Source of the DNA: Candidatus Agathobaculum pullicola
Lineage (GTDB): Bacteria; Bacillota; Clostridia; Oscillospirales; Butyricicoccaceae
Length of the DNA: 58,198 nt
NCBI GenBank assembly: GCA_019115085.1
Contig: DXEF01000008.1
Location: 1 to 58,198, forward strand
Reading direction: 5' to 3'
Of the stretch, positions 1-58,198 are shown one piece after another. The stretch's first letter is position 1; the number at the start of each line of letters is the position of its first letter. Position numbers and translations under genes: made by a program. The notes beneath the pieces are model-generated. The model was not told the origin of the DNA, ran no database searches, and saw only the letters and a program-made list of their open reading frames with translations.

Positions 1-240
1 CCCGAAAGCACAATGCCCTTTCTTGTGCCGGGAGATGACCGATACGAAAGGGCTGCTCAACTTCTGAACACTTACGGAAAGCAGTTTACTGTCACTGATG
101 CGTTTTCTGTACTTCAAGCCGTCCGGCAGGAAGGGATCTGGGCCACTAGAGTTTCTTTCGTTTATTCGGCACAGGAACACGTTGTTTACTATGTGGAGAA
201 CAACCATTTTTTACAGATTGAAAGATACGAGTTCTCATAG
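1..240 (+). CDS. C-terminal fragment of a linear amide C-N hydrolase-like protein (5' end outside window)
   Basis: The reading frame is open from base 1 and ends at TAG 238-240, so only about 79 C-terminal residues are present. The segment with ERAAQLL, TVTDAFSVLQ and a final run of Val/Tyr-rich strands ending in YEFS resembles the C-terminus of choloylglycine hydrolase / penicillin acylase-like (Ntn-hydrolase) enzymes, which cleave linear amides. The N-terminal nucleophile Cys lies outside the window, so activity cannot be judged. It sits 20 bp upstream of an acetyltransferase gene and both appear to be cargo of the mobile element whose recombinase follows. The family call is from overall resemblance only and is moderate. 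Confidence 0.5.
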   Translation, partial: PESTMPFLVPGDDRYERAAQLLNTYGKQFTVTDAFSVLQAVRQEGIWATRVSFVYSAQEHVVYYVENNHFLQIERYEFS

Positions 241-260
241 CTTCGAGAGGAAGGCAAGTC

Positions 261-917
261 ATGAATCCAGAGAATATTTATCCTCGCACCAACGACCACG
301 AAACCGTTTATCTGAAAAATGTCATCAAAAATCCCAACATCCTTGTCGGGGATTTCACCATGTATAACGACTTCGTCTACGACCCACGGCAGTTTGAGAA
401 GAACAATGTACTGTACCACTATCCGATCAACCATGACAAACTTATCATCGGAAAATTTTGTTCCATCGCCTGCGGGGCAAAGTTTCTGTTTACCAGCGCC
501 AACCATACACAAGCATCCTTGTCCACCTATCCGTTCCCGATCTTTTTTGAAGAATGGGGACTGGATGTCCAGAACATAACGAGCGCATGGGACAATAAGG
601 GCAATATTATCATCGGCAACGATGTGTGGATTGGATATGAGGCGATGATTCTGTCTGGTGTTACCATTGGAGATGGCGCAATCATCGGCACTCGTGCCGT
701 CGTAACAAAAAATGTGCCGCCCTATACGATTGTCGGCGGCGTTCCCGCTAAAACAACCCGTAAACGCTTCTCGGATGATACCATCGCGACCTTACTGCAA
801 ATTAACTGGTGGGACTGGCCTGAAGAAAAAATAAAGCAGCATATTTCAGATATTCAAGCCGGGAGAATTGACCGTTTGCAGCCGTTATGCAAAGGAGAAC
901 CCCATGATGGTCTATGA
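261..917 (+). CDS. CatB/Vat-family xenobiotic O-acetyltransferase
   Basis: A 218-residue left-handed beta-helix acetyltransferase of the Vat/CatB family, which transfers acetyl from acetyl-CoA to hydroxyls of streptogramin A or chloramphenicol-type drugs. Visible family features are LYHYPI near residue 51, KLIIGKFCSIA near 60, the catalytic-type His in SANH (His82), the hexapeptide repeats GNDVWIG...GVTIGDGAIIG around 120-145 and the C-terminal WWDWP. Length fits the family (205-220 aa). ATG 261 has a GAGGAAGG site upstream. The loop after the active-site His (TQASLSTYPF) differs from what I recall of characterised Vat proteins, so the substrate is uncertain. It overlaps the following sigma-like gene by 14 bp and probably forms an operon with it; likely cargo of the mobile element. 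Confidence 0.85.
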   Translation: MNPENIYPRTNDHETVYLKNVIKNPNILVGDFTMYNDFVYDPRQFEKNNVLYHYPINHDKLIIGKFCSIACGAKFLFTSANHTQASLSTYPFPIFFEEWGLDVQNITSAWDNKGNIIIGNDVWIGYEAMILSGVTIGDGAIIGTRAVVTKNVPPYTIVGGVPAKTTRKRFSDDTIATLLQINWWDWPEEKIKQHISDIQAGRIDRLQPLCKGEPHDGL

Positions 918-1323
918 AGATACTGCGGAGCGCCACCGCTTTGACTCCTTCTGCAAAGTTGTCCTGCGCCATGCAATGCTGGACTGTTTTCGGGAATTTT
1001 CCTGTCAAAACAAATGGCTGGTATCTCTGGATCATTTGCCGCAGCCGATTGTGGACGGCATCTACACGACAGACCAGTACCCCAGCGATTACATAACCTT
1101 TTCAGCGGATGGTTATACCCTGCAAATCAGTAATGAGCAGTTGGCCAATATCATTGAGAAGCTACCGCAGCCAGAGCGACGACTTTTGATTTTGCGCTTT
1201 GTGCTGGAACTGAACGATCGGGAAATCGGCAGGAGGATGCGCTGTTCCAGAAGCGCCATTCAGCGCCGCCGTACAAGTATTTTGCGGAATATGCGGGAAC
1301 AACTGACGGGGAAACTGCCATGA
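904..1323 (+). CDS. small sigma-70-like factor of a mobile element
   Basis: A 139-residue protein resembling the short sigma-70-like regulators that sit beside recombinases in Firmicutes conjugative or mobilisable elements. The C-terminal half (about residues 75-135) is a region-4-like helix-turn-helix: LPQPERRLLILRFVLELND followed by EIGRRMRCSRSAIQRRR. The N-terminal half has the usual 'LDCFREFSCQNKW' region and no recognisable region 2. Start ATG 904 was chosen because AAAGGAG lies at 891-897, 6 bp upstream; the frame could extend further up but that would run deeper into the acetyltransferase gene. The stop overlaps the next ATG (ATGA at 1320-1323), implying translational coupling to the helix-turn-helix gene. 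In related elements this pair controls excision or transfer genes; here that role is inferred. Confidence 0.75.
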   Translation: MMVYEDTAERHRFDSFCKVVLRHAMLDCFREFSCQNKWLVSLDHLPQPIVDGIYTTDQYPSDYITFSADGYTLQISNEQLANIIEKLPQPERRLLILRFVLELNDREIGRRMRCSRSAIQRRRTSILRNMREQLTGKLP

Positions 1324-1552
1324 AAAATCAAGCGGCAAATACAAGCCCCCACCGCTTCTATCCGTTGTCGAGGCTGCCCGCGCAGGAGAGGCCGATGCGA
1401 TGGAACAGATTTTGCAGCACTATGATGCTTATATCAACAAGCTGTGTTTGCGGACAATGGTCGATGAAAGCGGGCAGACGCATAAGCAAGTAGACCCATA
1501 TATGAAAGGCCGTTTGCAAAGTAAGTTGATGCAGGCCATTACAAAGAAATAG
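1320..1552 (+). pseudogene. frameshifted helix-turn-helix protein of the mobile element
   Basis: ATG 1320 overlaps the stop of the sigma-like gene and opens MKNQAANTSP, which hits a stop after 57 codons and looks like nothing. The +1-shifted frame from about 1325 reads KSSGKYKPPPLLSVVEAARA and continues through EADAMEQILQHYDAYINKLC to TAG 1550-1552, a typical small helix-turn-helix protein found next to such sigma factors (about 75 aa). No start codon exists in that frame. Adding one A to the run of five A residues at 1323-1327 would give MKKSSGKYK in one continuous frame. So the gene has a one-base deletion in a homopolymer, or the base is a sequencing error, or it is expressed by slippage. 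Its usual partner role is element regulation. Confidence 0.75.
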
Positions 1553-1553
1553 C

Positions 1554-1622
1554 AAAGTCGGGGAATGCCGTACAAGGGTCAAAATGAACGCTTTGCACCC
1601 TTGACGTCATTCCCCGATTTTG
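1554..1622 (+). terminator. long imperfect hairpin ending in a short T-run
   Basis: The arms TCGGGGAATG...AAGGGT (about 1558-1579) and ACCCTTGACGTCATTCCCCGA (about 1597-1617) pair over more than 20 positions with a few mismatches, followed by TTTT. It lies directly after the helix-turn-helix frame and before the recombinase, so it probably ends the sigma/HTH operon. It could also be a recombinase-region structure. Confidence 0.55.
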
Positions 1623-1684
1623 CTGTGCAGTAACCAAGTGGGTGCAAGCAGATAACTGCTTGCGCCCACCAATCAGTATCATAT

Positions 1685-1796
1685 CTACGCATTTCAGACC
1701 CAAAAGGCGAAGTGCTATGCGGCTTTTGGCGGTGTGTCAGCACTACGGTAATATAATTCCTTACGCTGACCGCTAGAACGACTTTGAAATGCGTAG
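1685..1796. repeat. nested inverted repeats upstream of the recombinase
   Basis: A perfect 12-bp inverted repeat, CTACGCATTTCA (1685-1696) and TGAAATGCGTAG (1785-1796), brackets the recombinase 5' region. Inside it are CCAAAAG (1700-1706) with CTTTTGG (1723-1729), and AGTGCT (1711-1716) with AGCACT (1739-1744). The outer arm ends 5 bp before the Shine-Dalgarno site at 1802-1807, so it could fold in the leader RNA or be an operator or recombination site. Confidence 0.6.
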
Positions 1797-1816
1797 AAAC
1801 AAGGAGGTTTAAGAAA

Positions 1817-3343
1817 ATGAAAGCAGTTATTTACGCCCGTTATTCCTCCGATAATCAGCGAGAAGAAAGTATTAAAGGCCAAATCCGGGAGTGTACCGCC
1901 TTTGCTGAAAAGAATAATATCACCATCCTGCGCCACTACATAGATCGAGCCTTTTCCGCTAAAACTGACAACCGCCCGGAATTTCAGAACATGATTAAGG
2001 ACAGCGGCAAGCGCCTATTCGATATGATTATCGTCTGGAAGCTGGACAGCTTTGCCCGAAACCGCTATGACAGCGCACACTACAAAAACGCTCTGAAAAA
2101 GAACGGGGTCAAGGTGGTATCCGCTACCGAGGTCATTTCTGATGGGGCCGAGGGTATCATTCTGGAAAGCGTGCTGGAGGGTTATGCCGAATACTACTCC
2201 GCCGACCTGTCCGAAAAGGTAGTCCGGGGCGTGACGGAGAACGCCTTAAAACGCAAATTCAACGGCAGCACTTTGCCTATCGGTTATCTAGTCGACAGCG
2301 ACCAGCACTTCCAGCTTGACCCGCTTACCGCGCCCTTTGTCCGGGAGGCATTCCAGCGTTACGACGAGGGAGTCACCATGACAGCCATCCGAGATTGGCT
2401 CAACGAGCAGGGCGTGAAGAACACACGGGGCCAGAAGATGACCTACGGTAGCGTTCATCACCTTTTGAACAACCGCCGCTATATTGGAGAATACACCTAT
2501 CGGGACATTGTGGTGCTAGACGATATTCCCGCCATTGTCCCCCAAGACCTCTTTGACCGGGTGCAAGAGAAACTGGCAAAGAACAAGAAAGCCCCGGCCC
2601 GCCACAAGGCCGAGGACGATTATCTGCTGACAACCAAGCTTTTCTGCGGCTATTGCAGGGCCTACCTCTGCGGCAAGATCGGCACCAGCCACACAGGGAA
2701 TGTCCACCACTATTGCAAGTGCGTATCCGTGAAAAAGAAGCGCACCGAGTGCCATAAAAAGTCTGTCCGCAAAGAGTGGATCGAGGATTTGGTGGTCAGC
2801 GAAACCATGAGGATAGTGATGGACGATAAGGCAGTTGAGGCCATCGTTTCCATGCTGATAGACTTACAGGACAGGGAGAATGTCAACCTGCCTCTCTATG
2901 AACAGCAGCTGCAGGAGGTGGACACAGCCATTCAAAACCTTCTGAATGCCATCCAGCAGGGTATCTTGACCAAGTCCACGAAAAGCCGTCTGGAAGAACT
3001 GGAGGCCACGAAAGAGGAACTGGAAACCTAGATTGCCTGCGAGAAGCTGGCAAAGCCCAAGGTGAGCGTAGAGTTTATGACCTTTTGGCTCCACCGCTTC
3101 CGCAAGCTGGATGTACGGCAAAAGTCCCACCGTAAGATGCTGATTGACACTTTTATCAACGCCATTTTCCTGTACGATGACAAAATGGTGATAACCTTTA
3201 ACTACAAAGAAGGGACAAGGACCATCACTTTTGATGACCTCAAAACCGCATTGGCTGACAAGAGAACAGGTTCGGATTTGGATTGCTCAACTGCACCAAG
3301 AAGAGTACTGTTTTTGAAGAAATTCAGTACTCTTTCTTTTTAA
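1817..3343 (+). pseudogene. large serine recombinase interrupted by an in-frame TAG
   Basis: The first part (405 codons, 1817-3031) is a serine integrase/transposase: MKAVIYARYSSDNQREESI with the catalytic Ser in the resolvase domain (1-150), a recombinase domain around 160-260, and a zinc-ribbon region starting KLFCGYCRAYLCGK. It stops at TAG 3029-3031 after KEELET. The same frame continues without another stop to TAA 3341-3343 and encodes what such recombinases normally have next (IACEKLAKPKV... FMTFWLHRFRKLDVRQKSH ... INAIFLYDDKMVITFNYKEG). So a single nonsense change (for example CAG to TAG) splits one gene. ATG 1817 has AGGAGG at 1802-1807; a TTG at 1784 in frame is unlikely. The truncated form keeps the catalytic domain but loses about 100 C-terminal residues, so the element is probably immobile unless the TAG is read through. 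Confidence 0.9.
3301..3334 (+). terminator. hairpin overlapping the end of the recombinase frame
   Basis: AAGAGTACTG (3301-3310) pairs perfectly with CAGTACTCTT (3325-3334) and is followed by TCTTTTT. It lies inside the last codons of the recombinase frame and would terminate its transcript. Confidence 0.7.
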
Positions 3344-3371
3344 AGCAGATCATATTTTAATCAGCAATTGG

Positions 3372-3407
3372 ACAGCCCCTTTCGGCTTCGAGGCCGAAAG
3401 GGGCTGT
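3372..3407. terminator. strong perfect hairpin near the element/chromosome junction
   Basis: A 15-bp perfect stem (ACAGCCCCTTTCGGC with GCCGAAAGGGGCTGT) around a 6-base loop. There is no clear T-run on either strand. It probably marks the end of a transcript at the border between the element and the host region. Confidence 0.55.
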
Positions 3408-3683
3408 TCCGTGTTCTGTTATTCACTTCCTGCTCACAACACCGAATTACAGTATCTATCAAGGTGCCCATATCCCGATTTATAAACCGCACCACTTAGC
3501 TACTTCCTATAAACATGACTATATACCCACCTGACACAGAGCCCCCACCATACAGGCCTCCCCATCTACGTCAGATTGGCAAAATATCGTCAACCTCTAT
3601 TGTTTCCCATCGCCATGCGCTTCACGCCCCCACGGAAATCTTGCTTTTCCTTGCTCCATGTTACAAAGGCCTTGCGAATAAAA
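3408..3683. other. intergenic stretch with no supported gene
   Basis: I see no gene with a ribosome binding site here. Short open frames (for example from 3515) have Pro/His-rich nonsense-like translations. The stretch likely contains the right boundary of the mobile element, but no direct repeat defines it. Confidence 0.5.
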
Positions 3684-3707
3684 AAAGCCGTCCTTTCGGA
3701 CAGCTTT
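3684..3707 (-). terminator. terminator of the tRNA-Val gene
   Basis: On the minus strand the stem AAAGCTGTCC / GGACGGCTTT (one mismatch) closes a GAAA loop and is followed by a T-run, directly 3' of the tRNA. Confidence 0.8.
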
Positions 3708-3711
3708 TTGA

Positions 3712-3787
3712 TGGTGGACATTGACGGGTTCGAACCGCCGACCTTCCGCACGTCAAGCGGATGCTCTTCCAGCTGAGCTAAATGTCC
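3712..3787 (-). tRNA. tRNA-Val (anticodon GAC), CCA encoded
   Basis: On the minus strand the acceptor stem GGACATT (3781-3787) pairs with AATGTCC (3716-3722). The D-arm TAGCTCAGCTGGAAGAGC, the anticodon arm TCCGC-TTGACGT-GCGGA with anticodon GAC, and the T-arm GGTTCGAACC are all present. Discriminator A and an encoded CCA follow (3712-3715). Length is 76 nt. It lies downstream of efp in the same direction and has its own terminator. Confidence 0.96.
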
Positions 3788-3793
3788 ATAACT

Positions 3794-3816
3794 CGGACGA
3801 TGGATACCATCGTCCG
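3794..3816 (-). terminator. perfect hairpin between efp and tRNA-Val
   Basis: CGGACGATGG and CCATCGTCCG pair perfectly around ATA. It lies 12 bp after the efp stop and 7 bp before the tRNA 5' end, without a T-run. It could end efp transcription or be a processing signal for a joint efp-tRNA transcript. Confidence 0.5.
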
Positions 3817-3827
3817 GATAAATTGTC

Positions 3828-4388
3828 TTACTTCTTGCAGCGCTCCAGATACTCACCAGTGCGGGTATCAATCTTAATGCGCTCACCCTGCTCAATGAAC
3901 AGCGGAACCTGAACAGTCGCGCCTGTCTCAACAGTTGCAGGCTTGAGGGTATTGGTTGCAGTATTACCCTTAAAACCGGGATCGGTCTCGGTAATCTCGA
4001 GTTCTACAAAGAGCGGTGCCTCAACCGCATAGACATTGCCCTTGTAAGAGCAAACCTTGCAGTTCTCATTTTCCTTCACAAAGCGGAAATCGTCGCCGAG
4101 CGTATCCTTGCTAATCGGAATCTGCTCATAAGTCTCGTTATCCATGAAGTAGTACAGATCGCCTTCATTATAAAGGTACTGCATGTCACGGCGTTCCACA
4201 AATGCCGCCTCATATTTATCCGTTGGATTGAAGGAACGCTCCGTTACAGCGCCAGTGATGACATTCTTCATCTTTACGCGAACGAACGCAGCACCCTTGC
4301 CCGGCTTTACGTGCTGAAACTCAATGACCTGCAGCACCTGACCGTCCATTTCAAAAGTTGTGCCGTTACGAAATTCGCCTGCCAGCAT
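3828..4388 (-). CDS. efp: translation elongation factor P
   Basis: EF-P, 186 residues, binds the ribosome between the P and E sites and relieves stalling at polyproline. The KOW-like N-terminal domain starts [16 protein letters not shown]. The loop VKPGKGAAF carries the Lys that is modified in other bacteria (about position 31). Two OB domains follow, with [20 protein letters not shown] and the C-terminal signature [19 protein letters not shown] 4388 is preceded by GGAGG with normal spacing; a longer in-frame extension to 4538 has no site and would read through the promoter. A promoter lies at 4450-4478. It stands alone, followed by tRNA-Val. Confidence 0.98.
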
Positions 4389-4449
4389 ATCGGTATTCCT
4401 CCATAGTGATTTATCCTCATTTTGACTGTCTCTCAAACAGTGCTTGTTT

Positions 4450-4478
4450 ATTCTACCGCAAATTTCTTCTTTTTGCAA
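4450..4478 (-). promoter_or_regulatory. sigma-A promoter of efp
   Basis: On the minus strand TTGCAA (4473-4478), a 17-bp spacer and TAGAAT (4450-4455) precede the efp start by about 60 bp. Confidence 0.7.
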
Positions 4479-4520
4479 GAGGTAATTATAATTTTCTTGA
4501 AAATTTTTTACGGGCACGGA

Positions 4521-4550
4521 AAAAGGCGGCGCAGACATGGCCGCGCCGCC
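4521..4550 (-). terminator. terminator of the small Cys-rich gene
   Basis: GGCGGCGC / GCGCCGCC arms (4525-4532 and 4543-4550), followed on the minus strand by TTTTTCC. It lies 30 bp after the stop of the 54-aa gene. Confidence 0.85.
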
Positions 4551-4581
4551 CTTACATCCGCTTGAGAAATATGTGGCTCAA

Positions 4582-4746
4582 TCAGCAGCAGCAATTGTTG
4601 CCGCACGTGCAGCAGCCGTTATCCGAACCGCAACCGCAGCCACAGCCGTTGCCATTGCCCTGCTCACAGCAGATCCAGATCAGAATGATGACAACGATGA
4701 TCCACCACCAGTTATTCTCGCCGAAAATAGAGTTAGAAGAGCACAT
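4582..4746 (-). CDS. 54-aa membrane-anchored Cys/Gly-rich protein, coat-like
   Basis: A small gene with ATG 4744-4746, a GGAGG site 9 bp upstream, TGA at 4582-4584 and its own terminator. The protein begins MCSSNSIFGENNWWW, then has one strongly hydrophobic segment (IIVVIILIWI, about residues 16-25), then a tail made almost only of Cys, Gly and Asn (CGCGCG, CCTCGNNCCC; 13 Cys in 54 residues). Such short proteins with one hydrophobic stretch and a Cys/Gly tail occur in spore-forming Firmicutes (YjcZ-like, coat-associated), but I cannot assign a family. The tail resembles that of the protein at 8407-9108. A CATAnnnT element upstream hints at a mother-cell sporulation sigma factor. Confidence 0.8.
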   Translation of the reverse strand: MCSSNSIFGENNWWWIIVVIILIWICCEQGNGNGCGCGCGSDNGCCTCGNNCCC

Positions 4747-4777
4747 AAGGAATTTCCTCCTATCAAAGATTTCACTT

Positions 4778-4786
4778 CATACTATG
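4778..4786 (-). promoter_or_regulatory. possible sporulation-sigma -10 element
   Basis: On the minus strand CATAGTATG matches the CATAnnnT -10 pattern of sigma-E/sigma-K promoters, with ACC about 17 bp upstream. It lies about 32 bp before the start of the Cys-rich gene. The match is short, so confidence is low. Confidence 0.35.
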
Positions 4787-4815
4787 GAGCAACTCCTTAT
4801 GTGGTGACAGATTCG

Positions 4816-6096
4816 CTAAAGGATTTTTCCACGCAGTCCGTCGCGATGCAAATCCTCCAGCTGCACAGAGACCGGCCCATTTTTTTCAATCCGTTCCTCT
4901 TCTTCTATATATACCGGAAACCCATATGTGCCATGCGCCGCCCAAAATTTTCCCGTGTGATGCTCGGGCAGCACAATCAGTTCTTTTCCAACAAAACTAC
5001 GGCGATATGCTTCGCTCAACCGCAGCGCCACTGCCTTGGCCCGCTCCGCGCGCACCGCCTTCTCCTGCGAAGAAAGCTGCCCCGGCAAAGACGCAGCGCG
5101 TGTGCCCTCTCGCACGGAAAATGGGAACACATGCACCGCCGCAAACGCACAGTGCTCAAGAAACGCCAATGTTGTCTCGAACTCTTCCTCGGTTTCTCCC
5201 GGAAATCCTACAATCAAATCGGTCGTGATGGAAGCATCCGGCACTGCCGCGCGAATTTTCTCCACCGCCTGATAATATTCCTCTGCCGTGTATTTCCGGC
5301 CCATCCGCTGCAGTACGCTATCGCAGCCACTCTGCAAAGAAAGATGAAAGTGCCGTGCGAGATTCGGTAAACCCATTAGGCGACCGCAAAAATCCGCATC
5401 AACTACGCGCGGGTCGAGCGAACCGAGCCGAAACCGTATCCCCGGATGCGCCGGCAGCAAATCGCAAAGCAAGTCCGCCAACGAAACCGCAGGCTGCAAA
5501 TCCCGTCCATACGACGCAATCTCGATACCCGTCAGCACAATTTCGTGCACACCCTGCTGTTCCAGCCGCGCCGCCTCCTGCGCCGCCTGCGCGGGCGGCA
5601 AAGACCGCACACGTCCGCGTGCGTACGGAATAATACAATAGGTGCAGAAATGATTGCATCCATCCTCAATCTTGAGCAGCGCCCGCGTCCGGCCCCGCGG
5701 AACACCGGCCGGCAGCACTTCATATCTCCCTCGCTCCGGTGCACGGCAGGATACCGCCCGCCCCTCCACAGCCGCTTCGCACAGCGCAAGCGCCTCCGCG
5801 CGGTTTCCCGTTCCGCAGACGAGATCAATCTCCCCTGTTGCGCGCACGCGCTCCGGATCGGTCTGTGCAAAGCAGCCGCAGGCCGCAATCACTGCCTGCG
5901 GATTATCCTTACGCAGCCGATGAAACGCACGAATATTTTTGTGATCGGACACCGATGTGACCGTACAGGTGTTGATAATGACCGCATCCGCATCCCTGTC
6001 CACAATCTCGTGTCCACGCGCCTGCGCCAGCTGCTCAAGCGCCTGTGTTTCAAACAGATTAACCTTGCACCCCAAGGTGAAAAAAGCAAACTTCAT
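4816..6096 (-). CDS. mtaB: tRNA (t6A37) methylthiotransferase MtaB
   Basis: A 426-residue radical-SAM methylthiotransferase that converts t6A to ms2t6A at position 37 of ANN-decoding tRNAs. The N-terminal MTTase domain has FFTLGCKVN (Cys10), NTCTVT (Cys44) and CGCFAQ (Cys75) for the auxiliary cluster. The radical-SAM motif is GCNHFCTYC (Cys147, 151, 154) followed by IPYARGR. A TRAM-like domain lies at the C-terminus (about 365-426). Start ATG 6096 gives the usual MKFAFFTLGCK; a TTG at 6111 in frame is less likely. It appears to be a single-gene unit, with the divergent promoter at 6179-6207 serving the next gene. Confidence 0.95.
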   Translation of the reverse strand: MKFAFFTLGCKVNLFETQALEQLAQARGHEIVDRDADAVIINTCTVTSVSDHKNIRAFHRLRKDNPQAVIAACGCFAQTDPERVRATGEIDLVCGTGNRAEALALCEAAVEGRAVSCRAPERGRYEVLPAGVPRGRTRALLKIEDGCNHFCTYCIIPYARGRVRSLPPAQAAQEAARLEQQGVHEIVLTGIEIASYGRDLQPAVSLADLLCDLLPAHPGIRFRLGSLDPRVVDADFCGRLMGLPNLARHFHLSLQSGCDSVLQRMGRKYTAEEYYQAVEKIRAAVPDASITTDLIVGFPGETEEEFETTLAFLEHCAFAAVHVFPFSVREGTRAASLPGQLSSQEKAVRAERAKAVALRLSEAYRRSFVGKELIVLPEHHTGKFWAAHGTYGFPVYIEEEERIEKNGPVSVQLEDLHRDGLRGKIL

Positions 6097-6178
6097 GAAA
6101 GACCCTACCAAATTGTTGTATTTGCTGCCCTATTGTATCACAAAATAGCAGCTTTTCCAACCAAATTTTAATTCCTAT

Positions 6179-6207
6179 TTGACAAATGACAGCAGCCATG
6201 CTATACT
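6179..6207 (+). promoter_or_regulatory. consensus sigma-A promoter
   Basis: TTGACA (6179-6184), a 17-bp spacer and TATACT (6202-6207). It lies about 55 bp upstream of the gene at 6265. Confidence 0.9.
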
Positions 6208-6264
6208 GTTTCCATAATGTAACTTTGAGATGTAACCGTTTTGTAACTATAAGGAGTGCACAAA

Positions 6265-6564
6265 ATGTCTACCACCGCCAAGAAGAAAGAGCTTCTGGAA
6301 TATAAAGGCCATCCGCTGATGCGCAAGGAAAACATCATTTATTACGGCTCGATGCACGATTCCCACATCATTATGATGCAGATTTTGGACGCCGGAGAGG
6401 TCAAGGGACTATCGGTCGCCAAGCGCGTTTCCGTTCAATTGCAGCAGACCAACCCCAATGTGCGAATCAAGGATCGCATTGTGAAAAAGACGGAGAAAAA
6501 TAGCCTGTGGGCCGCCATGGACATTGCCTCCATCTGGCTCGGCCGCGCACTGAACAACAAGTAA
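6265..6564 (+). CDS. conserved hypothetical protein, 99 aa
   Basis: ATG 6265 is preceded by AAGGAG (6251-6256) and a consensus promoter, so it is a real and probably well-expressed gene. The 99-residue protein is soluble and basic at the N-terminus (MSTTAKKKELLEYKGHPL), followed by alternating strand and helix segments and a C-terminal helix with AAMDIASIWLGRAL. I have the impression that similar proteins occur across Clostridia without known function. No catalytic motif or metal-binding pattern is visible. It lies 35 bp upstream of the SH3b-NlpC/P60 gene in the same direction, possibly in one transcript. Confidence 0.8.
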   Translation: MSTTAKKKELLEYKGHPLMRKENIIYYGSMHDSHIIMMQILDAGEVKGLSVAKRVSVQLQQTNPNVRIKDRIVKKTEKNSLWAAMDIASIWLGRALNNK

Positions 6565-6599
6565 ACCACAGTTCGCTTAAAAAAAACGGAGGCTTATCC

Positions 6600-7547
6600 A
6601 TGAAATTAACAAAGAAATTCTTCCGCATCGCCGTCACCGGCATGCTTGCCGTATCCATGCTTCTTCCCAACTCGCTTGCAATGTATCAGGCGAAGGTGAA
6701 AGCGGATGCGTTGTATCTGCGTGAATCCCCCGGCGGTGAGGTTATCACCACCCTGTCGCAGGACACCGTTGTGGCCGTCCTGAACAACAGCAACAGCTGG
6801 TATAAGGTCGTTGCCAACGGCAAGGAAGGCTACGTCAGCGGCGAATATCTGACCGGCACAGCCACCACCGATTTTTCCCTTGGCAAGGCAAAAATCGTCT
6901 GCGACACCACCGTAAACTTCCGTTCCCAGCCGAACACCTCTTCCAGTGTGCTCGCTTCTTTCAGAAATGGCACGGTTGTCGATGTGACCGGCGTGCAAAG
7001 CAACTGGTTTAAGGTTACATACAGCGGCAAAACCGGTTATGTACACCCGGATTATATCAGCTTCTCCGGCGTACAGAGCACAAATACGAATTCTGACAAC
7101 TCAGCTTCCAATACGGACAACACTTCTGAAACCATCGCACCTTCCACCACCGTGGTGTCCTATACCGGCACCAGCGAGAAACGCGCAGAGGTTTTGGATT
7201 ATGCCGCTCAGTTCCTCGGCATCCCCTATGTATACGGCGGCAGCACACCGAGCGGCTTTGATTGCTCCGGCTTCACCTCGTACGTTTTTGCCAACACAGT
7301 CGGCTCTATTCCGCGTGTTGCGCAGTCCCAGTTTGACGCCACCACACGCGTAGCGCTGGAGGAACTTGAACCGGGCGACTTGGTATTCTTTGGCAGCAGC
7401 GCCTCTTCCATCAGCCACGTGGGTATCTATGTCGGCGACGATACGTTTATCCACTCCCCGCATACCGGTGAGGTTGTCAAGTATGAACCGCTTTCCGGCA
7501 ACTATCTGACCCGTTTCCAGGGCGGTGGCCGCGTTATCATTGATTAA
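6600..7547 (+). CDS. secreted SH3b-NlpC/P60 peptidoglycan endopeptidase
   Basis: A 315-residue exported hydrolase. A signal peptide covers residues 1-28 (KK followed by IAVTGMLAVSMLLPNSLA). Two bacterial SH3 domains (about 34-86 and 99-156) bind the wall; both have the LYLRESPGG / VNFRSQPNTSS pattern. A Ser/Thr/Asn-rich linker (157-190) precedes the NlpC/P60 domain (about 192-315), with catalytic Cys222 in FDCSGF, His273 in SHVGIYVG and a third polar residue near His285. The enzyme should cleave D-Glu-diamino acid bonds in peptidoglycan stems. ATG 6600 has GGAGG upstream. A terminator follows at 7571-7602. Confidence 0.93.
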   Translation: MKLTKKFFRIAVTGMLAVSMLLPNSLAMYQAKVKADALYLRESPGGEVITTLSQDTVVAVLNNSNSWYKVVANGKEGYVSGEYLTGTATTDFSLGKAKIVCDTTVNFRSQPNTSSSVLASFRNGTVVDVTGVQSNWFKVTYSGKTGYVHPDYISFSGVQSTNTNSDNSASNTDNTSETIAPSTTVVSYTGTSEKRAEVLDYAAQFLGIPYVYGGSTPSGFDCSGFTSYVFANTVGSIPRVAQSQFDATTRVALEELEPGDLVFFGSSASSISHVGIYVGDDTFIHSPHTGEVVKYEPLSGNYLTRFQGGGRVIID

Positions 7548-7570
7548 AAAGGGACAACCCTATGCTTTAA

Positions 7571-7602
7571 ACGGCATGGCTCAATCGGCCATGCCGTTTT
7601 TT
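7571..7602 (+). terminator. rho-independent terminator
   Basis: ACGGCATGGC / GCCATGCCGT stem followed by TTTTTT, just after the NlpC/P60 gene. Confidence 0.92.
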
Positions 7603-7652
7603 GATTTATATAGAAGCTGTAAATGTATCTGCTCCTCCGTTTTTCTCCTTTG

Positions 7653-8216
7653 TTACGCCGTTAACCGCAATGCACCGTCTGTCCACTCTAACTTTTCCGG
7701 TACCAAATCGGCTTTTTCCAAGTACGCATTGATGGAAGCCGCCACCTGATCGGTCAACGCCGTGACCAGTTCCACCGGTACAGAAATCCCGCCGATTTCC
7801 GCATTTTCACATTGCAGAGTTATCTTCCCCTCTGCCACCGCAGCCGTCCATGACCCATACATGCGACATTCCTCCGGCAGAAACAGTAATGCGGTGCGAA
7901 GTCCCCCCGGCACCAACCCGCTATCCTGTAAATCCTGCTTGCTCACCAATATCACTACGGAAATCGTTTCATCCGCTCCAATCTGCGCTGTGATTTCCCG
8001 CACCGGTATTGGCAGAGCCTGTTTCATCAGCTCGCATAAATCCGTTTCCCGCAATTCCATTCCCGTCTCCTCCTGCTCCGGTAAAGTCAGACCGTCCGCT
8101 TCCGGCGAAGCATCCTGCTCCGGATGACCCAGCAGCATTCTGCCAATCATCAGCAGGCACAGCAGCATGCACACACCCAAAATAATTGTATAGACATGGC
8201 TTTTTTCTTCCTGCAT
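7653..8216 (-). CDS. single-pass membrane protein of unknown function
   Basis: A 187-residue protein with an N-terminal membrane anchor (about residues 9-29, YTIILGVCMLLCLLMIGRML) and an acidic extracytoplasmic region. The linker 30-55 is rich in Pro, Glu and Asp. The rest forms alternating strands (AQIGADETISVVILV, KITLQCENAEIGGISVPVEL) and a final helix (VTALTDQVAASINAYLE). The shape is that of a small lipid-free anchored sensor or assembly protein, but I recognise no family. ATG 8216 is preceded by a G-rich stretch (GGGGGCGGGCTGGG) rather than a clean Shine-Dalgarno site. It converges with the NlpC/P60 gene and shares the bidirectional region between them. Confidence 0.75.
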   Translation of the reverse strand: MQEEKSHVYTIILGVCMLLCLLMIGRMLLGHPEQDASPEADGLTLPEQEETGMELRETDLCELMKQALPIPVREITAQIGADETISVVILVSKQDLQDSGLVPGGLRTALLFLPEECRMYGSWTAAVAEGKITLQCENAEIGGISVPVELVTALTDQVAASINAYLEKADLVPEKLEWTDGALRLTA

Positions 8217-8350
8217 CCCAGCCCGCCCCCTTCCTACACGCTCATTCTATGCGCTGAGCATCGTGCTTATGTATCTGCTACCCTTATACCCTTTGACATT
8301 GGGCCAGCACCGATAGAACATCTGACATCCTGTGTAATTCCTGCAATACG

Positions 8351-8382
8351 AAAAAGGGCGCTCCTTTCGGAGCGTCCTTTTC
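8351..8382 (-). terminator. terminator of the Cys/Gly-rich coat-like gene
   Basis: On the minus strand AGGACGCTCC / GGAGCGCCCT with a GAAA-type loop, followed by TTTTTCG. It lies about 25 bp after the stop of the gene at 8407. Confidence 0.9.
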
Positions 8383-8406
8383 CGTTTGATGAGATTGCCG
8401 GTTGCA

Positions 8407-9108
8407 TCAGCCGCCGCACTTGCTGCCGCAGCCGCAGCCGCCCGCATTGCTATTGCCGCTGCCGCAGCCACAGCCGTTCGAGCCGCCGCTCAGCGTACCG
8501 CACAGATTATCGCCACATTCTTGCTTGGGCGGGAAGAATTCGTCAATCGGGAATTCAAAGTTTGCGAAAATCTCGCAGGGATCCTGCTCACCGCCTACGC
8601 CGCTGTTCGAGCAGTCACGGCGCGGCAGGCAGATGTCATACGCCGGCATGAGCAGCTGGATATCGCGCTCCAGACGGATGATGGAAAACTGGCCGAGCGT
8701 AACGAACAGCTGATATCCGTCGTTATCCAATACCAGATTGTCTCCGCCGAAGCAGGCGCAAATCGGGCGCGGTACCTCATGCAGTGCGCAGCAGCAGCAG
8801 TTGCACGAAGTCTCGGGCGCAACCACGCGCGCGTCCAGCACGATGGGGTCAACCACCTCGACTACAGCGGTCGGCTTGTTGCTGTCGGGCGCCAGCTGAA
8901 CATCCATACCGTCTTCCACATAGCGGGAGGAGAAGATACGGGCGCCGCCTTCGCCGCCGAAGAGCACCACGCGCTTGTCAAATACGGCCAAGCCGTCGAT
9001 AATGCGCGGACGGCCGACCACGCAGCTGACCTCGCACTCGATGCGATAGAAGAAGCGGATGTCAACCGTATAGCAGCCACGGTTAAACGGCTGCAGAGGA
9101 TACCACAT
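8407..9108 (-). CDS. Cys-rich protein with Gly/Cys tail, spore-coat-like (function unknown)
   Basis: A 233-residue protein. The body starts MWYPLQPFNRGCYTVDIRF and contains strand-rich stretches, VEVVDPIVLDARVV and a Cys cluster (NCCCCA, about residues 101-106), then a second repeat-like half with strands QLFVTLGQFSIIRLERDIQLL. The tail is GSNGCGCGSGNSNAGGCGCG-type with Gly, Cys and Asn. I recall similar uncharacterised Clostridia proteins with a YPLQ...GCYTV start and an embedded duplication, which I suspect are coat proteins; this is not established. ATG 9108 is the only possible start, because a stop lies four codons upstream, but its ribosome site is weak, and relatives may carry about 40 more N-terminal residues. 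A 5' truncation is therefore possible. Confidence 0.75.
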   Translation of the reverse strand: MWYPLQPFNRGCYTVDIRFFYRIECEVSCVVGRPRIIDGLAVFDKRVVLFGGEGGARIFSSRYVEDGMDVQLAPDSNKPTAVVEVVDPIVLDARVVAPETSCNCCCCALHEVPRPICACFGGDNLVLDNDGYQLFVTLGQFSIIRLERDIQLLMPAYDICLPRRDCSNSGVGGEQDPCEIFANFEFPIDEFFPPKQECGDNLCGTLSGGSNGCGCGSGNSNAGGCGCGSKCGG

Positions 9109-9163
9109 CCGTTTTTCTTCTTATTTCAACCAAATGCCACCACATCTTACGCCATTGTACGGC

Positions 9164-9189
9164 AAAAGCCGCCCGATTGGGCGGCTTTT
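9164..9189 (-). terminator. terminator of amt
   Basis: AAAAGCCGCCC / GGGCGGCTTTT with GATT loop. It lies 48 bp after the amt stop and between it and the next minus-strand gene. Confidence 0.92.
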
Positions 9190-9236
9190 CTTCTATGATT
9201 GTATCTTGTCGAGCAGCGCAGGAGTGCCCCTGTAAT

Positions 9237-10967
9237 TTATTCATCGTCCTGCAAGGCGTCAAAGCCCTCTGCACCCGTGCGCACCTTGATGACGTTTTCC
9301 ACGTCGTAAACAAAGATTTTACCGTCGCCGATGTGACCGGTGTACAGCACCTTCTTGACCGTCTCCACTACGGTTTCCACTGGTATCTTGGACACAACGA
9401 CTTCCATCTTGATTTTCGGCAGCAGCGTCACATCCACTTCTGCGCCGCGGTAATACTCCGCTGCACCTTTCTGCACGCCGCAGCCAATAACATTGGTTAC
9501 CGTCATGCCGGAAACACCGATTGCGCCCAGCGCTTCCTTGAGTACCTCAAACTTGGACTGCTTGGTAACAATAACAATTTTGGTCAACTTGTGATCGCTG
9601 CCCTCGGTAGTCACCTTGGTGACGGGAACCGCCTTCTCTACGGCAACCGGAATGGTGTCCAGCATAGATGCTGCCTTCTCTGCTGCTTTGGTGCCCAGCA
9701 CATTCGGCACCACCGGCATAAAGTCCGCATACGCCGAGGACAGGCCGTGCTCAGGCTTATCAAGGCCCATGATTTCTTCTGCCTCAGAAACACGCAGACC
9801 GATGGTATGCTTGATAACCTGGAATACAATCGTCATCGTGATGGCAACCCACGCAATGACCGCTACCATACCGAGCGCCTGAATAGCAAGCGCATGCACA
9901 CCGCCGCCGTAGAACAGGCCGACCGGCGCAATCTCCGTGCTGCCGTAAGCATAGTAACCAAAGAGGCCAACCATTAACGTACCGGTCGCGCCGCACAAGC
10001 CATGTACGCCAACCGCACCAACCGGATCATCTACCTTGAGCTTCTGGTCGACAAATTCGATACCAAATACCACAACAAAGCCTGCGATAATGCCGATAAC
10101 CGCTGCGCCAAAGGGTGTAACTGTGTCACAGCCCGCCGTAATGGCAACCAGACCGGCCAGAGAACCGTTCAGTGTCATGGAAACATCCGGCTTTTTGTAG
10201 CGAATCCATGTAATGCACATCACCGTCACGGTCGCAACCGCAGCCGCCATGTTGGTGGTCACAAAGACACGGGCTGCAACCTCTGCGCCCTCACCGGACA
10301 GAGCAACCGTCGAGCCGCCGTTAAAGCCGAACCAGCAGAACCACAGGATGAATACGCCCAGCGCGCCCAGCGTCAGCGAATGACCGGGAATCGCACGTGC
10401 CTTGCCGTCCTTGGTGTACTTACCGATGCGTGGCCCGAGGATGGACGCGCCAATGAGTGCCGCGACGCCGCCGACCATGTGCACCGCCGTGGAACCGGCA
10501 AAGTCATGGAAGCCCAGCTCAGCCAGCCAGCCGCCGCCCCAGATCCAGTGACCGGAAATCGGATAAACGACAGCCGAAATGATCATGGAGTAAATGCAGT
10601 AAGCTGAAAACTTGGTACGCTCCGCCATCGAACCGGAGACAATCGTCGCAGCCGTCGCACAGAACACGGTCTGGAAAATGAGCGTGGTCCAGTTGTATCC
10701 TTCGCCTACAACACCGTCGGTCAGGAAATCAAAGCCGCCAAAAAAACCGTTCATAGAACCGAACATGATGCCAAAGCCCACCAGCCAGAAAATCGGCGTG
10801 CCGAGACTGAAGTCCATCAGGTTTTTCATGATGATGTTACCCGCATTTTTCGCGCGGGTAAAGCCGGTTTCCACCATTCCAAAGCCTGCCTGCATGAAAA
10901 ATACGAGTGCTGCCGCTATCAGTGTCCAGCCGACATCCATCGAGGTCGCAAGTGCCGTGAAATCCAT
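9237..10967 (-). CDS. ammonium transporter Amt fused to a C-terminal PII (GlnK) domain
   Basis: A 576-residue fusion. Residues 1 to about 415 are an Amt/Rh channel with 11 expected membrane helices and the usual conserved parts: DFAGSTAVHMVGG (pore His region), GHSLTLGALGVFILWFCWFGFN and GAVGVHGLCGATGTL (second pore His). After a linker of about 45 residues the last ~120 residues form a complete PII domain: KLTKIVIVTKQSKFEVLKEAL, a T-loop with QKGAAEYYRGAE (the Tyr that is uridylylated in some PII proteins is kept), KIKMEVVV and TGHIGDGKIFVYDVENVIKVRTG. Separate GlnK normally plugs the Amt pore when 2-oxoglutarate is low; covalent tethering makes the gate permanent. ATG 10967 has AGGGGG upstream. 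Its leader carries a terminator plus ANTAR-type hexaloop. Confidence 0.95.
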   Translation of the reverse strand: MDFTALATSMDVGWTLIAAALVFFMQAGFGMVETGFTRAKNAGNIIMKNLMDFSLGTPIFWLVGFGIMFGSMNGFFGGFDFLTDGVVGEGYNWTTLIFQTVFCATAATIVSGSMAERTKFSAYCIYSMIISAVVYPISGHWIWGGGWLAELGFHDFAGSTAVHMVGGVAALIGASILGPRIGKYTKDGKARAIPGHSLTLGALGVFILWFCWFGFNGGSTVALSGEGAEVAARVFVTTNMAAAVATVTVMCITWIRYKKPDVSMTLNGSLAGLVAITAGCDTVTPFGAAVIGIIAGFVVVFGIEFVDQKLKVDDPVGAVGVHGLCGATGTLMVGLFGYYAYGSTEIAPVGLFYGGGVHALAIQALGMVAVIAWVAITMTIVFQVIKHTIGLRVSEAEEIMGLDKPEHGLSSAYADFMPVVPNVLGTKAAEKAASMLDTIPVAVEKAVPVTKVTTEGSDHKLTKIVIVTKQSKFEVLKEALGAIGVSGMTVTNVIGCGVQKGAAEYYRGAEVDVTLLPKIKMEVVVSKIPVETVVETVKKVLYTGHIGDGKIFVYDVENVIKVRTGAEGFDALQDDE

Positions 10968-10980
10968 TGATAAAACCCCC

Positions 10981-11047
10981 TAAAAATTAAAATGGCGTGT
11001 ATCCCCTGCCGCCCTTTGGGCGAACAGGGAATACACGCCATTGTGTA
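10981..11047 (-). promoter_or_regulatory. amt leader: terminator overlapping a hexaloop hairpin (ANTAR-type attenuator)
   Basis: On the minus strand TACAC-AATGGC-GTGTA (11032-11047) forms a 5-bp stem with a six-base loop having A at position 1 and G at 4. The loop and 3' arm are also the 5' arm of a long terminator (10991-11042: AATGGCGTGTAT... paired with ATACACGCCATT) followed by TTTTAATTTTT, 14 bp before the amt start. The two folds are mutually exclusive. No convincing promoter was found; TTGCAT-like and TATATC-like boxes lie at about 11052-11075. Confidence 0.8.
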
Positions 11048-11107
11048 CGAAGATAGATATATGCAAGTATGCAAGAACTTATTTCCGCGCGCTGCGCAGA
11101 TTTGACG

Positions 11108-11275
11108 GGAAAGAACGGGTTATCGTTCTTTCCATACAAAACCACGACACGCGCGTGGGTTTGTATACTTCTGTCTGTGAAAAGTTTCGTTCATCGGAAC
11201 TTTTCGCAGCCTTATGTCCTGTCCGAGCCGTTGGGCCCGGCAGAACATCCTCGTTTGCAGCTGTTGCCGCAAACG
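11108..11275 (-). ncRNA. array of five consecutive hairpins between glnN and amt
   Basis: Five independent stem-loops follow the glnN stop: 11252-11275 (CGTTTGC/GCAAACG), 11215-11247 (TGTTCTGCCGGGCC with GGCTCGGACAGGACA), 11179-11205 (GAAAAGTT/AACTTTTC), 11136-11164 (ACAAACCCACG/CGTGGTTTTGT) and 11108-11133 (perfect 10-bp GGAAAGAACG/CGTTCTTTCC with a six-base loop). None has a U-run, no ORF covers them, and the sequences differ from each other. It may be a structured 3' UTR or small RNA. Whether it is a separate transcript cannot be seen. Confidence 0.5.
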
Positions 11276-11280
11276 AAGTC

Positions 11281-13368
11281 TTAAACGTAAAACAGAATGT
11301 CCGAATAGGTCGGGAACGGCCAGTACTTCTTGCCCACCAGCATTTCCAGCTGATCAGCGGGTGCGCGAACCGCATCCATTGCGGGCAGAATGGTGTTATG
11401 ATAGTAATTGGCCAACGTCTCTGCGTCCGCATCCGGCGCTTGCTCTACCGCCGCATCGAGTGCAAGGCCCTTGGTGTACAGTTCCTCGGTCAGAGCAGAC
11501 ACGCGGCCCAGCAGATCGGCTTCCATGCCGCCCGCAACACCGGCTTCTTCCTTGTTTTTGACCGTCTTGGCCAGATCGCTCTGGTATGCCACACAAGCTG
11601 GCAAAATCTCCTCGCGCACCATGTCGCTCATGGTCAGCGCCTCGATGTGCAGGGTCTTGTAGTATTCCTCGAGCAACGCTTCCTCACGAGATTCCATCTC
11701 CACGCGGCTGTACACACCGTGACGGATAAATAGCTCAACATTAGCCTCATCCGTATAGTGCGGCAGCGCGTCTACTGTGGACTTGAGGTTGTGCAGGCCA
11801 CGCGCCTCTGCCTCAGCCACCCAAGCATCGTCATAACCGTTACCATTAAAGATGATGCGCTTATGCGCCTTGATTTCACGCTTGATGAGCGCAATCAGTG
11901 CGGTCTGGAAGTCATCCGCCTTCTCCAGTTCATCTGCGAACAAGCGAAGCTCCTCGGCTACCGCCGTGTTAATCATGATATTCGGGCAAGCGATGTTAAT
12001 CGCAGACCCCAGCATACGGAACTCAAACTTGTTGCCGGTGAAGGCAAAGGGAGAGGTACGGTTGCGGTCGGTCGTGTCCTTCGGGATATCCGGCAGAACG
12101 GAAACACCCAGATCCATCTTGGTCTTTGCCATGTCGGTGTAATCCTCACCGGACTCAATCGCATCGAGAATCGCCTGCAATTCGTCGCCAATGAACATGG
12201 AAACGATAGCCGGAGGCGCTTCGTTTGCACCCAGACGATGGTCATTGCCCGCAGAGGCAACCGAAATACGAAGCAGATCCTGATATTCGTCCACTGCCTT
12301 GATAACCGCGGTCAGGAACAGCAGGAACTGGGCATTCTCGCTGGGGGTCTTGCCCGGCTCGAGCAGATTTTCCCCATCATCGGTGGAAATCGACCAGTTG
12401 TTGTGCTTACCCGAACCGTTGACGCCGTCAAACGGCTTTTCGTGCATCAAGCAGATGAAGCCGTGCTTCTGTGCCACACGCTTCATGACCTCCATGGTCA
12501 GCTGGTTGTGGTCGGTTGCGATATTCGTAGTGGTGAATACCGGTGCCATCTCGTGCTGAGCGGGCGCGACCTCGTTGTGCTTGGTCTTGGCAAAGATGCC
12601 GAGCTTCCACAGTTCCTCATCCAACTCCTGCATGAACGCGGCAACACGCGGGCGGATGGAGCCGAAGTAGTGGTCCTCCATCTCCTGGCCCTTGGGCGGC
12701 TTTGCGCCGAACAGGGTGCGGCCGGTAAAAATCAGATCCTTGCGCTGTGCATAGTCCTTTTTGTCAATGAGGAAATACTCTTGCTCCGGGCCGACTGTCG
12801 TGGCCACACGGCGAACATTCTTGCCAAACAGTTTGAGCACACGGCATGCCTGCGTGCTGATGGCTTCCATCGAGCGCAGCAGCGGCGTCTTTTTGTCGAG
12901 GATTTCGCCTGTGTAAGAGCAGAACGCAGTCGGAATGTAGAGCGAACCGTCCTTAACGAACGCATAGCTGGTCGGATCCCACGCAGTGTAGCCGCGGGCC
13001 TCGAAGGTCGCACGCAGGCCGCCGGACGGGAACGAAGAGGCATCCGGCTCGCCCTTAATCAGTTCCTTGCCGGAAAACTCCATCATTACGCTGCCGTCAT
13101 CCGTGGGGGAAATAAAGGAATCGTGCTTTTCCGCCGTCACGCCGGTCATGGGCTGGAACCAGTGGGTGTAGTGCGTTGCGCCCTTGGACACCGCCCAGTC
13201 CTTCATCGCCGTTGCCACTACCGCAGCAACGTCGGCATCAATAGCCGTACCTTCCCGCATGGTTTTCTTCAGCTTTCTGTAAACGTCCTTGGGCAGACGT
13301 TCCTTCATCACGGTCTCGTTAAAGACCATGCTGCCGAACAACTCCGGAACATTTTTGGATGTGTTCAT
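11281..13368 (-). CDS. glnN: glutamine synthetase type III
   Basis: A 695-residue GSIII, the length typical for this dodecameric class (about 700 aa). It makes glutamine from glutamate, ammonia and ATP. Family features: N-terminal [44 protein letters not shown], the [17 protein letters not shown] block, the metal-site stretch [25 protein letters not shown], and [13 protein letters not shown] with the active-site His. All look intact, so this is the main functional glutamine synthetase in the window. ATG 13368 has AAAGGAG upstream. It is transcribed divergently from the glutamate synthase operon, from a perfect consensus promoter, through a leader attenuator. amt lies downstream in the same direction. 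Confidence 0.97.
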
Positions 13369-13418
13369 GAATGGTTCGCTCCTTTGTATGTGAATTTGTT
13401 ACCCAACGATATGGAATA

Positions 13419-13465
13419 TAACAAAACAGGCGCTGCGGGTCGTGTTCCCACAGCGCCTTTGCTGT
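13419..13465 (-). promoter_or_regulatory. glnN leader: terminator overlapping a hexaloop hairpin (ANTAR-type attenuator)
   Basis: On the minus strand ACAGC-AAAGGC-GCTGT (13450-13465) forms a 5-bp stem with loop A1...G4. The end of that hairpin is also the 5' arm of a terminator stem, AGGCGCTG(T)GGG paired with CCC(G)CAGCGCCT (13428-13458), followed by TGTTTTGTT. The structure begins within about 5-10 nt of the predicted transcript start. Because the glt operon diverges, it cannot be the terminator of another gene. Confidence 0.8.
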
Positions 13466-13476
13466 TTACACTTTGC

Positions 13477-13505
13477 ATTATAGCGGGCAGTCCCTCCTTT
13501 GTCAA
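13477..13505 (-). promoter_or_regulatory. perfect consensus sigma-A promoter of glnN
   Basis: On the minus strand TTGACA (13500-13505), 17-bp spacer, TATAAT (13477-13482). Confidence 0.92.
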
Positions 13506-13628
13506 GGTCTCCGAACCTTCTTTTTCGCTGAAACAGACGATTTGATGCAACCTTCCGAAAAACCGTAAAAAGCGCGGCGGTCATTCTATGCAAATTGTAA
13601 AAAATCATGATTTCCACCCTTTTCCCGC

Positions 13629-13658
13629 TTGACGCTGTCCCCTATTTTGCTATACAAT
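13629..13658 (+). promoter_or_regulatory. promoter of the glutamate synthase operon
   Basis: TTGACG (13629-13634) with TATACA at 16 bp or TACAAT at 18 bp (13651-13658). Transcription should start near 13664, directly at the attenuator hairpin. Confidence 0.75.
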
Positions 13659-13664
13659 AGGAAC

Positions 13665-13736
13665 GGACAAAGGCGTCCACGATAACCGGAGATCAAAAAG
13701 GCGGTCTCCGGTTATCGTGGACGCCTTTTTTATATC
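13665..13736 (+). promoter_or_regulatory. glt leader: terminator overlapping a hexaloop hairpin (ANTAR-type attenuator)
   Basis: GGAC-AAAGGC-GTCC (13665-13678) is a short hairpin with a six-base A1...G4 loop at the predicted RNA 5' end. Its loop and 3' arm start a very long terminator stem (13669-13730; AAAGGCGTCC... paired with GGACGCCTTT, about 24 perfect bp) ending in TTTTTT. The terminator loop again contains AAAGGC. The first gene starts 110 bp downstream. Confidence 0.82.
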
Positions 13737-13844
13737 GTATCCTGGTCCCCGCCCGGCAGCGGTTTCCTGAATGAAAGCGCGCCGGCAACCGGCCTCCCCG
13801 CAGCGGGACGCCCTGCAACGCGCATATATAAAGGAGGAAGCACC

Positions 13845-14942
13845 ATGTTGCAAAAAGAAGGCAAAATCCGTATTCCCGCCGGCTGTGCGATCTCCGGCAT
13901 TTTTCACAAAGACGGCACACGGGAGAACGGCACGCGCATCATCGACTCCATCCGCACCATGCACGACCGTTCCAATGGTCTGGGCGGCGGCTTCGCCGGC
14001 TACGGCATTTATCCCGAGTATGCAGACTTCTATGCGTTTCATGTATTCTATGATACGCAGAATGCCAAGGATGAGTGTGAAAAAGAGCTGGAGCGACACT
14101 TCGACATCGTCAATCTTTCCAAGATTCCAACGCGCCGCCATCCCCGCATCACCGACGAGTCGATGATTTGGCGCTATTTCGTCACTCCCCTGCACACAAA
14201 ACTGGCGGCCAGCCAGCTCGACGAGCGGGAATTCGTCGCCCGCTTCGTCATCCACATCAACCACACGCTGGACGGCGCTTACATCTTCTCTTCCGGCAAG
14301 AACATGGGTGTATTCAAAGCATCCGGCTTCCCGGAGGACGTTGGCGAATACTATCGCTTGGAGGAATACGAGGCCTACTCGTGGACCTGCCACGGCCGCT
14401 ATCCGACCAACACCCCCGGCTGGTGGGGCGGCGCGCATCCGTTTGCGCTGCTGGACACCACGGTGGTACATAACGGAGAGATTTCCTCTTACGATGCACA
14501 CCGTCGCTTCATTGAAATGTTCGGATACTCGTGCGACCTGCTGACCGACACCGAGGTCATCACCTACATCGTCGATTATCTCGGTCGCAAGCTTGGCCTG
14601 ACGCTCGAGGAGATCAGCCGCGTCATCGCCGCGCCGTTCTGGTCTACCATTGAAAAGCAGGAGCCGGCTGAACGCGAGCGACTGACCTATTTGCGCAACG
14701 CATTCGCCTCTCTGATGGTCACCGGCCCGTTTTCCATTCTGGTCGGCTACGAAGGCGGCCTGATGGCGCTCAACGACCGCCTCAAGCTGCGCAGCATGGT
14801 GGTCGGTGAAAAGGACGAAACCGTTTATATTGCCTCGGAAGAATGTGCCATCCGCGTGATTGCGCCCGAGCTTGACCGGGTCTGGGCGCCGCGCGGCGGC
14901 GAGGCTGTCATTGTGAGCTTAAACAACGGAGGGAAGCAGTAA
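13845..14942 (+). CDS. glutamate synthase, class II glutamine amidotransferase subunit
   Basis: A 365-residue Ntn-type glutaminase corresponding to the N-terminal domain of GltB, here a separate protein as in archaeal-type glutamate synthases. It releases ammonia from glutamine for the FMN subunit encoded next. Cys14 in PAGCAISGIF is the likely nucleophile, so a short propeptide must be removed. Further family parts are MHDRSNGLGGGFAGYGIYP, FSSGKNMGVFKASGFPEDV, CHGRYPTNTPGWWGGAHPF and VVHNGEISSY with the oxyanion-hole region. ATG 13845 follows AAAGGAGGAAGCACC. The stop overlaps the next start by one base (TAATG), so the subunits are coupled. Confidence 0.93.
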   Translation: MLQKEGKIRIPAGCAISGIFHKDGTRENGTRIIDSIRTMHDRSNGLGGGFAGYGIYPEYADFYAFHVFYDTQNAKDECEKELERHFDIVNLSKIPTRRHPRITDESMIWRYFVTPLHTKLAASQLDEREFVARFVIHINHTLDGAYIFSSGKNMGVFKASGFPEDVGEYYRLEEYEAYSWTCHGRYPTNTPGWWGGAHPFALLDTTVVHNGEISSYDAHRRFIEMFGYSCDLLTDTEVITYIVDYLGRKLGLTLEEISRVIAAPFWSTIEKQEPAERERLTYLRNAFASLMVTGPFSILVGYEGGLMALNDRLKLRSMVVGEKDETVYIASEECAIRVIAPELDRVWAPRGGEAVIVSLNNGGKQ

Positions 14943-16447
14943 TGGCTATTGATTTTCTGTATCCGCAGTACGAGGTCGTGCGCAATTACGACCGCTGCAT
15001 CGCCTGCCGTGCCTGCGAGCGGCAGTGCGCCAACGAAGTACATTTTTACGATCCCGAATTTGAAAAAATGATGGTGGATGAGAGCAAATGCGTCAACTGC
15101 CATCGGTGCGTCTCGCTCTGCCCGACGCGCGCACTAAAAATTGTCAAGACCGACCACACCTTCAAGGAAAATGCCAACTGGACGGGCAAGGCCATTTCCG
15201 AGGTTTACCGTCAGGCGGGTTCGGGCGGCGTACTGCTGTCCTCCATGGGCAACCCCGAGCCGTACCCCATTTACTGGGATAAAATCCTTATCAACGCCTC
15301 ACAGGTTACCAATCCCTCCATTGACCCGTTGCGCGAGCCAATGGAAACAAAAACCTTCCTTGGCAAAAAGCCGGGCAAGATTGCGCGCGACGAAAACGGT
15401 CGCCTGATTCCCAATATGTCCCCGCAGCTTGAGCTGAATGTGCCGATTATGTTCTCCGCGATGAGCTATGGCTCGATTTCCTACAACGCGCATGAATCGC
15501 TTGCTCGCGCAGCCTGCGCGCTTGGCACCTATTACAACACCGGCGAGGGCGGCCTGCATCAGGACTTCTATCAGTACGGCCCGCACACCATCGTGCAGGT
15601 TGCATCCGGCCGCTTCGGCGTACACAAGGACTATCTGGAAGCAGGCGCGGCCATCGAGATTAAGATGGGTCAGGGCGCAAAGCCCGGTATTGGCGGTCAC
15701 CTGCCCGGCCACAAGGTTGGCCCGGACATCTCCAAGACCCGTATGATTCCGGAGGGCACGGACGCCATCTCCCCCGCCCCGCACCACGATATCTACTCGA
15801 TTGAAGATCTGCGGCAGCTCGTTTTCTCGCTTAAGGAAGCAACCGAATACAAAAAGCCGGTTATGGTCAAGATTGCGGCCGTACATAATGTAGCCGCCAT
15901 CGCTTCGGGCGTTGCCCGTTCAGGCGCGGACGTTATCTGCATCGACGGCTATCGCGGCGGCACCGGCGCGGCACCGACCCGCATCCGTGACAACGTCGGT
16001 ATCCCGATCGAGCTGGCACTTGCCGCGGTTGACCAGCGTCTGCGCGACGAGGGCATCCGCGATCAGGTTTCCGTGGTCGTAGGCGGCTCGATCCGCAACT
16101 CGGCCGACCTTTTGAAGGCCATCGCGCTCGGTGCAGACGCCTGCTACATCGCCACCTCCGCCCTGCTTGCGCTCGGCTGCCATTTGTGCCGCTCCTGTCA
16201 GGAAGGCAAGTGCAACTGGGGCATTGCGACTCAGCGCCCCGAGCTGGTCAAACGTCTCAATCCGGATATCGGCTCTCAGCGTCTCATCAATCTGGTCACC
16301 GCATGGGATCATGAACTCAAAGAAATGATGGGCGGCATTGGCATCAACTCGATTGAAGCGCTGCGCGGCAACCGACTGATGCTGCGCGGCCTGGGCCTGA
16401 CCCAGAAGGAGCTTGACATCCTCGGTATCAAGCACGCAGGCGAATAA
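14942..16447 (+). CDS. glutamate synthase, FMN-binding catalytic subunit with two N-terminal [4Fe-4S] sites
   Basis: A 501-residue protein that condenses ammonia with 2-oxoglutarate and reduces the product to glutamate on FMN. Residues 15-62 hold two ferredoxin motifs (Cys19/22/25/29 and Cys50/53/56/60), a feature of archaeal-type enzymes absent from standard GltB. The FMN barrel covers about 130-470: PIMFSAMSYGSISYNAHESLA, YNTGEGGLHQDF, GAKPGIGGHLPGHKV, CIDGYRGGTGAAPT and VVGGSIRNSADLLKAIALGAD. A Cys cluster CHLCRSCQEGKC near 413-424 matches the 3Fe-4S site. Second gene of the operon, coupled to the amidotransferase and followed after 12 bp by a ferredoxin subunit. Confidence 0.95.
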   Translation: MAIDFLYPQYEVVRNYDRCIACRACERQCANEVHFYDPEFEKMMVDESKCVNCHRCVSLCPTRALKIVKTDHTFKENANWTGKAISEVYRQAGSGGVLLSSMGNPEPYPIYWDKILINASQVTNPSIDPLREPMETKTFLGKKPGKIARDENGRLIPNMSPQLELNVPIMFSAMSYGSISYNAHESLARAACALGTYYNTGEGGLHQDFYQYGPHTIVQVASGRFGVHKDYLEAGAAIEIKMGQGAKPGIGGHLPGHKVGPDISKTRMIPEGTDAISPAPHHDIYSIEDLRQLVFSLKEATEYKKPVMVKIAAVHNVAAIASGVARSGADVICIDGYRGGTGAAPTRIRDNVGIPIELALAAVDQRLRDEGIRDQVSVVVGGSIRNSADLLKAIALGADACYIATSALLALGCHLCRSCQEGKCNWGIATQRPELVKRLNPDIGSQRLINLVTAWDHELKEMMGGIGINSIEALRGNRLMLRGLGLTQKELDILGIKHAGE

Positions 16448-16459
16448 GGAGGAAAGACG

Positions 16460-16888
16460 ATGAAACGGGTTTATGTTAACGAAAAATGGTGCCTCGGCTG
16501 CCATTTGTGTGAGTATTATTGCGCCTTTGCCAACTCCGGCAAGTCCTCGATGGTCAAGGCGCTCAAAGACCATAAAATTGCGCCGCGTATCCGCATTGAA
16601 GAACGCAATAACATTTCCTTTGCGGTCAACTGCCGCCACTGCACCGACCCGCTGTGTGTCAAGGGCTGCATTTCGGGCGCGTTGACCATCGTGGACGGCG
16701 CGGTGCATATCGACTCGGACAAGTGCGTCGGCTGCTACACCTGCATCCTGTCCTGTCCGTACGGCGCGCTGTCTACCTCCAACGAAGGCGCCATTCAGAA
16801 GTGCGAGCTATGCGCCAAGAACGAGTTTGGCCAGCCTCTATGCGTACAGGGCTGCCCGAACAAGGCTATTGTGTACGAGGAGAGGTGA
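16460..16888 (+). CDS. polyferredoxin subunit (four [4Fe-4S] clusters)
   Basis: A 142-residue electron-transfer protein with 16 Cys in four sets: Cys11/14/17/21, 58/61/66/70, 89/92/95/99 and 115/118/128/132, the pattern of HycB/DMSO-reductase-type electron subunits. It presumably passes electrons between the flavoprotein encoded next and the FMN subunit of glutamate synthase. ATG 16460 follows AAGGAGGAAAGACG. It sits third in the operon, 12 bp after the FMN subunit and 5 bp before the oxidoreductase. No export signal, so it acts in the cytoplasm. Confidence 0.92.
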   Translation: MKRVYVNEKWCLGCHLCEYYCAFANSGKSSMVKALKDHKIAPRIRIEERNNISFAVNCRHCTDPLCVKGCISGALTIVDGAVHIDSDKCVGCYTCILSCPYGALSTSNEGAIQKCELCAKNEFGQPLCVQGCPNKAIVYEER

Positions 16889-16893
16889 AACGC

Positions 16894-18132
16894 ATGAATT
16901 ACGTGATTATTGGCAACGGCACCGCCGCAGTTGGCACGATTGAGGGTATCCGCGCCGTCGATCCCACCGGCCCCATCACGGTCATCTCGGATGAGATTTA
17001 TCCGGTGTACGGCCGTCCGCTTATCTCCTATTTGCTGCTCGGCAAAACGACCGAGGACAAAATGCTGCACTACCGTCCGGCTGATTTTTACGAGAAAAAC
17101 GGTGTTAAAACCATGCTCGGCTGCACCGTCACAAAAATCGACCCTGCGGCAAAGGCCGTTATGCTCGAGGGCGGAGAAACCGTGCCGTATGACAAGCTGT
17201 GCATCTGCACCGGCTCACGTCCGTTCGTCCCGCCCATGGAAGGCTTGGATACTGTGCAGAACAAAACCAGCTTTATGACGCTGGACGATGCCAAGCGGCT
17301 GGATGCGATGCTGGGCGACGCAAACGACAAGCGCGTACTCATCATCGGTGCGGGCCTTATCGGCCTGAAATGTGCCGAAGGCATCTACCAGCGTGTCAAG
17401 GAATTGACCGTCATCGACCTTGCGCCCCGTATCCTCCCCAACGTGCTGACCGAGGTGCCCGCCTCTATCATCCAAAAGCACATCGAAACCAAGGGTGTGC
17501 ACTTCATTCTTGGGGACAGCGTTGCCCGCTTTGACGGCGACACCGCCACCCTGCAAAGCGGCGGCACGATTAATTTTGATGTGCTGGTCATTGCGGTCGG
17601 CGTGCGTCCGAACACCGAACTTGCCGCTGAGGCAGGCTGTGAAGTAAACCGTGGCATCCTGATCGACGACCGCTCCGCCACCACCGTGCCGGACATTTAC
17701 GCGGCTGGCGACTGCACGGTATCGCATGACATCACCGCGGACACCGACCGTATTCTCGCTATCCTGCCCAATGCCTATATGCAGGGCGAAACCGCAGGCC
17801 GAAACATGGCGGGCGGCAAAACGTCCTTTGACAAGGCTGTCCCCATGAACGCATCCGGCTTTATGGGTCTGCATATGATTACTGCCGGCTCTTACGATGG
17901 CGAAACCTATCTCGAACAGGACGACGAACACTACAAGCTGCTGGTGACGCGAGACAATCATCTGGTCGGCTTCATTATGATTGGCGACGTGGACCGCGCG
18001 GGCATCTATACCTCTCTTATCCGCGAGCGCACCCCGCTGGACACCATCGACTTTGACCTCATTCGCGAAAAGCCGCAACTGATGGCATTCTCCCGCGCCG
18101 AACGCGCGAAAAAGTTAGGAGGCGCACACTGA
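16894..18132 (+). CDS. FAD-dependent NAD(P)H oxidoreductase of the glutamate synthase operon
   Basis: A 412-residue pyridine nucleotide-disulfide-type flavoprotein. The FAD Rossmann motif is IIGNGTAAVGTIEGIR (4-19), the NAD(P) Rossmann motif VLIIGAGLIGLKCAEGIY lies near 150, and the second FAD motif is IYAAGDCTV near 270. It lacks a redox Cys pair, so it resembles nitrite-reductase/rubredoxin-reductase-type enzymes and probably feeds NAD(P)H electrons to the polyferredoxin. It replaces the usual GltD small subunit. ATG 16894 (GAGAGG upstream) was chosen because the longer frame overlaps the ferredoxin gene in another frame. TGATG couples it to the next gene. Confidence 0.92.
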   Translation: MNYVIIGNGTAAVGTIEGIRAVDPTGPITVISDEIYPVYGRPLISYLLLGKTTEDKMLHYRPADFYEKNGVKTMLGCTVTKIDPAAKAVMLEGGETVPYDKLCICTGSRPFVPPMEGLDTVQNKTSFMTLDDAKRLDAMLGDANDKRVLIIGAGLIGLKCAEGIYQRVKELTVIDLAPRILPNVLTEVPASIIQKHIETKGVHFILGDSVARFDGDTATLQSGGTINFDVLVIAVGVRPNTELAAEAGCEVNRGILIDDRSATTVPDIYAAGDCTVSHDITADTDRILAILPNAYMQGETAGRNMAGGKTSFDKAVPMNASGFMGLHMITAGSYDGETYLEQDDEHYKLLVTRDNHLVGFIMIGDVDRAGIYTSLIRERTPLDTIDFDLIREKPQLMAFSRAERAKKLGGAH

Positions 18133-18860
18133 TGACTACTGTACAGGCAAATCTTACCTATTATCAGCAACTTAACGAGCAGATTCGCGCGATTGACGAT
18201 ACTGACATCACAGTGGAAAACGTAATCGGACAGCGATACATCGGCTGCGGCTCGGCAGACCGTACCATCACCATCCACGGCACGCCCGGCAACGGTCTGG
18301 GCCAGTATTTGAGCGGCTCGACCATTGAGGTGTTCGGCAACGCACAGGAAGCAGTCGGCGACACCATGAATCAGGGCGACATCATTATCCATGGCAACGT
18401 GGGCGACGCCTGCGGCTACGGCATGCGCGGCGGCCGCATCTTCATCCAAGGCGACTGCGGCTACCGCGGCGGTATTCATATGAAGGCCTATGAGCAGCAT
18501 TTCCCCGTCATCGTCATCGGCGGCAAAGCTGGCTCGTTCCTCGGCGAATATCAGGCTGGCGGCCTGATTCTGGTGCTGGGCCTCGGGCAGGACGGCGCCT
18601 ATCCCGCAGGAAATTTCTGCGGCACCGGTATGCACGGCGGCAAAATTGTGTTAAGATGTGATAAAGCCCCTGTCGGTCTGCCGCGTCAGGTGCTGGTCAG
18701 CCCGGCATCGCAGGAGGATCTCGACGGCATCGCGCCGTATATTGAGGACTATTGCCGCCATTTCGGCGGCGATGCCGCTGCCCTGCTCGCTCAGCAATAT
18801 TATGTGCTGTCCCCCAATCCTGAGGCCGGTTACCACCAGCTTTATACCTATGAATCCTGA
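18132..18860 (+). CDS. glutamate synthase, GXGXG (C-terminal GltB) subunit
   Basis: A 242-residue protein equivalent to the C-terminal right-handed beta-helix of GltB, which shapes the ammonia tunnel and domain contacts. The repeats show the family pattern: GCGSADRTITIHGTPGNGLG, IEVFGNAQEAVGDTMNQGDI, IIHGNVGDACGYGMRGGRIF, GDCGYRGGIHMK and VIGGKAGSFLGEYQAGG. The start overlaps the oxidoreductase stop. Together with the amidotransferase, FMN and electron-transfer subunits it makes a complete, split, archaeal-type glutamate synthase. Confidence 0.93.
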   Translation: MTTVQANLTYYQQLNEQIRAIDDTDITVENVIGQRYIGCGSADRTITIHGTPGNGLGQYLSGSTIEVFGNAQEAVGDTMNQGDIIIHGNVGDACGYGMRGGRIFIQGDCGYRGGIHMKAYEQHFPVIVIGGKAGSFLGEYQAGGLILVLGLGQDGAYPAGNFCGTGMHGGKIVLRCDKAPVGLPRQVLVSPASQEDLDGIAPYIEDYCRHFGGDAAALLAQQYYVLSPNPEAGYHQLYTYES

Positions 18861-18911
18861 TTTTTACCCTGATTGCGCATATGATACTTTTCAGAGAGGA
18901 GCGCGGCTCTT

Positions 18912-20231
18912 ATGGATACCACCATGTACGAAGTCATACAATTTATAGAGGAGAATGACGTTAAATTCATCCGTCTGGCCTTTTGCGACATCTTCGGCAA
19001 CCAGAAAAACATTGCCATCATGCCCACCGAGCTGACCCGTGCGTTTGAACACGGCGTCCACTTCAATGCGTCCTCGCTGCGCGGCTTCCTCAACGTGGAT
19101 GCCTCCGACCTGCTGCTGTTCCCCGACCCGGCAACGCTGTCCGTGCTGCCGTGGCGGCCCGCACAGGGACGCGTGGTGCGCTTCTACTGCGATATCCGGT
19201 ATCCGGACGGTACCCCCTTCGAGGGCGACGGCCGCCGCCTGCTTCGTGAGGCGAGCCGCCGCGCCCGTCAGTCAGGTTTTTCCATCACGATGGGTACGGC
19301 AAGCGAATTTTACCTGTTTGAACTGGATGAAAACGGGCATCCCACCATCATACCGCACGACCACGGCGAATATTTCGACGTGGCCCCGCTGGATAAAGCG
19401 GAAAATGTGCGCCGCCAAATCTGCCTGACGCTCGAGGAAATGAATATCCAGCCGGAATCTTCGCATCATGAGCAAGGCCCCGGACAGCACGAAATTGACT
19501 TCCGCTATGCGGAAGCGCTTGAGGCAGCGGACAATTTTGTCACCTTCAAATGGGTGGTCAAATCCATGGCGGCGTCGAGCGGCCTGTACGCCTCGTTCCT
19601 GCCAAAGCCCTTGCCCAGCATCCCCGGCAGCGGCCTGCACCTGTCGATTTCCATCATGAAGGGCGGAGAAAATCTCTTTCATCCGGACTTTGACCAAAAC
19701 CAAGCCGGCCGCAGCTTTGTCGCGGGCATTTTGCAGCACGCGGCGGAAATGACCATATTCGGCAACCCGCTGACCAATTCATTCCAGCGGCTGGGCGAGT
19801 TTGAAGCGCCCAAGTATATCACATGGTCACATCAGAACCGCTCGCCGCTGATTGCCATTCCGCTGGCAAACGGCAAACTGGCCAATCGCATGAAGGTGCG
19901 CTCGTTCGACGGCTGCATCAATCCCTATATCGTTTTTGCCCTGCTTATCCATGCTGGGCTGGACGGCATCGAACAGCAACTCCCCCTTGCTCCCGCGTGC
20001 AACGAAAACCTGTTCACCGCCTCGGACGCGGTACGCGCCCAGTATCAGGCGCTGCCCGGTTCGCTGTGTGAAGCCATCCGCTGCGCACAGGACAGCCCCT
20101 TTATCGCCCGTCACCTGCCGACAAAGACACGCGAAGCGTTTTTCGCCGCCAAACAGGTTGAACATGACCGCATCGCGCTGGCGGACGACCGCTTTTCCGC
20201 TGAGCGCGCGCTGTATTTCGAGCGCTACTGA
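18912..20231 (+). CDS. GlnA-like protein (type I glutamine synthetase fold) with lost catalytic residues
   Basis: A 439-residue homologue of GSI-alpha that aligns over its whole length with bacterial GlnA, but key residues differ. The ammonium-site Asp50 (FDGSS) is Asn52 (FNASS); metal-n2 ligand Glu129 (PEPEF) is Ala130 (TASEF); metal-n2 ligand Glu357 (RIEVR) is Lys328 (RMKVR). Glu132, Glu187, Glu194, His243, Arg326 and Arg330 are kept, as are GPGQHEIDF and the EAP flap. A working second metal site is therefore unlikely, and I infer a pseudoenzyme, perhaps a ligand sensor; a ligase with another chemistry is possible. It lies 51 bp after the GXGXG gene (GAGAGGAG upstream of ATG 18912) and 39 bp before the ANTAR gene. 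Confidence 0.9.
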   Translation: MDTTMYEVIQFIEENDVKFIRLAFCDIFGNQKNIAIMPTELTRAFEHGVHFNASSLRGFLNVDASDLLLFPDPATLSVLPWRPAQGRVVRFYCDIRYPDGTPFEGDGRRLLREASRRARQSGFSITMGTASEFYLFELDENGHPTIIPHDHGEYFDVAPLDKAENVRRQICLTLEEMNIQPESSHHEQGPGQHEIDFRYAEALEAADNFVTFKWVVKSMAASSGLYASFLPKPLPSIPGSGLHLSISIMKGGENLFHPDFDQNQAGRSFVAGILQHAAEMTIFGNPLTNSFQRLGEFEAPKYITWSHQNRSPLIAIPLANGKLANRMKVRSFDGCINPYIVFALLIHAGLDGIEQQLPLAPACNENLFTASDAVRAQYQALPGSLCEAIRCAQDSPFIARHLPTKTREAFFAAKQVEHDRIALADDRFSAERALYFERY

Positions 20232-20270
20232 TTCCACTCCCATCCTTACCCGAAAGGAGGGAAACGCTGC

Positions 20271-20846
20271 TTGGAACGCATCATGATCGTTTCCGCCACG
20301 CAAAAATCCCATGCCATGCTGACACAATTTCTTACTTCCTGCGGTGTGCAGGCAAAAACCGTTGCGGTTTCTTCCGGTTCGGAGGCCCGTCGCGCACTGG
20401 TAGACGGAGACTTTGACCTGATTCTGGTCAATACGCCTCTGCCGGATGAATTCGGCCACGAACTGGCACAAACCGCTGTGTGCGACACGCTTGCCGGCGT
20501 TATCCTGCTGGCGAAAGCAGAGGTGGCCGACAGCGTTGCCGAAAAAGTAGAGGACGACGGCGTTTTTGTCGTACCCAAACCGCTCTCGCGCACACTGTTT
20601 TTGCAGGCGCTGCGCATGACGCGCGCCGCACGTTCCCGCCTGACCGGTCTGCGCAAGGAAAACCGCCGTTTGCAGCAGCGCATCGAGGATATCCGTCTGG
20701 TTGACCGCGCTAAATGTCTGCTGATTGAATGTTGCTCGATGAGTGAGCCTGAGGCGCATGCCTATATCGAACAGCAGGCCATGAATCAGCGGCGTACCAA
20801 ACGACAAATTGCGGAGCATATTATTTCCGGCGGCATGCCGGAATGA
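20271..20846 (+). CDS. ANTAR-domain antiterminator with a degenerate receiver
   Basis: A 191-residue regulator. The N-terminal receiver-like domain (1-115) lacks the acidic pocket (IMIVSA instead of VDD), has Asn54 at the phospho-Asp site (LILVNTPLPD) and Ala for the conserved Thr; Lys103 (PKP) remains. A coiled coil (about 117-141) leads to an ANTAR RNA-binding helix bundle (142-187: AKCLLIECCSMSEPEAHAYI, QQAMNQRRTKRQIAEHII). ANTAR proteins bind hexaloop RNA hairpins and block terminators; NitR of Clostridium saccharobutylicum is, as I recall, a nitrogen-related example. Loss of phosphorylation sites resembles AmiR, which is controlled by a partner protein. Start TTG 20271 has AAAGGAGG 10 bp upstream. 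Last gene of the glt operon. Confidence 0.92.
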   Translation: MERIMIVSATQKSHAMLTQFLTSCGVQAKTVAVSSGSEARRALVDGDFDLILVNTPLPDEFGHELAQTAVCDTLAGVILLAKAEVADSVAEKVEDDGVFVVPKPLSRTLFLQALRMTRAARSRLTGLRKENRRLQQRIEDIRLVDRAKCLLIECCSMSEPEAHAYIEQQAMNQRRTKRQIAEHIISGGMPE

Positions 20847-20944
20847 GCCGCTTTTGTGCGATACCGCTCAAACCATCCGTCCCTCTGCGACAAATTTTTT
20901 CCCCTTTTTTTGAAATGGATAGAGAAATTCCCGACGGATTATGA

Positions 20945-21003
20945 TATACTAAATGGTATATGAGCCATGGCTTGCTGATTGGCCTGCTTATATACCATTT
21001 TTT
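20945..21003 (+). promoter_or_regulatory. -10 box followed at once by a terminator-like hairpin, dapF leader
   Basis: TATACT (20945-20950) without a good -35 is followed directly by AAATGGTATA (20951-20960), pairing with TATACCATTT (20991-21000) plus T-run. A smaller hairpin, ATATAC-TAAATG-GTATAT, overlaps its 5' arm. It may end the ANTAR operon, attenuate dapF, or both. The six-base loop does not have the A1/G4 pattern. Confidence 0.55.
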
Positions 21004-21026
21004 GTTTTATCAAGGAGGGAGCCCGC

Positions 21027-21872
21027 TTGAAGCTGTCCTTCACCAAGATGCACGGCTGCGGCAACAACTACATTTATTTCAACTGTTTTGACCAGACGGT
21101 ACCCGATCCTGCGTCGCTCTCCGTCCGGCTGAGTGAGCCGCACTTCGGCATCGGCGGCGACGGCATCATCCTGATTTCCCCTTCGGACAAGGCAGACGCG
21201 CAGATGCGCATTTTCAACGCCGACGGGTCAGAGGGCAAAATGTGCGGCAACGGTATTCGCTGCGTCGGCAAATATCTGTACGACAACGGCATGACCGACG
21301 GACGCACCACCATTACGGTCGACACGCTTTCGGGCGTAAAAACACTTGAGCTGACCGTCAAAGACGGTAAAATGGTTTCCGCCCGCGTGGACATGGGCGC
21401 GGCCATCTTGAAGCCGGCCGACATCCCGGTTAACCTGGAGGGTGACACGGTCATCGGCGCACCGCTGGTCGTCGATGAAAAAGTGTATCATGTCACCTGC
21501 GTCTCCATGGGTAACCCGCACTGTGTGATTTTCCTCGATGAGGATATCGATGGGCTGGATCTTGAGCGGATTGGCCCCAAATTTGAACACCACACGCTGT
21601 TCCCGGAGCGCGTCAACACAGAGTTTGTCAATGTCCTGCCGGACGGCACACTCAAGATGCGCGTGTGGGAGCGCGGCTCGGGCGAGACCTGGGCCTGCGG
21701 CACGGGCGCCTGCGCAGTGGGTGTGGCCGCAGTGCTGACCGGACGCGCACAGAAAGGCGAGGATATCACCGTACATTTGCGTGGCGGTGACCTGACCGTG
21801 CGCTACACCGACCAGACCGTGTTCATGACAGGCGCGGCAACGACCGTATTTAAGGGGGAAATCGAGTTATGA
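21027..21872 (+). CDS. dapF: diaminopimelate epimerase
   Basis: A 281-residue PLP-independent epimerase converting LL- to meso-diaminopimelate for lysine and peptidoglycan. Both catalytic Cys are visible: [11 protein letters not shown] (near residue 73) and [11 protein letters not shown] (near 220). The N-terminus [17 protein letters not shown] fits the family only if the start is TTG 21027, which has AAGGAGGG 8 bp upstream; the frame extends to 20979 but without a ribosome site. It overlaps pyrG by ATGA. With dapL two genes on, it completes the aminotransferase (DapL) branch of lysine synthesis. Confidence 0.96.
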
Positions 21873-23485
21873 CAAAATATATCTTTGTGACCGGCGGCGT
21901 TGTCTCCGGTCTGGGCAAGGGCATCACGGCCGCGTCGCTCGGCCGTCTGCTTAAGAGCCGCGGCCTGAAGATTGCCGCGCAAAAGCTGGATCCGTATATC
22001 AATGTTGACCCCGGCACCATGAGCCCGTTCCAGCACGGCGAGGTATATGTTACGGATGACGGCGCGGAAACCGACCTCGACCTTGGCCACTATGAGCGCT
22101 TCATCGACGAGGACCTTAATAAGTTCTCCAACCTGACCACCGGCAAGGTATACTGGAACGTTCTGAACAAAGAGCGCGCGGGCGAGTATCTGGGCGAAAC
22201 CGTGCAGGTAATCCCGCATATCACCAACGAAATTAAATCGTTTATTTACTCGGTTGGTAAAAAGACCTCGGCAGACGTGGTCATCACTGAGATCGGCGGC
22301 ACGACCGGCGATATCGAGTCCCAGCCGTTCCTCGAAGCCATCCGCCAGGTGGCGACCGAGGTTGGTCGCCGCAATTGCCTGTTCATTCACGTCACGCTTG
22401 TGCCGTTTATCTCCGGCTCGAACGAACCGAAAAGCAAGCCCACCCAGCACTCGGTCAAGGAACTGCGTGGCCTGGGTATTTCCCCGGACATCATCGTCGC
22501 GCGCGTCGATCAGCCGCTGGACGACGACATCAAGCGCAAAATTTCTCTATTCTGCACCGTGCAGGAGGACTGTGTTATCGAAAACCGCACGTTGCCCGTG
22601 CTATATCAGGCGCCCATGATGCTTGAGGAGAGCCACCTGTCCGATATCGTCTGCCGTGAACTTGCCATCGGCGCGCCCAAGGGCGACATGAGCGAATGGG
22701 TTGAAATGCTCGAGCGCATCGCCTCCCGTAAGGATCATGTGAAGATTGCGTTAGTCGGCAAATATGTCAAGCTGCATGACGCATACCTCTCGGTTGCGGA
22801 GGCGCTGCAGCACGGCGGCTATGAGACCGGTTGCTTTGTTGACATCGACTGGGTCGATTCCGAAGAGATCAACGATTCGACCGCGGACAAGCTGCTCGGC
22901 GAGGTCGACGGCATCATCCTGCCCGGCGGCTTCGGTCCGCGCGGCATTGAGGGCATGATCTGCGCGGCGAACTATGCACGCACGCAGGGTATCCCCTACT
23001 TCGGCATCTGCCTCGGCATGCAGATTGCGGTCATGAGCTACGCGCGCAATGTGCTCGGCTTTGAGGACGCAAACTCGTCCGAGTTCGATCAGGATTCCAC
23101 CCATCCGGTCATCGACCTGATGGAAAGCCAGCAGGGCGTTTCCAAAAAAGGGGGCACGATGCGTTTGGGCGCATATCCGTGCAAAATCCGTCCGGATACC
23201 ATCATGGCTTCGGCCTACGGTGCGGAGATGATCTCCGAGCGCCACCGTCATCGCTATGAGTTCAACAACAGCTTCCGTGAGCAGATCGAAAGCCACGGCA
23301 TGCAGATCACCGGCACCTCCCCCACGGGCGAGCTGGTGGAAACCGTCGAAATCCCGAACCATCCGTTCTACATCGGCGTGCAGTTCCACCCTGAGTTTAA
23401 ATCCCGTCCCAATCGCGCGCATCCGCTGTTTAAGGCGTTTGTCGCAGCATCGCTGAAAAGGAGCAAAGAACATGCAGATCAATAA
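21869..23485 (+). CDS. pyrG: CTP synthase
   Basis: A 538-residue enzyme making CTP from UTP, ATP and glutamine. The synthetase domain (1-270) opens [20 protein letters not shown] and has [21 protein letters not shown]. The class I amidotransferase domain (about 290-538) has GGFGPRG, catalytic Cys in YFGICLGMQ and His/Glu in GVQFHPEF. Length matches the family. It overlaps dapF by 4 bp and dapL by 14 bp, so the three are one operon, an arrangement mixing nucleotide and lysine synthesis. Confidence 0.98.
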
Positions 23486-24650
23486 GCACTATGACGATCT
23501 GGAGCAGAGCTATCTGTTTTCCACGATTGCACGTAAGGTAAACGAATATTCCGCCGCGCACCCGGAAGCGGATATCATCCGTCTGGGCATTGGCGACGTC
23601 ACCCGTCCGCTCGTGCCTGCTGTTATCGAAGCACTGCACGCGGCGGTCGAGGATCAGGCCAAGCAGGAAACCTTCCACGGCTACGGCGATGAGCAGGGCT
23701 ACGGCTTTCTGCACGAAGCCCTCGTAGGCTACTACAAGACCCACAGCGTTGCGCTCGACACCAACGAAATCTTCATTTCGGACGGCGCCAAGAGCGACCT
23801 CGGCAACATCCTTGATATCTTCGGCACGGACAATACCGTCCTGATTCCTGATCCGGTTTATCCGGTATACGTGGACACCAACGTTATGGCGGGCCGTAAG
23901 GTTGTATTCATGAATGCAACTGAGGAAAACGGTTTCCTGCCGCTGCCGGACGCTTCTGTTCCGGCGGATATTATCTATCTCTGCTCCCCCAATAACCCGA
24001 CCGGCGCAGCATACGACCGCACGGGCCTCAAGGCTTGGGTGGATTACGCCAACGCACAGAAAGCGGTCATCCTGTATGACGCGGCGTATGAATGCTTCAT
24101 TGAGGACGAGAATCTGCCCCGCTCCATTTATGAAATCGAGGGTGCAAAGACCTGCGCCATCGAGTTCTGCTCGTTCTCCAAGATGGCCGGTTTCACCGGC
24201 ACACGCTGCGGCTGGACGGTTGTCCCGCAGGCACTGATGGACGGCAAGCTGAATAAGATGTGGCTGCGCCGCCAGACCACCAAGTTCAACGGCGTTCCCT
24301 ACATCGTACAGAAGGGTGCGGCAGCTTGCTTCACCGCGGAAGGCATGAAGCAGATCAAGGAAACCCTCGGCTACTACAAGCAGAATGCCAAGGTGCTCTC
24401 TGAGACGCTTGATTCGCTCGGTATCTGGTACACCGGTGGTAAGTCCAGCCCGTATCTGTGGCTCAAGTGTCCGAACGGTATGGGTTCGTGGGAGTTCTTC
24501 GACTATCTGCTCGAAAACGCCAACGTGGTTGGTACACCGGGCGCAGGCTTCGGTAAAAACGGTGACGGCTTCTTCCGTCTGACCGCCTTCGGCGACCAGA
24601 AGCGCACACTCGAAGCGGCGGAGCGCTTGAAAAAGCTACTTTCCAAGTAA
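23472..24650 (+). CDS. dapL: LL-diaminopimelate aminotransferase
   Basis: A 392-residue PLP aminotransferase (fold I) that makes LL-diaminopimelate from tetrahydrodipicolinate in one step. Features include [14 protein letters not shown] near 34-47, the [13 protein letters not shown] substrate segment, [11 protein letters not shown], and the PLP Lys in [15 protein letters not shown] (near 236). The start lies inside pyrG with AAAGGAG upstream. Followed by a terminator at 24655-24681. Presence of DapL with DapF explains the absence of succinylase or acetylase genes here. Confidence 0.96.
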
Positions 24651-24654
24651 AATC

Positions 24655-24681
24655 AAAGGGCTGTCCGTCGGACAGCCCTTT
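24655..24681 (+). terminator. rho-independent terminator after dapL
   Basis: AAAGGGCTGTCC / GGACAGCCCTTT around GTC, followed by TCG; 5 bp after the dapL stop. Confidence 0.85.
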
Positions 24682-24702
24682 CGTCATGCAGGAGGAATCC
24701 AC

Positions 24703-25353
24703 ATGGGAGTTCTATTTACCAAACATTGCGTACTGTGCGGTGAAATGCTGCCCGCCGCCGGGACAGGCAAAGCCATACTGTGTCCTCTCTGCGCGGCTGA
24801 GGTGCGGCAGCGCTACCGCTGCACGGAAGCAATCCATATTACGGGCGCAACGGACACTGTGGCCGCGCTGTACTACACCGGCAAAGTCAAGCAGGCAATG
24901 CAGCGGTTCAAATTCCAGCACAAGCAGCACTATGCCGACTGGTTCGCTGCACAGATGCTGCCTCTGCTGACCGAGCGGCTGGACACATGGCAGCCCGACC
25001 TTGTCACCTTCATGCCGATTGGCTGGCTGCGGAGACGCGAGCGCGGCTACAATCAGGCGGAACTGCTGGCAAAAGCTGTAGCGGAGCCGCTTGGCCTCCC
25101 CTGTCGAGCGACGCTGCGCAAGCGCGCGTTCACACCTAAGCAATCCGCGCAAAAGGATGCGGCTGCACGACAGCAAAATGCCGAACGGGCACTGCTGCCG
25201 CGGGAAGGCGCCGAGACGCGCGGCAAATCCGTTGTGCTGGTAGACGACATTATCACCACAGGCGCAACGGCAGCGGCAGCGGTCAAGCTGCTGCGCGAAA
25301 TGGGAGCCGAAAAGATTTTTGTGCTGGCTGCGGCGTATACACCCGGAAAATAG
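24703..25353 (+). CDS. ComF-family phosphoribosyltransferase-like protein
   Basis: A 216-residue ComF/GntX-type protein. The N-terminus has a zinc-ribbon (CVLCGEML ... CPLCAAEV, Cys pairs near 9/12 and 28/31). The C-terminal phosphoribosyltransferase domain has RRRERGYNQAELLAKAVA and the PRPP loop VVLVDDIITTGATAAAA (near 180). ComF helps natural transformation in B. subtilis; whether this organism is competent is unknown. ATG 24703 follows GCAGGAGGAATCCAC. It is convergent with the XRE regulator, leaving only 9 bp between stops. Confidence 0.9.
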   Translation: MGVLFTKHCVLCGEMLPAAGTGKAILCPLCAAEVRQRYRCTEAIHITGATDTVAALYYTGKVKQAMQRFKFQHKQHYADWFAAQMLPLLTERLDTWQPDLVTFMPIGWLRRRERGYNQAELLAKAVAEPLGLPCRATLRKRAFTPKQSAQKDAAARQQNAERALLPREGAETRGKSVVLVDDIITTGATAAAAVKLLREMGAEKIFVLAAAYTPGK

Positions 25354-25362
25354 AAAAGCCTG

Positions 25363-26568
25363 CTAAAAGTTAAAGGTTATTTCTGTTTCTCCACCATCTT
25401 TTGCATCCTGTACGCGCTGATGCACACGGCCATAATTATCGGTATATTCCATCATCAGCTGCAATTGCTCCGGCGGGATGTCCACCGTCCAGTCGACCGC
25501 ACATTCCGCATGGTAACGCTCCAAATCCGCATCCCACTCAGGTGCCGAAAACGCCGCGTTTTGCAGCTCGGTATCCCCTTGCCGCAATACCATTCGCGCA
25601 CTGACCGGATGACACCGCATTGGCATGCCATCCAGCCTATACCAAATCTGATCGAAAAACGCCGAAACTGTGCCGGACACGGTGGTGACACCGTTTTGCA
25701 CCTGCACTACATTATCATCCGGGCTGCTTCCATTATCTCCGGCATGCCATGTGTATCCGCAAGAGATATCAAACTCTTTTTCCAGCCCACTGACCGTTTC
25801 CAGCAATAGATTGCGCACCGTACCGCTCTCCCGGTCGGTTAGCGTCAGATAAATCGTAAAGGCATCCCGCAGCGGAATCTCCGTACTGCCCACATAGGAA
25901 TTGTCCTGTTCCAGAATCGCAGCGCACGTCCAGCTTTCGCCCGCGCTCTGGATAGTGAATTTGGGTGTCTCGGTATTTTGGTTCAGTTCCTTAGGCCGTG
26001 CAGACAAGGACAGCTTGAGCGTGGTCGTCACCGTCTTGTTCGGGTTATACTGCAAGTCATAAGCGATGTCATAATCCGACAAGGCATCTTGTTCAGTTTG
26101 CCCCTCTGCCGGAGCATATTCCGTATCCGTCTGCTGCATCTGTGCAGCCATGGATTCTACGCGCAGCCGTAGATTTTCTACCTGTGTTTGCAACATTTGC
26201 ACATACCCAATCGAAAGCAGGTTGCCGATGACGCTGACAAACAACAATAGCGCCACTACAATGATAAACCACTTCGTCTTTTGTGTTAATACCGGTGAGT
26301 ATGTGACCTTAAAGCCGTCCGGTGCAATTGTTATCCCTTCCAACGGCTTCTGCTCTTTATCCGGCAGCGGCTCGTCCGGTCGAAGCAGTGTATCCACCGG
26401 CACACCGAACAAACGACTCAGTTCCACCAGATTATCCATGGTCGGCACGGCCTGATCGGCCTCCCACTTGCTTACCGCCTGCCGGGACAGACCGAGTTTT
26501 TCGCCCAGCGCTTCCTGACTCAAGCCCTTCTCACGCCGGAGCGCTGCAATTTTCTCCCCTGTTGTCAT
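25363..26568 (-). CDS. membrane-anchored XRE-family transcriptional regulator
   Basis: A 401-residue protein. Residues 1-62 are an XRE helix-turn-helix (EKIAALRREKGLSQEALGEK, LSRQAVSKWEAD). A single membrane segment lies at about 100-122 (WFIIVVALLLFVSVIGNLLSI), then a short coiled coil, and an extracytoplasmic strand-rich domain of about 250 residues with no recognised family. This layout suggests a one-component sensor reading an outside signal. ATG 26568 was chosen for AAGGAGG just upstream; the longer frame to 26889 runs through the promoter region and a terminator. Targets are unknown. Confidence 0.88.
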   Translation of the reverse strand: MTTGEKIAALRREKGLSQEALGEKLGLSRQAVSKWEADQAVPTMDNLVELSRLFGVPVDTLLRPDEPLPDKEQKPLEGITIAPDGFKVTYSPVLTQKTKWFIIVVALLLFVSVIGNLLSIGYVQMLQTQVENLRLRVESMAAQMQQTDTEYAPAEGQTEQDALSDYDIAYDLQYNPNKTVTTTLKLSLSARPKELNQNTETPKFTIQSAGESWTCAAILEQDNSYVGSTEIPLRDAFTIYLTLTDRESGTVRNLLLETVSGLEKEFDISCGYTWHAGDNGSSPDDNVVQVQNGVTTVSGTVSAFFDQIWYRLDGMPMRCHPVSARMVLRQGDTELQNAAFSAPEWDADLERYHAECAVDWTVDIPPEQLQLMMEYTDNYGRVHQRVQDAKDGGETEITFNF

Positions 26569-26681
26569 ATTGGGGCACCTCCTTACTGTGCTTCCAGTGT
26601 GCCTGAAATATCGAAAAAACACCACCAACCCGGCGTTTCTTTTTGTCAACCGGCGGTTGCCTCCGCTTTTTTGACGGGAAA

Positions 26682-26712
26682 AAGCCCCGAAAGACGTCTC
26701 CTTCGGGGCTTT
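26682..26712 (-). terminator. terminator of the 62-aa gene
   Basis: On the minus strand AAGCCCCGAAGG... / TTTCGGGGCTT followed by TTTCCC; it lies between the 62-aa gene and the XRE regulator. Confidence 0.85.
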
Positions 26713-26734
26713 GCTGGCAGTAAGTAACGCGGGT

Positions 26735-26923
26735 TTATTCGACTCCCTCGCCCTCACCATCATGACGATTATTAAATGCGTATTCCGGGCACTTGGCCTT
26801 TGCCTCTTCCTCGGTCTCATACGGACAAGTACGAACACGACCCTCTGTCTCGGAAAATGCAACACACATTTTATCATTTCCGGTGGCAAACCGGCGCCGG
26901 AACAAGCACCAGAGTTTCTTCAT
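26735..26923 (-). CDS. 62-aa acidic-tailed hypothetical protein
   Basis: ATG 26923 has AAAGGA upstream, a perfect consensus promoter at 26969-26997 and a terminator, so it is a genuine transcription unit. The protein starts with a basic stretch (MKKLWCLFRRRFATG), has three Cys (Cys6, Cys19, Cys33) plus Cys44, and ends in an acidic segment (HDGEGEGVE). No membrane helix or known motif is evident; CVAFSETEGRVRTCPYETEE may form a small metal or disulfide fold. Function unknown. Confidence 0.75.
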   Translation of the reverse strand: MKKLWCLFRRRFATGNDKMCVAFSETEGRVRTCPYETEEEAKAKCPEYAFNNRHDGEGEGVE

Positions 26924-26968
26924 GACATAACATCCTTTCCCGCCAATTGACAATAATATCACAATAAT

Positions 26969-26997
26969 ATTATAACGAACCCGACTTCGCTTGTCAA
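26969..26997 (-). promoter_or_regulatory. perfect consensus promoter within an inverted repeat
   Basis: On the minus strand TTGACA (26992-26997), 17 bp, TATAAT (26969-26974). The inverted repeat ATAACGAACC (26972-26981) / GGTTCGTTAT (27001-27010) brackets it, and ATATTATTGT occurs twice just downstream (about 26949-26971), so an operator is plausible. Confidence 0.85.
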
Positions 26998-27036
26998 TCA
27001 GGTTCGTTATTTTTTTATCAAATTCTCAGTACCGCC

Positions 27037-28245
27037 TTACTCGCCGAAGAATTCCTCGTGGATGGCCTTAACTGCCTTTTCGCTGTCCGCCTCGTTAATC
27101 AAAACAGAAATCTTAATTTCCGAGGTGGAGATCATGCGAATATTAATGCCGGCCATAGCCAATGCCTCAAACATCTTAGATGCAACGCCTGCAGAGGATG
27201 CCATACCCGCACCAACAATGGATACCTTGGCAACCTTGGTGTTGATTGACACATCCTCATATCCAATCATCTCGGCGTTTTCTTCCAAAATTTTGCCGAC
27301 GCGCTCCGCGTCATCCTCACGAATGGTAAAGGAAATGGACTTTTTATTGTCACGGCCGACCGACTGGAGGATGATGTCGATATTGACATTGTGCTTGGCC
27401 ATGAGCGAAAACACCTTGAACGCTGTGCCCGGCGTATCCGCTACATTGATAATGGCCACACGCGCACAATTATTATCACGGGCCACGCCCGATACATTCA
27501 TTTTTTCCATGTGAGAACCCTCCTTGACTTTCGTACCCGGGTTGCGGGTAAAGCTCGAAACGACCTCCAGGTCGACGTTATACTTTTTCGCCATCTCCAC
27601 CGAGCGGTTATGCAGAACCTGTGCGCCAAGCGACGCCAGTTCCAGCATTTCATCATACGTAATCGCATCCAACTTGCGCGCATTGGAAACGATACGCGGA
27701 TCTGCGGTATATACGCCGTCAACATCGGTGTAAATCTGGCACAGGTCGGCGCCCAGCGTCGCCGCAATCGCCACAGCGGTCGTATCCGAGCCGCCGCGGC
27801 CGAGCGTGGTTACATCTCCGAGCTTATTGATACCTTGGAAGCCCGCTACGATGCAGATTTTTCCGTTATCGAGTTCTGCCTGCAAGCGGTCACCCACGAT
27901 GCGCTTGATACGCGCATCCGAATAATTGCTGTTGGTTTCCAGCCCAATCTGCCAGCCGGTCAGCGAAACAACCGAAAAGCCGAGCTTCTGAATCGCCATT
28001 GCCAGCAGCGACATCGAAATCATCTCACCGGTGTTAAGCAACACATCCATCTCACGTTTGGACGGATGTTCGTTCAGCTCCGCCGCCTTTGCAATCAAGT
28101 CATCGGTGGTATCTCCCTGCGCGGAGACCACAACAACCACCTTGTTGCCGGCCTGCGCAGTCTTGGTGACAATATCCGCAACATTTCTCAGCCGTTCGGT
28201 GTTCGCCACCGAAGTGCCGCCGAACTTTTGCACAATAAGACTCAT
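27037..28245 (-). CDS. lysC: aspartate kinase
   Basis: A 402-residue monofunctional aspartokinase, the first step of the lysine/threonine/methionine pathway. Residues 1-240 form the kinase domain (LIVQKFGGTSVANTERLRNV, VSAQGDTTDDL, TLGRGGSDTTAVAIAATLGAD, YTDVDGVYTADPR). Two ACT domains follow (about 265-400: VADTPGTAFKVFSLMAKHNV, VSIVGAGMASSAGVASKMFE), the usual allosteric sites for lysine and/or threonine. ATG 28245 has GGAGGAAA upstream. Last gene of the ACT-hom-thrB-lysC operon. Confidence 0.97.
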   Translation of the reverse strand: MSLIVQKFGGTSVANTERLRNVADIVTKTAQAGNKVVVVVSAQGDTTDDLIAKAAELNEHPSKREMDVLLNTGEMISMSLLAMAIQKLGFSVVSLTGWQIGLETNSNYSDARIKRIVGDRLQAELDNGKICIVAGFQGINKLGDVTTLGRGGSDTTAVAIAATLGADLCQIYTDVDGVYTADPRIVSNARKLDAITYDEMLELASLGAQVLHNRSVEMAKKYNVDLEVVSSFTRNPGTKVKEGSHMEKMNVSGVARDNNCARVAIINVADTPGTAFKVFSLMAKHNVNIDIILQSVGRDNKKSISFTIREDDAERVGKILEENAEMIGYEDVSINTKVAKVSIVGAGMASSAGVASKMFEALAMAGINIRMISTSEIKISVLINEADSEKAVKAIHEEFFGE

Positions 28246-28293
28246 ACTGATTCCGTTTCCTCCTTATATAGCCTGCCGCAAACGCGGCCTCGC

Positions 28294-29184
28294 TCACATG
28301 CGTTTCACGGTCGCACCCACCTCGTCGCAGCGCAACTGCACAGCCTTCCAATGCGGATATTTTTCCGCACAAACCGCCTGCGCGCGCGACAGATAGTCGC
28401 GGTCCCCCTTATAAACCATCGCAACGATGGACGGGCCGGCGCCCGAAATGAATGCCCCCAGCGCCCCCAGCTGTTTCGCTTCGCGGACAATGTCCTCTCC
28501 GTTTTCAATCAAGCTGAAGCGGTATGGCTGATGCAGACAGTCCCCCGTTGCCACATCCAGATTTTCCAGCTTGCCGGTTGTCAGACTACCGGCGAGCAGT
28601 GCCGCGCGCGCCAAATTATACACCGCATCATGGTGCGCGATGGTCTTGGGCAGCGCCGCGCGCGCCTTCTCGGTCGAGAGCTTGAAATCTGGAATGAACA
28701 CGATAAAGTCAATCGCGCCGTGCACCGGCACGCGCACATGATGTACATGACCATTCTCCAGCAGCGCCACACAGAAGCCGCCCAGAATGGCGGGCGTGGA
28801 GTTATCCGGATGGCCTTCAATCGTCGCTGCAAGGTCGATAACAGCCTGCCGGTCGAGCGGTTCACCGAGCAGCGCATTGGCACCCATAATGCCCGCAACC
28901 GTGCAGGCCGAGGACGAACCCAGGCCACGCGTCTGCGGGATCGCGCAGTCCTCAATAATTTTCAGGCCGGAAAGCGGCTTACCACATTCATCATATACCC
29001 GTTTTGCACACTGATAAATCAGATTGCGCGCATCCTTCGGCACAAACTGACCGTTTTTATCCGAAATATCAATACGCTCGCTTTCTTCCATGTCGATCAC
29101 GTTATACAGTTCAAGCGCAATGCCGATGCTGTCATAGCCCGAACCCATATTGGCGCTCGTAGCCGGAACAGTAACACGAACCAT
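28294..29184 (-). CDS. thrB: homoserine kinase
   Basis: A 296-residue GHMP kinase that phosphorylates homoserine for threonine synthesis. Motifs: VPATSANMGSGYDSIGIALE at the N-terminus, the ATP loop PQTRGLGSSSACTVAGIMGA near 88-106, and the C-terminal GAFISGAGPSIVAMV. ATG 29184 is preceded by GGAGGATAACAGGAAA. It lies 18 bp after hom and 48 bp before lysC. Threonine synthase is not in the window. Confidence 0.97.
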   Translation of the reverse strand: MVRVTVPATSANMGSGYDSIGIALELYNVIDMEESERIDISDKNGQFVPKDARNLIYQCAKRVYDECGKPLSGLKIIEDCAIPQTRGLGSSSACTVAGIMGANALLGEPLDRQAVIDLAATIEGHPDNSTPAILGGFCVALLENGHVHHVRVPVHGAIDFIVFIPDFKLSTEKARAALPKTIAHHDAVYNLARAALLAGSLTTGKLENLDVATGDCLHQPYRFSLIENGEDIVREAKQLGALGAFISGAGPSIVAMVYKGDRDYLSRAQAVCAEKYPHWKAVQLRCDEVGATVKRM

Positions 29185-29202
29185 TTTCCTGTTATCCTCC
29201 TC

Positions 29203-30414
29203 TTACAGCATACGCATGGTAGCACACACTTCGCCACAAGCGTTCAGCTTTTCCATCTTTTCCTGCATCTCGGCCGTGGACATCTTGCGCGTCTTGACCA
29301 CCGTCACACCGTTAACCGGCTCGGTCAGACTTTCCACCGGCAGCAACGCCTCCAAATCACGCGATACACCCTTGAAACGAACATACCATGCGCTTTGCAA
29401 CGTGTCAAGCGGACGGAGCAGGTTTTTCGACCCATCGCCCCAGAAAATACGGCGGCGGTGGTCCGCATGCTCAATGCAGTCAAGCATATCCGCCACAACA
29501 GCCGAAGCGGTGGCAAGCTTACCCGCGCCCTTGCCATAGAACATCACGTCGCCCGTTGCATTACCATTGACCATAATGGCGTTGAATACATCCTCCACCG
29601 CGGCCAACGGACTTTCTTTGTGGATCAGATGCGGCGCAACATACGCATAGGCCGTGCCATCCTCGCACCGTACCGTGCGGCCGAGCAGTTTAATCACACA
29701 GCCGAGCTTGTCGGCGTTGGCAACGTCCTCCAGCGTAATCTTGGTGATGCCCTCACAGGATACCTGGTCGGGGTTAAACTTGTCACCAAATGCCAAATCC
29801 GCCAGAATACAAATTTTACGGCAAGCGTCATGACCCTCGATATCCGCCGTCGGGTCCTTTTCCGCGTAGCCATTGAGCTGGGCCTGCTTGAGTGCGTCCT
29901 CAAAGGTGACACCGTTATGAATCATCTGCGTCAAAATGTAGTTGGTCGTACCATTGAGAATACCGCAAATCTCATTGAATTCATTGGCGGCAAGGCATTG
30001 CAGCATCGGCCGGATAATCGGGATACCACCGCCGACCGAAGCCTCAAACATGTAATTTACGCCTTTTTCCTCTGCAATCTTCAGCAGCTCTTCACCGCGC
30101 GTGGCAACCAGTTCCTTATTAGAGGTGCATACGCTCTTGCCGGCGAGCAGGCAGCGGCGCGTAAACTCATAGGCGGCGCCTACACCGCCCATGACCTCGG
30201 CTACGACCGTAACCTCAGGGTCATTTTCAATAACCGAAAAATCGGTCACAAATTTGTGTCCATACGGCAGCGCGGAAAAATCGCGCAAATCCAGTACATA
30301 TTTTACCTCAACCGGCTGACCAACCACACGCGCGATTTTTTCGGCGTTCATCTCAAACACCTCATATACGCCGGAGCCAACCGTACCGTGTCCCATGATT
30401 GCTGCTTTTATCAT
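29203..30414 (-). CDS. hom: homoserine dehydrogenase
   Basis: A 403-residue NAD(P)-dependent enzyme reducing aspartate semialdehyde to homoserine. The Rossmann motif is AAIMGHGTVGSGVYEVFEM (4-22). The catalytic domain has TSNKELVATRGEELLKIA, YMFEASVGGGIPIIRPMLQC, LNGTTNYILTQM and GYAEKDPTADIEGHDACRKI. The C-terminal ~60 residues (KGVSRDLEALLPVESLTEP) replace a standard ACT domain, which looks shortened or diverged. ATG 30414 with AGGAGAGG upstream. It follows the ACT-domain gene by 30 bp. Confidence 0.96.
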   Translation of the reverse strand: MIKAAIMGHGTVGSGVYEVFEMNAEKIARVVGQPVEVKYVLDLRDFSALPYGHKFVTDFSVIENDPEVTVVAEVMGGVGAAYEFTRRCLLAGKSVCTSNKELVATRGEELLKIAEEKGVNYMFEASVGGGIPIIRPMLQCLAANEFNEICGILNGTTNYILTQMIHNGVTFEDALKQAQLNGYAEKDPTADIEGHDACRKICILADLAFGDKFNPDQVSCEGITKITLEDVANADKLGCVIKLLGRTVRCEDGTAYAYVAPHLIHKESPLAAVEDVFNAIMVNGNATGDVMFYGKGAGKLATASAVVADMLDCIEHADHRRRIFWGDGSKNLLRPLDTLQSAWYVRFKGVSRDLEALLPVESLTEPVNGVTVVKTRKMSTAEMQEKMEKLNACGEVCATMRML

Positions 30415-30444
30415 AACCCAGTTTCCTCTCCTTCGGTTCTATTT

Positions 30445-30885
30445 CTATTCGGATGCCAGAATTTCCACCTTGCTTACACCCTCCATCTGTTCCGCACGAC
30501 GGAGCAGTTCCTCAACCGAGTACTTCATCTCTCCGGTACGGGCGGCAATAGTCACGGATGCCTGCCCGCGCATCGGTATCGACTGATTGACCGTCAGCAA
30601 ATTTGCGCCCGAGCGGGCCATCAGCCCCAGAATACTCGATAACACGCCCGGCTGGTCGTGCAGCATAAAGTGGAAGGTCACGATCCGGTCGGTTGTCGCC
30701 TCGAAAAACGGGCGCACACCATCCTTATATTTGTAATACGCACTGCGCGACAGTCCGGCGATTTTCGCCGCCTCGCTTGCCGTCGCTGCCCTGCCCGAGG
30801 CAATCGCCTCGTTCGCTTCGATCACACGCTGGAACACTTCCGGCAGCAGTGTACGTTCGACCAGATAGTATTTTGGTTTTACCAT
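30445..30885 (-). CDS. UPF0735-type ACT domain protein (PheB-like)
   Basis: A 146-residue protein with an N-terminal helix-turn-helix-like segment (about 35-55: ATASEAAKIAGLSRSAYYKYKD) and a C-terminal ACT domain (about 68-140: TFHFMLHDQPGVLSSILGLM, ARSGANLLTVNQS). This combination matches the PheB/UPF0735 family and suggests an amino-acid-responsive regulator. ATG 30885 was chosen for the GGAGGAC site and the promoter just upstream; a longer frame to 31065 crosses that promoter. It leads the hom-thrB-lysC operon and may regulate it. Confidence 0.9.
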   Translation of the reverse strand: MVKPKYYLVERTLLPEVFQRVIEANEAIASGRAATASEAAKIAGLSRSAYYKYKDGVRPFFEATTDRIVTFHFMLHDQPGVLSSILGLMARSGANLLTVNQSIPMRGQASVTIAARTGEMKYSVEELLRRAEQMEGVSKVEILASE

Positions 30886-30934
30886 GCGCTGTTTGTCCTC
30901 CCTAAAAAGACATGTGTCTTTCTCACGCTTTCCT

Positions 30935-30963
30935 ATCATACCATAAGCAGGCGATAAGTGCAA
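30935..30963 (-). promoter_or_regulatory. promoter of the ACT-hom-thrB-lysC operon
   Basis: On the minus strand TTGCAC (30958-30963), 17 bp, TATGAT (30935-30940), about 50 bp before the ACT gene. Confidence 0.75.
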
Positions 30964-31115
30964 GGGAATAACTGATAAATTTCCCGAATTTCCGCACGCG
31001 CTTTTGTCGGATATGACAAAGTACTTGTCCTTTTCTGGTGAAATCGCGTATGGCTTTATCCCCACTGTTGTGATATACTATATAGACTTGTGAAAAGAAA
31101 CCGGAGATTGAAAAA

Positions 31116-32441
31116 ATGTATGAAAAAAGTGTGAATGGTACCTTTACCTCCAAAATCGGCTTTGTGCTGGCGGCGGTCGGCTCCGCGGTTGGCATGGGAA
31201 ACATCTGGATGTTTCCTTATCGCACCGGCCAATATGGTGGCGCGGCCTTCCTTATCCCCTATCTGCTGTTTATCGCCCTGTTCGGCTATGTCGGCCTATC
31301 CGGTGAATTCGCCTTTGGTCGATTGACCGGCACCGGCCCGATCGGCTCCTATGAATATGCAATGAAAACGCGCGGTAAAAAGAGCGGCGCAATTCTGGGT
31401 GCTATCCCGCTGTTCGGCTCGCTGGGCATTGCCATCGGCTATTCGATTATTGTAGGCTGGGTTTTGCGATGTGCGTTTGGTGCACTGACCGGCACGCTCA
31501 TGTCTACCGAACCGGAAACTTACTTTGCGCAGATGAGTGCCACGCACCTATCCAGTGTGCCGTGGCATACAATCGTTGTGGTAATAACGGTCGCCATCCT
31601 GATTTTCGGCGTTTCAGGCGGTATTGAAAAGATAAACAAGGTGATGATGCCAACATTCTTCATTTTGTTCCTGATTATTGCGGTGCGTGTGCTCTTTTTG
31701 CCGGGTGCACTGGAGGGCTACAAGTACCTGCTCGTTCCCCAGTGGGAATATCTGCTCAATCCCCGCACATGGATCATGGCGATGGGGCAGGCCTTCTTCT
31801 CGCTTTCCGTGACTGGATCGGGTATGATCATCTACGGCTCTTACCTCTCCAAAAAGGAGGACATTGTCCACTCCTCGTGTATGACCGCCGTGCTGGACAC
31901 CTGCGCGGCTATGCTGGCGGGCTGTGCGGTCATCCCATCGGTATTCGCCTTTGGACTGGACCCTGCTTCCGGTCCCAAACTGCTCTTTATCACGCTGCCG
32001 CGTGTGTTCCAGCAGATGCCGCTCGGTCGGCTATTTGCATTCCTGTTTTTCATTTCCGTGCTATTTGCCGGTATCACTTCGCTGGCCAACATGTTGGAAG
32101 CAGTATCTGAGGCTGCGCAGACGCGCCTGAAGCTAAACCGTAAGATCGCCGTTGCAGTAGCAGGCGCGGCAACACTCGCGGTCGGCCTGCTGATTGAGCA
32201 GGAAGCCCTGATGGGCCGCTGGATGGATATCATCACAATTTATATCGTGCCAATCGGCGCAATCCTTGGCGCTGTGATGATCTACTGGGTGCTCGGCGTC
32301 AAAACCATAAAGAAAGAGCTGATGGAGGGCCGGGACAAGCCCCTCAGTCCTGCGTATGATTTTCTTGCCAAATATGTCTATGTTTTTCTTGCCGCACTGG
32401 TTGTAATATGCAGCTTCGTGATCCCCGGCGGTATTGGCTGA
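31116..32441 (+). CDS. neurotransmitter:sodium symporter (NSS) family transporter
   Basis: A 441-residue LeuT-fold membrane protein, probably a sodium-coupled amino acid importer. The first helix carries the family signature FVLAAVGSAVGMGNIWMFPY (16-35) with the unwound substrate-binding segment, then about 11 membrane helices in total, including GQAFFSLSVTGSGMIIYGSY (TM6 region) and SLANMLEAVSEA (TM8 sodium site region). Bacterial 11-helix members of this length include tryptophan and tyrosine carriers, but substrate cannot be read from the sequence. ATG 31116 follows GGAG. It stands alone with terminator 32450-32477. Confidence 0.93.
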   Translation: MYEKSVNGTFTSKIGFVLAAVGSAVGMGNIWMFPYRTGQYGGAAFLIPYLLFIALFGYVGLSGEFAFGRLTGTGPIGSYEYAMKTRGKKSGAILGAIPLFGSLGIAIGYSIIVGWVLRCAFGALTGTLMSTEPETYFAQMSATHLSSVPWHTIVVVITVAILIFGVSGGIEKINKVMMPTFFILFLIIAVRVLFLPGALEGYKYLLVPQWEYLLNPRTWIMAMGQAFFSLSVTGSGMIIYGSYLSKKEDIVHSSCMTAVLDTCAAMLAGCAVIPSVFAFGLDPASGPKLLFITLPRVFQQMPLGRLFAFLFFISVLFAGITSLANMLEAVSEAAQTRLKLNRKIAVAVAGAATLAVGLLIEQEALMGRWMDIITIYIVPIGAILGAVMIYWVLGVKTIKKELMEGRDKPLSPAYDFLAKYVYVFLAALVVICSFVIPGGIG

Positions 32442-32449
32442 AACATCCA

Positions 32450-32477
32450 AAAAGGGAGCGGTTTTCCGCTCCCTTTT
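32450..32477 (+). terminator. terminator of the NSS transporter
   Basis: AAAAGGGAGCGG / CCGCTCCCTTTT around TTTT, followed by CTT. Confidence 0.9.
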
Positions 32478-32493
32478 CTTGCGCGGGGCAAAC

Positions 32494-32521
32494 AAAATCC
32501 CACGGGAAACCGTGGGATTTT
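32494..32521 (-). terminator. terminator of ftsH
   Basis: AAAATCCCACGG / CCGTGGGATTTT around a GAAA-type loop; the T-run on the minus strand follows. Located 13 bp after the ftsH stop. Confidence 0.9.
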
Positions 32522-32533
32522 TTATTGCAGAAA

Positions 32534-34504
32534 TCAGTCCTGATCGTCCGAATGAATGGGATCGGCTTTTTCCTCCTCGTCCGACTCGTCTGCGTCAGCG
32601 GCTTTGGCAGCGCTTTCCGGTGCCTTGCCAACCTTGGCATCGAGTTCTTCCTTCAACTCGGTCATCAGATCCTCACCAACCACCTTATCCGGTACAACTT
32701 CGCCGTTGAACACCTTGACAAAAGTCTCACCGTCCATGGTTTCGTTCCGGATCAGATACTCCGCCACGCGAGTCATTTGCTCCAAATGCTCGTTCAGCAG
32801 CTTTTTGCAGGCGCGGTACGCCTCTTCGATAATGCGATGAACCTCATCGTCAATCTCCGCCGCCTTGACCTCGGAATAGCCCTTGCCCGCTGCAAAATCG
32901 CGGCCAAGGAAAATCTCCCCGCTGTCAGAGCCGTAGTCGATGGGGCCGATTTTCTCGCTCATACCATAGCTCGTAACCATCGCGCGGGCCATCTGTGTGG
33001 CCTGCTTGATGTCGCCGTATGCACCGGTCGAAATATCCTCCATTGTCAGCTGCTCAGCTACACGACCGCCGAGGCAGACAATGATATACTCCTCCATATA
33101 CTTACGGGTGCGATAAGCCTGATCCTCTTCCGGCAACGGCATGGTAAAGCCGCCTGCACCTGAAGAACGCGGGATAATCGTGACATGATGCACGGGGTCC
33201 TGCGTCGGCAGCACGTGGAAGCAAATTGCGTGACCTGCTTCATGGTACGCCGTCAGGCGCTTATCCTTATCGGTGATGATGTGGCTCTTCTTTTCCACAC
33301 CCATAACCACCTTGAGCAAGGATTCCTCAATCTCCTCCTGAGAAATCAGCTTTTTGTTACGGCGCGCCGCCAGCAACGCCGCCTCGTTGAGCAGGTTTTC
33401 CAAATCCGCGCCGGTAAAGCCCGCAGTGGTCTTTGCGATATCCGCGAACTTGACATCCGGATCAAACTGCTTGTTGCGTGCATGCACCTTGAGGATAGCC
33501 TCGCGTCCCTTGACATCCGGCGCGCCAACATAAACCTGACGATCAAAGCGCCCCGGGCGCAGCAGCGCGTTATCCAGAATATCCTTACGGTTGGTGGCCG
33601 CGATGACGATAACGCCTTCATTTGCACCGAAACCGTCCATCTCAACCAACAACTGGTTGAGTGTCTGCTCACGTTCGTCATGTCCACCGCCGAGGCCCGC
33701 GCCGCGCTGACGGCCGACCGCGTCAATCTCGTCAATGAACACGATTGCCGGCGCGTTTTTCTTAGCCTGCTCGAACAGGTCACGCACACGCGACGCACCG
33801 ACGCCGACATACAGCTCGACAAAGTCCGAACCGGAGATGGACAGGAACGGCACGCCTGCTTCACCCGCAACCGCACGCGCAATCAGGGTTTTACCGGTAC
33901 CCGGAGGGCCAACCAGCAGCACGCCTTTGGGGATGCGTGCGCCGATCTGCACGAATTTCTGCGGATTTTTCAAGAATTCCACGATTTCCTGCAGTTCCGC
34001 CTTTTCTTCGTCCGCGCCGGCTACATCGTTAAACGTCACCTTGCGCTTATCATCCTGCGCCAGACGCGCACGCGCCTTGCCGAACTGCATCGGACCTGCG
34101 CCGCCGCCGGACTGTTTGTTCATCATGAAATACCAGAATGCGCCGAGCAGCACAAGCAGGATGATATACGGCAAAAACTGAGCCCACCACGGAATCGTCG
34201 TGGTCACATAATCTACCTCTTTGAGCGTACCATTCTCCATCTGCTGCGTGATGGTCGCGCCAAGCTGCGCCCACCAGATATCGCGTGAACCGCCCAGATC
34301 GTAGCTAACAACGCGGTTTTCGTCACGCAGGTGCATCGTGAGAACCGTGTCGTCTACCTTGTATTCATCTACATCGCCTTCGCTGAAATAGTTGAAGACA
34401 TCCATATAGGTAATCGGCTCGGTCTGCTGCGTCTGACTGATGACATAACTAACGCCTGCCAGAAGGAACACCAGAATGATAAGATAAAGGCCAAAGCCCT
34501 TCAT
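32534..34504 (-). CDS. ftsH: ATP-dependent zinc metalloprotease FtsH
   Basis: A 656-residue membrane AAA+ protease that degrades misassembled membrane proteins and regulators. Two membrane helices (about 4-24 and 108-128) flank a small extracytoplasmic domain. The AAA module has Walker A GPPGTGKT (near 205), Walker [14 protein letters not shown] and the second-region [11 protein letters not shown]. The protease site is [10 protein letters not shown], with a downstream Asp ligand. The C-terminal tail is acidic ([13 protein letters not shown]). ATG 34504 follows AAAGGA closely; a TTG at 34516 with GAGGTG upstream is a possible alternative start. Last gene of the gdpP-rplI-dnaB-tilS-hpt-ftsH series. 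Confidence 0.97.
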
Positions 34505-34546
34505 TTTTCCTTTCAAGTTGGTTTGACACCTCTTCCTTGTTTGTAT

Positions 34547-35101
34547 TTACTCGCCGCCGTAAACACTCGGCTTCAGAATACCGATATACGGCAGATTGCG
34601 GTATTTTTCAGCATAATCCAGTCCGTAGCCGACCACGAATTCATCGGGAATCTCAAAACCCAGATAATCGATCGGCACATCCACTCTGTGTCGTGCGGGC
34701 TTGGACAAGAGCGTGCACAGCCGAATGGAGCGCGCGCCGCGCGCGGTCAGCACCTGCATCAGATAACTGAGCGTCACGCCGGAATCCAGAATATCCTCCA
34801 CAATCAGCAGATCATGTCCGTCGATCGGCTGCTCGATATCCTTGATGATCTGTACCTCACCCGAGGTCTTGGTTCCCTTGCCATAGCTCGACACGACCAT
34901 AAAATCCACGTTGCAGGGCGTGTCAATCTTGCGCGTCAGATCAGCCATGAACACATAGGACCCTTTGAGTACGCTGACAATCAGCGGGTTCTTGTCCCGA
35001 TAGTCCTCGGTGATACGAGCACCCAGCTCCGCGACCTTTGCCGCCAATTGCTGCTCGGTAAAATAGATTTCTTTGATATCGTCCCGCATATCATATGCCA
35101 T
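34547..35101 (-). CDS. hpt: hypoxanthine phosphoribosyltransferase
   Basis: A 184-residue purine salvage enzyme converting hypoxanthine or guanine with PRPP to IMP or GMP. The PRPP loop is DLLIVEDILDSGVTLSYL (near 97-114), the flexible loop VVSSYGKGTKTSGEV, and the base-binding end DYLGFEIPDEFVVGYGLDYAEKYRNLPYIG. ATG 35101 has GAGGGG upstream. The tilS-hpt-ftsH order is conserved across Firmicutes. Confidence 0.97.
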   Translation of the reverse strand: MAYDMRDDIKEIYFTEQQLAAKVAELGARITEDYRDKNPLIVSVLKGSYVFMADLTRKIDTPCNVDFMVVSSYGKGTKTSGEVQIIKDIEQPIDGHDLLIVEDILDSGVTLSYLMQVLTARGARSIRLCTLLSKPARHRVDVPIDYLGFEIPDEFVVGYGLDYAEKYRNLPYIGILKPSVYGGE

Positions 35102-35104
35102 TTT

Positions 35105-36442
35105 TCAATACCCCTCTATTTTGATTTGTATACGCGCGCCCCCCTGTGGGGAACGCGAACAATCCATACCTATATCCTGCACGGCAATCACTCCGGTTTT
35201 ATCCGCTATGACCGCCAGCCCATCCCGCTTGCAGCGTGGGATCTTGCGGTCGATGAGCAGTTTTTTGAGCGTCCGACTGCCGCCTTTTTCTGTCAGACGG
35301 ATACGGTCACCCGCCCTGCGTGTACGAACGCACAATGATACGAAATCTATTGTACCACAATCCACGCAAAAAGTATTGAATGATTTGTAAAAAACTTCGT
35401 TATTTTCTAAGACATGCACCGAAACCCGCACGCTTCCCTCCCACATCAGCTGATCAGACGGAACAGACAGCGGCACCGCCGGCCGCGTCGGTTGATTTTC
35501 CTCCCGCATCAGCCGCAGCACACCATATTCGCGCCGCGCGGTGAACCCGTGCGGCAAAGCGCAGCAAGCGGATGGATTTTCGCTTTCCAGCAGTCGCTCC
35601 AACGCGAGAACATGCTGCACGGTTACATCCCGCAGCGGCATACCGCTCTGCGCCAGCAAGCGCCGCAGCGCACGCGCGCGCACCGCGGGATGCGCTTGCC
35701 GCATCGGAGCAATCTCCCATGCTCTGTCGGGATGCGCGGCCTGCGCCAGACATTCCTGCGCCAAACCGCCTAAGCAGTCCTCATCCTGCCGCAGCAGGTC
35801 ACCCAACCGCGCCGCAGCCTGCGCCGCCGACGGCTGAATCGCCCGCAGCACAGGCACAACTGTGTGCCGGATGCGATTGCGGGTGTAGGTTTCATCCGCG
35901 TTTGTACTATCGGTGACATAATCCTGCCCGAGCAACGCAAGGTACGCTTCCACCTGCGCGCGCTCCACCCGCAGCAGCGGACGGATGATCTGTCCACGCA
36001 CAGGCGGGATGCCAGCCAATCCCTTTGGGCCGGTACCGCGCACCAGATGAAACAACACGGTTTCCAGATTATCGTCCGCGGTGTGTGCGGTGGCAATCTT
36101 TGCGCCCTGCGCAGCTTCTTGTAGCCGCGCATAGCGAATGCGGCGGGCGGTTTCCTCCACGCCGCTGCCCTGCTCACGCGCCGCCGCGGCAATGTCTATC
36201 CGTTCAACCGTCAGCGCGATTTCCAGCCGCGCGCACAACGCTCGGCAGAACGTCTCGTCCCTCTCGGACTCCGCGCCACGCAAGCAATGATTAAGATGGA
36301 ATGCCCGCACCGGATAACCAAGTTCGCACAGCACGCGCAGCAGCGCCACCGAATCCGCGCCGCCCGACAACGCGACCAGCACCGACTCGTCCGACCGCAG
36401 CATATCATATGCGGCAATGGTCTGCTTTACCGTTTTCAGCAT
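35105..36442 (-). CDS. tilS: tRNA(Ile)-lysidine synthase
   Basis: A 445-residue enzyme adding lysine to C34 of the CAU-anticodon isoleucine tRNA. The PP-loop ATP motif is VLVALSGGADSVALLRVL (near 20-37), followed by HLNHCLRGAESERDE and TAHTADDNLETVLFHLVRGTG. The C-terminal substrate domain ends with RAGDRIRLTEKGGSRTLKKL and LIDRKIP. ATG 36442 was preferred because GGAG lies 9 bp upstream, giving an 8-bp overlap with dnaB; ATG 36457 is an alternative adding five residues. Confidence 0.96.
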   Translation of the reverse strand: MLKTVKQTIAAYDMLRSDESVLVALSGGADSVALLRVLCELGYPVRAFHLNHCLRGAESERDETFCRALCARLEIALTVERIDIAAAAREQGSGVEETARRIRYARLQEAAQGAKIATAHTADDNLETVLFHLVRGTGPKGLAGIPPVRGQIIRPLLRVERAQVEAYLALLGQDYVTDSTNADETYTRNRIRHTVVPVLRAIQPSAAQAAARLGDLLRQDEDCLGGLAQECLAQAAHPDRAWEIAPMRQAHPAVRARALRRLLAQSGMPLRDVTVQHVLALERLLESENPSACCALPHGFTARREYGVLRLMREENQPTRPAVPLSVPSDQLMWEGSVRVSVHVLENNEVFYKSFNTFCVDCGTIDFVSLCVRTRRAGDRIRLTEKGGSRTLKKLLIDRKIPRCKRDGLAVIADKTGVIAVQDIGMDCSRSPQGGARIQIKIEGY

Positions 36443-36446
36443 AAGT

Positions 36447-37811
36447 TTAGTCTCCATGGATACGATCCGGGTTGGAGAAGGTGGTGTACTGACCGACCCA
36501 CTGCAATTCAATTGTACCCGTTGCGCCGTGGCGGTTTTTGGCGATGATGATTTCCGCAATGTTCTTGTTCTCACTCTCATCATCATAATAGTCATCACGG
36601 TAAATAAACATGACGATATCCGCGTCCTGTTCAATGGCGCCGGATTCACGCAAATCCGACAGCATCGGCCGCTTATCCGAGCGCTGCTCGGACGCACGCG
36701 ACAGCTGCGACAGACATACAACCGGCACATTAAGTTCCTTCGCCATAATCTTGAGCGAGCGCGAAATCTCCGCCACCTCTTGCACACGGTTATCCATATG
36801 CCGCCCGCCGACGTGCATCAGCTGCAAATAGTCGATAACAATTAGGCCGAGTTCCTCGCCCAAGCGCCTGCATTTCGCTTTTATCTCCGCAACCGTGATC
36901 GCCGGATTGTCGTCTACATAAATGTTCAGACCGGCCAGCACGCCCGACGCGCGGGCAATCTTTACCCAATCCTCCTCATCGAGGTTGCCGGTTTTGAGTT
37001 TCTGTGACTCGATAAGCGCTTCGCTCGACAAAAAGCGGCTGGCGAGCTGTTCCTTGCCCATCTCGAGCTGGAACACACACACACCCGTCCCCTTTTTGTA
37101 ACCGCGCGGCTTATCCTTCACACTCGCCTTGGCAGCATTGAGTGCGACATTGAGTGCAAACGCTGTTTTGCCCATACCGGGGCGCGCCGCAATCAAAATC
37201 AGATCAGATTTGTTCAGGCCGGTCAGCGCGGTATCGAGCGCATGGAATCCGGTCGACATACCCGGAATGTCACTGTCCGACTTGGCGCGCTCATCCAGTT
37301 CGGTATACAGGTCGGCAATGACCTCGCTGAGCTTGGACAAGCCCTTAATTTCACGTCCCTGCCGGATGCCGTAAATCCGCTGCTCGGCCAGCTCCGCGAT
37401 ACTGGACGCCTCGCCGCGTGCCTCAAGCGCGTTTTGCTGGATCTCGCTGCCTGCGTCTGCGAGCTGACGCAGCAGGCTTTTATCGCGCACGATACGCACA
37501 TATTCGTTTACATTGCGCGCGCCGGGCGTAACCTCCATCAGCTGAAATAGGTACGCACGACCGCCCGCTTCATCATAATAGCCCATACGCGTAAGCATAT
37601 CGAGCACCGTGACTGGGTCAATACGCTGCGCGCCGTTAAACATGGAATAAATCGTCTCAAAGATGCGCTTGTTCTCGTCGGCATAGAAGTCGTCCGCACG
37701 CACCTGCTCAATGGCCTCGGGGATGCAGTTCGGGTCGACCAGCATCGCACCTAAAAGCGACTGCTCCGCCGTCAGATCCTGCGGCACCTGCCGCATCAAA
37801 AGCTCATCCAA
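36447..37811 (-). CDS. dnaB: replicative DNA helicase
   Basis: DnaB, about 454 residues. The N-terminal primase-binding domain (1-110) starts MDELLMRQVPQDLTAEQSLL, the usual Firmicutes beginning, if translation starts at TTG 37811, which has AAAGGCGG 7 bp upstream. The in-frame ATG at 37865 has no ribosome site and adds an atypical segment. The RecA-like domain has Walker A AARPGMGKTAFALNVALNAA (near 215), Walker B LIVIDYLQLMHVG, and the arginine-finger region near SDLRESGAIEQDADIVMFIYR. Two tandem hairpins separate it from rplI. No intein is present. Confidence 0.95.
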   Translation of the reverse strand: MDELLMRQVPQDLTAEQSLLGAMLVDPNCIPEAIEQVRADDFYADENKRIFETIYSMFNGAQRIDPVTVLDMLTRMGYYDEAGGRAYLFQLMEVTPGARNVNEYVRIVRDKSLLRQLADAGSEIQQNALEARGEASSIAELAEQRIYGIRQGREIKGLSKLSEVIADLYTELDERAKSDSDIPGMSTGFHALDTALTGLNKSDLILIAARPGMGKTAFALNVALNAAKASVKDKPRGYKKGTGVCVFQLEMGKEQLASRFLSSEALIESQKLKTGNLDEEDWVKIARASGVLAGLNIYVDDNPAITVAEIKAKCRRLGEELGLIVIDYLQLMHVGGRHMDNRVQEVAEISRSLKIMAKELNVPVVCLSQLSRASEQRSDKRPMLSDLRESGAIEQDADIVMFIYRDDYYDDESENKNIAEIIIAKNRHGATGTIELQWVGQYTTFSNPDRIHGD

Positions 37812-37873
37812 AACCGCACCGCCTTTCTGCAAATGGATTTGCTCAGCCGCCTGGGGCGGCGTCATTCGGGTAT

Positions 37874-37931
37874 CGAAGGTCGGTTTGTTCGGAACCGACC
37901 TTCGTATATGGGGGCTTATGAAGCCCCCATA
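37874..37931 (-). terminator. two tandem perfect hairpins between rplI and dnaB
   Basis: 37907-37931 pairs TATGGGGGCTT with AAGCCCCCATA around three bases; 37874-37904 pairs CGAAGGTCGGTT with AACCGACCTTCG around seven. Neither has a T-run. They may lower dnaB expression relative to rplI or protect the rplI mRNA end. Confidence 0.7.
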
Positions 37932-37937
37932 GGTGTA

Positions 37938-38384
37938 TTACGCTTCTACTACCTGCACCAGAATCTCTCCCGCGATATCCTGATACAGCTTTGCCTTAAC
38001 ACGATGCACGCCGAAAGTCTTAATCGGCTCCTCCAGCACGATCTTCTGCTTGGGCACGTTCAGCCCGTACTGCTTATTCAGCTCCTCGGCAATTTCTTTG
38101 GAAGTCACCGCGCCGAACAGACGGCCGCCTGCACCGCCCTTGGCGGGCACCTTGACCGGGCTGACCTTGAGTTTTTCCGCCGCTTCACGCGCGGCCTGCT
38201 GTTCGAGCGCAACCTTGCGCGCATGTGCCTCATCCTGCGCCTTCTTGACGTTCAGGTTATCCGCGGTTGCCGGCTCAGCCAGTCCGCGCGGCATGAGGAA
38301 ATTACGGCCGTAGCCCTCGCTGACCTCGATAAGGTCGCCCTTCTTGCCCTTACCTTTAACATCGGCTTTTAGAATCACTTTCAT
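37938..38384 (-). CDS. rplI: 50S ribosomal protein L9
   Basis: A 148-residue L9. The N-terminal rRNA-binding domain reads [21 protein letters not shown], with [18 protein letters not shown]; a long connecting helix with many Lys/Ala (residues 50-75) leads to the C-terminal domain ([41 protein letters not shown]). ATG 38384 has AAAAGGAG upstream. Sits between gdpP and dnaB as in most Firmicutes. Confidence 0.98.
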
Positions 38385-38435
38385 AATTTATTAACTCCTT
38401 TTCTGAATTTCTATATCTGATAGAAGCCGGACGGC

Positions 38436-40433
38436 TTATTGCTCCGCCGGTTTATCGGTTTGCTGATCGGCAAAATAGCCGCTTATTGCCTCGGTTATCA
38501 TACGATCCGCTTCTTCGGGCGTGGTGTTGCGCAATTGCGCACCCGCTGCCGAATGGTTGCCACCGCCGCCCAGCCGCTCCATAAGCAGCTGCACATTGAC
38601 TTGACCCGAAGCGCGCGCCGAAACCGCCATATCATTGCCGCTGCGGAACGCTACCACGCTTGCGCGCGTACCAATAATGCTCAGCAGCTCGTCTGCCGCC
38701 TGCGCCGCGGCTATGCGGTCCACTTCCTCTTCAGTAATGGCGAAAATAACCCCCTGCCCGCAGTCGCGCGCGGACGAAATCAGTTTCTGCCGCTCCATAT
38801 ACTGCGTAAAGCTGGACTGGAACAGATGCTTCACATCGCTCGCCTCCGCGCCCGCGCGACGCAGGTAGGCCGCCGCTTCAAAGGTACGCACACCAGTGCG
38901 CATCGAGAAGCCCTTGGTATCCAGATAGATGCCCGCAAGCATTGCTTCGGCCTCACCCGTTAAAATGCCGCTGGTCGGCACCAGATATTGCAGCAGCTCA
39001 CTGACCAGTTCGGATGCGGACGACGCATACGGCTCGTGCAGCGAAACGACCGCGTTTTCAATATAATCGGCCGCGCGGCGGTGATGGTCAATAACCGCCA
39101 CCTTATTAATGGATTGCAGCAGCGCTTCGTTTTCGACATACCCCGGACGATTGACGTCCACCACAATCAAAAGCGTATTGAAATCACACAGAATCATCGC
39201 ATCCTCTGCGCTGATAAACACGTCCTTATACTCCGGCAGCGACTCCAGCCGCTCGATCAGGTCGCCTGCCATGGTGTGTTCCCGGTCGACCACGATGTGC
39301 ACCGGCTTGCCTTTCACACGGGCGGCGCACACCATACCGGCTGCGGCGCCGATGGCGTCCATATCGCTGTTGCGATGGCCCATAATCAGCACCTGTGAGG
39401 AATCGCGGATGAGCTGAGAAAGCGCGTTTGCCACCACACGGCTTTTGACCTTGGTGCGCTTTTCGACCTCCTCGGTTAGGCCGCCGAAAAACTCAAAGGT
39501 ATAGCGGTTTTTGATGACCGCCTGATCGCCGCCGCGCGACAGCGCCATATCGATTGCAAGACCGGCGTATTGATAGCACTCCGCCAGCGTTTCGCCATCC
39601 TTGCCGATGCCGATGGACAGCGTCGCAATGACCCCTTCATGATTCTGAATATCGCGCACATCCTGCAGCACCGCAAACTTACGCGCGCTGAGCTTGTCAA
39701 GCTCGGCATTTTCGATGATAAAGATATATTTATCTCGGTCATATTTGCGCAGCACCGCATTACAGTCCTTGATCCACGAAAACAACCGCTTGTCGATATC
39801 CGCAAGAATGGTGGATTTCTCGGAATCAGTTGCATTCTTGGTCAGCTCTTCATAGTTATCGATTGCAATGACCGCAATCGCCGGACGGCGGGTTTCCGCC
39901 GCGTCGCGCAGCTGCACATATTCCGTGCAGTCCAGAAAATGCAGCATCATCATCTGTCCCGCATCGCTTTGCACTAGACTGCCAAACACATGATACGCAT
40001 TCCGGCCCATCCGCAGCTCACCCGGAAACTCGTTTTTCCCTTCGATCAGCCAACGGGTTTCAAAGGTCGGCGCAAGTTCGGTCAACCGCATGTGCCGTAC
40101 ACCGGCAAACTGTCCGCTGATATCCGCAAACGCTCTGTTTGTCCAGACGATTTCACCCGTTGTGGCCAAGGCAACTACGGTCGGCAACGGAGAATGTGTC
40201 ACCGCAGGATGGATTTCCCCGCCGTCAATCACAATGTTGTCCATCAACGCCTGCATCTGGCGGCTGCGCTCCTCCTCCCCATGCAGCGCGATCATACGCA
40301 AAACCACGCCCATGGCAAGGCCTATCAACCCGTACATCACGGAAAAATACATGGTGCCCGCGGCAAACAGGAGATACAATACAAAAAACACTCGACTACC
40401 CGCCCGAAGTGTTTTTCGAGATGGCTTATTCAA
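38436..40433 (-). CDS. gdpP: cyclic-di-AMP phosphodiesterase GdpP
   Basis: A membrane DHH/DHHA1 phosphodiesterase of about 665 residues that hydrolyses c-di-AMP. Two N-terminal membrane helices (about 15-55), a PAS-like domain (about 80-150), a degenerate GGDEF domain (about 165-290; [28 protein letters not shown]), and the DHH domain with [17 protein letters not shown] and [14 protein letters not shown], then DHHA1 ending [12 protein letters not shown]. The start is taken as TTG 40433 ([10 protein letters not shown] read as MNKPSRK) because AAGGGGG lies 8 bp upstream; GTG 40466 is the longest alternative. First gene of the rplI-dnaB series. Confidence 0.95.
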
Positions 40434-40470
40434 CTTCTCGTCCCCCTTTCGGACGCAAAAATTCACGTTA

Positions 40471-40499
40471 ATTATACCATCGCTCTGTTATAATGTAAA
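40471..40499 (-). promoter_or_regulatory. promoter of gdpP
   Basis: On the minus strand TTTACA (40494-40499), 17 bp, TATAAT (40471-40476). A plus-strand TATAAT (40488-40493) in the same stretch may serve glpK, so the promoters overlap. Confidence 0.75.
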
Positions 40500-40611
40500 C
40501 AAAAATCGTATAAGCCCTCTCTGTGCTGCGCGGGCCGCATACGGTTCGGGGCATATTGACAGCGGCATGCCCTCAGGGTATGATTATTTTACGAAAGCGA
40601 GGCGAAGAATC

Positions 40612-42102
40612 ATGGCGCAATATATTCTGGCTCTGGACCAAGGCACCACCAGTTCGCGTGCCATTCTGTTTGACCGCGAACAGAACATTCTGGCCATCCG
40701 CCAGCATGAACTGGCGCAGCACTATCCGCACGAGGGCTGGGTCGAACAGGACCCAATGGATATCTGGTCGACACAATACGCCGCGATGCTTGAGGTGCTG
40801 GCAGCCTCCGGCGTATCGCCGCAGGAAATCGCCGGCATTGGTATTACAAACCAGCGCGAAACCACCATTCTCTGGGATCGGAAAACCGGCCGGCCGATCT
40901 ATAACGCCGTGGTTTGGCAATGCCGCCGCACGGCCGATATCGTTGACGGACTTGTGGCGCAGGGGCTTTCCGACTATATCCGACAAACGACCGGTTTGAT
41001 ACCGGACGCCTATTTTTCCGGCACAAAAATCAAATGGATCCTCGATCATGTGGAAGGGGCGCGGGAAAAAGCCGCGCGCGGCGACATTTTGTTCGGCACA
41101 GTGGACTGCTGGCTGGTCTGGAAGCTGACCGGCGGCAAGGTACACATCACAGACGCGACCAACGCCGCCCGCACCATGATTTTCAATATCCACACGCTGG
41201 ACTGGGACGATACGCTGCTGGAGGCGCTTGATATCCCGCGCGCCATGCTGCCACGCGTGTGTTCCTCGAGCGAGATATACGGCACTGTCGCCATACCCGG
41301 CGGCGACATCCCAATCGCCGGTATTGCGGGCGACCAGCAGGCCGCTCTGTTCGGACAGACCTGTTTTGCGCCGGGCGACGCCAAAAACACCTACGGTACC
41401 GGCTGCTTCCTGCTGATGAACACCGGCGCACAAGCCTGCGAAAGCAAAAACGGACTGCTCACCACCATCGGTATTCGCCTCGGCGGCGAGACCCAGTATG
41501 CGCTCGAGGGCAGCGTCTTTGTCGGCGGTGCAGTCATTCAGTGGCTGCGCGATGAAATGCGCTTTTTCGCGGAAAGCCGCGACGCAGAATACTATGCGAA
41601 AAAAGTACCGGATACGGGCGGCGTATATCTTGTGCCTGCGTTCACGGGCCTTGGCGCGCCGCACTGGGATATGTATGCGCGCGGCTGTCTTATCGGCTTG
41701 ACACGCGGTACCTCCCGTGAGCACATCATCCGCGCCGCGCAGGAATCCATCGCCTATCAGGTCAACGACCTACTGGATGCAATGGCGCGTGACACGGGCG
41801 TACCATTGTCCTCACTGTCCGTGGACGGCGGCGCAAGCCGCGACAGCTTCCTGATGCAGTTTCAGGCGGATATCTCGCACTGCACCATCCGCCGTCCGGT
41901 CATCCGTGAAACCACCGCGCTGGGCGCATGCTATCTGGCGGGACTTGCTACCGGCGTGTGGCACAGCCGTGATGAGCTGACACAGCTCTGGCGCTGTGAT
42001 ACATTCTATGAACCGACCATGCAGGAGGATGCCCGCCGCCGGCTGCTGACAGGCTGGTCAAAGGCGGTCGGCCGGAGTCTGGACTGGGAGGAACACCGCT
42101 AA
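40612..42102 (+). CDS. glpK: glycerol kinase
   Basis: A 496-residue FGGY kinase making glycerol 3-phosphate. The ATP-site start is [20 protein letters not shown]; substrate residues sit in [14 protein letters not shown] and [12 protein letters not shown]; the second signature [20 protein letters not shown] and the ATP motif [20 protein letters not shown] follow. No HPr-phosphorylated His loop was identified with confidence. ATG 40612 follows GAGGCGAAGAATC. It is divergent from gdpP and shares a bidirectional terminator with the U32 gene. No glycerol facilitator or dehydrogenase is adjacent. Confidence 0.97.
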
Positions 42103-42107
42103 AAGTG

Positions 42108-42136
42108 AAAGAACGGCCTTACGAAGGCCGTTCTTT
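42108..42136. terminator. bidirectional terminator between glpK and the U32 peptidase gene
   Basis: AAAGAACGGCCTT / AAGGCCGTTCTTT around ACG, with T-runs on both strands. The last codons of the U32 gene (stop 42119-42121) lie within it. Confidence 0.9.
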
Positions 42137-43342
42137 TTTCTTGCGTATAATCGCGTAATCGTCCACCGCAAACGGAAAAGAGAAATGCACGCGCATCTGC
42201 GGCACGTTGAACAGGTCGAGCGCCTCGCCCGCATCGTTGACCACACCGTCCGCATGGAAACGATACGGCGGCTTGCCCGGCTGGATGAGTTCCAACTCCT
42301 CGCCCTTGAAAATGCGGTTTTTCAAGGCGAATACCGCATGCCCGTCCGCTCCGCAGTCGACCGGCATGCCCACCACCTCGTATTCACGAATATATTGGCT
42401 GTCGCCGTAGTGCTGTCCGTTTTCCTCCGAACCAAAGTAAAATCCGGTGTAATATTCGCGGTGGCTGACCTTGTTTACTTCCTCACGGCAAAACTGCGGC
42501 AACACAAAGCCGGCCGGGTCGGCGGCATAGGCGTCAATCGCCGCACGGTATGCGCCGGTCACACAGGCGGCATAATACGCCGTCTTGTTGCGCCCCTCAA
42601 TTTTGAAGGAGTCCACCCCGGCGCGCACCAGCTCCGGAATATGCTCAATCATGCACATATCCTTGGAATTATACAGATAGGTGCCGCGTGCATCCTCCTC
42701 GACCGGAAAAAACTCGCCCGGCCGCTTTTCCTCCATCAGCGTGTAATTCCACCGGCAGGGCTGAGCGCATGCGCCGCGATTGGCGTCTCGTCCGGTCATG
42801 TACTGCGAAATCAGGCAGCGACCGGAATAGGAAATGCACATCGCGCCATGCACAAACGCTTCGATTTCCAGCTCTCTCGGGGTTTTCGCGCGAATCTCCG
42901 CGATTTCCTCCAGCGACAGCTCACGCGCGAGCACAACGCGCTCCGCGCCCAAATCCGCCCAAAAGTTGGCCGCCTCATGGTTGAGGATGCTGGTCTGTGT
43001 CGAAATGTGCAGCGGTACCTTGGGCGCATAGCGACGCGCCAGCCGGATCACACCCATATCCGCTACAATCAGGGCATCCGCGCCCGCATCCGCGAGCAGC
43101 TCCAGATATGCGGGCAACGCAGGCAAATCACACTCAGATGGCATGATATTGACCGTAATATAGCATTTTACGCCGTGTGCATGCGCATAGGCGATGCCTG
43201 TGCGCAATTCCTCATCGGCAAAGTTTGCGGCAGCGGCCCGCATCCCGAACCGCTGTCCCGCAAGATACACCGCATCCGCGCCATACGCGATGGCAAAGCG
43301 CATTTTTTCCATATCGCCCGCAGGCGAGAGCAACTCCGGCAT
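42119..43342 (-). CDS. peptidase U32 family protein
   Basis: A 407-residue U32-family protein. It opens PELLSPAGDMEKMRFAIAYG and contains the family block ELEIEAFVHGAMCISYSGRC followed by LISQYMTGRDANRGACAQPC, with a Cys set that in relatives (RlhA, UbiU/V) holds an iron-sulfur cluster. Members act in rRNA hydroxylation or collagen-like proteolysis; many now appear to be tRNA/rRNA-modifying rather than proteases, so the substrate is open. The C-terminal domain (about 320-407) resembles the U32 C-terminal barrel. ATG 43342 lies 5 bp after the mltG stop. Confidence 0.92.
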   Translation of the reverse strand: MPELLSPAGDMEKMRFAIAYGADAVYLAGQRFGMRAAAANFADEELRTGIAYAHAHGVKCYITVNIMPSECDLPALPAYLELLADAGADALIVADMGVIRLARRYAPKVPLHISTQTSILNHEAANFWADLGAERVVLARELSLEEIAEIRAKTPRELEIEAFVHGAMCISYSGRCLISQYMTGRDANRGACAQPCRWNYTLMEEKRPGEFFPVEEDARGTYLYNSKDMCMIEHIPELVRAGVDSFKIEGRNKTAYYAACVTGAYRAAIDAYAADPAGFVLPQFCREEVNKVSHREYYTGFYFGSEENGQHYGDSQYIREYEVVGMPVDCGADGHAVFALKNRIFKGEELELIQPGKPPYRFHADGVVNDAGEALDLFNVPQMRVHFSFPFAVDDYAIIRKKKERPS

Positions 43343-43346
43343 TCTA

Positions 43347-44519
43347 TTATTCACCGCTGCCCTCCGCATTGGCGGCGGCTGCTGCAGCTGCCGCCTGTGC
43401 TGCATTGGATTTGGCAATGTTCGCCTCATGTTCCGAATAGCTGTTGGCAAACAAATGCGTGCCGTCCGGCATCGCTACATAATAGTAATAATTGTGCTGT
43501 TCCGGATGAGAAGCCGCATACAGAGACGCATAACCCGGATTACAAATCGGTCCGGGCGGCAGACCCTGCTTGGTATACAGGTTATACGGCGTATCGGATG
43601 CCAAATCCTCATTGCTGAGCGTACCGCTTGTCCGGCCAAGGCCGTACAGCACGGAAGCATCCACCTGCAGGTACGGGAACTCGCTGGCATTATTCAGACG
43701 GTTATAGATAACGCCCGCAATCGTGGCGCGCTCGCTGTCCGCCTGCGCCTCACGCTCTACCAGCGATGCAATCGTCACGATGTCATGCATCGAGCGGCCA
43801 AGGCTTTCCGCACCGGCCTGCACGTCGGCATCATACTTGGTCTCAAAGTTGTTGAGCATCTTGTTGAGAGTGTCGACTACCGTTGCGTTACCCTTGTAAA
43901 TCTCGTAGGTATCTGGGAACAGATAGCCCTCCAGCCAACCCTCGGTTGCCGGCAACTCATTTTGCAGGAAGGTGTGCTTGAACGGATATTCGTTCAGTGC
44001 TTCGTTAAGCGCATCCTCGGTGCAGACATGCTCATCGAGCAGCAGCTGCTTGATTTGTGCAACGGAATAGCCCTCCGGAACGGTGATTTTCATGGTTTCC
44101 TTGCTCGAAGCATTGACCAGCGTGTCAATAATCTGGCCATAGTCCATATTGGGGTTGAGTGAATACGAGCCGGCAAGCACGCCATCATTGTCGCCCTTGA
44201 TACGGACATAAAATTTGAAAATAGTACCGTAATTGATGACGCCTTCATCATCAAGCTGCTTTGCCAGAGAAATCAAATCGGTGTTTTCCGAAACCGTGAT
44301 TTCCTTGACCGCATTCTCCTTGACAAACGCAAACACGTCATTGGCAACGAAAATAGCCGCCAGCGACAGGATAATCGAAATGCCAAGCACCGCAATGACA
44401 TACACCACCGTACCCGCACATCCGCCGTTGATTTGGCGACGGCTGCGACGATGGCGCTGCGACGACTGCGGAATGCGCTGAGTCTCCTGGCCCACCTGAT
44501 TGTTATCCATATTTTCCAT
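43347..44519 (-). CDS. mltG: endolytic peptidoglycan transglycosylase MltG
   Basis: A 390-residue membrane enzyme that cuts nascent glycan strands. The cytoplasmic tail is basic (QRHRRSRRQINGG), followed by one membrane helix (about 38-60), a LysM-like region, and the YceG/MltG domain with the catalytic Glu in ATEGWLEGYLFPDTYEI and the SLVEREAQADSERATIAGVI and YNRLNN motifs. The C-terminus ends in an Ala-rich stretch. ATG 44519 has GAGGTG upstream. Confidence 0.95.
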   Translation of the reverse strand: MENMDNNQVGQETQRIPQSSQRHRRSRRQINGGCAGTVVYVIAVLGISIILSLAAIFVANDVFAFVKENAVKEITVSENTDLISLAKQLDDEGVINYGTIFKFYVRIKGDNDGVLAGSYSLNPNMDYGQIIDTLVNASSKETMKITVPEGYSVAQIKQLLLDEHVCTEDALNEALNEYPFKHTFLQNELPATEGWLEGYLFPDTYEIYKGNATVVDTLNKMLNNFETKYDADVQAGAESLGRSMHDIVTIASLVEREAQADSERATIAGVIYNRLNNASEFPYLQVDASVLYGLGRTSGTLSNEDLASDTPYNLYTKQGLPPGPICNPGYASLYAASHPEQHNYYYYVAMPDGTHLFANSYSEHEANIAKSNAAQAAAAAAAANAEGSGE

Positions 44520-44548
44520 CGTTTCACCTCAATATTTTCTGTTTTTCC

Positions 44549-45439
44549 TTATAACACGCGGTTCATGATAATCTTTGCAATAAACGCAAGTACAAAAGCC
44601 AGCATACCCGGATTGCGTACCAGCAACCACAGATCATACAAACCGGCGCTTCTTTCAAAATGAGGAATACGGCCTGTGGTCAGCAGGTTTTCCAGCTGAC
44701 GCAGCGTCAAATAGAGAAACAGCAGCAGCACCAGTGCATTGATTGCCGCAAAATAGTTCCATATACCGAAGGCCGCATAAGTATCCGTAATCCAAAGCAC
44801 AAACATATAGTACAGGTTGTTGACGCCGTGCGCCAAAACCGCGGGCCATACGCTGCCGGACACAAAAGTCAGATACGCATAAACGATACCGGCCAGAAAC
44901 GGACCTGCAAAGTTCAGCATACTGCCGTGCAGCATGGCGAACACCAAGCCGCTGAACAGCAGGCAGGCCGAAGTGCCGACGATTTCCTCATGCACGGTGA
45001 ACAGCGCACCGCGCAGATATATTTCTTCCATCACGGCCGAAAGCACAACAATGACGGCAAATCGGGCGGTCATACTCAGCCCGGACTGCGGCGCGTCCAA
45101 TGCAATGGCCGTCAAATCCGCGCCGACCAAACCCGCCAAATGATAAATCAGCAAATTCAGAAACAGCGAAAGCACCGCTACCGTAACGCCCAGCCGAACC
45201 GTCAGCCCCAGCAATCCCTTGCGCAGCCGTCGCGGCTGTAGTCTTTTTCGCAGCTTTTTCTGATCCCGCATGGAGAACACCAGCATAACCAGCGGCAGCG
45301 CAAACGAAACAAATTCCGCCAGTGCAAGCAGCGGCGCGCCGCCGCCAAAGCGGTACGCCAGTTTTCCGGTACCCGTCAGCAGGCAAAAGCACAAAAACAA
45401 CGAAAGGCCGGGCAGCAGCGCGATTTTATTATTCTTCAT
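44549..45439 (-). CDS. CPBP-family intramembrane glutamic protease
   Basis: A 296-residue membrane protein with about seven to eight helices. The Abi/CPBP motifs are SAVMEEIYLRGALF (EExxxR, near 154-167), FAMLHGSM (FxxxH) and LAHGVNNLYY (HxxxN). Relatives process prenylated proteins or provide bacteriocin immunity; the role here is unknown. ATG 45439 overlaps the end of the cyclo-ligase gene by 11 bp, so translation is probably coupled. Confidence 0.9.
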   Translation of the reverse strand: MKNNKIALLPGLSLFLCFCLLTGTGKLAYRFGGGAPLLALAEFVSFALPLVMLVFSMRDQKKLRKRLQPRRLRKGLLGLTVRLGVTVAVLSLFLNLLIYHLAGLVGADLTAIALDAPQSGLSMTARFAVIVVLSAVMEEIYLRGALFTVHEEIVGTSACLLFSGLVFAMLHGSMLNFAGPFLAGIVYAYLTFVSGSVWPAVLAHGVNNLYYMFVLWITDTYAAFGIWNYFAAINALVLLLFLYLTLRQLENLLTTGRIPHFERSAGLYDLWLLVRNPGMLAFVLAFIAKIIMNRVL

Positions 45440-45998
45440 CCGTGCGCAGCACCTGCCTTTCCGTAATAATCCACTGGCATCGTTGATCCAGCGCGGTATG
45501 CGGCAGACTGTCCACCAGCCGCTGTTGGGCGCAAAGCGCCATGCGGACGGCTCCCGTCCGGCAAAGGAAGCGGTCGTAGTACCCGCCGCCATACCCCAGA
45601 CGATACCCCTCCCGGTCGCAGGCCAGCGCCGGAACCAGTGCCAACTCGATTTCCTCTGGCGGAATCTCCTGCGCGCAGGCGTTCGGTTCATCGATGCCGT
45701 ATGCACCCGGTCGCAGCTCGTCAAGCGACCGGATTTGCCGTGCGGTCATTTCGCCTGCCGCTCCGCAAAGCGGAACACAGACGGTTTTCCCCACAGCCAG
45801 CGCCGCGCGCAGCAGCGCACGGGTGTCAATCTCCTGCGGGGTCGAAACATAGGCAAACACGCAGCCCGCGTGACGATAGCTTGTATGTTCCAGCACGTGA
45901 CCGGCGATTTTTTCATCAATATATCGTTTTTCTGCCGCATCCTGTGCGGCACGTTCGGAAAGAAATATTCTACGCAGTGTTTTCTTATTGCTCGACAT
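45429..45998 (-). CDS. 5-formyltetrahydrofolate cyclo-ligase
   Basis: A 189-residue enzyme converting 5-formyl-THF and ATP to methenyl-THF. The N-terminal helix is SNKKTLRRIFLSERAAQ, and the family signature near the C-terminus is CDREGYRLGYGGGYYDRFL. ATG 45998 overlaps the end of the DJ-1 gene by 14 bp without a clear ribosome site, suggesting translational coupling. Confidence 0.94.
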   Translation of the reverse strand: MSSNKKTLRRIFLSERAAQDAAEKRYIDEKIAGHVLEHTSYRHAGCVFAYVSTPQEIDTRALLRAALAVGKTVCVPLCGAAGEMTARQIRSLDELRPGAYGIDEPNACAQEIPPEEIELALVPALACDREGYRLGYGGGYYDRFLCRTGAVRMALCAQQRLVDSLPHTALDQRCQWIITERQVLRTDEE

Positions 45999-46536
45999 GG
46001 TGCACAATTGCAGCGGCAATCCGACGCGCCTGCTCTTCTCCGCACAGCGCGGACACCAGCGCACAGCCAAAATCCAGTGCGCCGCCCACGCCGCAGGCGG
46101 TGATAATCCGACCGTCCACCACGCAGGTACGCTTGAGCGGAGTTGCACCCGTCATGCCGTCCTCCATGCCCGGATAGCAGGTGGCCTTGCGGCCCTTGAG
46201 CAGGCCCATCCCGCCCAGAATAATGGAAGGCGCAGCGCAGATGGCAGCGACGTACTTGCCTTCGTCATAGCACTTGCGCACCGCACCGGTGACACGCTCA
46301 TCCGCGTACAGATTCTTCGTCCCCGGCATACCGCCCGGCAGCACCACCATATCCGCTTTGTCCCAGTCCGCTTGATCCATGGGCAGATCAGTCTGGATGC
46401 CGATACCGTGCGAGCCGTGCACCAACTCACCCGTCACGCCCACCAGCTTGACCTCCACTCCCGCACGACGCAGCAGATCAATCGGCGCAATCGCCTCTGT
46501 CTCCTCAAATCCTTCTGCCAGCAGTACATATACCAT
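45985..46536 (-). CDS. DJ-1/PfpI family protein
   Basis: A 183-residue DJ-1-like protein. The reactive Cys is in VAAICAAPSIIL (near 101), with the nearby acidic residue in LAEGFEETEA (Glu12/Glu13) and VVLPGGMPG. Family members act as glyoxalases/deglycases or stress chaperones; which applies is unknown. ATG 46536 follows GAAAGGTG. Part of the DUF2156-GNAT-DJ-1-fthC-CPBP-mltG-U32 run. Confidence 0.93.
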   Translation of the reverse strand: MVYVLLAEGFEETEAIAPIDLLRRAGVEVKLVGVTGELVHGSHGIGIQTDLPMDQADWDKADMVVLPGGMPGTKNLYADERVTGAVRKCYDEGKYVAAICAAPSIILGGMGLLKGRKATCYPGMEDGMTGATPLKRTCVVDGRIITACGVGGALDFGCALVSALCGEEQARRIAAAIVHHVEQ

Positions 46537-46551
46537 GTTTTGTCACACCTT

Positions 46552-47349
46552 TCAGTTCAGCATTAAATTCATATATCCGCGGGCATCCTCCCGCTCCTCA
46601 TACCATTTGATGCAGCCGAGCGCTATCTGCGCGCCGCAGCCAGTCACCGTGCACTGTTCCAATCCCAGCACCGCCAGCAAACCTTGCTCCCGCGCCGCCG
46701 TCAGGCCAAGTGCTTCCTGCACGGTATCCGTCCAGCAAAAGGCATACGCTGCGAGGGTATGCCCTACAAACCAGCCGAGTGCGCCTGCGCCCAGCGTGTC
46801 GAACATTTCCAGCTGTGCCCGCCAGTAAGCCTCCTCACGCACAATGCGACAATCCGATGCCAAGCTATCATACAATGCCGCCATCTGCGGCACATCAGCC
46901 TGCGTCAGCCGCCGCGGCGCTTCTCCGTTTGCCATTCGTGTAATGCTGCGCTTTTCCACTTCAAAAAATGGCACATACCCGAATGGCCGGTAAAAGTCAA
47001 ACAGCCACGGCTCAGCCGGAATGAGCGTGGAAGCCGCTCTACCCTGTTCGCGGTCTATCGCAAAGGATGCTTCGAGCAGACGCGCCATATGGCCTTTTCG
47101 GCGATGCTTCGGGTCGGTGCATGCACCGTAAATATAGGTGATCTCTTTTTCCTCGCCGCCGATCAGCAGTCGATACGGCAGCATCTGTACCATCGCGCAC
47201 AGCGTCCCCTGCTCTTCGCTGAGCAGCACCGTGCCGCAGTCAAAGAAATGCGCGAAAAAATAATCATTAAAGCCGCCCTCGTCCGGAAAACAGGTTTCCC
47301 ACAACTGTCGGATGCGCGCCACATCCTGCGGCTGCGCCCACCGAATCAT
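46552..47349 (-). CDS. GNAT family N-acetyltransferase (Eis-like length)
   Basis: A 265-residue protein with an N-terminal GNAT domain (about 1-140): RWAQPQDVARIRQLWETCFP, the acetyl-CoA loop DPKHRRKGHMARLLE (near 84-98) and the FYRPFGYVPFFEVEK strand. The remaining 120 residues have a second GNAT-like half (APRRLTQADVPQMAALYDSL, GAGALGWFVGHTLAAYAFCW). Substrate unknown. ATG 47349 overlaps the stop of the DUF2156 gene by 4 bp, so they are coupled. Confidence 0.9.
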   Translation of the reverse strand: MIRWAQPQDVARIRQLWETCFPDEGGFNDYFFAHFFDCGTVLLSEEQGTLCAMVQMLPYRLLIGGEEKEITYIYGACTDPKHRRKGHMARLLEASFAIDREQGRAASTLIPAEPWLFDFYRPFGYVPFFEVEKRSITRMANGEAPRRLTQADVPQMAALYDSLASDCRIVREEAYWRAQLEMFDTLGAGALGWFVGHTLAAYAFCWTDTVQEALGLTAAREQGLLAVLGLEQCTVTGCGAQIALGCIKWYEEREDARGYMNLMLN

Positions 47350-48260
47350 GCCTGTGGCTCCTTCGGCACCGCAGTGTATTTCACACCGCGCATGACCGGA
47401 TAATATGACTTTTTCGCCTTGCGCAAACCTTCCAGACCGAGGTCTTCTTCTCTATTGACGTACTGTACGTCGCCGCAGTTGTGCAAAACAAACTGCTGGT
47501 TGATCATCTGATAGGCGCCGGCAATGGTGTGGTCGGCTTTTTCGATTTGCACCACATACATATCCGGTTCCGCTTTACAGCCAAAGGTAAAGGCGATCAC
47601 CTCTCCGTCCAGCCGCAGCAAGCCGCCTCTCAGCGCGAGCGCGTCAAAGTTATGCAGCGCCTGTACAATTGCGCACGTCTCTCCCTGAAAATCACGGCTC
47701 TGCGCACAGCCGTTTTGGTTGCACCAGCGGATGTGATAGCCGAAGGCATCCTTGACGTTGTCGCGCGTCATGTCTTCGTAGCTCCAGCGACCTTCGTATG
47801 CCGCCCGAAACCGATTGACCAGATTGCGCTTGCTTTGCAGCTTTTTTCCCGACAGCGTGCGCAGCTTTTCCGCCAGATAAATATAGTCGTCGCCATCCTC
47901 GCTGTCATGCGAAAAGACAAATTTACCCGGACGCACTGCCTCAATCCGCTCAATCATGGGCTCTGCCACCGATACTACTACAAACGGAATACCACGTTCA
48001 GCGGCATCCTTCTCCAGTGCATCGAGCGCGCCACCCAGATCGCCCTCTCCTACCGGGGCTAAATAGCAATCATGCTCACCGTCCAGCGGCGTCATCTTCA
48101 CCAGCAGAAAGCCGTCCCGAAAGCAAATTTGCGTATTATAGTGGCTGCGCCACATGAATAAATCGACGAAGCAGCGCTCGCACAAATGATAATAATAGTG
48201 CGAACCGCATGCCTCTACCGCCTGCTTATCCTCCAATGTGATTTCTCTAAATGGTAACAT
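47346..48260 (-). CDS. DUF2156 domain protein (MprF C-terminal-like GNAT fold)
   Basis: A 304-residue soluble protein resembling the C-terminal catalytic domain of phosphatidylglycerol lysyltransferases: PFREITLEDKQAVEACGSHY, SHDSEDGDDYIYLAEKLRTL, SGKKLQSKRNLVNRF, GEVIAFTFG and LGLEGLRKAKKSYYPV. No membrane part is attached, so it is probably an aminoacyl or acyl transferase on a small substrate. ATG 48260 has AAAGGA upstream. First gene of a seven-gene minus-strand run. Confidence 0.88.
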   Translation of the reverse strand: MLPFREITLEDKQAVEACGSHYYYHLCERCFVDLFMWRSHYNTQICFRDGFLLVKMTPLDGEHDCYLAPVGEGDLGGALDALEKDAAERGIPFVVVSVAEPMIERIEAVRPGKFVFSHDSEDGDDYIYLAEKLRTLSGKKLQSKRNLVNRFRAAYEGRWSYEDMTRDNVKDAFGYHIRWCNQNGCAQSRDFQGETCAIVQALHNFDALALRGGLLRLDGEVIAFTFGCKAEPDMYVVQIEKADHTIAGAYQMINQQFVLHNCGDVQYVNREEDLGLEGLRKAKKSYYPVMRGVKYTAVPKEPQA

Positions 48261-48413
48261 AAACAATCCTTTTCTTTCAATTTTCGCGGCGAACCCGCAT
48301 CGCCTGTATCCGACTTCCGGCAAATCATTCTAATTATCTTTTCCTCTGCCGATCCATTTTCTCCATATTTTCCGGATTTTATCGCAAAACGCCGGTTTGT
48401 TCCGTCCTCTGTT

Positions 48414-49151
48414 TTATTTGCGTTTGCCGCCGAACAGCCGCTCGCGGATAACGATGAGCAGGAATTTGGGCAGCTTCATCATGCGCCCGATACGGCTTGG
48501 CTGACAGAGCAGTCGGTAAAACCATTCGAGTCCCAGCTTGACAAAGAGTTTCGGCGCACGCTTGGCCACGCCCGCGAACACGTCCAGCGAGCCACCCAGA
48601 CCGCAAAACAAAGTCGCATGGATATCATCCATATAATGCGCCATAAACCGTTCCTGCTTCGGTGCACCAAGGCAGACAAATACTACATCCGCACCGCCGC
48701 AAGCGTTGATGGCATCCACCGCCGTTTGCGGATCGGCAAAGTAACCGTCCTGCGTGCCAGCCAGAACCAAACCCGGATATTTTTCGCACAGGTTTTTCCC
48801 TGCTTTTTCCGCAACCCCCGGTTTCGCCCCTACAAGAAACAGCCGCATGCCCTCCTTGGCCATCGCCGCGACCAGCTGCTCGGCAAACTCGACGCCTGCC
48901 ACCTTGCCGCAAAGCTCCTCGCCAAGAATTTTCGCCGCATAAATAATGCCGATTCCATCCGGCAGCACCAGTGCCGCACGATTGACAATGCCCATATATT
49001 GGCTGTCTCTGCAGCAAAGATCAACGATCTCCGGATTCGGCGTTACCACATAGCCTTTCTGCCTTGCGCGGATACGGCTCATTGCCACATCAACAGCCTG
49101 CTGCATCGTCACAGCATGGAAATGCACGCCCAAAATTGAAGCGGTTTTCAT
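48414..49151 (-). CDS. WecG/TagA/CpsF family glycosyltransferase
   Basis: A 245-residue GT26 enzyme, which in Gram-positives adds N-acetylmannosamine to undecaprenyl-linked GlcNAc at the start of wall teichoic acid or related polymers. Features: ILGVHFHAVTMQQAVDVAM, VVTPNPEIVDL, the active-site region LPDGIGIIYAAKILG, VFVCLGAPKQERFMAHYM and a basic C-terminus (IRERLFGGKRK) that binds the membrane. ATG 49151 has GCAGGAGA upstream; promoter at 49212-49240. Confidence 0.94.
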   Translation of the reverse strand: MKTASILGVHFHAVTMQQAVDVAMSRIRARQKGYVVTPNPEIVDLCCRDSQYMGIVNRAALVLPDGIGIIYAAKILGEELCGKVAGVEFAEQLVAAMAKEGMRLFLVGAKPGVAEKAGKNLCEKYPGLVLAGTQDGYFADPQTAVDAINACGGADVVFVCLGAPKQERFMAHYMDDIHATLFCGLGGSLDVFAGVAKRAPKLFVKLGLEWFYRLLCQPSRIGRMMKLPKFLLIVIRERLFGGKRK

Positions 49152-49211
49152 TTTCTATCTCCTGCATTCTTCATTTTCATAATAAAACAGTGGGTATTCA
49201 AAATCTATCTT

Positions 49212-49240
49212 ATTATACAGCAGTCTCTGCAAAATCTCAA
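49212..49240 (-). promoter_or_regulatory. promoter of the WecG/TagA-like gene
   Basis: On the minus strand TTGAGA (49235-49240), 17 bp, TATAAT (49212-49217). Confidence 0.78.
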
Positions 49241-49383
49241 GTCTCCGCACGGCAAATCTCTTTTTGGCACAAATACAGACAGGGAACCATGTATTTCGCC
49301 CGACTTTTTGCACATTTATTCCTTTTTATCCATATCTTTTCGACAGGTGCCCCCCCTCCGCTCTTACTCCATAAAAATGCAAG

Positions 49384-49419
49384 AAAAGGGGCCACAGACG
49401 TTTGCTGTGTCCCCTTTTT
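49384..49419 (-). terminator. terminator of the leuACDB operon
   Basis: AAAAGGGG(A)CACAGC / (C)TGTGGCCCCTTTT stem on the minus strand, followed by CTTGC; 7 bp after the leuB stop. Confidence 0.85.
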
Positions 49420-49425
49420 CCAATC

Positions 49426-50502
49426 TTAAAGCTGTGCGCGGATGAGTTCGCCCATCTCGCTGGTAGAAAGCACCTTTTCCCCCTTTGCGGCGATATCCGC
49501 GGTGCGATGTCCGGCATCCAGTACGCTTTCGACCGCGTTCTCGATTGCGTCCGCTTCAGCCTTCAAGCCGAAGGAGTAGCGCAGCATCATCGCGCAGGAC
49601 AGAATGGTGGCAATCGGGTTGGCGATACCCTTGCCCGCGATATCAGGCGCGGAGCCATGAATCGGCTCGTACATTCCCTTGCCGGTTTCGTTCATTGAAG
49701 CCGAGGGCAGCATACCAATCGAACCGGTAATCATCGAGGCCTCATCCGACAGGATATCGCCGAACAGGTTGCCGGTCACAATCACATCGAACTGGCCCGG
49801 GTTGCGTACGAGCTGCATCGCGCAGTTGTCCACATACATATCCGAGTATTCTACCTCGGGATATTCGTCCTTGATGCGGTGCATAGTCTCACGCCAGACT
49901 CGGCTGGTCTCCAGCACGTTCGCCTTATCAACCGAGCAGACCTTCTTGCCCCGCTTCATCGCCATCTCAAAGGCACGGCGGCCGATGCGCTCAACCTCAT
50001 GAACCGAATAGTTCATATCATCCGCGCCGACCTCGCCCCAGCCCTTTTCGCTTTCGCGGCGGTAATGCTTACCGAAGTATACGTCGCCGGTCAGCTCACG
50101 GCAAACCAAAATATCAAAGCCGTCCCCAATGATTTCCGGCTTGATCGGGCAGGCATCCGACAGCGCCTTGTGCATCTGCGCGGGACGCAGGTTAACGAAC
50201 AGGCCGAGCGCCGCACGCAGGCCGAGCAGCGCCTTTTCCGGGCGCTTTTCCGAGGGGACTTCGTCCCACTTCGGGCCGCCTACCGCGCCGAGCAGCACGG
50301 AATCCGCTTTTTTGCAGATTTCGATGGCTTCCTTGGTCAGCGGGATGCCGTTGACATCAATCGAGCAGCCCCCCGCGAGCACCTCCGTGTAGTTGAACTG
50401 GTGGCCGAACTTTTCGCCAACCTTATCGAGCACTTTCATTGCCTCAGTGACGATTTCCGGACCGATACCGTCGCCCTTAACGACTGCAATATGGTACTGC
50501 AT
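49426..50502 (-). CDS. leuB: 3-isopropylmalate dehydrogenase
   Basis: A 358-residue NAD-dependent enzyme of leucine synthesis. Family blocks: VVKGDGIGPEIVTEAMKVL, LLGAVGGPKWD, LGLFVNLRPAQ, LTGDVYFG, VCSVDKANVLETSRVWRE, VDNCAMQLVRNPGQFDVIVT and GSAPDIAGKGIANPIATIL. ATG 50502 lies 3 bp before the leuD stop region; last gene of the operon. Confidence 0.98.
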   Translation of the reverse strand: MQYHIAVVKGDGIGPEIVTEAMKVLDKVGEKFGHQFNYTEVLAGGCSIDVNGIPLTKEAIEICKKADSVLLGAVGGPKWDEVPSEKRPEKALLGLRAALGLFVNLRPAQMHKALSDACPIKPEIIGDGFDILVCRELTGDVYFGKHYRRESEKGWGEVGADDMNYSVHEVERIGRRAFEMAMKRGKKVCSVDKANVLETSRVWRETMHRIKDEYPEVEYSDMYVDNCAMQLVRNPGQFDVIVTGNLFGDILSDEASMITGSIGMLPSASMNETGKGMYEPIHGSAPDIAGKGIANPIATILSCAMMLRYSFGLKAEADAIENAVESVLDAGHRTADIAAKGEKVLSTSEMGELIRAQL

Positions 50503-50505
50503 CGC

Positions 50506-50997
50506 TTACTCCCCTCTTTCCTTGAGCGACTTGAGCAAACCGCCCGCCTTGATAATGCTCTGGATAAACGGCGGGAATGCCGCCGCCTGATAGGTTTCTC
50601 CCTTGGTCTCGTTGGTGATAACGCCGGTGTCAAAGTTGACCGAAACCGCGTCGCCGTCGTCAATCCCGTTGGCCGCTGCCTCGCACTCAAGAATCGGCAG
50701 GCCGATATTGATGGCATTGCGGTAGAAGATGCGCGCAAACGATGCGGCAATCACGCAGGAAACACCGTTTTCCTTGAGCACCAGCGGCGCATGCTCACGC
50801 GACGAGCCGCAGCCGAAGTTGCGCGTTGCCACGACGATGTCGCCCGGCTGCATTTTTTTCACAAATTCCGCGTCGATGTCCTCCATCGCGTGGGTCGCTA
50901 ATTCCTTAGGGTCTGCAATATTTAAGTAACGTGCGGGAATAATAACGTCGGTATCGACGTTATCCCCGTATTTGAAAACTCTGCCTTTTGCGTTCAT
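50506..50997 (-). CDS. leuD: 3-isopropylmalate dehydratase small subunit
   Basis: A 163-residue swivel subunit: [20 protein letters not shown] at the start and the substrate loop [17 protein letters not shown]. The short length is typical of the LeuD2/archaeal-like class rather than the 200-residue proteobacterial one. Sits between leuC and leuB. Confidence 0.97.
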
Positions 50998-51013
50998 TGT
51001 GCTGTTTCCTCCC

Positions 51014-52276
51014 TTACTTCAGGTCGTCAGGCGCGCAGATATAGCCCGCAACAGCACTTGCCGCCGCGACCGCCGGGCTCGCCAGATAGATTTCCGAGGT
51101 AATATGGCCCATACGGCCGACAAAGTTGCGGTTTGTGGTCGAAACCGACTTTTCGCCGTGCGCCAGAATACCCATATGACCGCCCAGACACGGGCCGCAG
51201 GTCGGAGTGGAAACAATAGCACCCGCCTGAACAAAAATCTTGGCGAGGCCCTCCTCAATACACTGGAGATAAACCTCCTGCGTGGCAGGGATGATGATGG
51301 TACGCACGTTCGGATTAACATGACGGCCCTTGAGAATCTCGGCTGCAACGCGCATATCATCGATGCGACCGTTGGTGCACGAACCGATGACCGATTGCTG
51401 AATCTCGATATGCCCCAGCTCGTCAATCGTCTTGGTGTTTTCCGGCAGATGCGGGCAGGCAATCGTCGGCCGCAGCGCGGACAGGTCGATTTCAATGACC
51501 CGCTCATACTCCGCGTCCGCGTCAGCCTCGAATACCGTGATATCGCGGTTTACGCGGTCCTTGATGTACGCCATGGTCTTATCGTCAACCGGGAAAATGC
51601 CGTTTTTCGCGCCCGCTTCAATGGCCATGTTGCAAATGGTGAAGCGGTCGTCCATCGACAGCGACGAGACGCCTTCGCCGACAAACTCCATCGACTTGTA
51701 CAGCGCGCCGTCCACGCCGATTTGACCGATGATGTGCAGGATGACATCCTTACCGGACACCCACGGGCGGAGCTGCCCCTTGAGCACAAACTGAATCGCG
51801 CTGGGCACCTTGAACCACGCTTTGCCCGTCGCCATACCAGCGGCAAGGTCGGTTGAACCAACACCAGTCGAAAACGCTCCGAGCGCACCGTAGGTGCAGG
51901 TGTGGCTGTCTGCGCCGATAATCAACTCGCCCGGAGCGGTCAGGCCTTTTTCGGGCAGCAGCGCATGCTCAATGCCCATGCTGCCGACATCAAAGAAATT
52001 GACGATGCCATGCTTTTGGGAAAATTCACGGCAGGTCAGGCACTGCTCGGCGGATTTGATATCCTTGTTCGGCGCGAAATGGTCCATAACGAGCGCGATT
52101 TTGGTGTTGTCGAACACCTTGTCAAAGCCCGCCTTCTCCATCTCGCGAATTGCGACCGGACCGGTGATATCGTTGGCGAGCGTCAAATCGACATTCGCCT
52201 CAATCAGTTGTCCGGCGCAAACGCTGTCCAGCCCCGCGTGCTTTGCGAGGATTTTTTGCGTCATTGTCATACCCAT
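51014..52276 (-). CDS. leuC: 3-isopropylmalate dehydratase large subunit
   Basis: A 420-residue aconitase-family subunit holding a [4Fe-4S] cluster. Cys ligands are visible in [17 protein letters not shown] (near 300) and [13 protein letters not shown] (near 360, two Cys). The N-terminus is [19 protein letters not shown]. The 420-residue size matches the LeuC2/homoaconitase-like class paired with short LeuD. ATG 52276 has AGGAGG 11 bp upstream; ATG 52270 or 52264 (all in frame) would be closer to the usual protein start. Confidence 0.97.
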
Positions 52277-52297
52277 AACGGTTGTTTCCTCCTGCCC

Positions 52298-53806
52298 TCA
52301 GTCGATGAAATACTTGTTAATGCCGTTGATGTAGGCCTTGATAGATGCCTCGATCACGTCGGTCGATACGCCGCGGCCGGTTACAATCTCACTGCCGTCG
52401 ATGCTGATTTTGGCGATCGCTTCCGCCTGCGCGTCCTCACCGTCGGTCATGGAGCGCAGCGTGTAATCCTCTAGCTCCACATCCTTGCCGACAATTTTAT
52501 TGATAGCGCGGAACGCAGCATTGATCGGGCCGTCGGAAACCGCGGCGCGCTCAAACGTCTCATCGCCCTTCTTCACGCGGATAACCGCCGTTGAGGTGAT
52601 GGTGTTGCCGGAATTAATGACAAAGCGGTCAAGCGTATAGCGCTCCTCACCGGAAACCGGCACCGCGCCGACCAAAGCTTCCAAATCGCGATCCTTGATG
52701 ACCTTTTTCTTATCGGCCAGCGCCTTGAACTTATCAAAGGCTTTATCAAGCTTTTCCTTATCCAGCGAATAGCCGAGCTCACGCAGGCGCTCTTCAAACG
52801 CATGACGGCCGGAATGTTTGCCCAGTACGATGGCATTCTTCGGAATACCAACCGATTCGGGCGTCATAATCTCATAGGTTTCCTTGTTGGCCATCACGCC
52901 ATGCTGGTGGATGCCCGCTTCGTGTGCGAAGGCATTGGCGCCGACGATCGGCTTGGTCGGTGCAACCGAAACACCGGTGATCGTCTGAATCATACGGCTG
53001 GCGCGGTAAATCTGATGGGTGTCAATGTTGCACTGCACGCCAAACAGATCCTTGCGGGTATTGAGCGCCATAACACACTCTTCCATCGAGGCGTTGCCCG
53101 CGCGCTCGCCGATGCCGTTTATCGTACATTCGATCTGATCGATACCGGCTTCCACACCGGCCAGCGAGTTGGCTACCGCCATGCCGAGGTCGTTGTGCAT
53201 ATGGCAGGACAGGATGACGTTCTCGATGCCCTCCGTGTGCTCACGCAGATAGCGGATGCGGGCCGCATACTCCTCCGGGATCATATAACCGACCGTGTCC
53301 GGGATGTTCAGCGTGGTCGCGCCGGCCTTGATAGCGGTCTCGAACACGCGGCACAAAAAGTCCATATCCGAACGGCAGGCATCCTCGGCTGAGAACTCAA
53401 CGTCCTCGCAGTACTTCTTGGCGTATGCCACATTGTGCGCCACCGATTCAATGACCTCGTCCGGCGTCATCTTGAGCTTATATTCCATATGTAAGGGCGA
53501 GGTTGCAAGAAAGGTATGGATACGAGCGGAGTCCGCACGGCGGATGGAATTCCATGCCGCATCAATATCCTTTTCCACGCAGCGCGCCAGCGAGCAGATG
53601 GTCGAGCCGTGCACATTATCCGCAATTGCCGCGATCGCCGCCGCGTCGCCGGGCGAGGAGGCAGCGAAGCCCGCTTCAATAATGTCTACCTTCAAAGCCT
53701 CCAGCTGCTTGGCAACCTCGATTTTTTCATTCAGGTTCATGCTGCAGCCGGGAGACTGCTCACCGTCACGCAGCGTCGTGTCAAAAATTCGGATGGTTCT
53801 TGCCAT
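52298..53806 (-). CDS. leuA: 2-isopropylmalate synthase
   Basis: A 502-residue first enzyme of the leucine branch. The TIM barrel (1-280) has RIFDTTLRDGEQSPGCSMN and the HMHNDLGMAVANSLAGVEAG metal site; the C-terminal regulatory domain (about 385-502) with VTGRGVSTDVIEASIKAYI mediates leucine feedback. ATG 53806 has GAGGA upstream; the longer frame to 53848 runs into the T-box terminator. Expression is controlled by the T-box leader. Confidence 0.98.
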   Translation of the reverse strand: MARTIRIFDTTLRDGEQSPGCSMNLNEKIEVAKQLEALKVDIIEAGFAASSPGDAAAIAAIADNVHGSTICSLARCVEKDIDAAWNSIRRADSARIHTFLATSPLHMEYKLKMTPDEVIESVAHNVAYAKKYCEDVEFSAEDACRSDMDFLCRVFETAIKAGATTLNIPDTVGYMIPEEYAARIRYLREHTEGIENVILSCHMHNDLGMAVANSLAGVEAGIDQIECTINGIGERAGNASMEECVMALNTRKDLFGVQCNIDTHQIYRASRMIQTITGVSVAPTKPIVGANAFAHEAGIHQHGVMANKETYEIMTPESVGIPKNAIVLGKHSGRHAFEERLRELGYSLDKEKLDKAFDKFKALADKKKVIKDRDLEALVGAVPVSGEERYTLDRFVINSGNTITSTAVIRVKKGDETFERAAVSDGPINAAFRAINKIVGKDVELEDYTLRSMTDGEDAQAEAIAKISIDGSEIVTGRGVSTDVIEASIKAYINGINKYFID

Positions 53807-53845
53807 GTTCTTGTCCTCACTTTCTTGTCTTTTGGTGTACAGGGA

Positions 53846-54120
53846 CAAAAAAAGCTTCGTCCCTTAATCAAAATTAAGAGACGAAGCATAACTCCGCGGT
53901 ACCACTCTTGTTGCCGCATAAAAGACGGCCACTCAGCGCGTATCAAACAATACGCCGCCCCTGTAACGGTGGGCATCCGTTCCCTCCTACCGGCCGGACG
54001 GCTTTCAGCGGACCGCTCCCGGGCGAGTTTCACCGTTTCCTGACGCTGCCTTGCACCAACCGACAGCTCTCTGTGGACAGGGATGCGATTACTTTACCCG
54101 TTCATCACCTTTTGCAATAT
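53846..54120 (-). promoter_or_regulatory. T-box riboswitch (leucine, specifier CUC) upstream of leuA
   Basis: On the minus strand the T-box core TGGTACCGCGG (53894-53904) base-pairs the uncharged tRNA end. The leader starts with a stem I region containing AGTAATCG-type and GGGAGCGG-type elements. The likely specifier codon is CTC at 54025-54027 (in AAACTCGCC), encoding leucine. The terminator GCTTCGTC... / GACGAAGC (53854-53887) with seven Ts competes with the antiterminator. Starvation for leucine should turn on leuACDB. Confidence 0.95.
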
Positions 54121-54126
54121 GATATT

Positions 54127-54155
54127 ATATTAGACTTTGGCCGCGCGATTGTCAA
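54127..54155 (-). promoter_or_regulatory. promoter of the leuACDB operon
   Basis: On the minus strand TTGACA (54150-54155), 17 bp, TAATAT (54127-54132), with TATAAT three bases further on as an alternative. Confidence 0.82.
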
Positions 54156-54191
54156 GAGGTATTTTTAATTTTTCCTTCCAAAGCTGTCGAC

Positions 54192-54220
54192 TTGCGAAGA
54201 TTGCAGCAATCTGGTATAGT
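54192..54220 (+). promoter_or_regulatory. promoter with a palindrome in its spacer, dicarboxylate symporter gene
   Basis: TTGCGA (54192-54197), 17 bp, TATAGT (54215-54220). The spacer begins with the perfect palindrome AGATTGC-A-GCAATCT (54198-54212), well placed for a repressor. Confidence 0.75.
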
Positions 54221-54256
54221 AATAGCTATACTGCAAAAAAAGAGGAGCAAAAATAC

Positions 54257-55453
54257 GTGAAACAACTGGGATTGCTTATTCGTTTGATTGTCGGCATCAT
54301 CGCCGGTACACTGATTGGCCTGTGCGGCAGCTGGTTCGGCATCGCAGACTCCGCCGCATTCATCGCCGTCGTACGCTTGTTTGCCACCTTTACGTCGCTG
54401 TTCTCCACCTTCCTGTCCTTTATGATTCCGCTGATCATTCTCTCGTTTATCACGGTGGGCATGGCGGAACTGGGCAAAAAAGCCAATCGTCTGTTCGGCA
54501 TCACGCTACTGCTGGCATACGGCACCACGGTCATCTCCGGTTTTCTCACTTTCCTTATCGGCAAGGCAGTGCTGCCTTCGCTCATCCAGCCTATCACGGG
54601 CGATGTACTGGAAAGCAACGCCTTTCAGCCGTTTTTCACCATTGAGGTGCAGCCAATCTTCAGCGTAATGACCGCACTGGTGCTTGCGTTCGTGCTTGGC
54701 ATCGGCATGGCAAACCTGCGCGGTTCCTCCCTGCTGGACGTGTGCCGCGACCTGCAGCGGATTGTCTCCGGCGTGCTCAAACGAATCATCATTCCGCTGA
54801 TTCCGGTCCACATTGCGGGCCTGTTCTGCAACATTGCCGCAGAAGGCCGCCTGTTTGCCACCATTAAGATGTTTGCCTCCCTGTATGGCATCATCATTGT
54901 GCTGCAGCTTGTGTATATCTTCTCACAGTTTGGACTGGCCAGCGTGGTTTGCCACAAAAATCACTTTAAAAGTATGAAAAATGTTGTGCCCGCTTATTTT
55001 ACCGCACTGGGCACTCAGTCCTCCGCCTCCACAATTCCGGTGGCGCTGGGCTGTGCCTATAACAACGATGTCAATGAAGATGTCGCGGATTTTGTTGTGC
55101 CGCTGTGCGCAACCATCAACTTAAACGGCGACACCATTTGTCTTGTTCTCGGCTCGATGGGCATAATGATCGCCAGCGGCCTGACGCCTACCCTTGCCAT
55201 GTTTGCCTCCTTTATTATGATGCTCGGCGTGACCATGGTTGCCGCACCGGGCGTGCCCGGTGGCGGCGTGATGGCGGCGCTCGGCCTCATCACCTCTATG
55301 CTCGGCTTCACCAACCCCATGCAGCAGCTGATTATTGCGCTGCACTTCTCACAGGATAGCTTCGGTACTGCGACCAATGTAACGGGCGATCAGGCGATTG
55401 CGCTGATCGTCGACCGGATTGATCGCGCGGACAGCGAGAAAACTGCTTACTGA
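54257..55453 (+). CDS. dicarboxylate/amino acid:cation symporter (DAACS family)
   Basis: A 398-residue GltPh/SstT-type transporter with eight expected membrane helices and two re-entrant loops. The family sites are visible: GTQSSASTIPVALGCAYNND (HP1 serine-rich loop, near 276), CATINLNGDTICLVLGSMG (TM7), and VAAPGVPGGGVMAALGLITS (HP2). Substrate is probably a sodium-coupled glutamate, aspartate, serine or C4-dicarboxylate. GTG 54257 was chosen because AGAGGAG lies 9 bp upstream; the longer frame crosses the promoter. Confidence 0.94.
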   Translation: MKQLGLLIRLIVGIIAGTLIGLCGSWFGIADSAAFIAVVRLFATFTSLFSTFLSFMIPLIILSFITVGMAELGKKANRLFGITLLLAYGTTVISGFLTFLIGKAVLPSLIQPITGDVLESNAFQPFFTIEVQPIFSVMTALVLAFVLGIGMANLRGSSLLDVCRDLQRIVSGVLKRIIIPLIPVHIAGLFCNIAAEGRLFATIKMFASLYGIIIVLQLVYIFSQFGLASVVCHKNHFKSMKNVVPAYFTALGTQSSASTIPVALGCAYNNDVNEDVADFVVPLCATINLNGDTICLVLGSMGIMIASGLTPTLAMFASFIMMLGVTMVAAPGVPGGGVMAALGLITSMLGFTNPMQQLIIALHFSQDSFGTATNVTGDQAIALIVDRIDRADSEKTAY

Positions 55454-55475
55454 TTGACAGAAAGGAGCGCCTGCC

Positions 55476-56048
55476 TTGGAGGTACTGCTTGACATCATCC
55501 GCTCATTTGACTTTGATATTCTGTATGAGATTTCCACGCATTTGCGCGGCGGTATATCCGACACATTCTGGAAATTCTTTTCACTGATCGGCAATGCCGG
55601 CGCCGTTTGGATTGTGCTGGCCATTTCCTTACTTTGCTTTCGCAAAACGCGGCGCGCGGGCGCCGCGATGCTGGTGGCAATGCTCATCGGCCTGCTCATC
55701 GGTAATGTATGGCTCAAGGAATGGATTATGCGTCCCCGCCCCTTTGTAACGCATCCGGAGCTGACCGCCCTGCTCGATCCGGGCGACCGGTGGTCCTTCC
55801 CATCCGGTCATACCCTATCCTCTTTTGCGGCGGCGACAGCCTTGTGCTTTTTTCATCGCAAATCCGGCGTATTTGCCTACATCTTGGCGGCGCTGATTGC
55901 TTTTTCCCGGCTCTATGCCAGCGTGCACTATCCAACGGATGTGCTGGCCGGTCTGCTGCTGGGTATTCTGTGTGGCCTGATTGGCGCATGGCTGACCGAC
56001 CGCGTCGCTGACCGCATCCATACTATACGGCTGAGAAAGGGTTCGTAA
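55476..56048 (+). CDS. PAP2-family membrane phosphatase
   Basis: A 190-residue membrane phosphatase with about five helices. All three catalytic motifs are present: KEWIMRPRP (near 80-88), FPSGHTLSS (near 108-116) and SRLYASVHYPTDVLAG (near 143-158). Likely substrates are undecaprenyl pyrophosphate or phosphatidic-acid-type lipids. The start is TTG 55476 with AAAGGAG 8 bp upstream. It is followed directly by a flippase gene, suggesting cell-envelope polymer export. Confidence 0.93.
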   Translation: MEVLLDIIRSFDFDILYEISTHLRGGISDTFWKFFSLIGNAGAVWIVLAISLLCFRKTRRAGAAMLVAMLIGLLIGNVWLKEWIMRPRPFVTHPELTALLDPGDRWSFPSGHTLSSFAAATALCFFHRKSGVFAYILAALIAFSRLYASVHYPTDVLAGLLLGILCGLIGAWLTDRVADRIHTIRLRKGS

Positions 56049-57467
56049 ATGAATCAGTATAAGCGGCTTTTGAGCAACACCTTTATCTTTGCAGTCGGCA
56101 CGTTCAGCTCCAAAATCCTTGTCATCCTCATGCTGCGTTTCTATACCGGTATGATGACCACGGACGAGATGGGCGTTGCCGATTTGATTGTGAAAACCAC
56201 CAGCATCCTTTATCCGGTCGTTTCGCTCTCCATCGGACAGGCAATCATCCGCTACGGTTTGGAACGCCGCCGTCGCAAAAGCGATGTGTTCACCATCGGT
56301 CTGGCAACCATCCTGTGCGGCTTTGTCATTGCGCTGCCCTTCCATCCGCTGCTCGGCCTTATCCACTACAACACCTCAACCGGCGCGACTGGTTCGCTGC
56401 TGGAATACCAGTGGCTTATCTATCTATATGTACTGACCTCCTGCACGCAAAATGCCTGTAGCCAGTTCATCCGAGCGCTGGGATATGTACGGCTGTACGC
56501 CGTTGACGGTATTTTCCGAACCTTTGTCACCATCCTGCTCAACATCCTGTATCTGACGGTATTCAAATGGAATATCTTCGGCTATGTATTCTCCATCATC
56601 TGCGCGGACGCGCTTTCCACGGTCTGCCTGTTCCTGCTGGCAAGCCTGTGGAAGTATATCCGGCTGCGCAAACCCAATTTTTATTTATGGCGCAGCATGC
56701 TGGCCTACTCGCTGCCGCTGGTGCCGGATGCGATTCTGGTCTATATCATCGGCTTTTCCGATCAGGCATTCCTTGCGGCCATGCAGGACACCTCGGTCAG
56801 TGCGATTTACTCCATTGCATACCGTGTGCCGACATTGGTTGCTCTGGTTGCCTCCATTTTCGTCGATGCGTGGCAGATTTCCATTGTCAATAACAACTCG
56901 CGGGAGGAGCAAATTCAGTTTTTCTCCAACGTCGGCAACACTTACAGCTCGATTGTATTCATCATCGCGTCGGGCGGCATCATGTGCGCCAAGCTCGCCA
57001 TCACCGTATTGGCCGTGCCCAGCTACTATATCGGCTGGACCTTCATTCCGGTGCTCGCGGTTGGCGCGGGCTTTAACTGTCTTTCGAGTTTTCAGAAGAG
57101 CGTATATCTGCTGGAAAAACGCACGGTTCCCTCGTTCCTGTCCACCGCGTTTTCCGCAGTTGTCAATATTACGCTCAACGCGCTGCTCATCCCGCGCTAC
57201 GGCGGCATGGGCGCGGCGACGGCGACACTCATCAGCTATGTTGTCCTGTTCCTGTACCGTGCGATTGACAGCCGTCGCTTCATGCCGGTGCGCTGGAATA
57301 AAAAGCGACTGGGCGGCACTGTGCTTCTGCTGTGTGTGCAGGGGGCTTTGATGCTGCTCGAGCCGCCGCTTTGGTTGCTGTGGCAGCTGCTGCTGTTTCT
57401 TGTTGTATTTCTGCTCAATTGCCGCGAACTGCTGGTGGGCGTCAATAAGCTGCTGCACCGCGCATAA
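56049..57467 (+). CDS. polysaccharide flippase (MOP superfamily, Wzx-like)
   Basis: A 472-residue membrane protein with about 14 helices. The N-terminal region (NTFIFAVGTFSSKILVILML, RFYTGMMTTDEMGVADLIV) and the C-terminal polysaccharide-synthesis domain fit MOP/Wzx transporters that flip lipid-linked oligosaccharides. ATG 56049 immediately follows the PAP2 stop with AAAGGG upstream. It ends 135 bp before the second recombinase, in a region that probably holds the insertion border of the right-hand element. Confidence 0.92.
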   Translation: MNQYKRLLSNTFIFAVGTFSSKILVILMLRFYTGMMTTDEMGVADLIVKTTSILYPVVSLSIGQAIIRYGLERRRRKSDVFTIGLATILCGFVIALPFHPLLGLIHYNTSTGATGSLLEYQWLIYLYVLTSCTQNACSQFIRALGYVRLYAVDGIFRTFVTILLNILYLTVFKWNIFGYVFSIICADALSTVCLFLLASLWKYIRLRKPNFYLWRSMLAYSLPLVPDAILVYIIGFSDQAFLAAMQDTSVSAIYSIAYRVPTLVALVASIFVDAWQISIVNNNSREEQIQFFSNVGNTYSSIVFIIASGGIMCAKLAITVLAVPSYYIGWTFIPVLAVGAGFNCLSSFQKSVYLLEKRTVPSFLSTAFSAVVNITLNALLIPRYGGMGAATATLISYVVLFLYRAIDSRRFMPVRWNKKRLGGTVLLLCVQGALMLLEPPLWLLWQLLLFLVVFLLNCRELLVGVNKLLHRA

Positions 57468-57602
57468 ACAGCCCCATACCAAAAGAAAACGCCGGACTCC
57501 TGGGGAACCGGTGCATAGGGACAATTTATGAACCTACCCATATAACTTAATATTTGTTCCTGTGGAGGGAGGCTGTGTTTCAGCACAGCCTCCCTTTTCT
57601 GC
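57468..57602. other. likely junction between chromosome and right-hand mobile element
   Basis: Non-coding. It contains a strong hairpin (57567-57594, GGGAGGCTGTG / CACAGCCTCCC, then TTTTC on the plus strand) close to the recombinase stop. The left part is likely host sequence, the right part element sequence; no repeat marks the exact border. Confidence 0.5.
57567..57594 (+). terminator. perfect 11-bp hairpin near the recombinase 3' end
   Basis: GGGAGGCTGTG (57567-57577) pairs with CACAGCCTCCC (57584-57594), followed by TTTTCT on the plus strand. It may terminate the flippase operon, or be part of the element end. Confidence 0.7.
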
Positions 57603-58198
57603 TCATGCGACCTCGTTTGGAATTGCTTCTGCCACGGAATCCGCCATACTCCGAGGCAGTTCATCCACCAGGCCGATGTCACGATAGTAGATGCGTACCT
57701 TCTGCGGTGCTGTGCGGGAGTATTTCTCCGCACGCTCACCGGCCTCCACTCGCTTGATGAAGATGCGCAGGATCTCAGCGGTCAGCTCCGGGATCTCCTT
57801 GTACCGCTTGGCATTCTCAATGAACCGGGCAATATTGGAGCTGGAGTCTTTCAGCTCCTGAAGCCTTACTTCCATAGCGGGGAGCCGTTCCTGGATCTCT
57901 TTTTGCTCGATAGTGTACTCCTGAGAGAGGATGCGGTACTGCTCATCCGGGATGCGTCCAAGTACACTGTCCTCGTAGAGCCGTTTGAACAGCTTCGTCA
58001 GCTCGGCCTGGCGCTTCTGCATGGTGTCGATCTTCTTCTGGAGCACTGCGATCTCCTGCTGCGCCTCCTTACCCTGCTTCTTGCGGATATGCTCTGCAAA
58101 CCGCAGCTCATTCTGACGAGCAAAGTGTGTGACACGGCGGATGTCATCCAGAAGGATGGCACTGAGTTCCTGTTCCCGGATGTAATGACCAGAGCAGA
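57603..58198 (-). CDS. C-terminal part of a large serine recombinase (5' end outside window)
   Basis: The minus-strand frame is open from the window edge to TGA 57603-57605 (198 codons seen). The visible part starts at the end of a zinc ribbon (CSGHYIREQELSA), then a long coiled coil (RRVTHFARQNELRFAEHIRK through LQELKDSSSNIARF), and a DUF4368-type end (PELTAEILRIFIKRVEAGER, PQKVRIYYRDIGLVDELP). This is the C-terminus of a Tn-type serine recombinase that differs clearly from the one at 1817-3343. The catalytic domain is outside the window. Confidence 0.93.
   Translation of the reverse strand, partial: CSGHYIREQELSAILLDDIRRVTHFARQNELRFAEHIRKKQGKEAQQEIAVLQKKIDTMQKRQAELTKLFKRLYEDSVLGRIPDEQYRILSQEYTIEQKEIQERLPAMEVRLQELKDSSSNIARFIENAKRYKEIPELTAEILRIFIKRVEAGERAEKYSRTAPQKVRIYYRDIGLVDELPRSMADSVAEAIPNEVA

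Follow-up and report, generated by a model that had tools for sequence, protein, structure and literature searches.

We found that three leaders preceding nitrogen genes of Candidatus Agathobaculum pullicola, located within a 58,198-nt stretch of DNA (the window), can be read as attenuators whose opening depends on the NitR-type ANTAR protein of the glt operon, acting via a single 5′ hexaloop and without an upstream recruitment hairpin (P1), a reading to which we assign a probability of roughly 80%. The leader anatomy, the covariation in both alternative folds, the promoter adjacency for glt and glnN, the absence of P1 and the co-occurrence with the ANTAR gene are shown at the sequence level; binding by NitR, the direction of control and the signal we infer.

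The glt operon is encoded on the forward strand and begins with a class-II glutamine amidotransferase domain protein (13845–14942), followed by a glutamate synthase FMN-domain protein that also contains 4Fe-4S ferredoxin-type domains (14942–16447), a pyridine nucleotide-disulphide oxidoreductase that is gltD-like by position and whose true start is uncertain (16654–18132), a GXGXG-domain protein of the glutamate synthase C-terminal type (18132–18860) and glnA, a type I glutamine synthetase (18912–20231). Directly downstream of glnA lies the gene for the ANTAR protein, comprising a degenerate receiver and an ANTAR domain (20271–20846), which we take as the last gene of the operon; it directly follows glnA in all 50 loci holding both genes. 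The name NitR-type is borrowed from the NitR protein of Clostridium saccharobutylicum, to which the present one is likened by described function. The two further target genes are located on the reverse strand, namely glnN, encoding a type III glutamine synthetase (11281–13368), and amt, encoding an Amt ammonium transporter that carries a fused P-II domain at its C-terminus (9237–10967).

Each of the three leaders contains a hexaloop hairpin with A1 and G4 in its loop, as the original prediction had proposed: GGAC-AAAGGC-GTCC for glt (13665–13678, forward strand; −5.5 kcal/mol alone), ACAGC-AAAGGC-GCTGT for glnN (13450–13465, reverse strand) and TACAC-AATGGC-GTGTA for amt (11032–11047, reverse strand). 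Its further claim, that each hairpin is overlapped by a terminator using the loop and the 3′ arm as its own 5′ stem, was confirmed for all three, the 5′ arm of the glnN terminator starting at the third loop base. The intrinsic terminators span 13669–13728 for glt (forward strand, with the 5′ arm from the hexaloop on; −50.4 kcal/mol, z −11.8), 13428–13458 for glnN (reverse strand) and 10991–11042 for amt (reverse strand; −43 kcal/mol, z −9.75), the last being absent from the list of a simpler terminator scan. The glt hairpin, the putative antiterminator, and the glt terminator are mutually exclusive. Scanning both strands of the whole 58-kb window for a stem of at least 4 pairs, an ANNGNN loop and an overlapping terminator yielded exactly three sites, all before nitrogen genes (glt, glnN and amt). 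When 6 sequences simulated from a first-order Markov model were scanned on both strands, none of the resulting 12 strand controls yielded a site, which disfavours a chance origin. Rfam at the gathering score gave no family match at the three leaders, its sole matches in the window being a T-box away from them and a tRNA.

The hairpins had been placed at the extreme 5′ end of the RNA, a position supported for glt and glnN, where promoter-like sites were found directly upstream. For glt, the second hexamer of TTGACG-18-TACAAT (13629–13658, forward strand) ends 6 nt upstream of the hexaloop stem, and for glnN a 12/12 site, TTGACA-17-TATAAT (13477–13505, reverse strand), ends 11 nt before it; 3 such sites were obtained in the promoter scan of the region versus 1.6 expected from shuffles. 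The same scan gave no promoter-like site before the amt hairpin, located in the intergenic region between glnN and amt on their common strand, and for amt the 5′-terminal placement was not upheld. The amt element is probably an internal attenuator behind glnN, so that the proposed three transcription units may be two. In relatives, a promoter score of at least 9 was reached within 25 nt of the stem in 73/81 glt and 61/70 glnN leaders, and at 5–13 nt from the stem in 62/81 and 60/70, respectively.

Homologous leaders exhibited the hexaloop in 81/92 cases for glt, 70/80 for glnN and 44/53 for amt, using a scoring that favoured A1/A2, required G4 and included a few doubtful sites; a terminator partner was present for 81, 70 and 42 of these hexaloops, respectively. 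Selecting promoter-proximal hairpins with a 6-nt loop and a stem of at least 5 pairs, with no loop criterion, gave A1 and G4 in 39/46 glt and 51/55 glnN hairpins, corresponding to an A1/G4 hexaloop on a short stem in 90 of the 101 hairpins taken together. Loss of the hexaloop from leaders keeping the terminator, named at the outset as evidence against the idea, was not found for most leaders: the 80 named loci provided 73 uncut glt leaders, of which 63 contain the hexaloop (46 by a strict rule, 14 by a relaxed rule and 3 by eye) and 10 lack it.

The next gene was glt, amt, glnN or glnA for 67 of 90 examined Oscillospirales sites, these being 90 of the 100 listed order-level places, with 2 of this window and 8 more omitted (two of G035 and one each of G018, G032, G151, G039, G127 and G180). 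Leaders in relatives were also observed before carA, asnB, gdhA and argG. Four matches of the order sample, L171 (G217), L172 (G180), L225 and L231, resemble chance matches or ordinary terminators, and G237 of the phylum set is doubtful. On the genome of the window itself, the leader model R1 gave two extra weak matches (20.6 and 16.7 bits), both rejected: one is a hairpin with a loop of five bases immediately 3′ of an ORF taken by eye for tyrS, and the other lies inside a stretch that by eye reads as coding sequence. This whole-genome search missed the glnN leader, which was recovered by a local search, and genome-level leader counts are therefore lower bounds.

The ANTAR protein of the window matches PF03861 with 58.0 bits versus a curated cut-off of 27.3, and no further ANTAR gene was found in the 82%-complete genome (one PF03861 match). 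Among 58 NitR-type proteins, the phospho-acceptor Asp54 is kept in none (Asn in 54, His in 2, Ser in 2). At the RNA-contact and dimer positions of EutV the picture is mixed: Lys149, Glu160 and Met172 are invariant, Arg142 is replaced by Ile, Met or Leu and Tyr164 by His throughout, and Glu146 is replaced in all by Asn, Asp, Ser or Gly, with Asp in 21. In EutV, Arg142 joins the ANTAR domains and, together with Tyr164, contacts G4, and NitR-type proteins differ at both positions.

Within Oscillospirales, a NitR-type gene (tblastn of at least 90 bits to the window protein, a cut-off of our choice) was present in 59/65 leader-positive versus 21/82 leader-negative genomes, the Fisher p values of this comparison treating genomes as independent with phylogeny uncorrected. 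Leader-model matches were obtained in all 11 further genomes of the phylum chosen by ANTAR similarity alone (best E ≤0.0014 each). Consistent with the link, three loci without glt or glnN motifs (L010, L011, L033) come from genomes each containing one ANTAR gene of another type, and L068 has neither motif nor ANTAR. The individual deviations are of several kinds: the glnN but not the glt hexaloop is kept alongside a clearly different ANTAR type in L023, L032 and L038, and alongside an only marginal ANTAR match in L029; L016 and L019 have a NitR-type ANTAR and no glt motif. A leader-model match was absent in 21 of the 80 NitR-positive genomes, and the amidotransferase gene was found in 7 of these, three showing an AA-type hexaloop in the examined stretch and one a G1 variant, with the remaining three, all members of a single genus, arranged differently. 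Taken together, the hexaloop conservation, the covariation described below, the ANTAR co-occurrence and the 67/90 nitrogen next genes support, at the level of sequence, the originally suggested single regulon under RNA-level nitrogen control.

Alternatively, the leader could be real and regulatory with its hexaloop recognised by another protein or a small molecule, the ANTAR link being indirect through lineage and gene neighbourhood, which we consider unlikely. In line with such a factor, no ANTAR gene was found in G036, G041 and G153, the last having three leaders; G036 and G041, lacking any PF03861 match at E ≤0.1, contain one strong leader each (42.0 and 39.4 bits) before purine genes, with a promoter, TGAACAAAGGCGTTCA and a terminator preceding purA-purF and purB-purA, and the NitR-type residues at the G4-contacting positions are unlike those of EutV. 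However, gaps in the draft genomes could account for the missing ANTAR genes, the glnN leader of G036 has no AG hexaloop, and the loop agrees with the A1/G4 loops described for ANTAR targets. Beyond the co-occurrence of leader and NitR-type gene, some ANTAR was found in 11/12 leader-positive genomes without a NitR match versus 7/21 leader-negative ones, one of these 7 below the curated cut-off.

For EutV, both hairpins are required in vivo. The dual-hairpin ANTAR targets EutV/eut, NasR/nasF and AmiR/amiE, as described by Ramesh 2012 (PMC3369931), comprise two tandem hairpins, P1 and P2, with a short linker. The leaders reported here resemble these systems in the A1/G4 hexaloop, the hairpin over an intrinsic terminator, the ANTAR gene in the genome and the nature of the targets, which there likewise include ammonium transporters, P-II and glutamate and glutamine synthases, but they contain one hairpin instead of two, for glt and glnN at the predicted RNA 5′ end. 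A P1 hairpin was detected in 5/272 leaders of NitR-type genomes, corresponding to chance level, whereas the same test gave 5/22 leaders versus an expectation of 0.4 in genomes with other ANTARs (counted without T4-type loci and loops lacking A1 in the first set, without 6 leader-only genomes in the order set, and without the doubtful L273, L275, L276 and L288 and 8 places with no returned locus in the phylum sets). A search of 40 nt upstream of all leader classes for a hidden P1 revealed none above shuffle expectation in NitR-type genomes, and because the promoter ends 5–13 nt before the hairpin, P1 cannot be part of most glt and glnN RNAs. The single hexaloop and its place at the RNA start, both initially listed as unusual points, are lineage-wide. 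Single hexaloops also occur with other ANTARs (17/22 leaders), and the NitR residues are therefore not needed for them.

Walshe 2022 (PMC8934654) redefines the binding unit of the EutV–RNA complex as one hexaloop, presents an antitermination model requiring P1 as recruitment hairpin and leaves open the extent of a single-hexaloop role in ANTAR function; relative to EutV, the system described here combines the replaced Asp54, Arg142, Glu146 and Tyr164 with a leader in which no P1 was found. Actinobacterial ANTAR RNAs also provide hexaloop targets in diverse regulons, but as dual stem-loops, often over ribosome-binding sites and with few at terminators (PMC8164766). The new part is the lineage-wide single hexaloop at the predicted RNA start, ANTAR control of nitrogen genes being already known, and searches of an open-licence library listed no paper that we recognised as reporting ANTAR leaders with a single hexaloop before nitrogen genes.

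A second hexaloop might still participate, either in trans, with the same ANTAR dimer bridging the leader of glt and that of glnN, or as a non-canonical P1, an arrangement that appears quite improbable to us. The starts of the two leaders lie on opposite strands at a distance of about 200 bp, with divergent promoter-like sites, and the two hexaloops on one dimer in the EutV crystal stem from different RNA molecules, yet the authors judge in-trans binding unlikely (PMC8934654). Moreover, the amt hairpin is 2.4 kb off, and the leaders of relatives before carA, asnB, gdhA and argG may also speak against bridging.

Both alternative folds, hairpin and terminator, exhibit compensatory changes on both sides of pairs, with covariation pooled over the three gene classes. 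Hairpin pairs 2–4 showed 27, 29 and 13 both-sided changes, their unbroken state being given by construction as stems of at least 4 pairs were required; alignments A1 (69 leaders) and A2 (68) hold only sites passing the hairpin and terminator criteria, with paired-cell percentages biased upward. The hexaloop arm was found at 76/95 nitrogen-leader terminators versus 21/170 other terminators, and an 8-nt loop also scored at 48/95 versus 10/170, which we take to be these hairpins again, counted with their closing pair open. That the leaders are merely attenuator- or bidirectional-type terminators, with AAAGGC kept for pairing with the terminator GCCUUU and the 5′ hairpin as a by-product, is highly improbable, for although terminators commonly pair an A-tract with a U-tract and have GGC/GCC at their base, and the loop bases indeed pair within the terminator, the 5′ arm has no terminator partner and yet tracks the 3′ arm, the basal 6-nt loop is in excess at nitrogen-leader terminators, and loop position 3 is more variable than A1, A2 and G4, in a set selected for these and also without selection.

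For attenuation by a single hexaloop, we propose that, as long as NitR is inactive, the loop together with the 3′ arm would pair with downstream RNA to form the terminator, ending the glt and glnN RNAs after roughly 50–75 nt. Active NitR would grip one hexaloop through G4 and the C-G closing pair, keep the hairpin and prevent the terminator, permitting transcription of glt-glnA-nitR, glnN and amt, with nitR thereby inside its own regulated operon and, unlike in the EutV, NasR and AmiR systems, no upstream P1 for recruitment. NitR may be active when nitrogen is limiting, as the analogous case of Clostridium saccharobutylicum suggests: its NitR is an ANTAR protein said in a review (PMC6316151) to antiterminate and to induce the GS/GOGAT genes on nitrogen limitation. 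With no phospho-acceptor in its receiver, NitR probably takes its signal from a protein partner, glutamine synthetase being the first candidate, and not from a kinase.

In a broader reading, to which we give even chances, a phosphorylation-independent ANTAR subfamily with a rebuilt ANTAR–ANTAR interface antiterminates via one 5′-terminal hexaloop and serves as a main nitrogen regulator of many Oscillospirales and of other Clostridia, some of which would also use it to control glutamine- and ammonia-using genes such as asnB, carA, gdhA, pyrG and argG. The interface positions concerned are Arg142 and Glu146, lost and changed together, Tyr164 replaced by His, and a Glu at 168. If this is true, P1, obligatory in the EutV model, would be dispensable, and NitR may be pre-loaded near the polymerase at transcription start. 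The leaders constitute natural, lineage-wide single-hexaloop antiterminator candidates that make the P1 requirement directly testable and that two-hairpin-based searches would overlook; the ANTAR subfamily that accompanies them has lost both its phospho-acceptor and the Arg142 contact of EutV. The NitR-type ANTAR is a candidate regulator of nitrogen genes in many Clostridia of the gut.

All three hairpins of the original prediction, each overlapped by a terminator, were present as claimed before glt, glnN and amt. On the two strands of the window, a scan requiring a stem of 4 or more pairs, an ANNGNN loop and a terminator that begins within the loop or the 3' arm picked out exactly these three leaders and no other site; twelve Markov-simulated strands yielded none. 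Folded whole, the leaders form the terminators (glt −50.4, glnN −26.7 and amt −43 kcal/mol), with 0 of 200 shuffles equally stable in each case. The hairpins folded alone reached −5.5, −5.4 and −3.4 kcal/mol, matched by 0, 8 and 6 of 200 shuffles, respectively. A promoter-like site ends 6 nt before the glt stem and 11 nt before the glnN stem. The promoter scan found none upstream of the amt hairpin, which lies inside the 313-nt gap downstream of glnN, and we therefore read the amt element as an internal attenuator of a glnN–amt transcript or as one with an unrecognised promoter. Between glnN and amt, ahead of the amt hexaloop (11086–11276), lie four inverted repeats with arms of 11–32 nt; the core of one scores terminator-like on both strands.

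The glt cluster on the forward strand encodes an amidotransferase domain (13845–14942), an FMN-domain glutamate synthase (14942–16447), a GltD-like protein (16654–18132), a GXGXG protein (18132–18860), type I GlnA (18912–20231) and the ANTAR protein (20271–20846), the last being the single ANTAR gene found in the 82%-complete, 1.98-Mb genome (G000), whose contig C1 is the window. The reverse strand carries glnN, a type III glutamine synthetase (11281–13368), and behind it the gene for an Amt transporter whose C terminus is fused to a P-II domain (9237–10967). The FMN-domain protein shares 91–99% identity with its counterpart in five Agathobaculum-named records. After the ANTAR gene come dapF, pyrG and LL-diaminopimelate aminotransferase (20979–24650, forward strand); in relatives, single-hexaloop leaders stand before dapF (locus L175) and pyrG (L182). 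Elsewhere, the window holds a T-box leader (53874–54114, reverse strand; Rfam RF00230, 121.9 bits).

To describe conservation we examined 80 named glt loci and 30 glnN loci, the window's own counted. With a strict detector, the glt leader was recognised in 46 of the 80, and 7 loci were cut at a contig end. Among the other 27, a relaxed rule showed the hexaloop in 14 and inspection by eye in 3 more (L007, with G1 in its loop; L046 and L059, with two G-U pairs), while it was absent in 10, giving 63 of 73 uncut leaders. For the unique leaders of the glt-locus and glnN-locus sets taken together, scored with A1/A2 favoured and G4 required, the hexaloop was present in 81/92 (glt), 70/80 (glnN) and 44/53 (amt), a few sites, mostly amt, being doubtful. 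A promoter score of at least 9 (matches out of 12 minus a spacing penalty) within 25 nt upstream of the hairpin was obtained for 73/81 glt and 61/70 glnN leaders but only 4/44 amt leaders; 62 and 60 of these glt and glnN promoters lay 5–13 nt before the hairpin. Selecting hairpins without any loop criterion (stem of at least 5, 6-nt loop, start 2–20 nt past a strong promoter) still gave A1 and G4 in 39/46 glt and 51/55 glnN cases, and a 6-nt-loop hairpin sat at the base of 76/95 nitrogen-leader terminators versus 21/170 terminators elsewhere in the 80 glt loci. Tandem copies of single-hexaloop attenuators precede one gene in L181 (2492–2674), L097 (3644–3847) and L076 (upstream of glt), each copy in the latter two with its own promoter-like site. 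In L186, L187 and L188, from one genus with a NitR-type ANTAR (resembling the window's, named by analogy with Clostridium saccharobutylicum NitR), the leaders upstream of the glt amidotransferase gene look different, with an AG-type hexaloop farther from the promoter; two of them show by eye a long GCAGGC...GCCTGC-type terminator.

Paired cells amounted to 93.5% in 69 hairpins (62 distinct) and, in 68 leaders, to 95.0% for the hexaloop fold and 94.9% for the mutually exclusive terminator fold, all upper estimates because the sets were preselected for pairing (stem of at least 4); slid registers of the 69 hairpins paired in at most 53%. It is the compensatory-change counts, rather than these percentages, that carry the weight: both-sided changes occurred in 93 cells of the hairpins versus 29.8 in shuffles, and in the leaders in 102 versus 30.3 (hexaloop fold) and 134 versus 31.5 (terminator fold). 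The closing pair is C-G in every selected row, and the commonest inner stems are GAAC/GTTC, GGAC/GTCC and GAGC/GTTC for glt, CAGC/GCTG and AGGC/GTCT for glnN, and ACAC/GTGT for amt.

Known dual-hairpin targets of the EutV type carry a second, upstream hexaloop hairpin, P1, which we sought as an AG hexaloop with a stem of at least 4 within 40 nt upstream. Matches stayed at shuffle level, in 2/80 glt, 0/70 glnN and 1/44 amt leaders against 1.3, 1.2 and 0.5 expected. The single hexaloop per leader originally described was likewise borne out over leaders of NitR genomes, with P1 in 5/272 (3/180, 2/82 and 0/10 in three sets, 3.1 and 1.3 being expected for the first two). The test is able to detect P1, since in genomes with other ANTARs it was enriched (5/22 leaders versus 0.4 expected), with clear tandem pairs for example in G263 and G421. 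Leaders of genomes with NitR-type ANTARs thus show no enrichment of P1. A single hexaloop is found outside NitR genomes too: 17 of the 22 other-ANTAR leaders also lack a canonical P1.

Across 147 Oscillospirales genomes, leader (leader model R1, E ≤ 0.01) and protein (window ANTAR query, at least 90 bits) occurred together in 59, with leader only in 6, protein only in 21 and neither in 61 (Fisher p = 3e-16, phylogeny ignored). Two leader-only genomes are doubtful matches (G180, G217) and G044 has another ANTAR; in G153, G036 and G041 no ANTAR was found by PF03861. G036 and G041, without an ANTAR gene found, carry promoter, hexaloop and terminator before purA-purF (L165, 3070–3137, reverse strand) and purB-purA (L166, 3499–3571, forward strand), respectively; the G036 glnN leader lacks a hexaloop. 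In the phylum sample of 199, ANTAR matches at E ≤ 1e-20 occurred in 11 further genomes, every one of which also had leader matches. Among 33 phylum genomes lacking an ANTAR match at that level, leader matches (E ≤ 0.1) turned up in 12, and some ANTAR domain was present in 11 of these 12 versus 7 of the remaining 21. L010, L011 and L033 lack both the glt and glnN motifs, their genome's one ANTAR gene being of a different type, and L068 has neither motif nor ANTAR. Six loci speak against a strict leader–NitR link: the glnN hexaloop is kept and the glt one absent in L023, L032 and L038 (divergent ANTAR), in L029 (merely marginal ANTAR match) and in L016 and L019, which have a NitR-type ANTAR.

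The ANTAR gene directly follows glnA in 50 of 50 glt loci holding both. In 58 NitR-type proteins from the first loci, the window's among them, the phospho-Asp site is Asn (54), His (2) or Ser (2). According to passages of PMC8934654, EutV joins two ANTAR domains via Arg142–Glu146 hydrogen bonds and contacts G4 through Arg142, Lys149, Glu160 and Tyr164. In all 58 proteins position 142 is Ile/Met/Leu, 146 is Asn/Asp/Ser/Gly, 164 is His and 168 is Glu, with Lys149, Glu160 and Met172 invariant. Asn54, Ile/Leu142, His164 and Glu168 are common to 8 of 11 distant ANTARs of the phylum set; those of G259, G341 and G421 retain Arg142.

Of 100 order-level sites listed, we examined the next ORF for 90, which matched glt amidotransferase (50), amt (9), glnN (6), glnA (2) or others (23). 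By family models the last include carA (3), asnB (3), pyrG, argG, gatC, gdhA, dapF, a class-I amidotransferase-type (peptidase C26) protein, a class-III aminotransferase, an Lrp/AsnC regulator, PPDK_N-domain and enolase-superfamily proteins; purA (G036) and purB (G041) also belong to this group. Good leader-model matches at L173 (2114–2158, reverse), L177 (2224–2268, reverse), L176 (2268–2309, forward) and L184 (2380–2420, forward), followed by class-III aminotransferase (two genomes), Lrp/AsnC regulator and PPDK_N-domain genes, may extend the regulon. The theme is largely nitrogen, like that of the dual-hairpin ANTAR regulons in PMC3369931.

Most likely, the terminator folds by default and a short leader RNA results; active NitR would bind the single hexaloop and stabilise the hairpin, so that polymerase passes. 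The inducing condition is borrowed from C. saccharobutylicum NitR, as presented in sections of PMC6316151, and nitR, if cotranscribed with glt, would form a self-reinforcing loop. Receiver phosphorylation at the usual Asp is excluded as the signal. Probably a protein partner acts instead, in the way that AmiC serves AmiR (PMC8934654), with glutamine synthetase the first candidate because of gene order. That ANTAR proteins control nitrogen genes was already known, and so were the A1/G4 hexaloop and the way it overlaps a terminator. The leaders are non-members by the dual-hairpin definition and candidates by the minimal-motif definition; what is new is a lineage-wide single-hexaloop form located at the predicted RNA 5' end.
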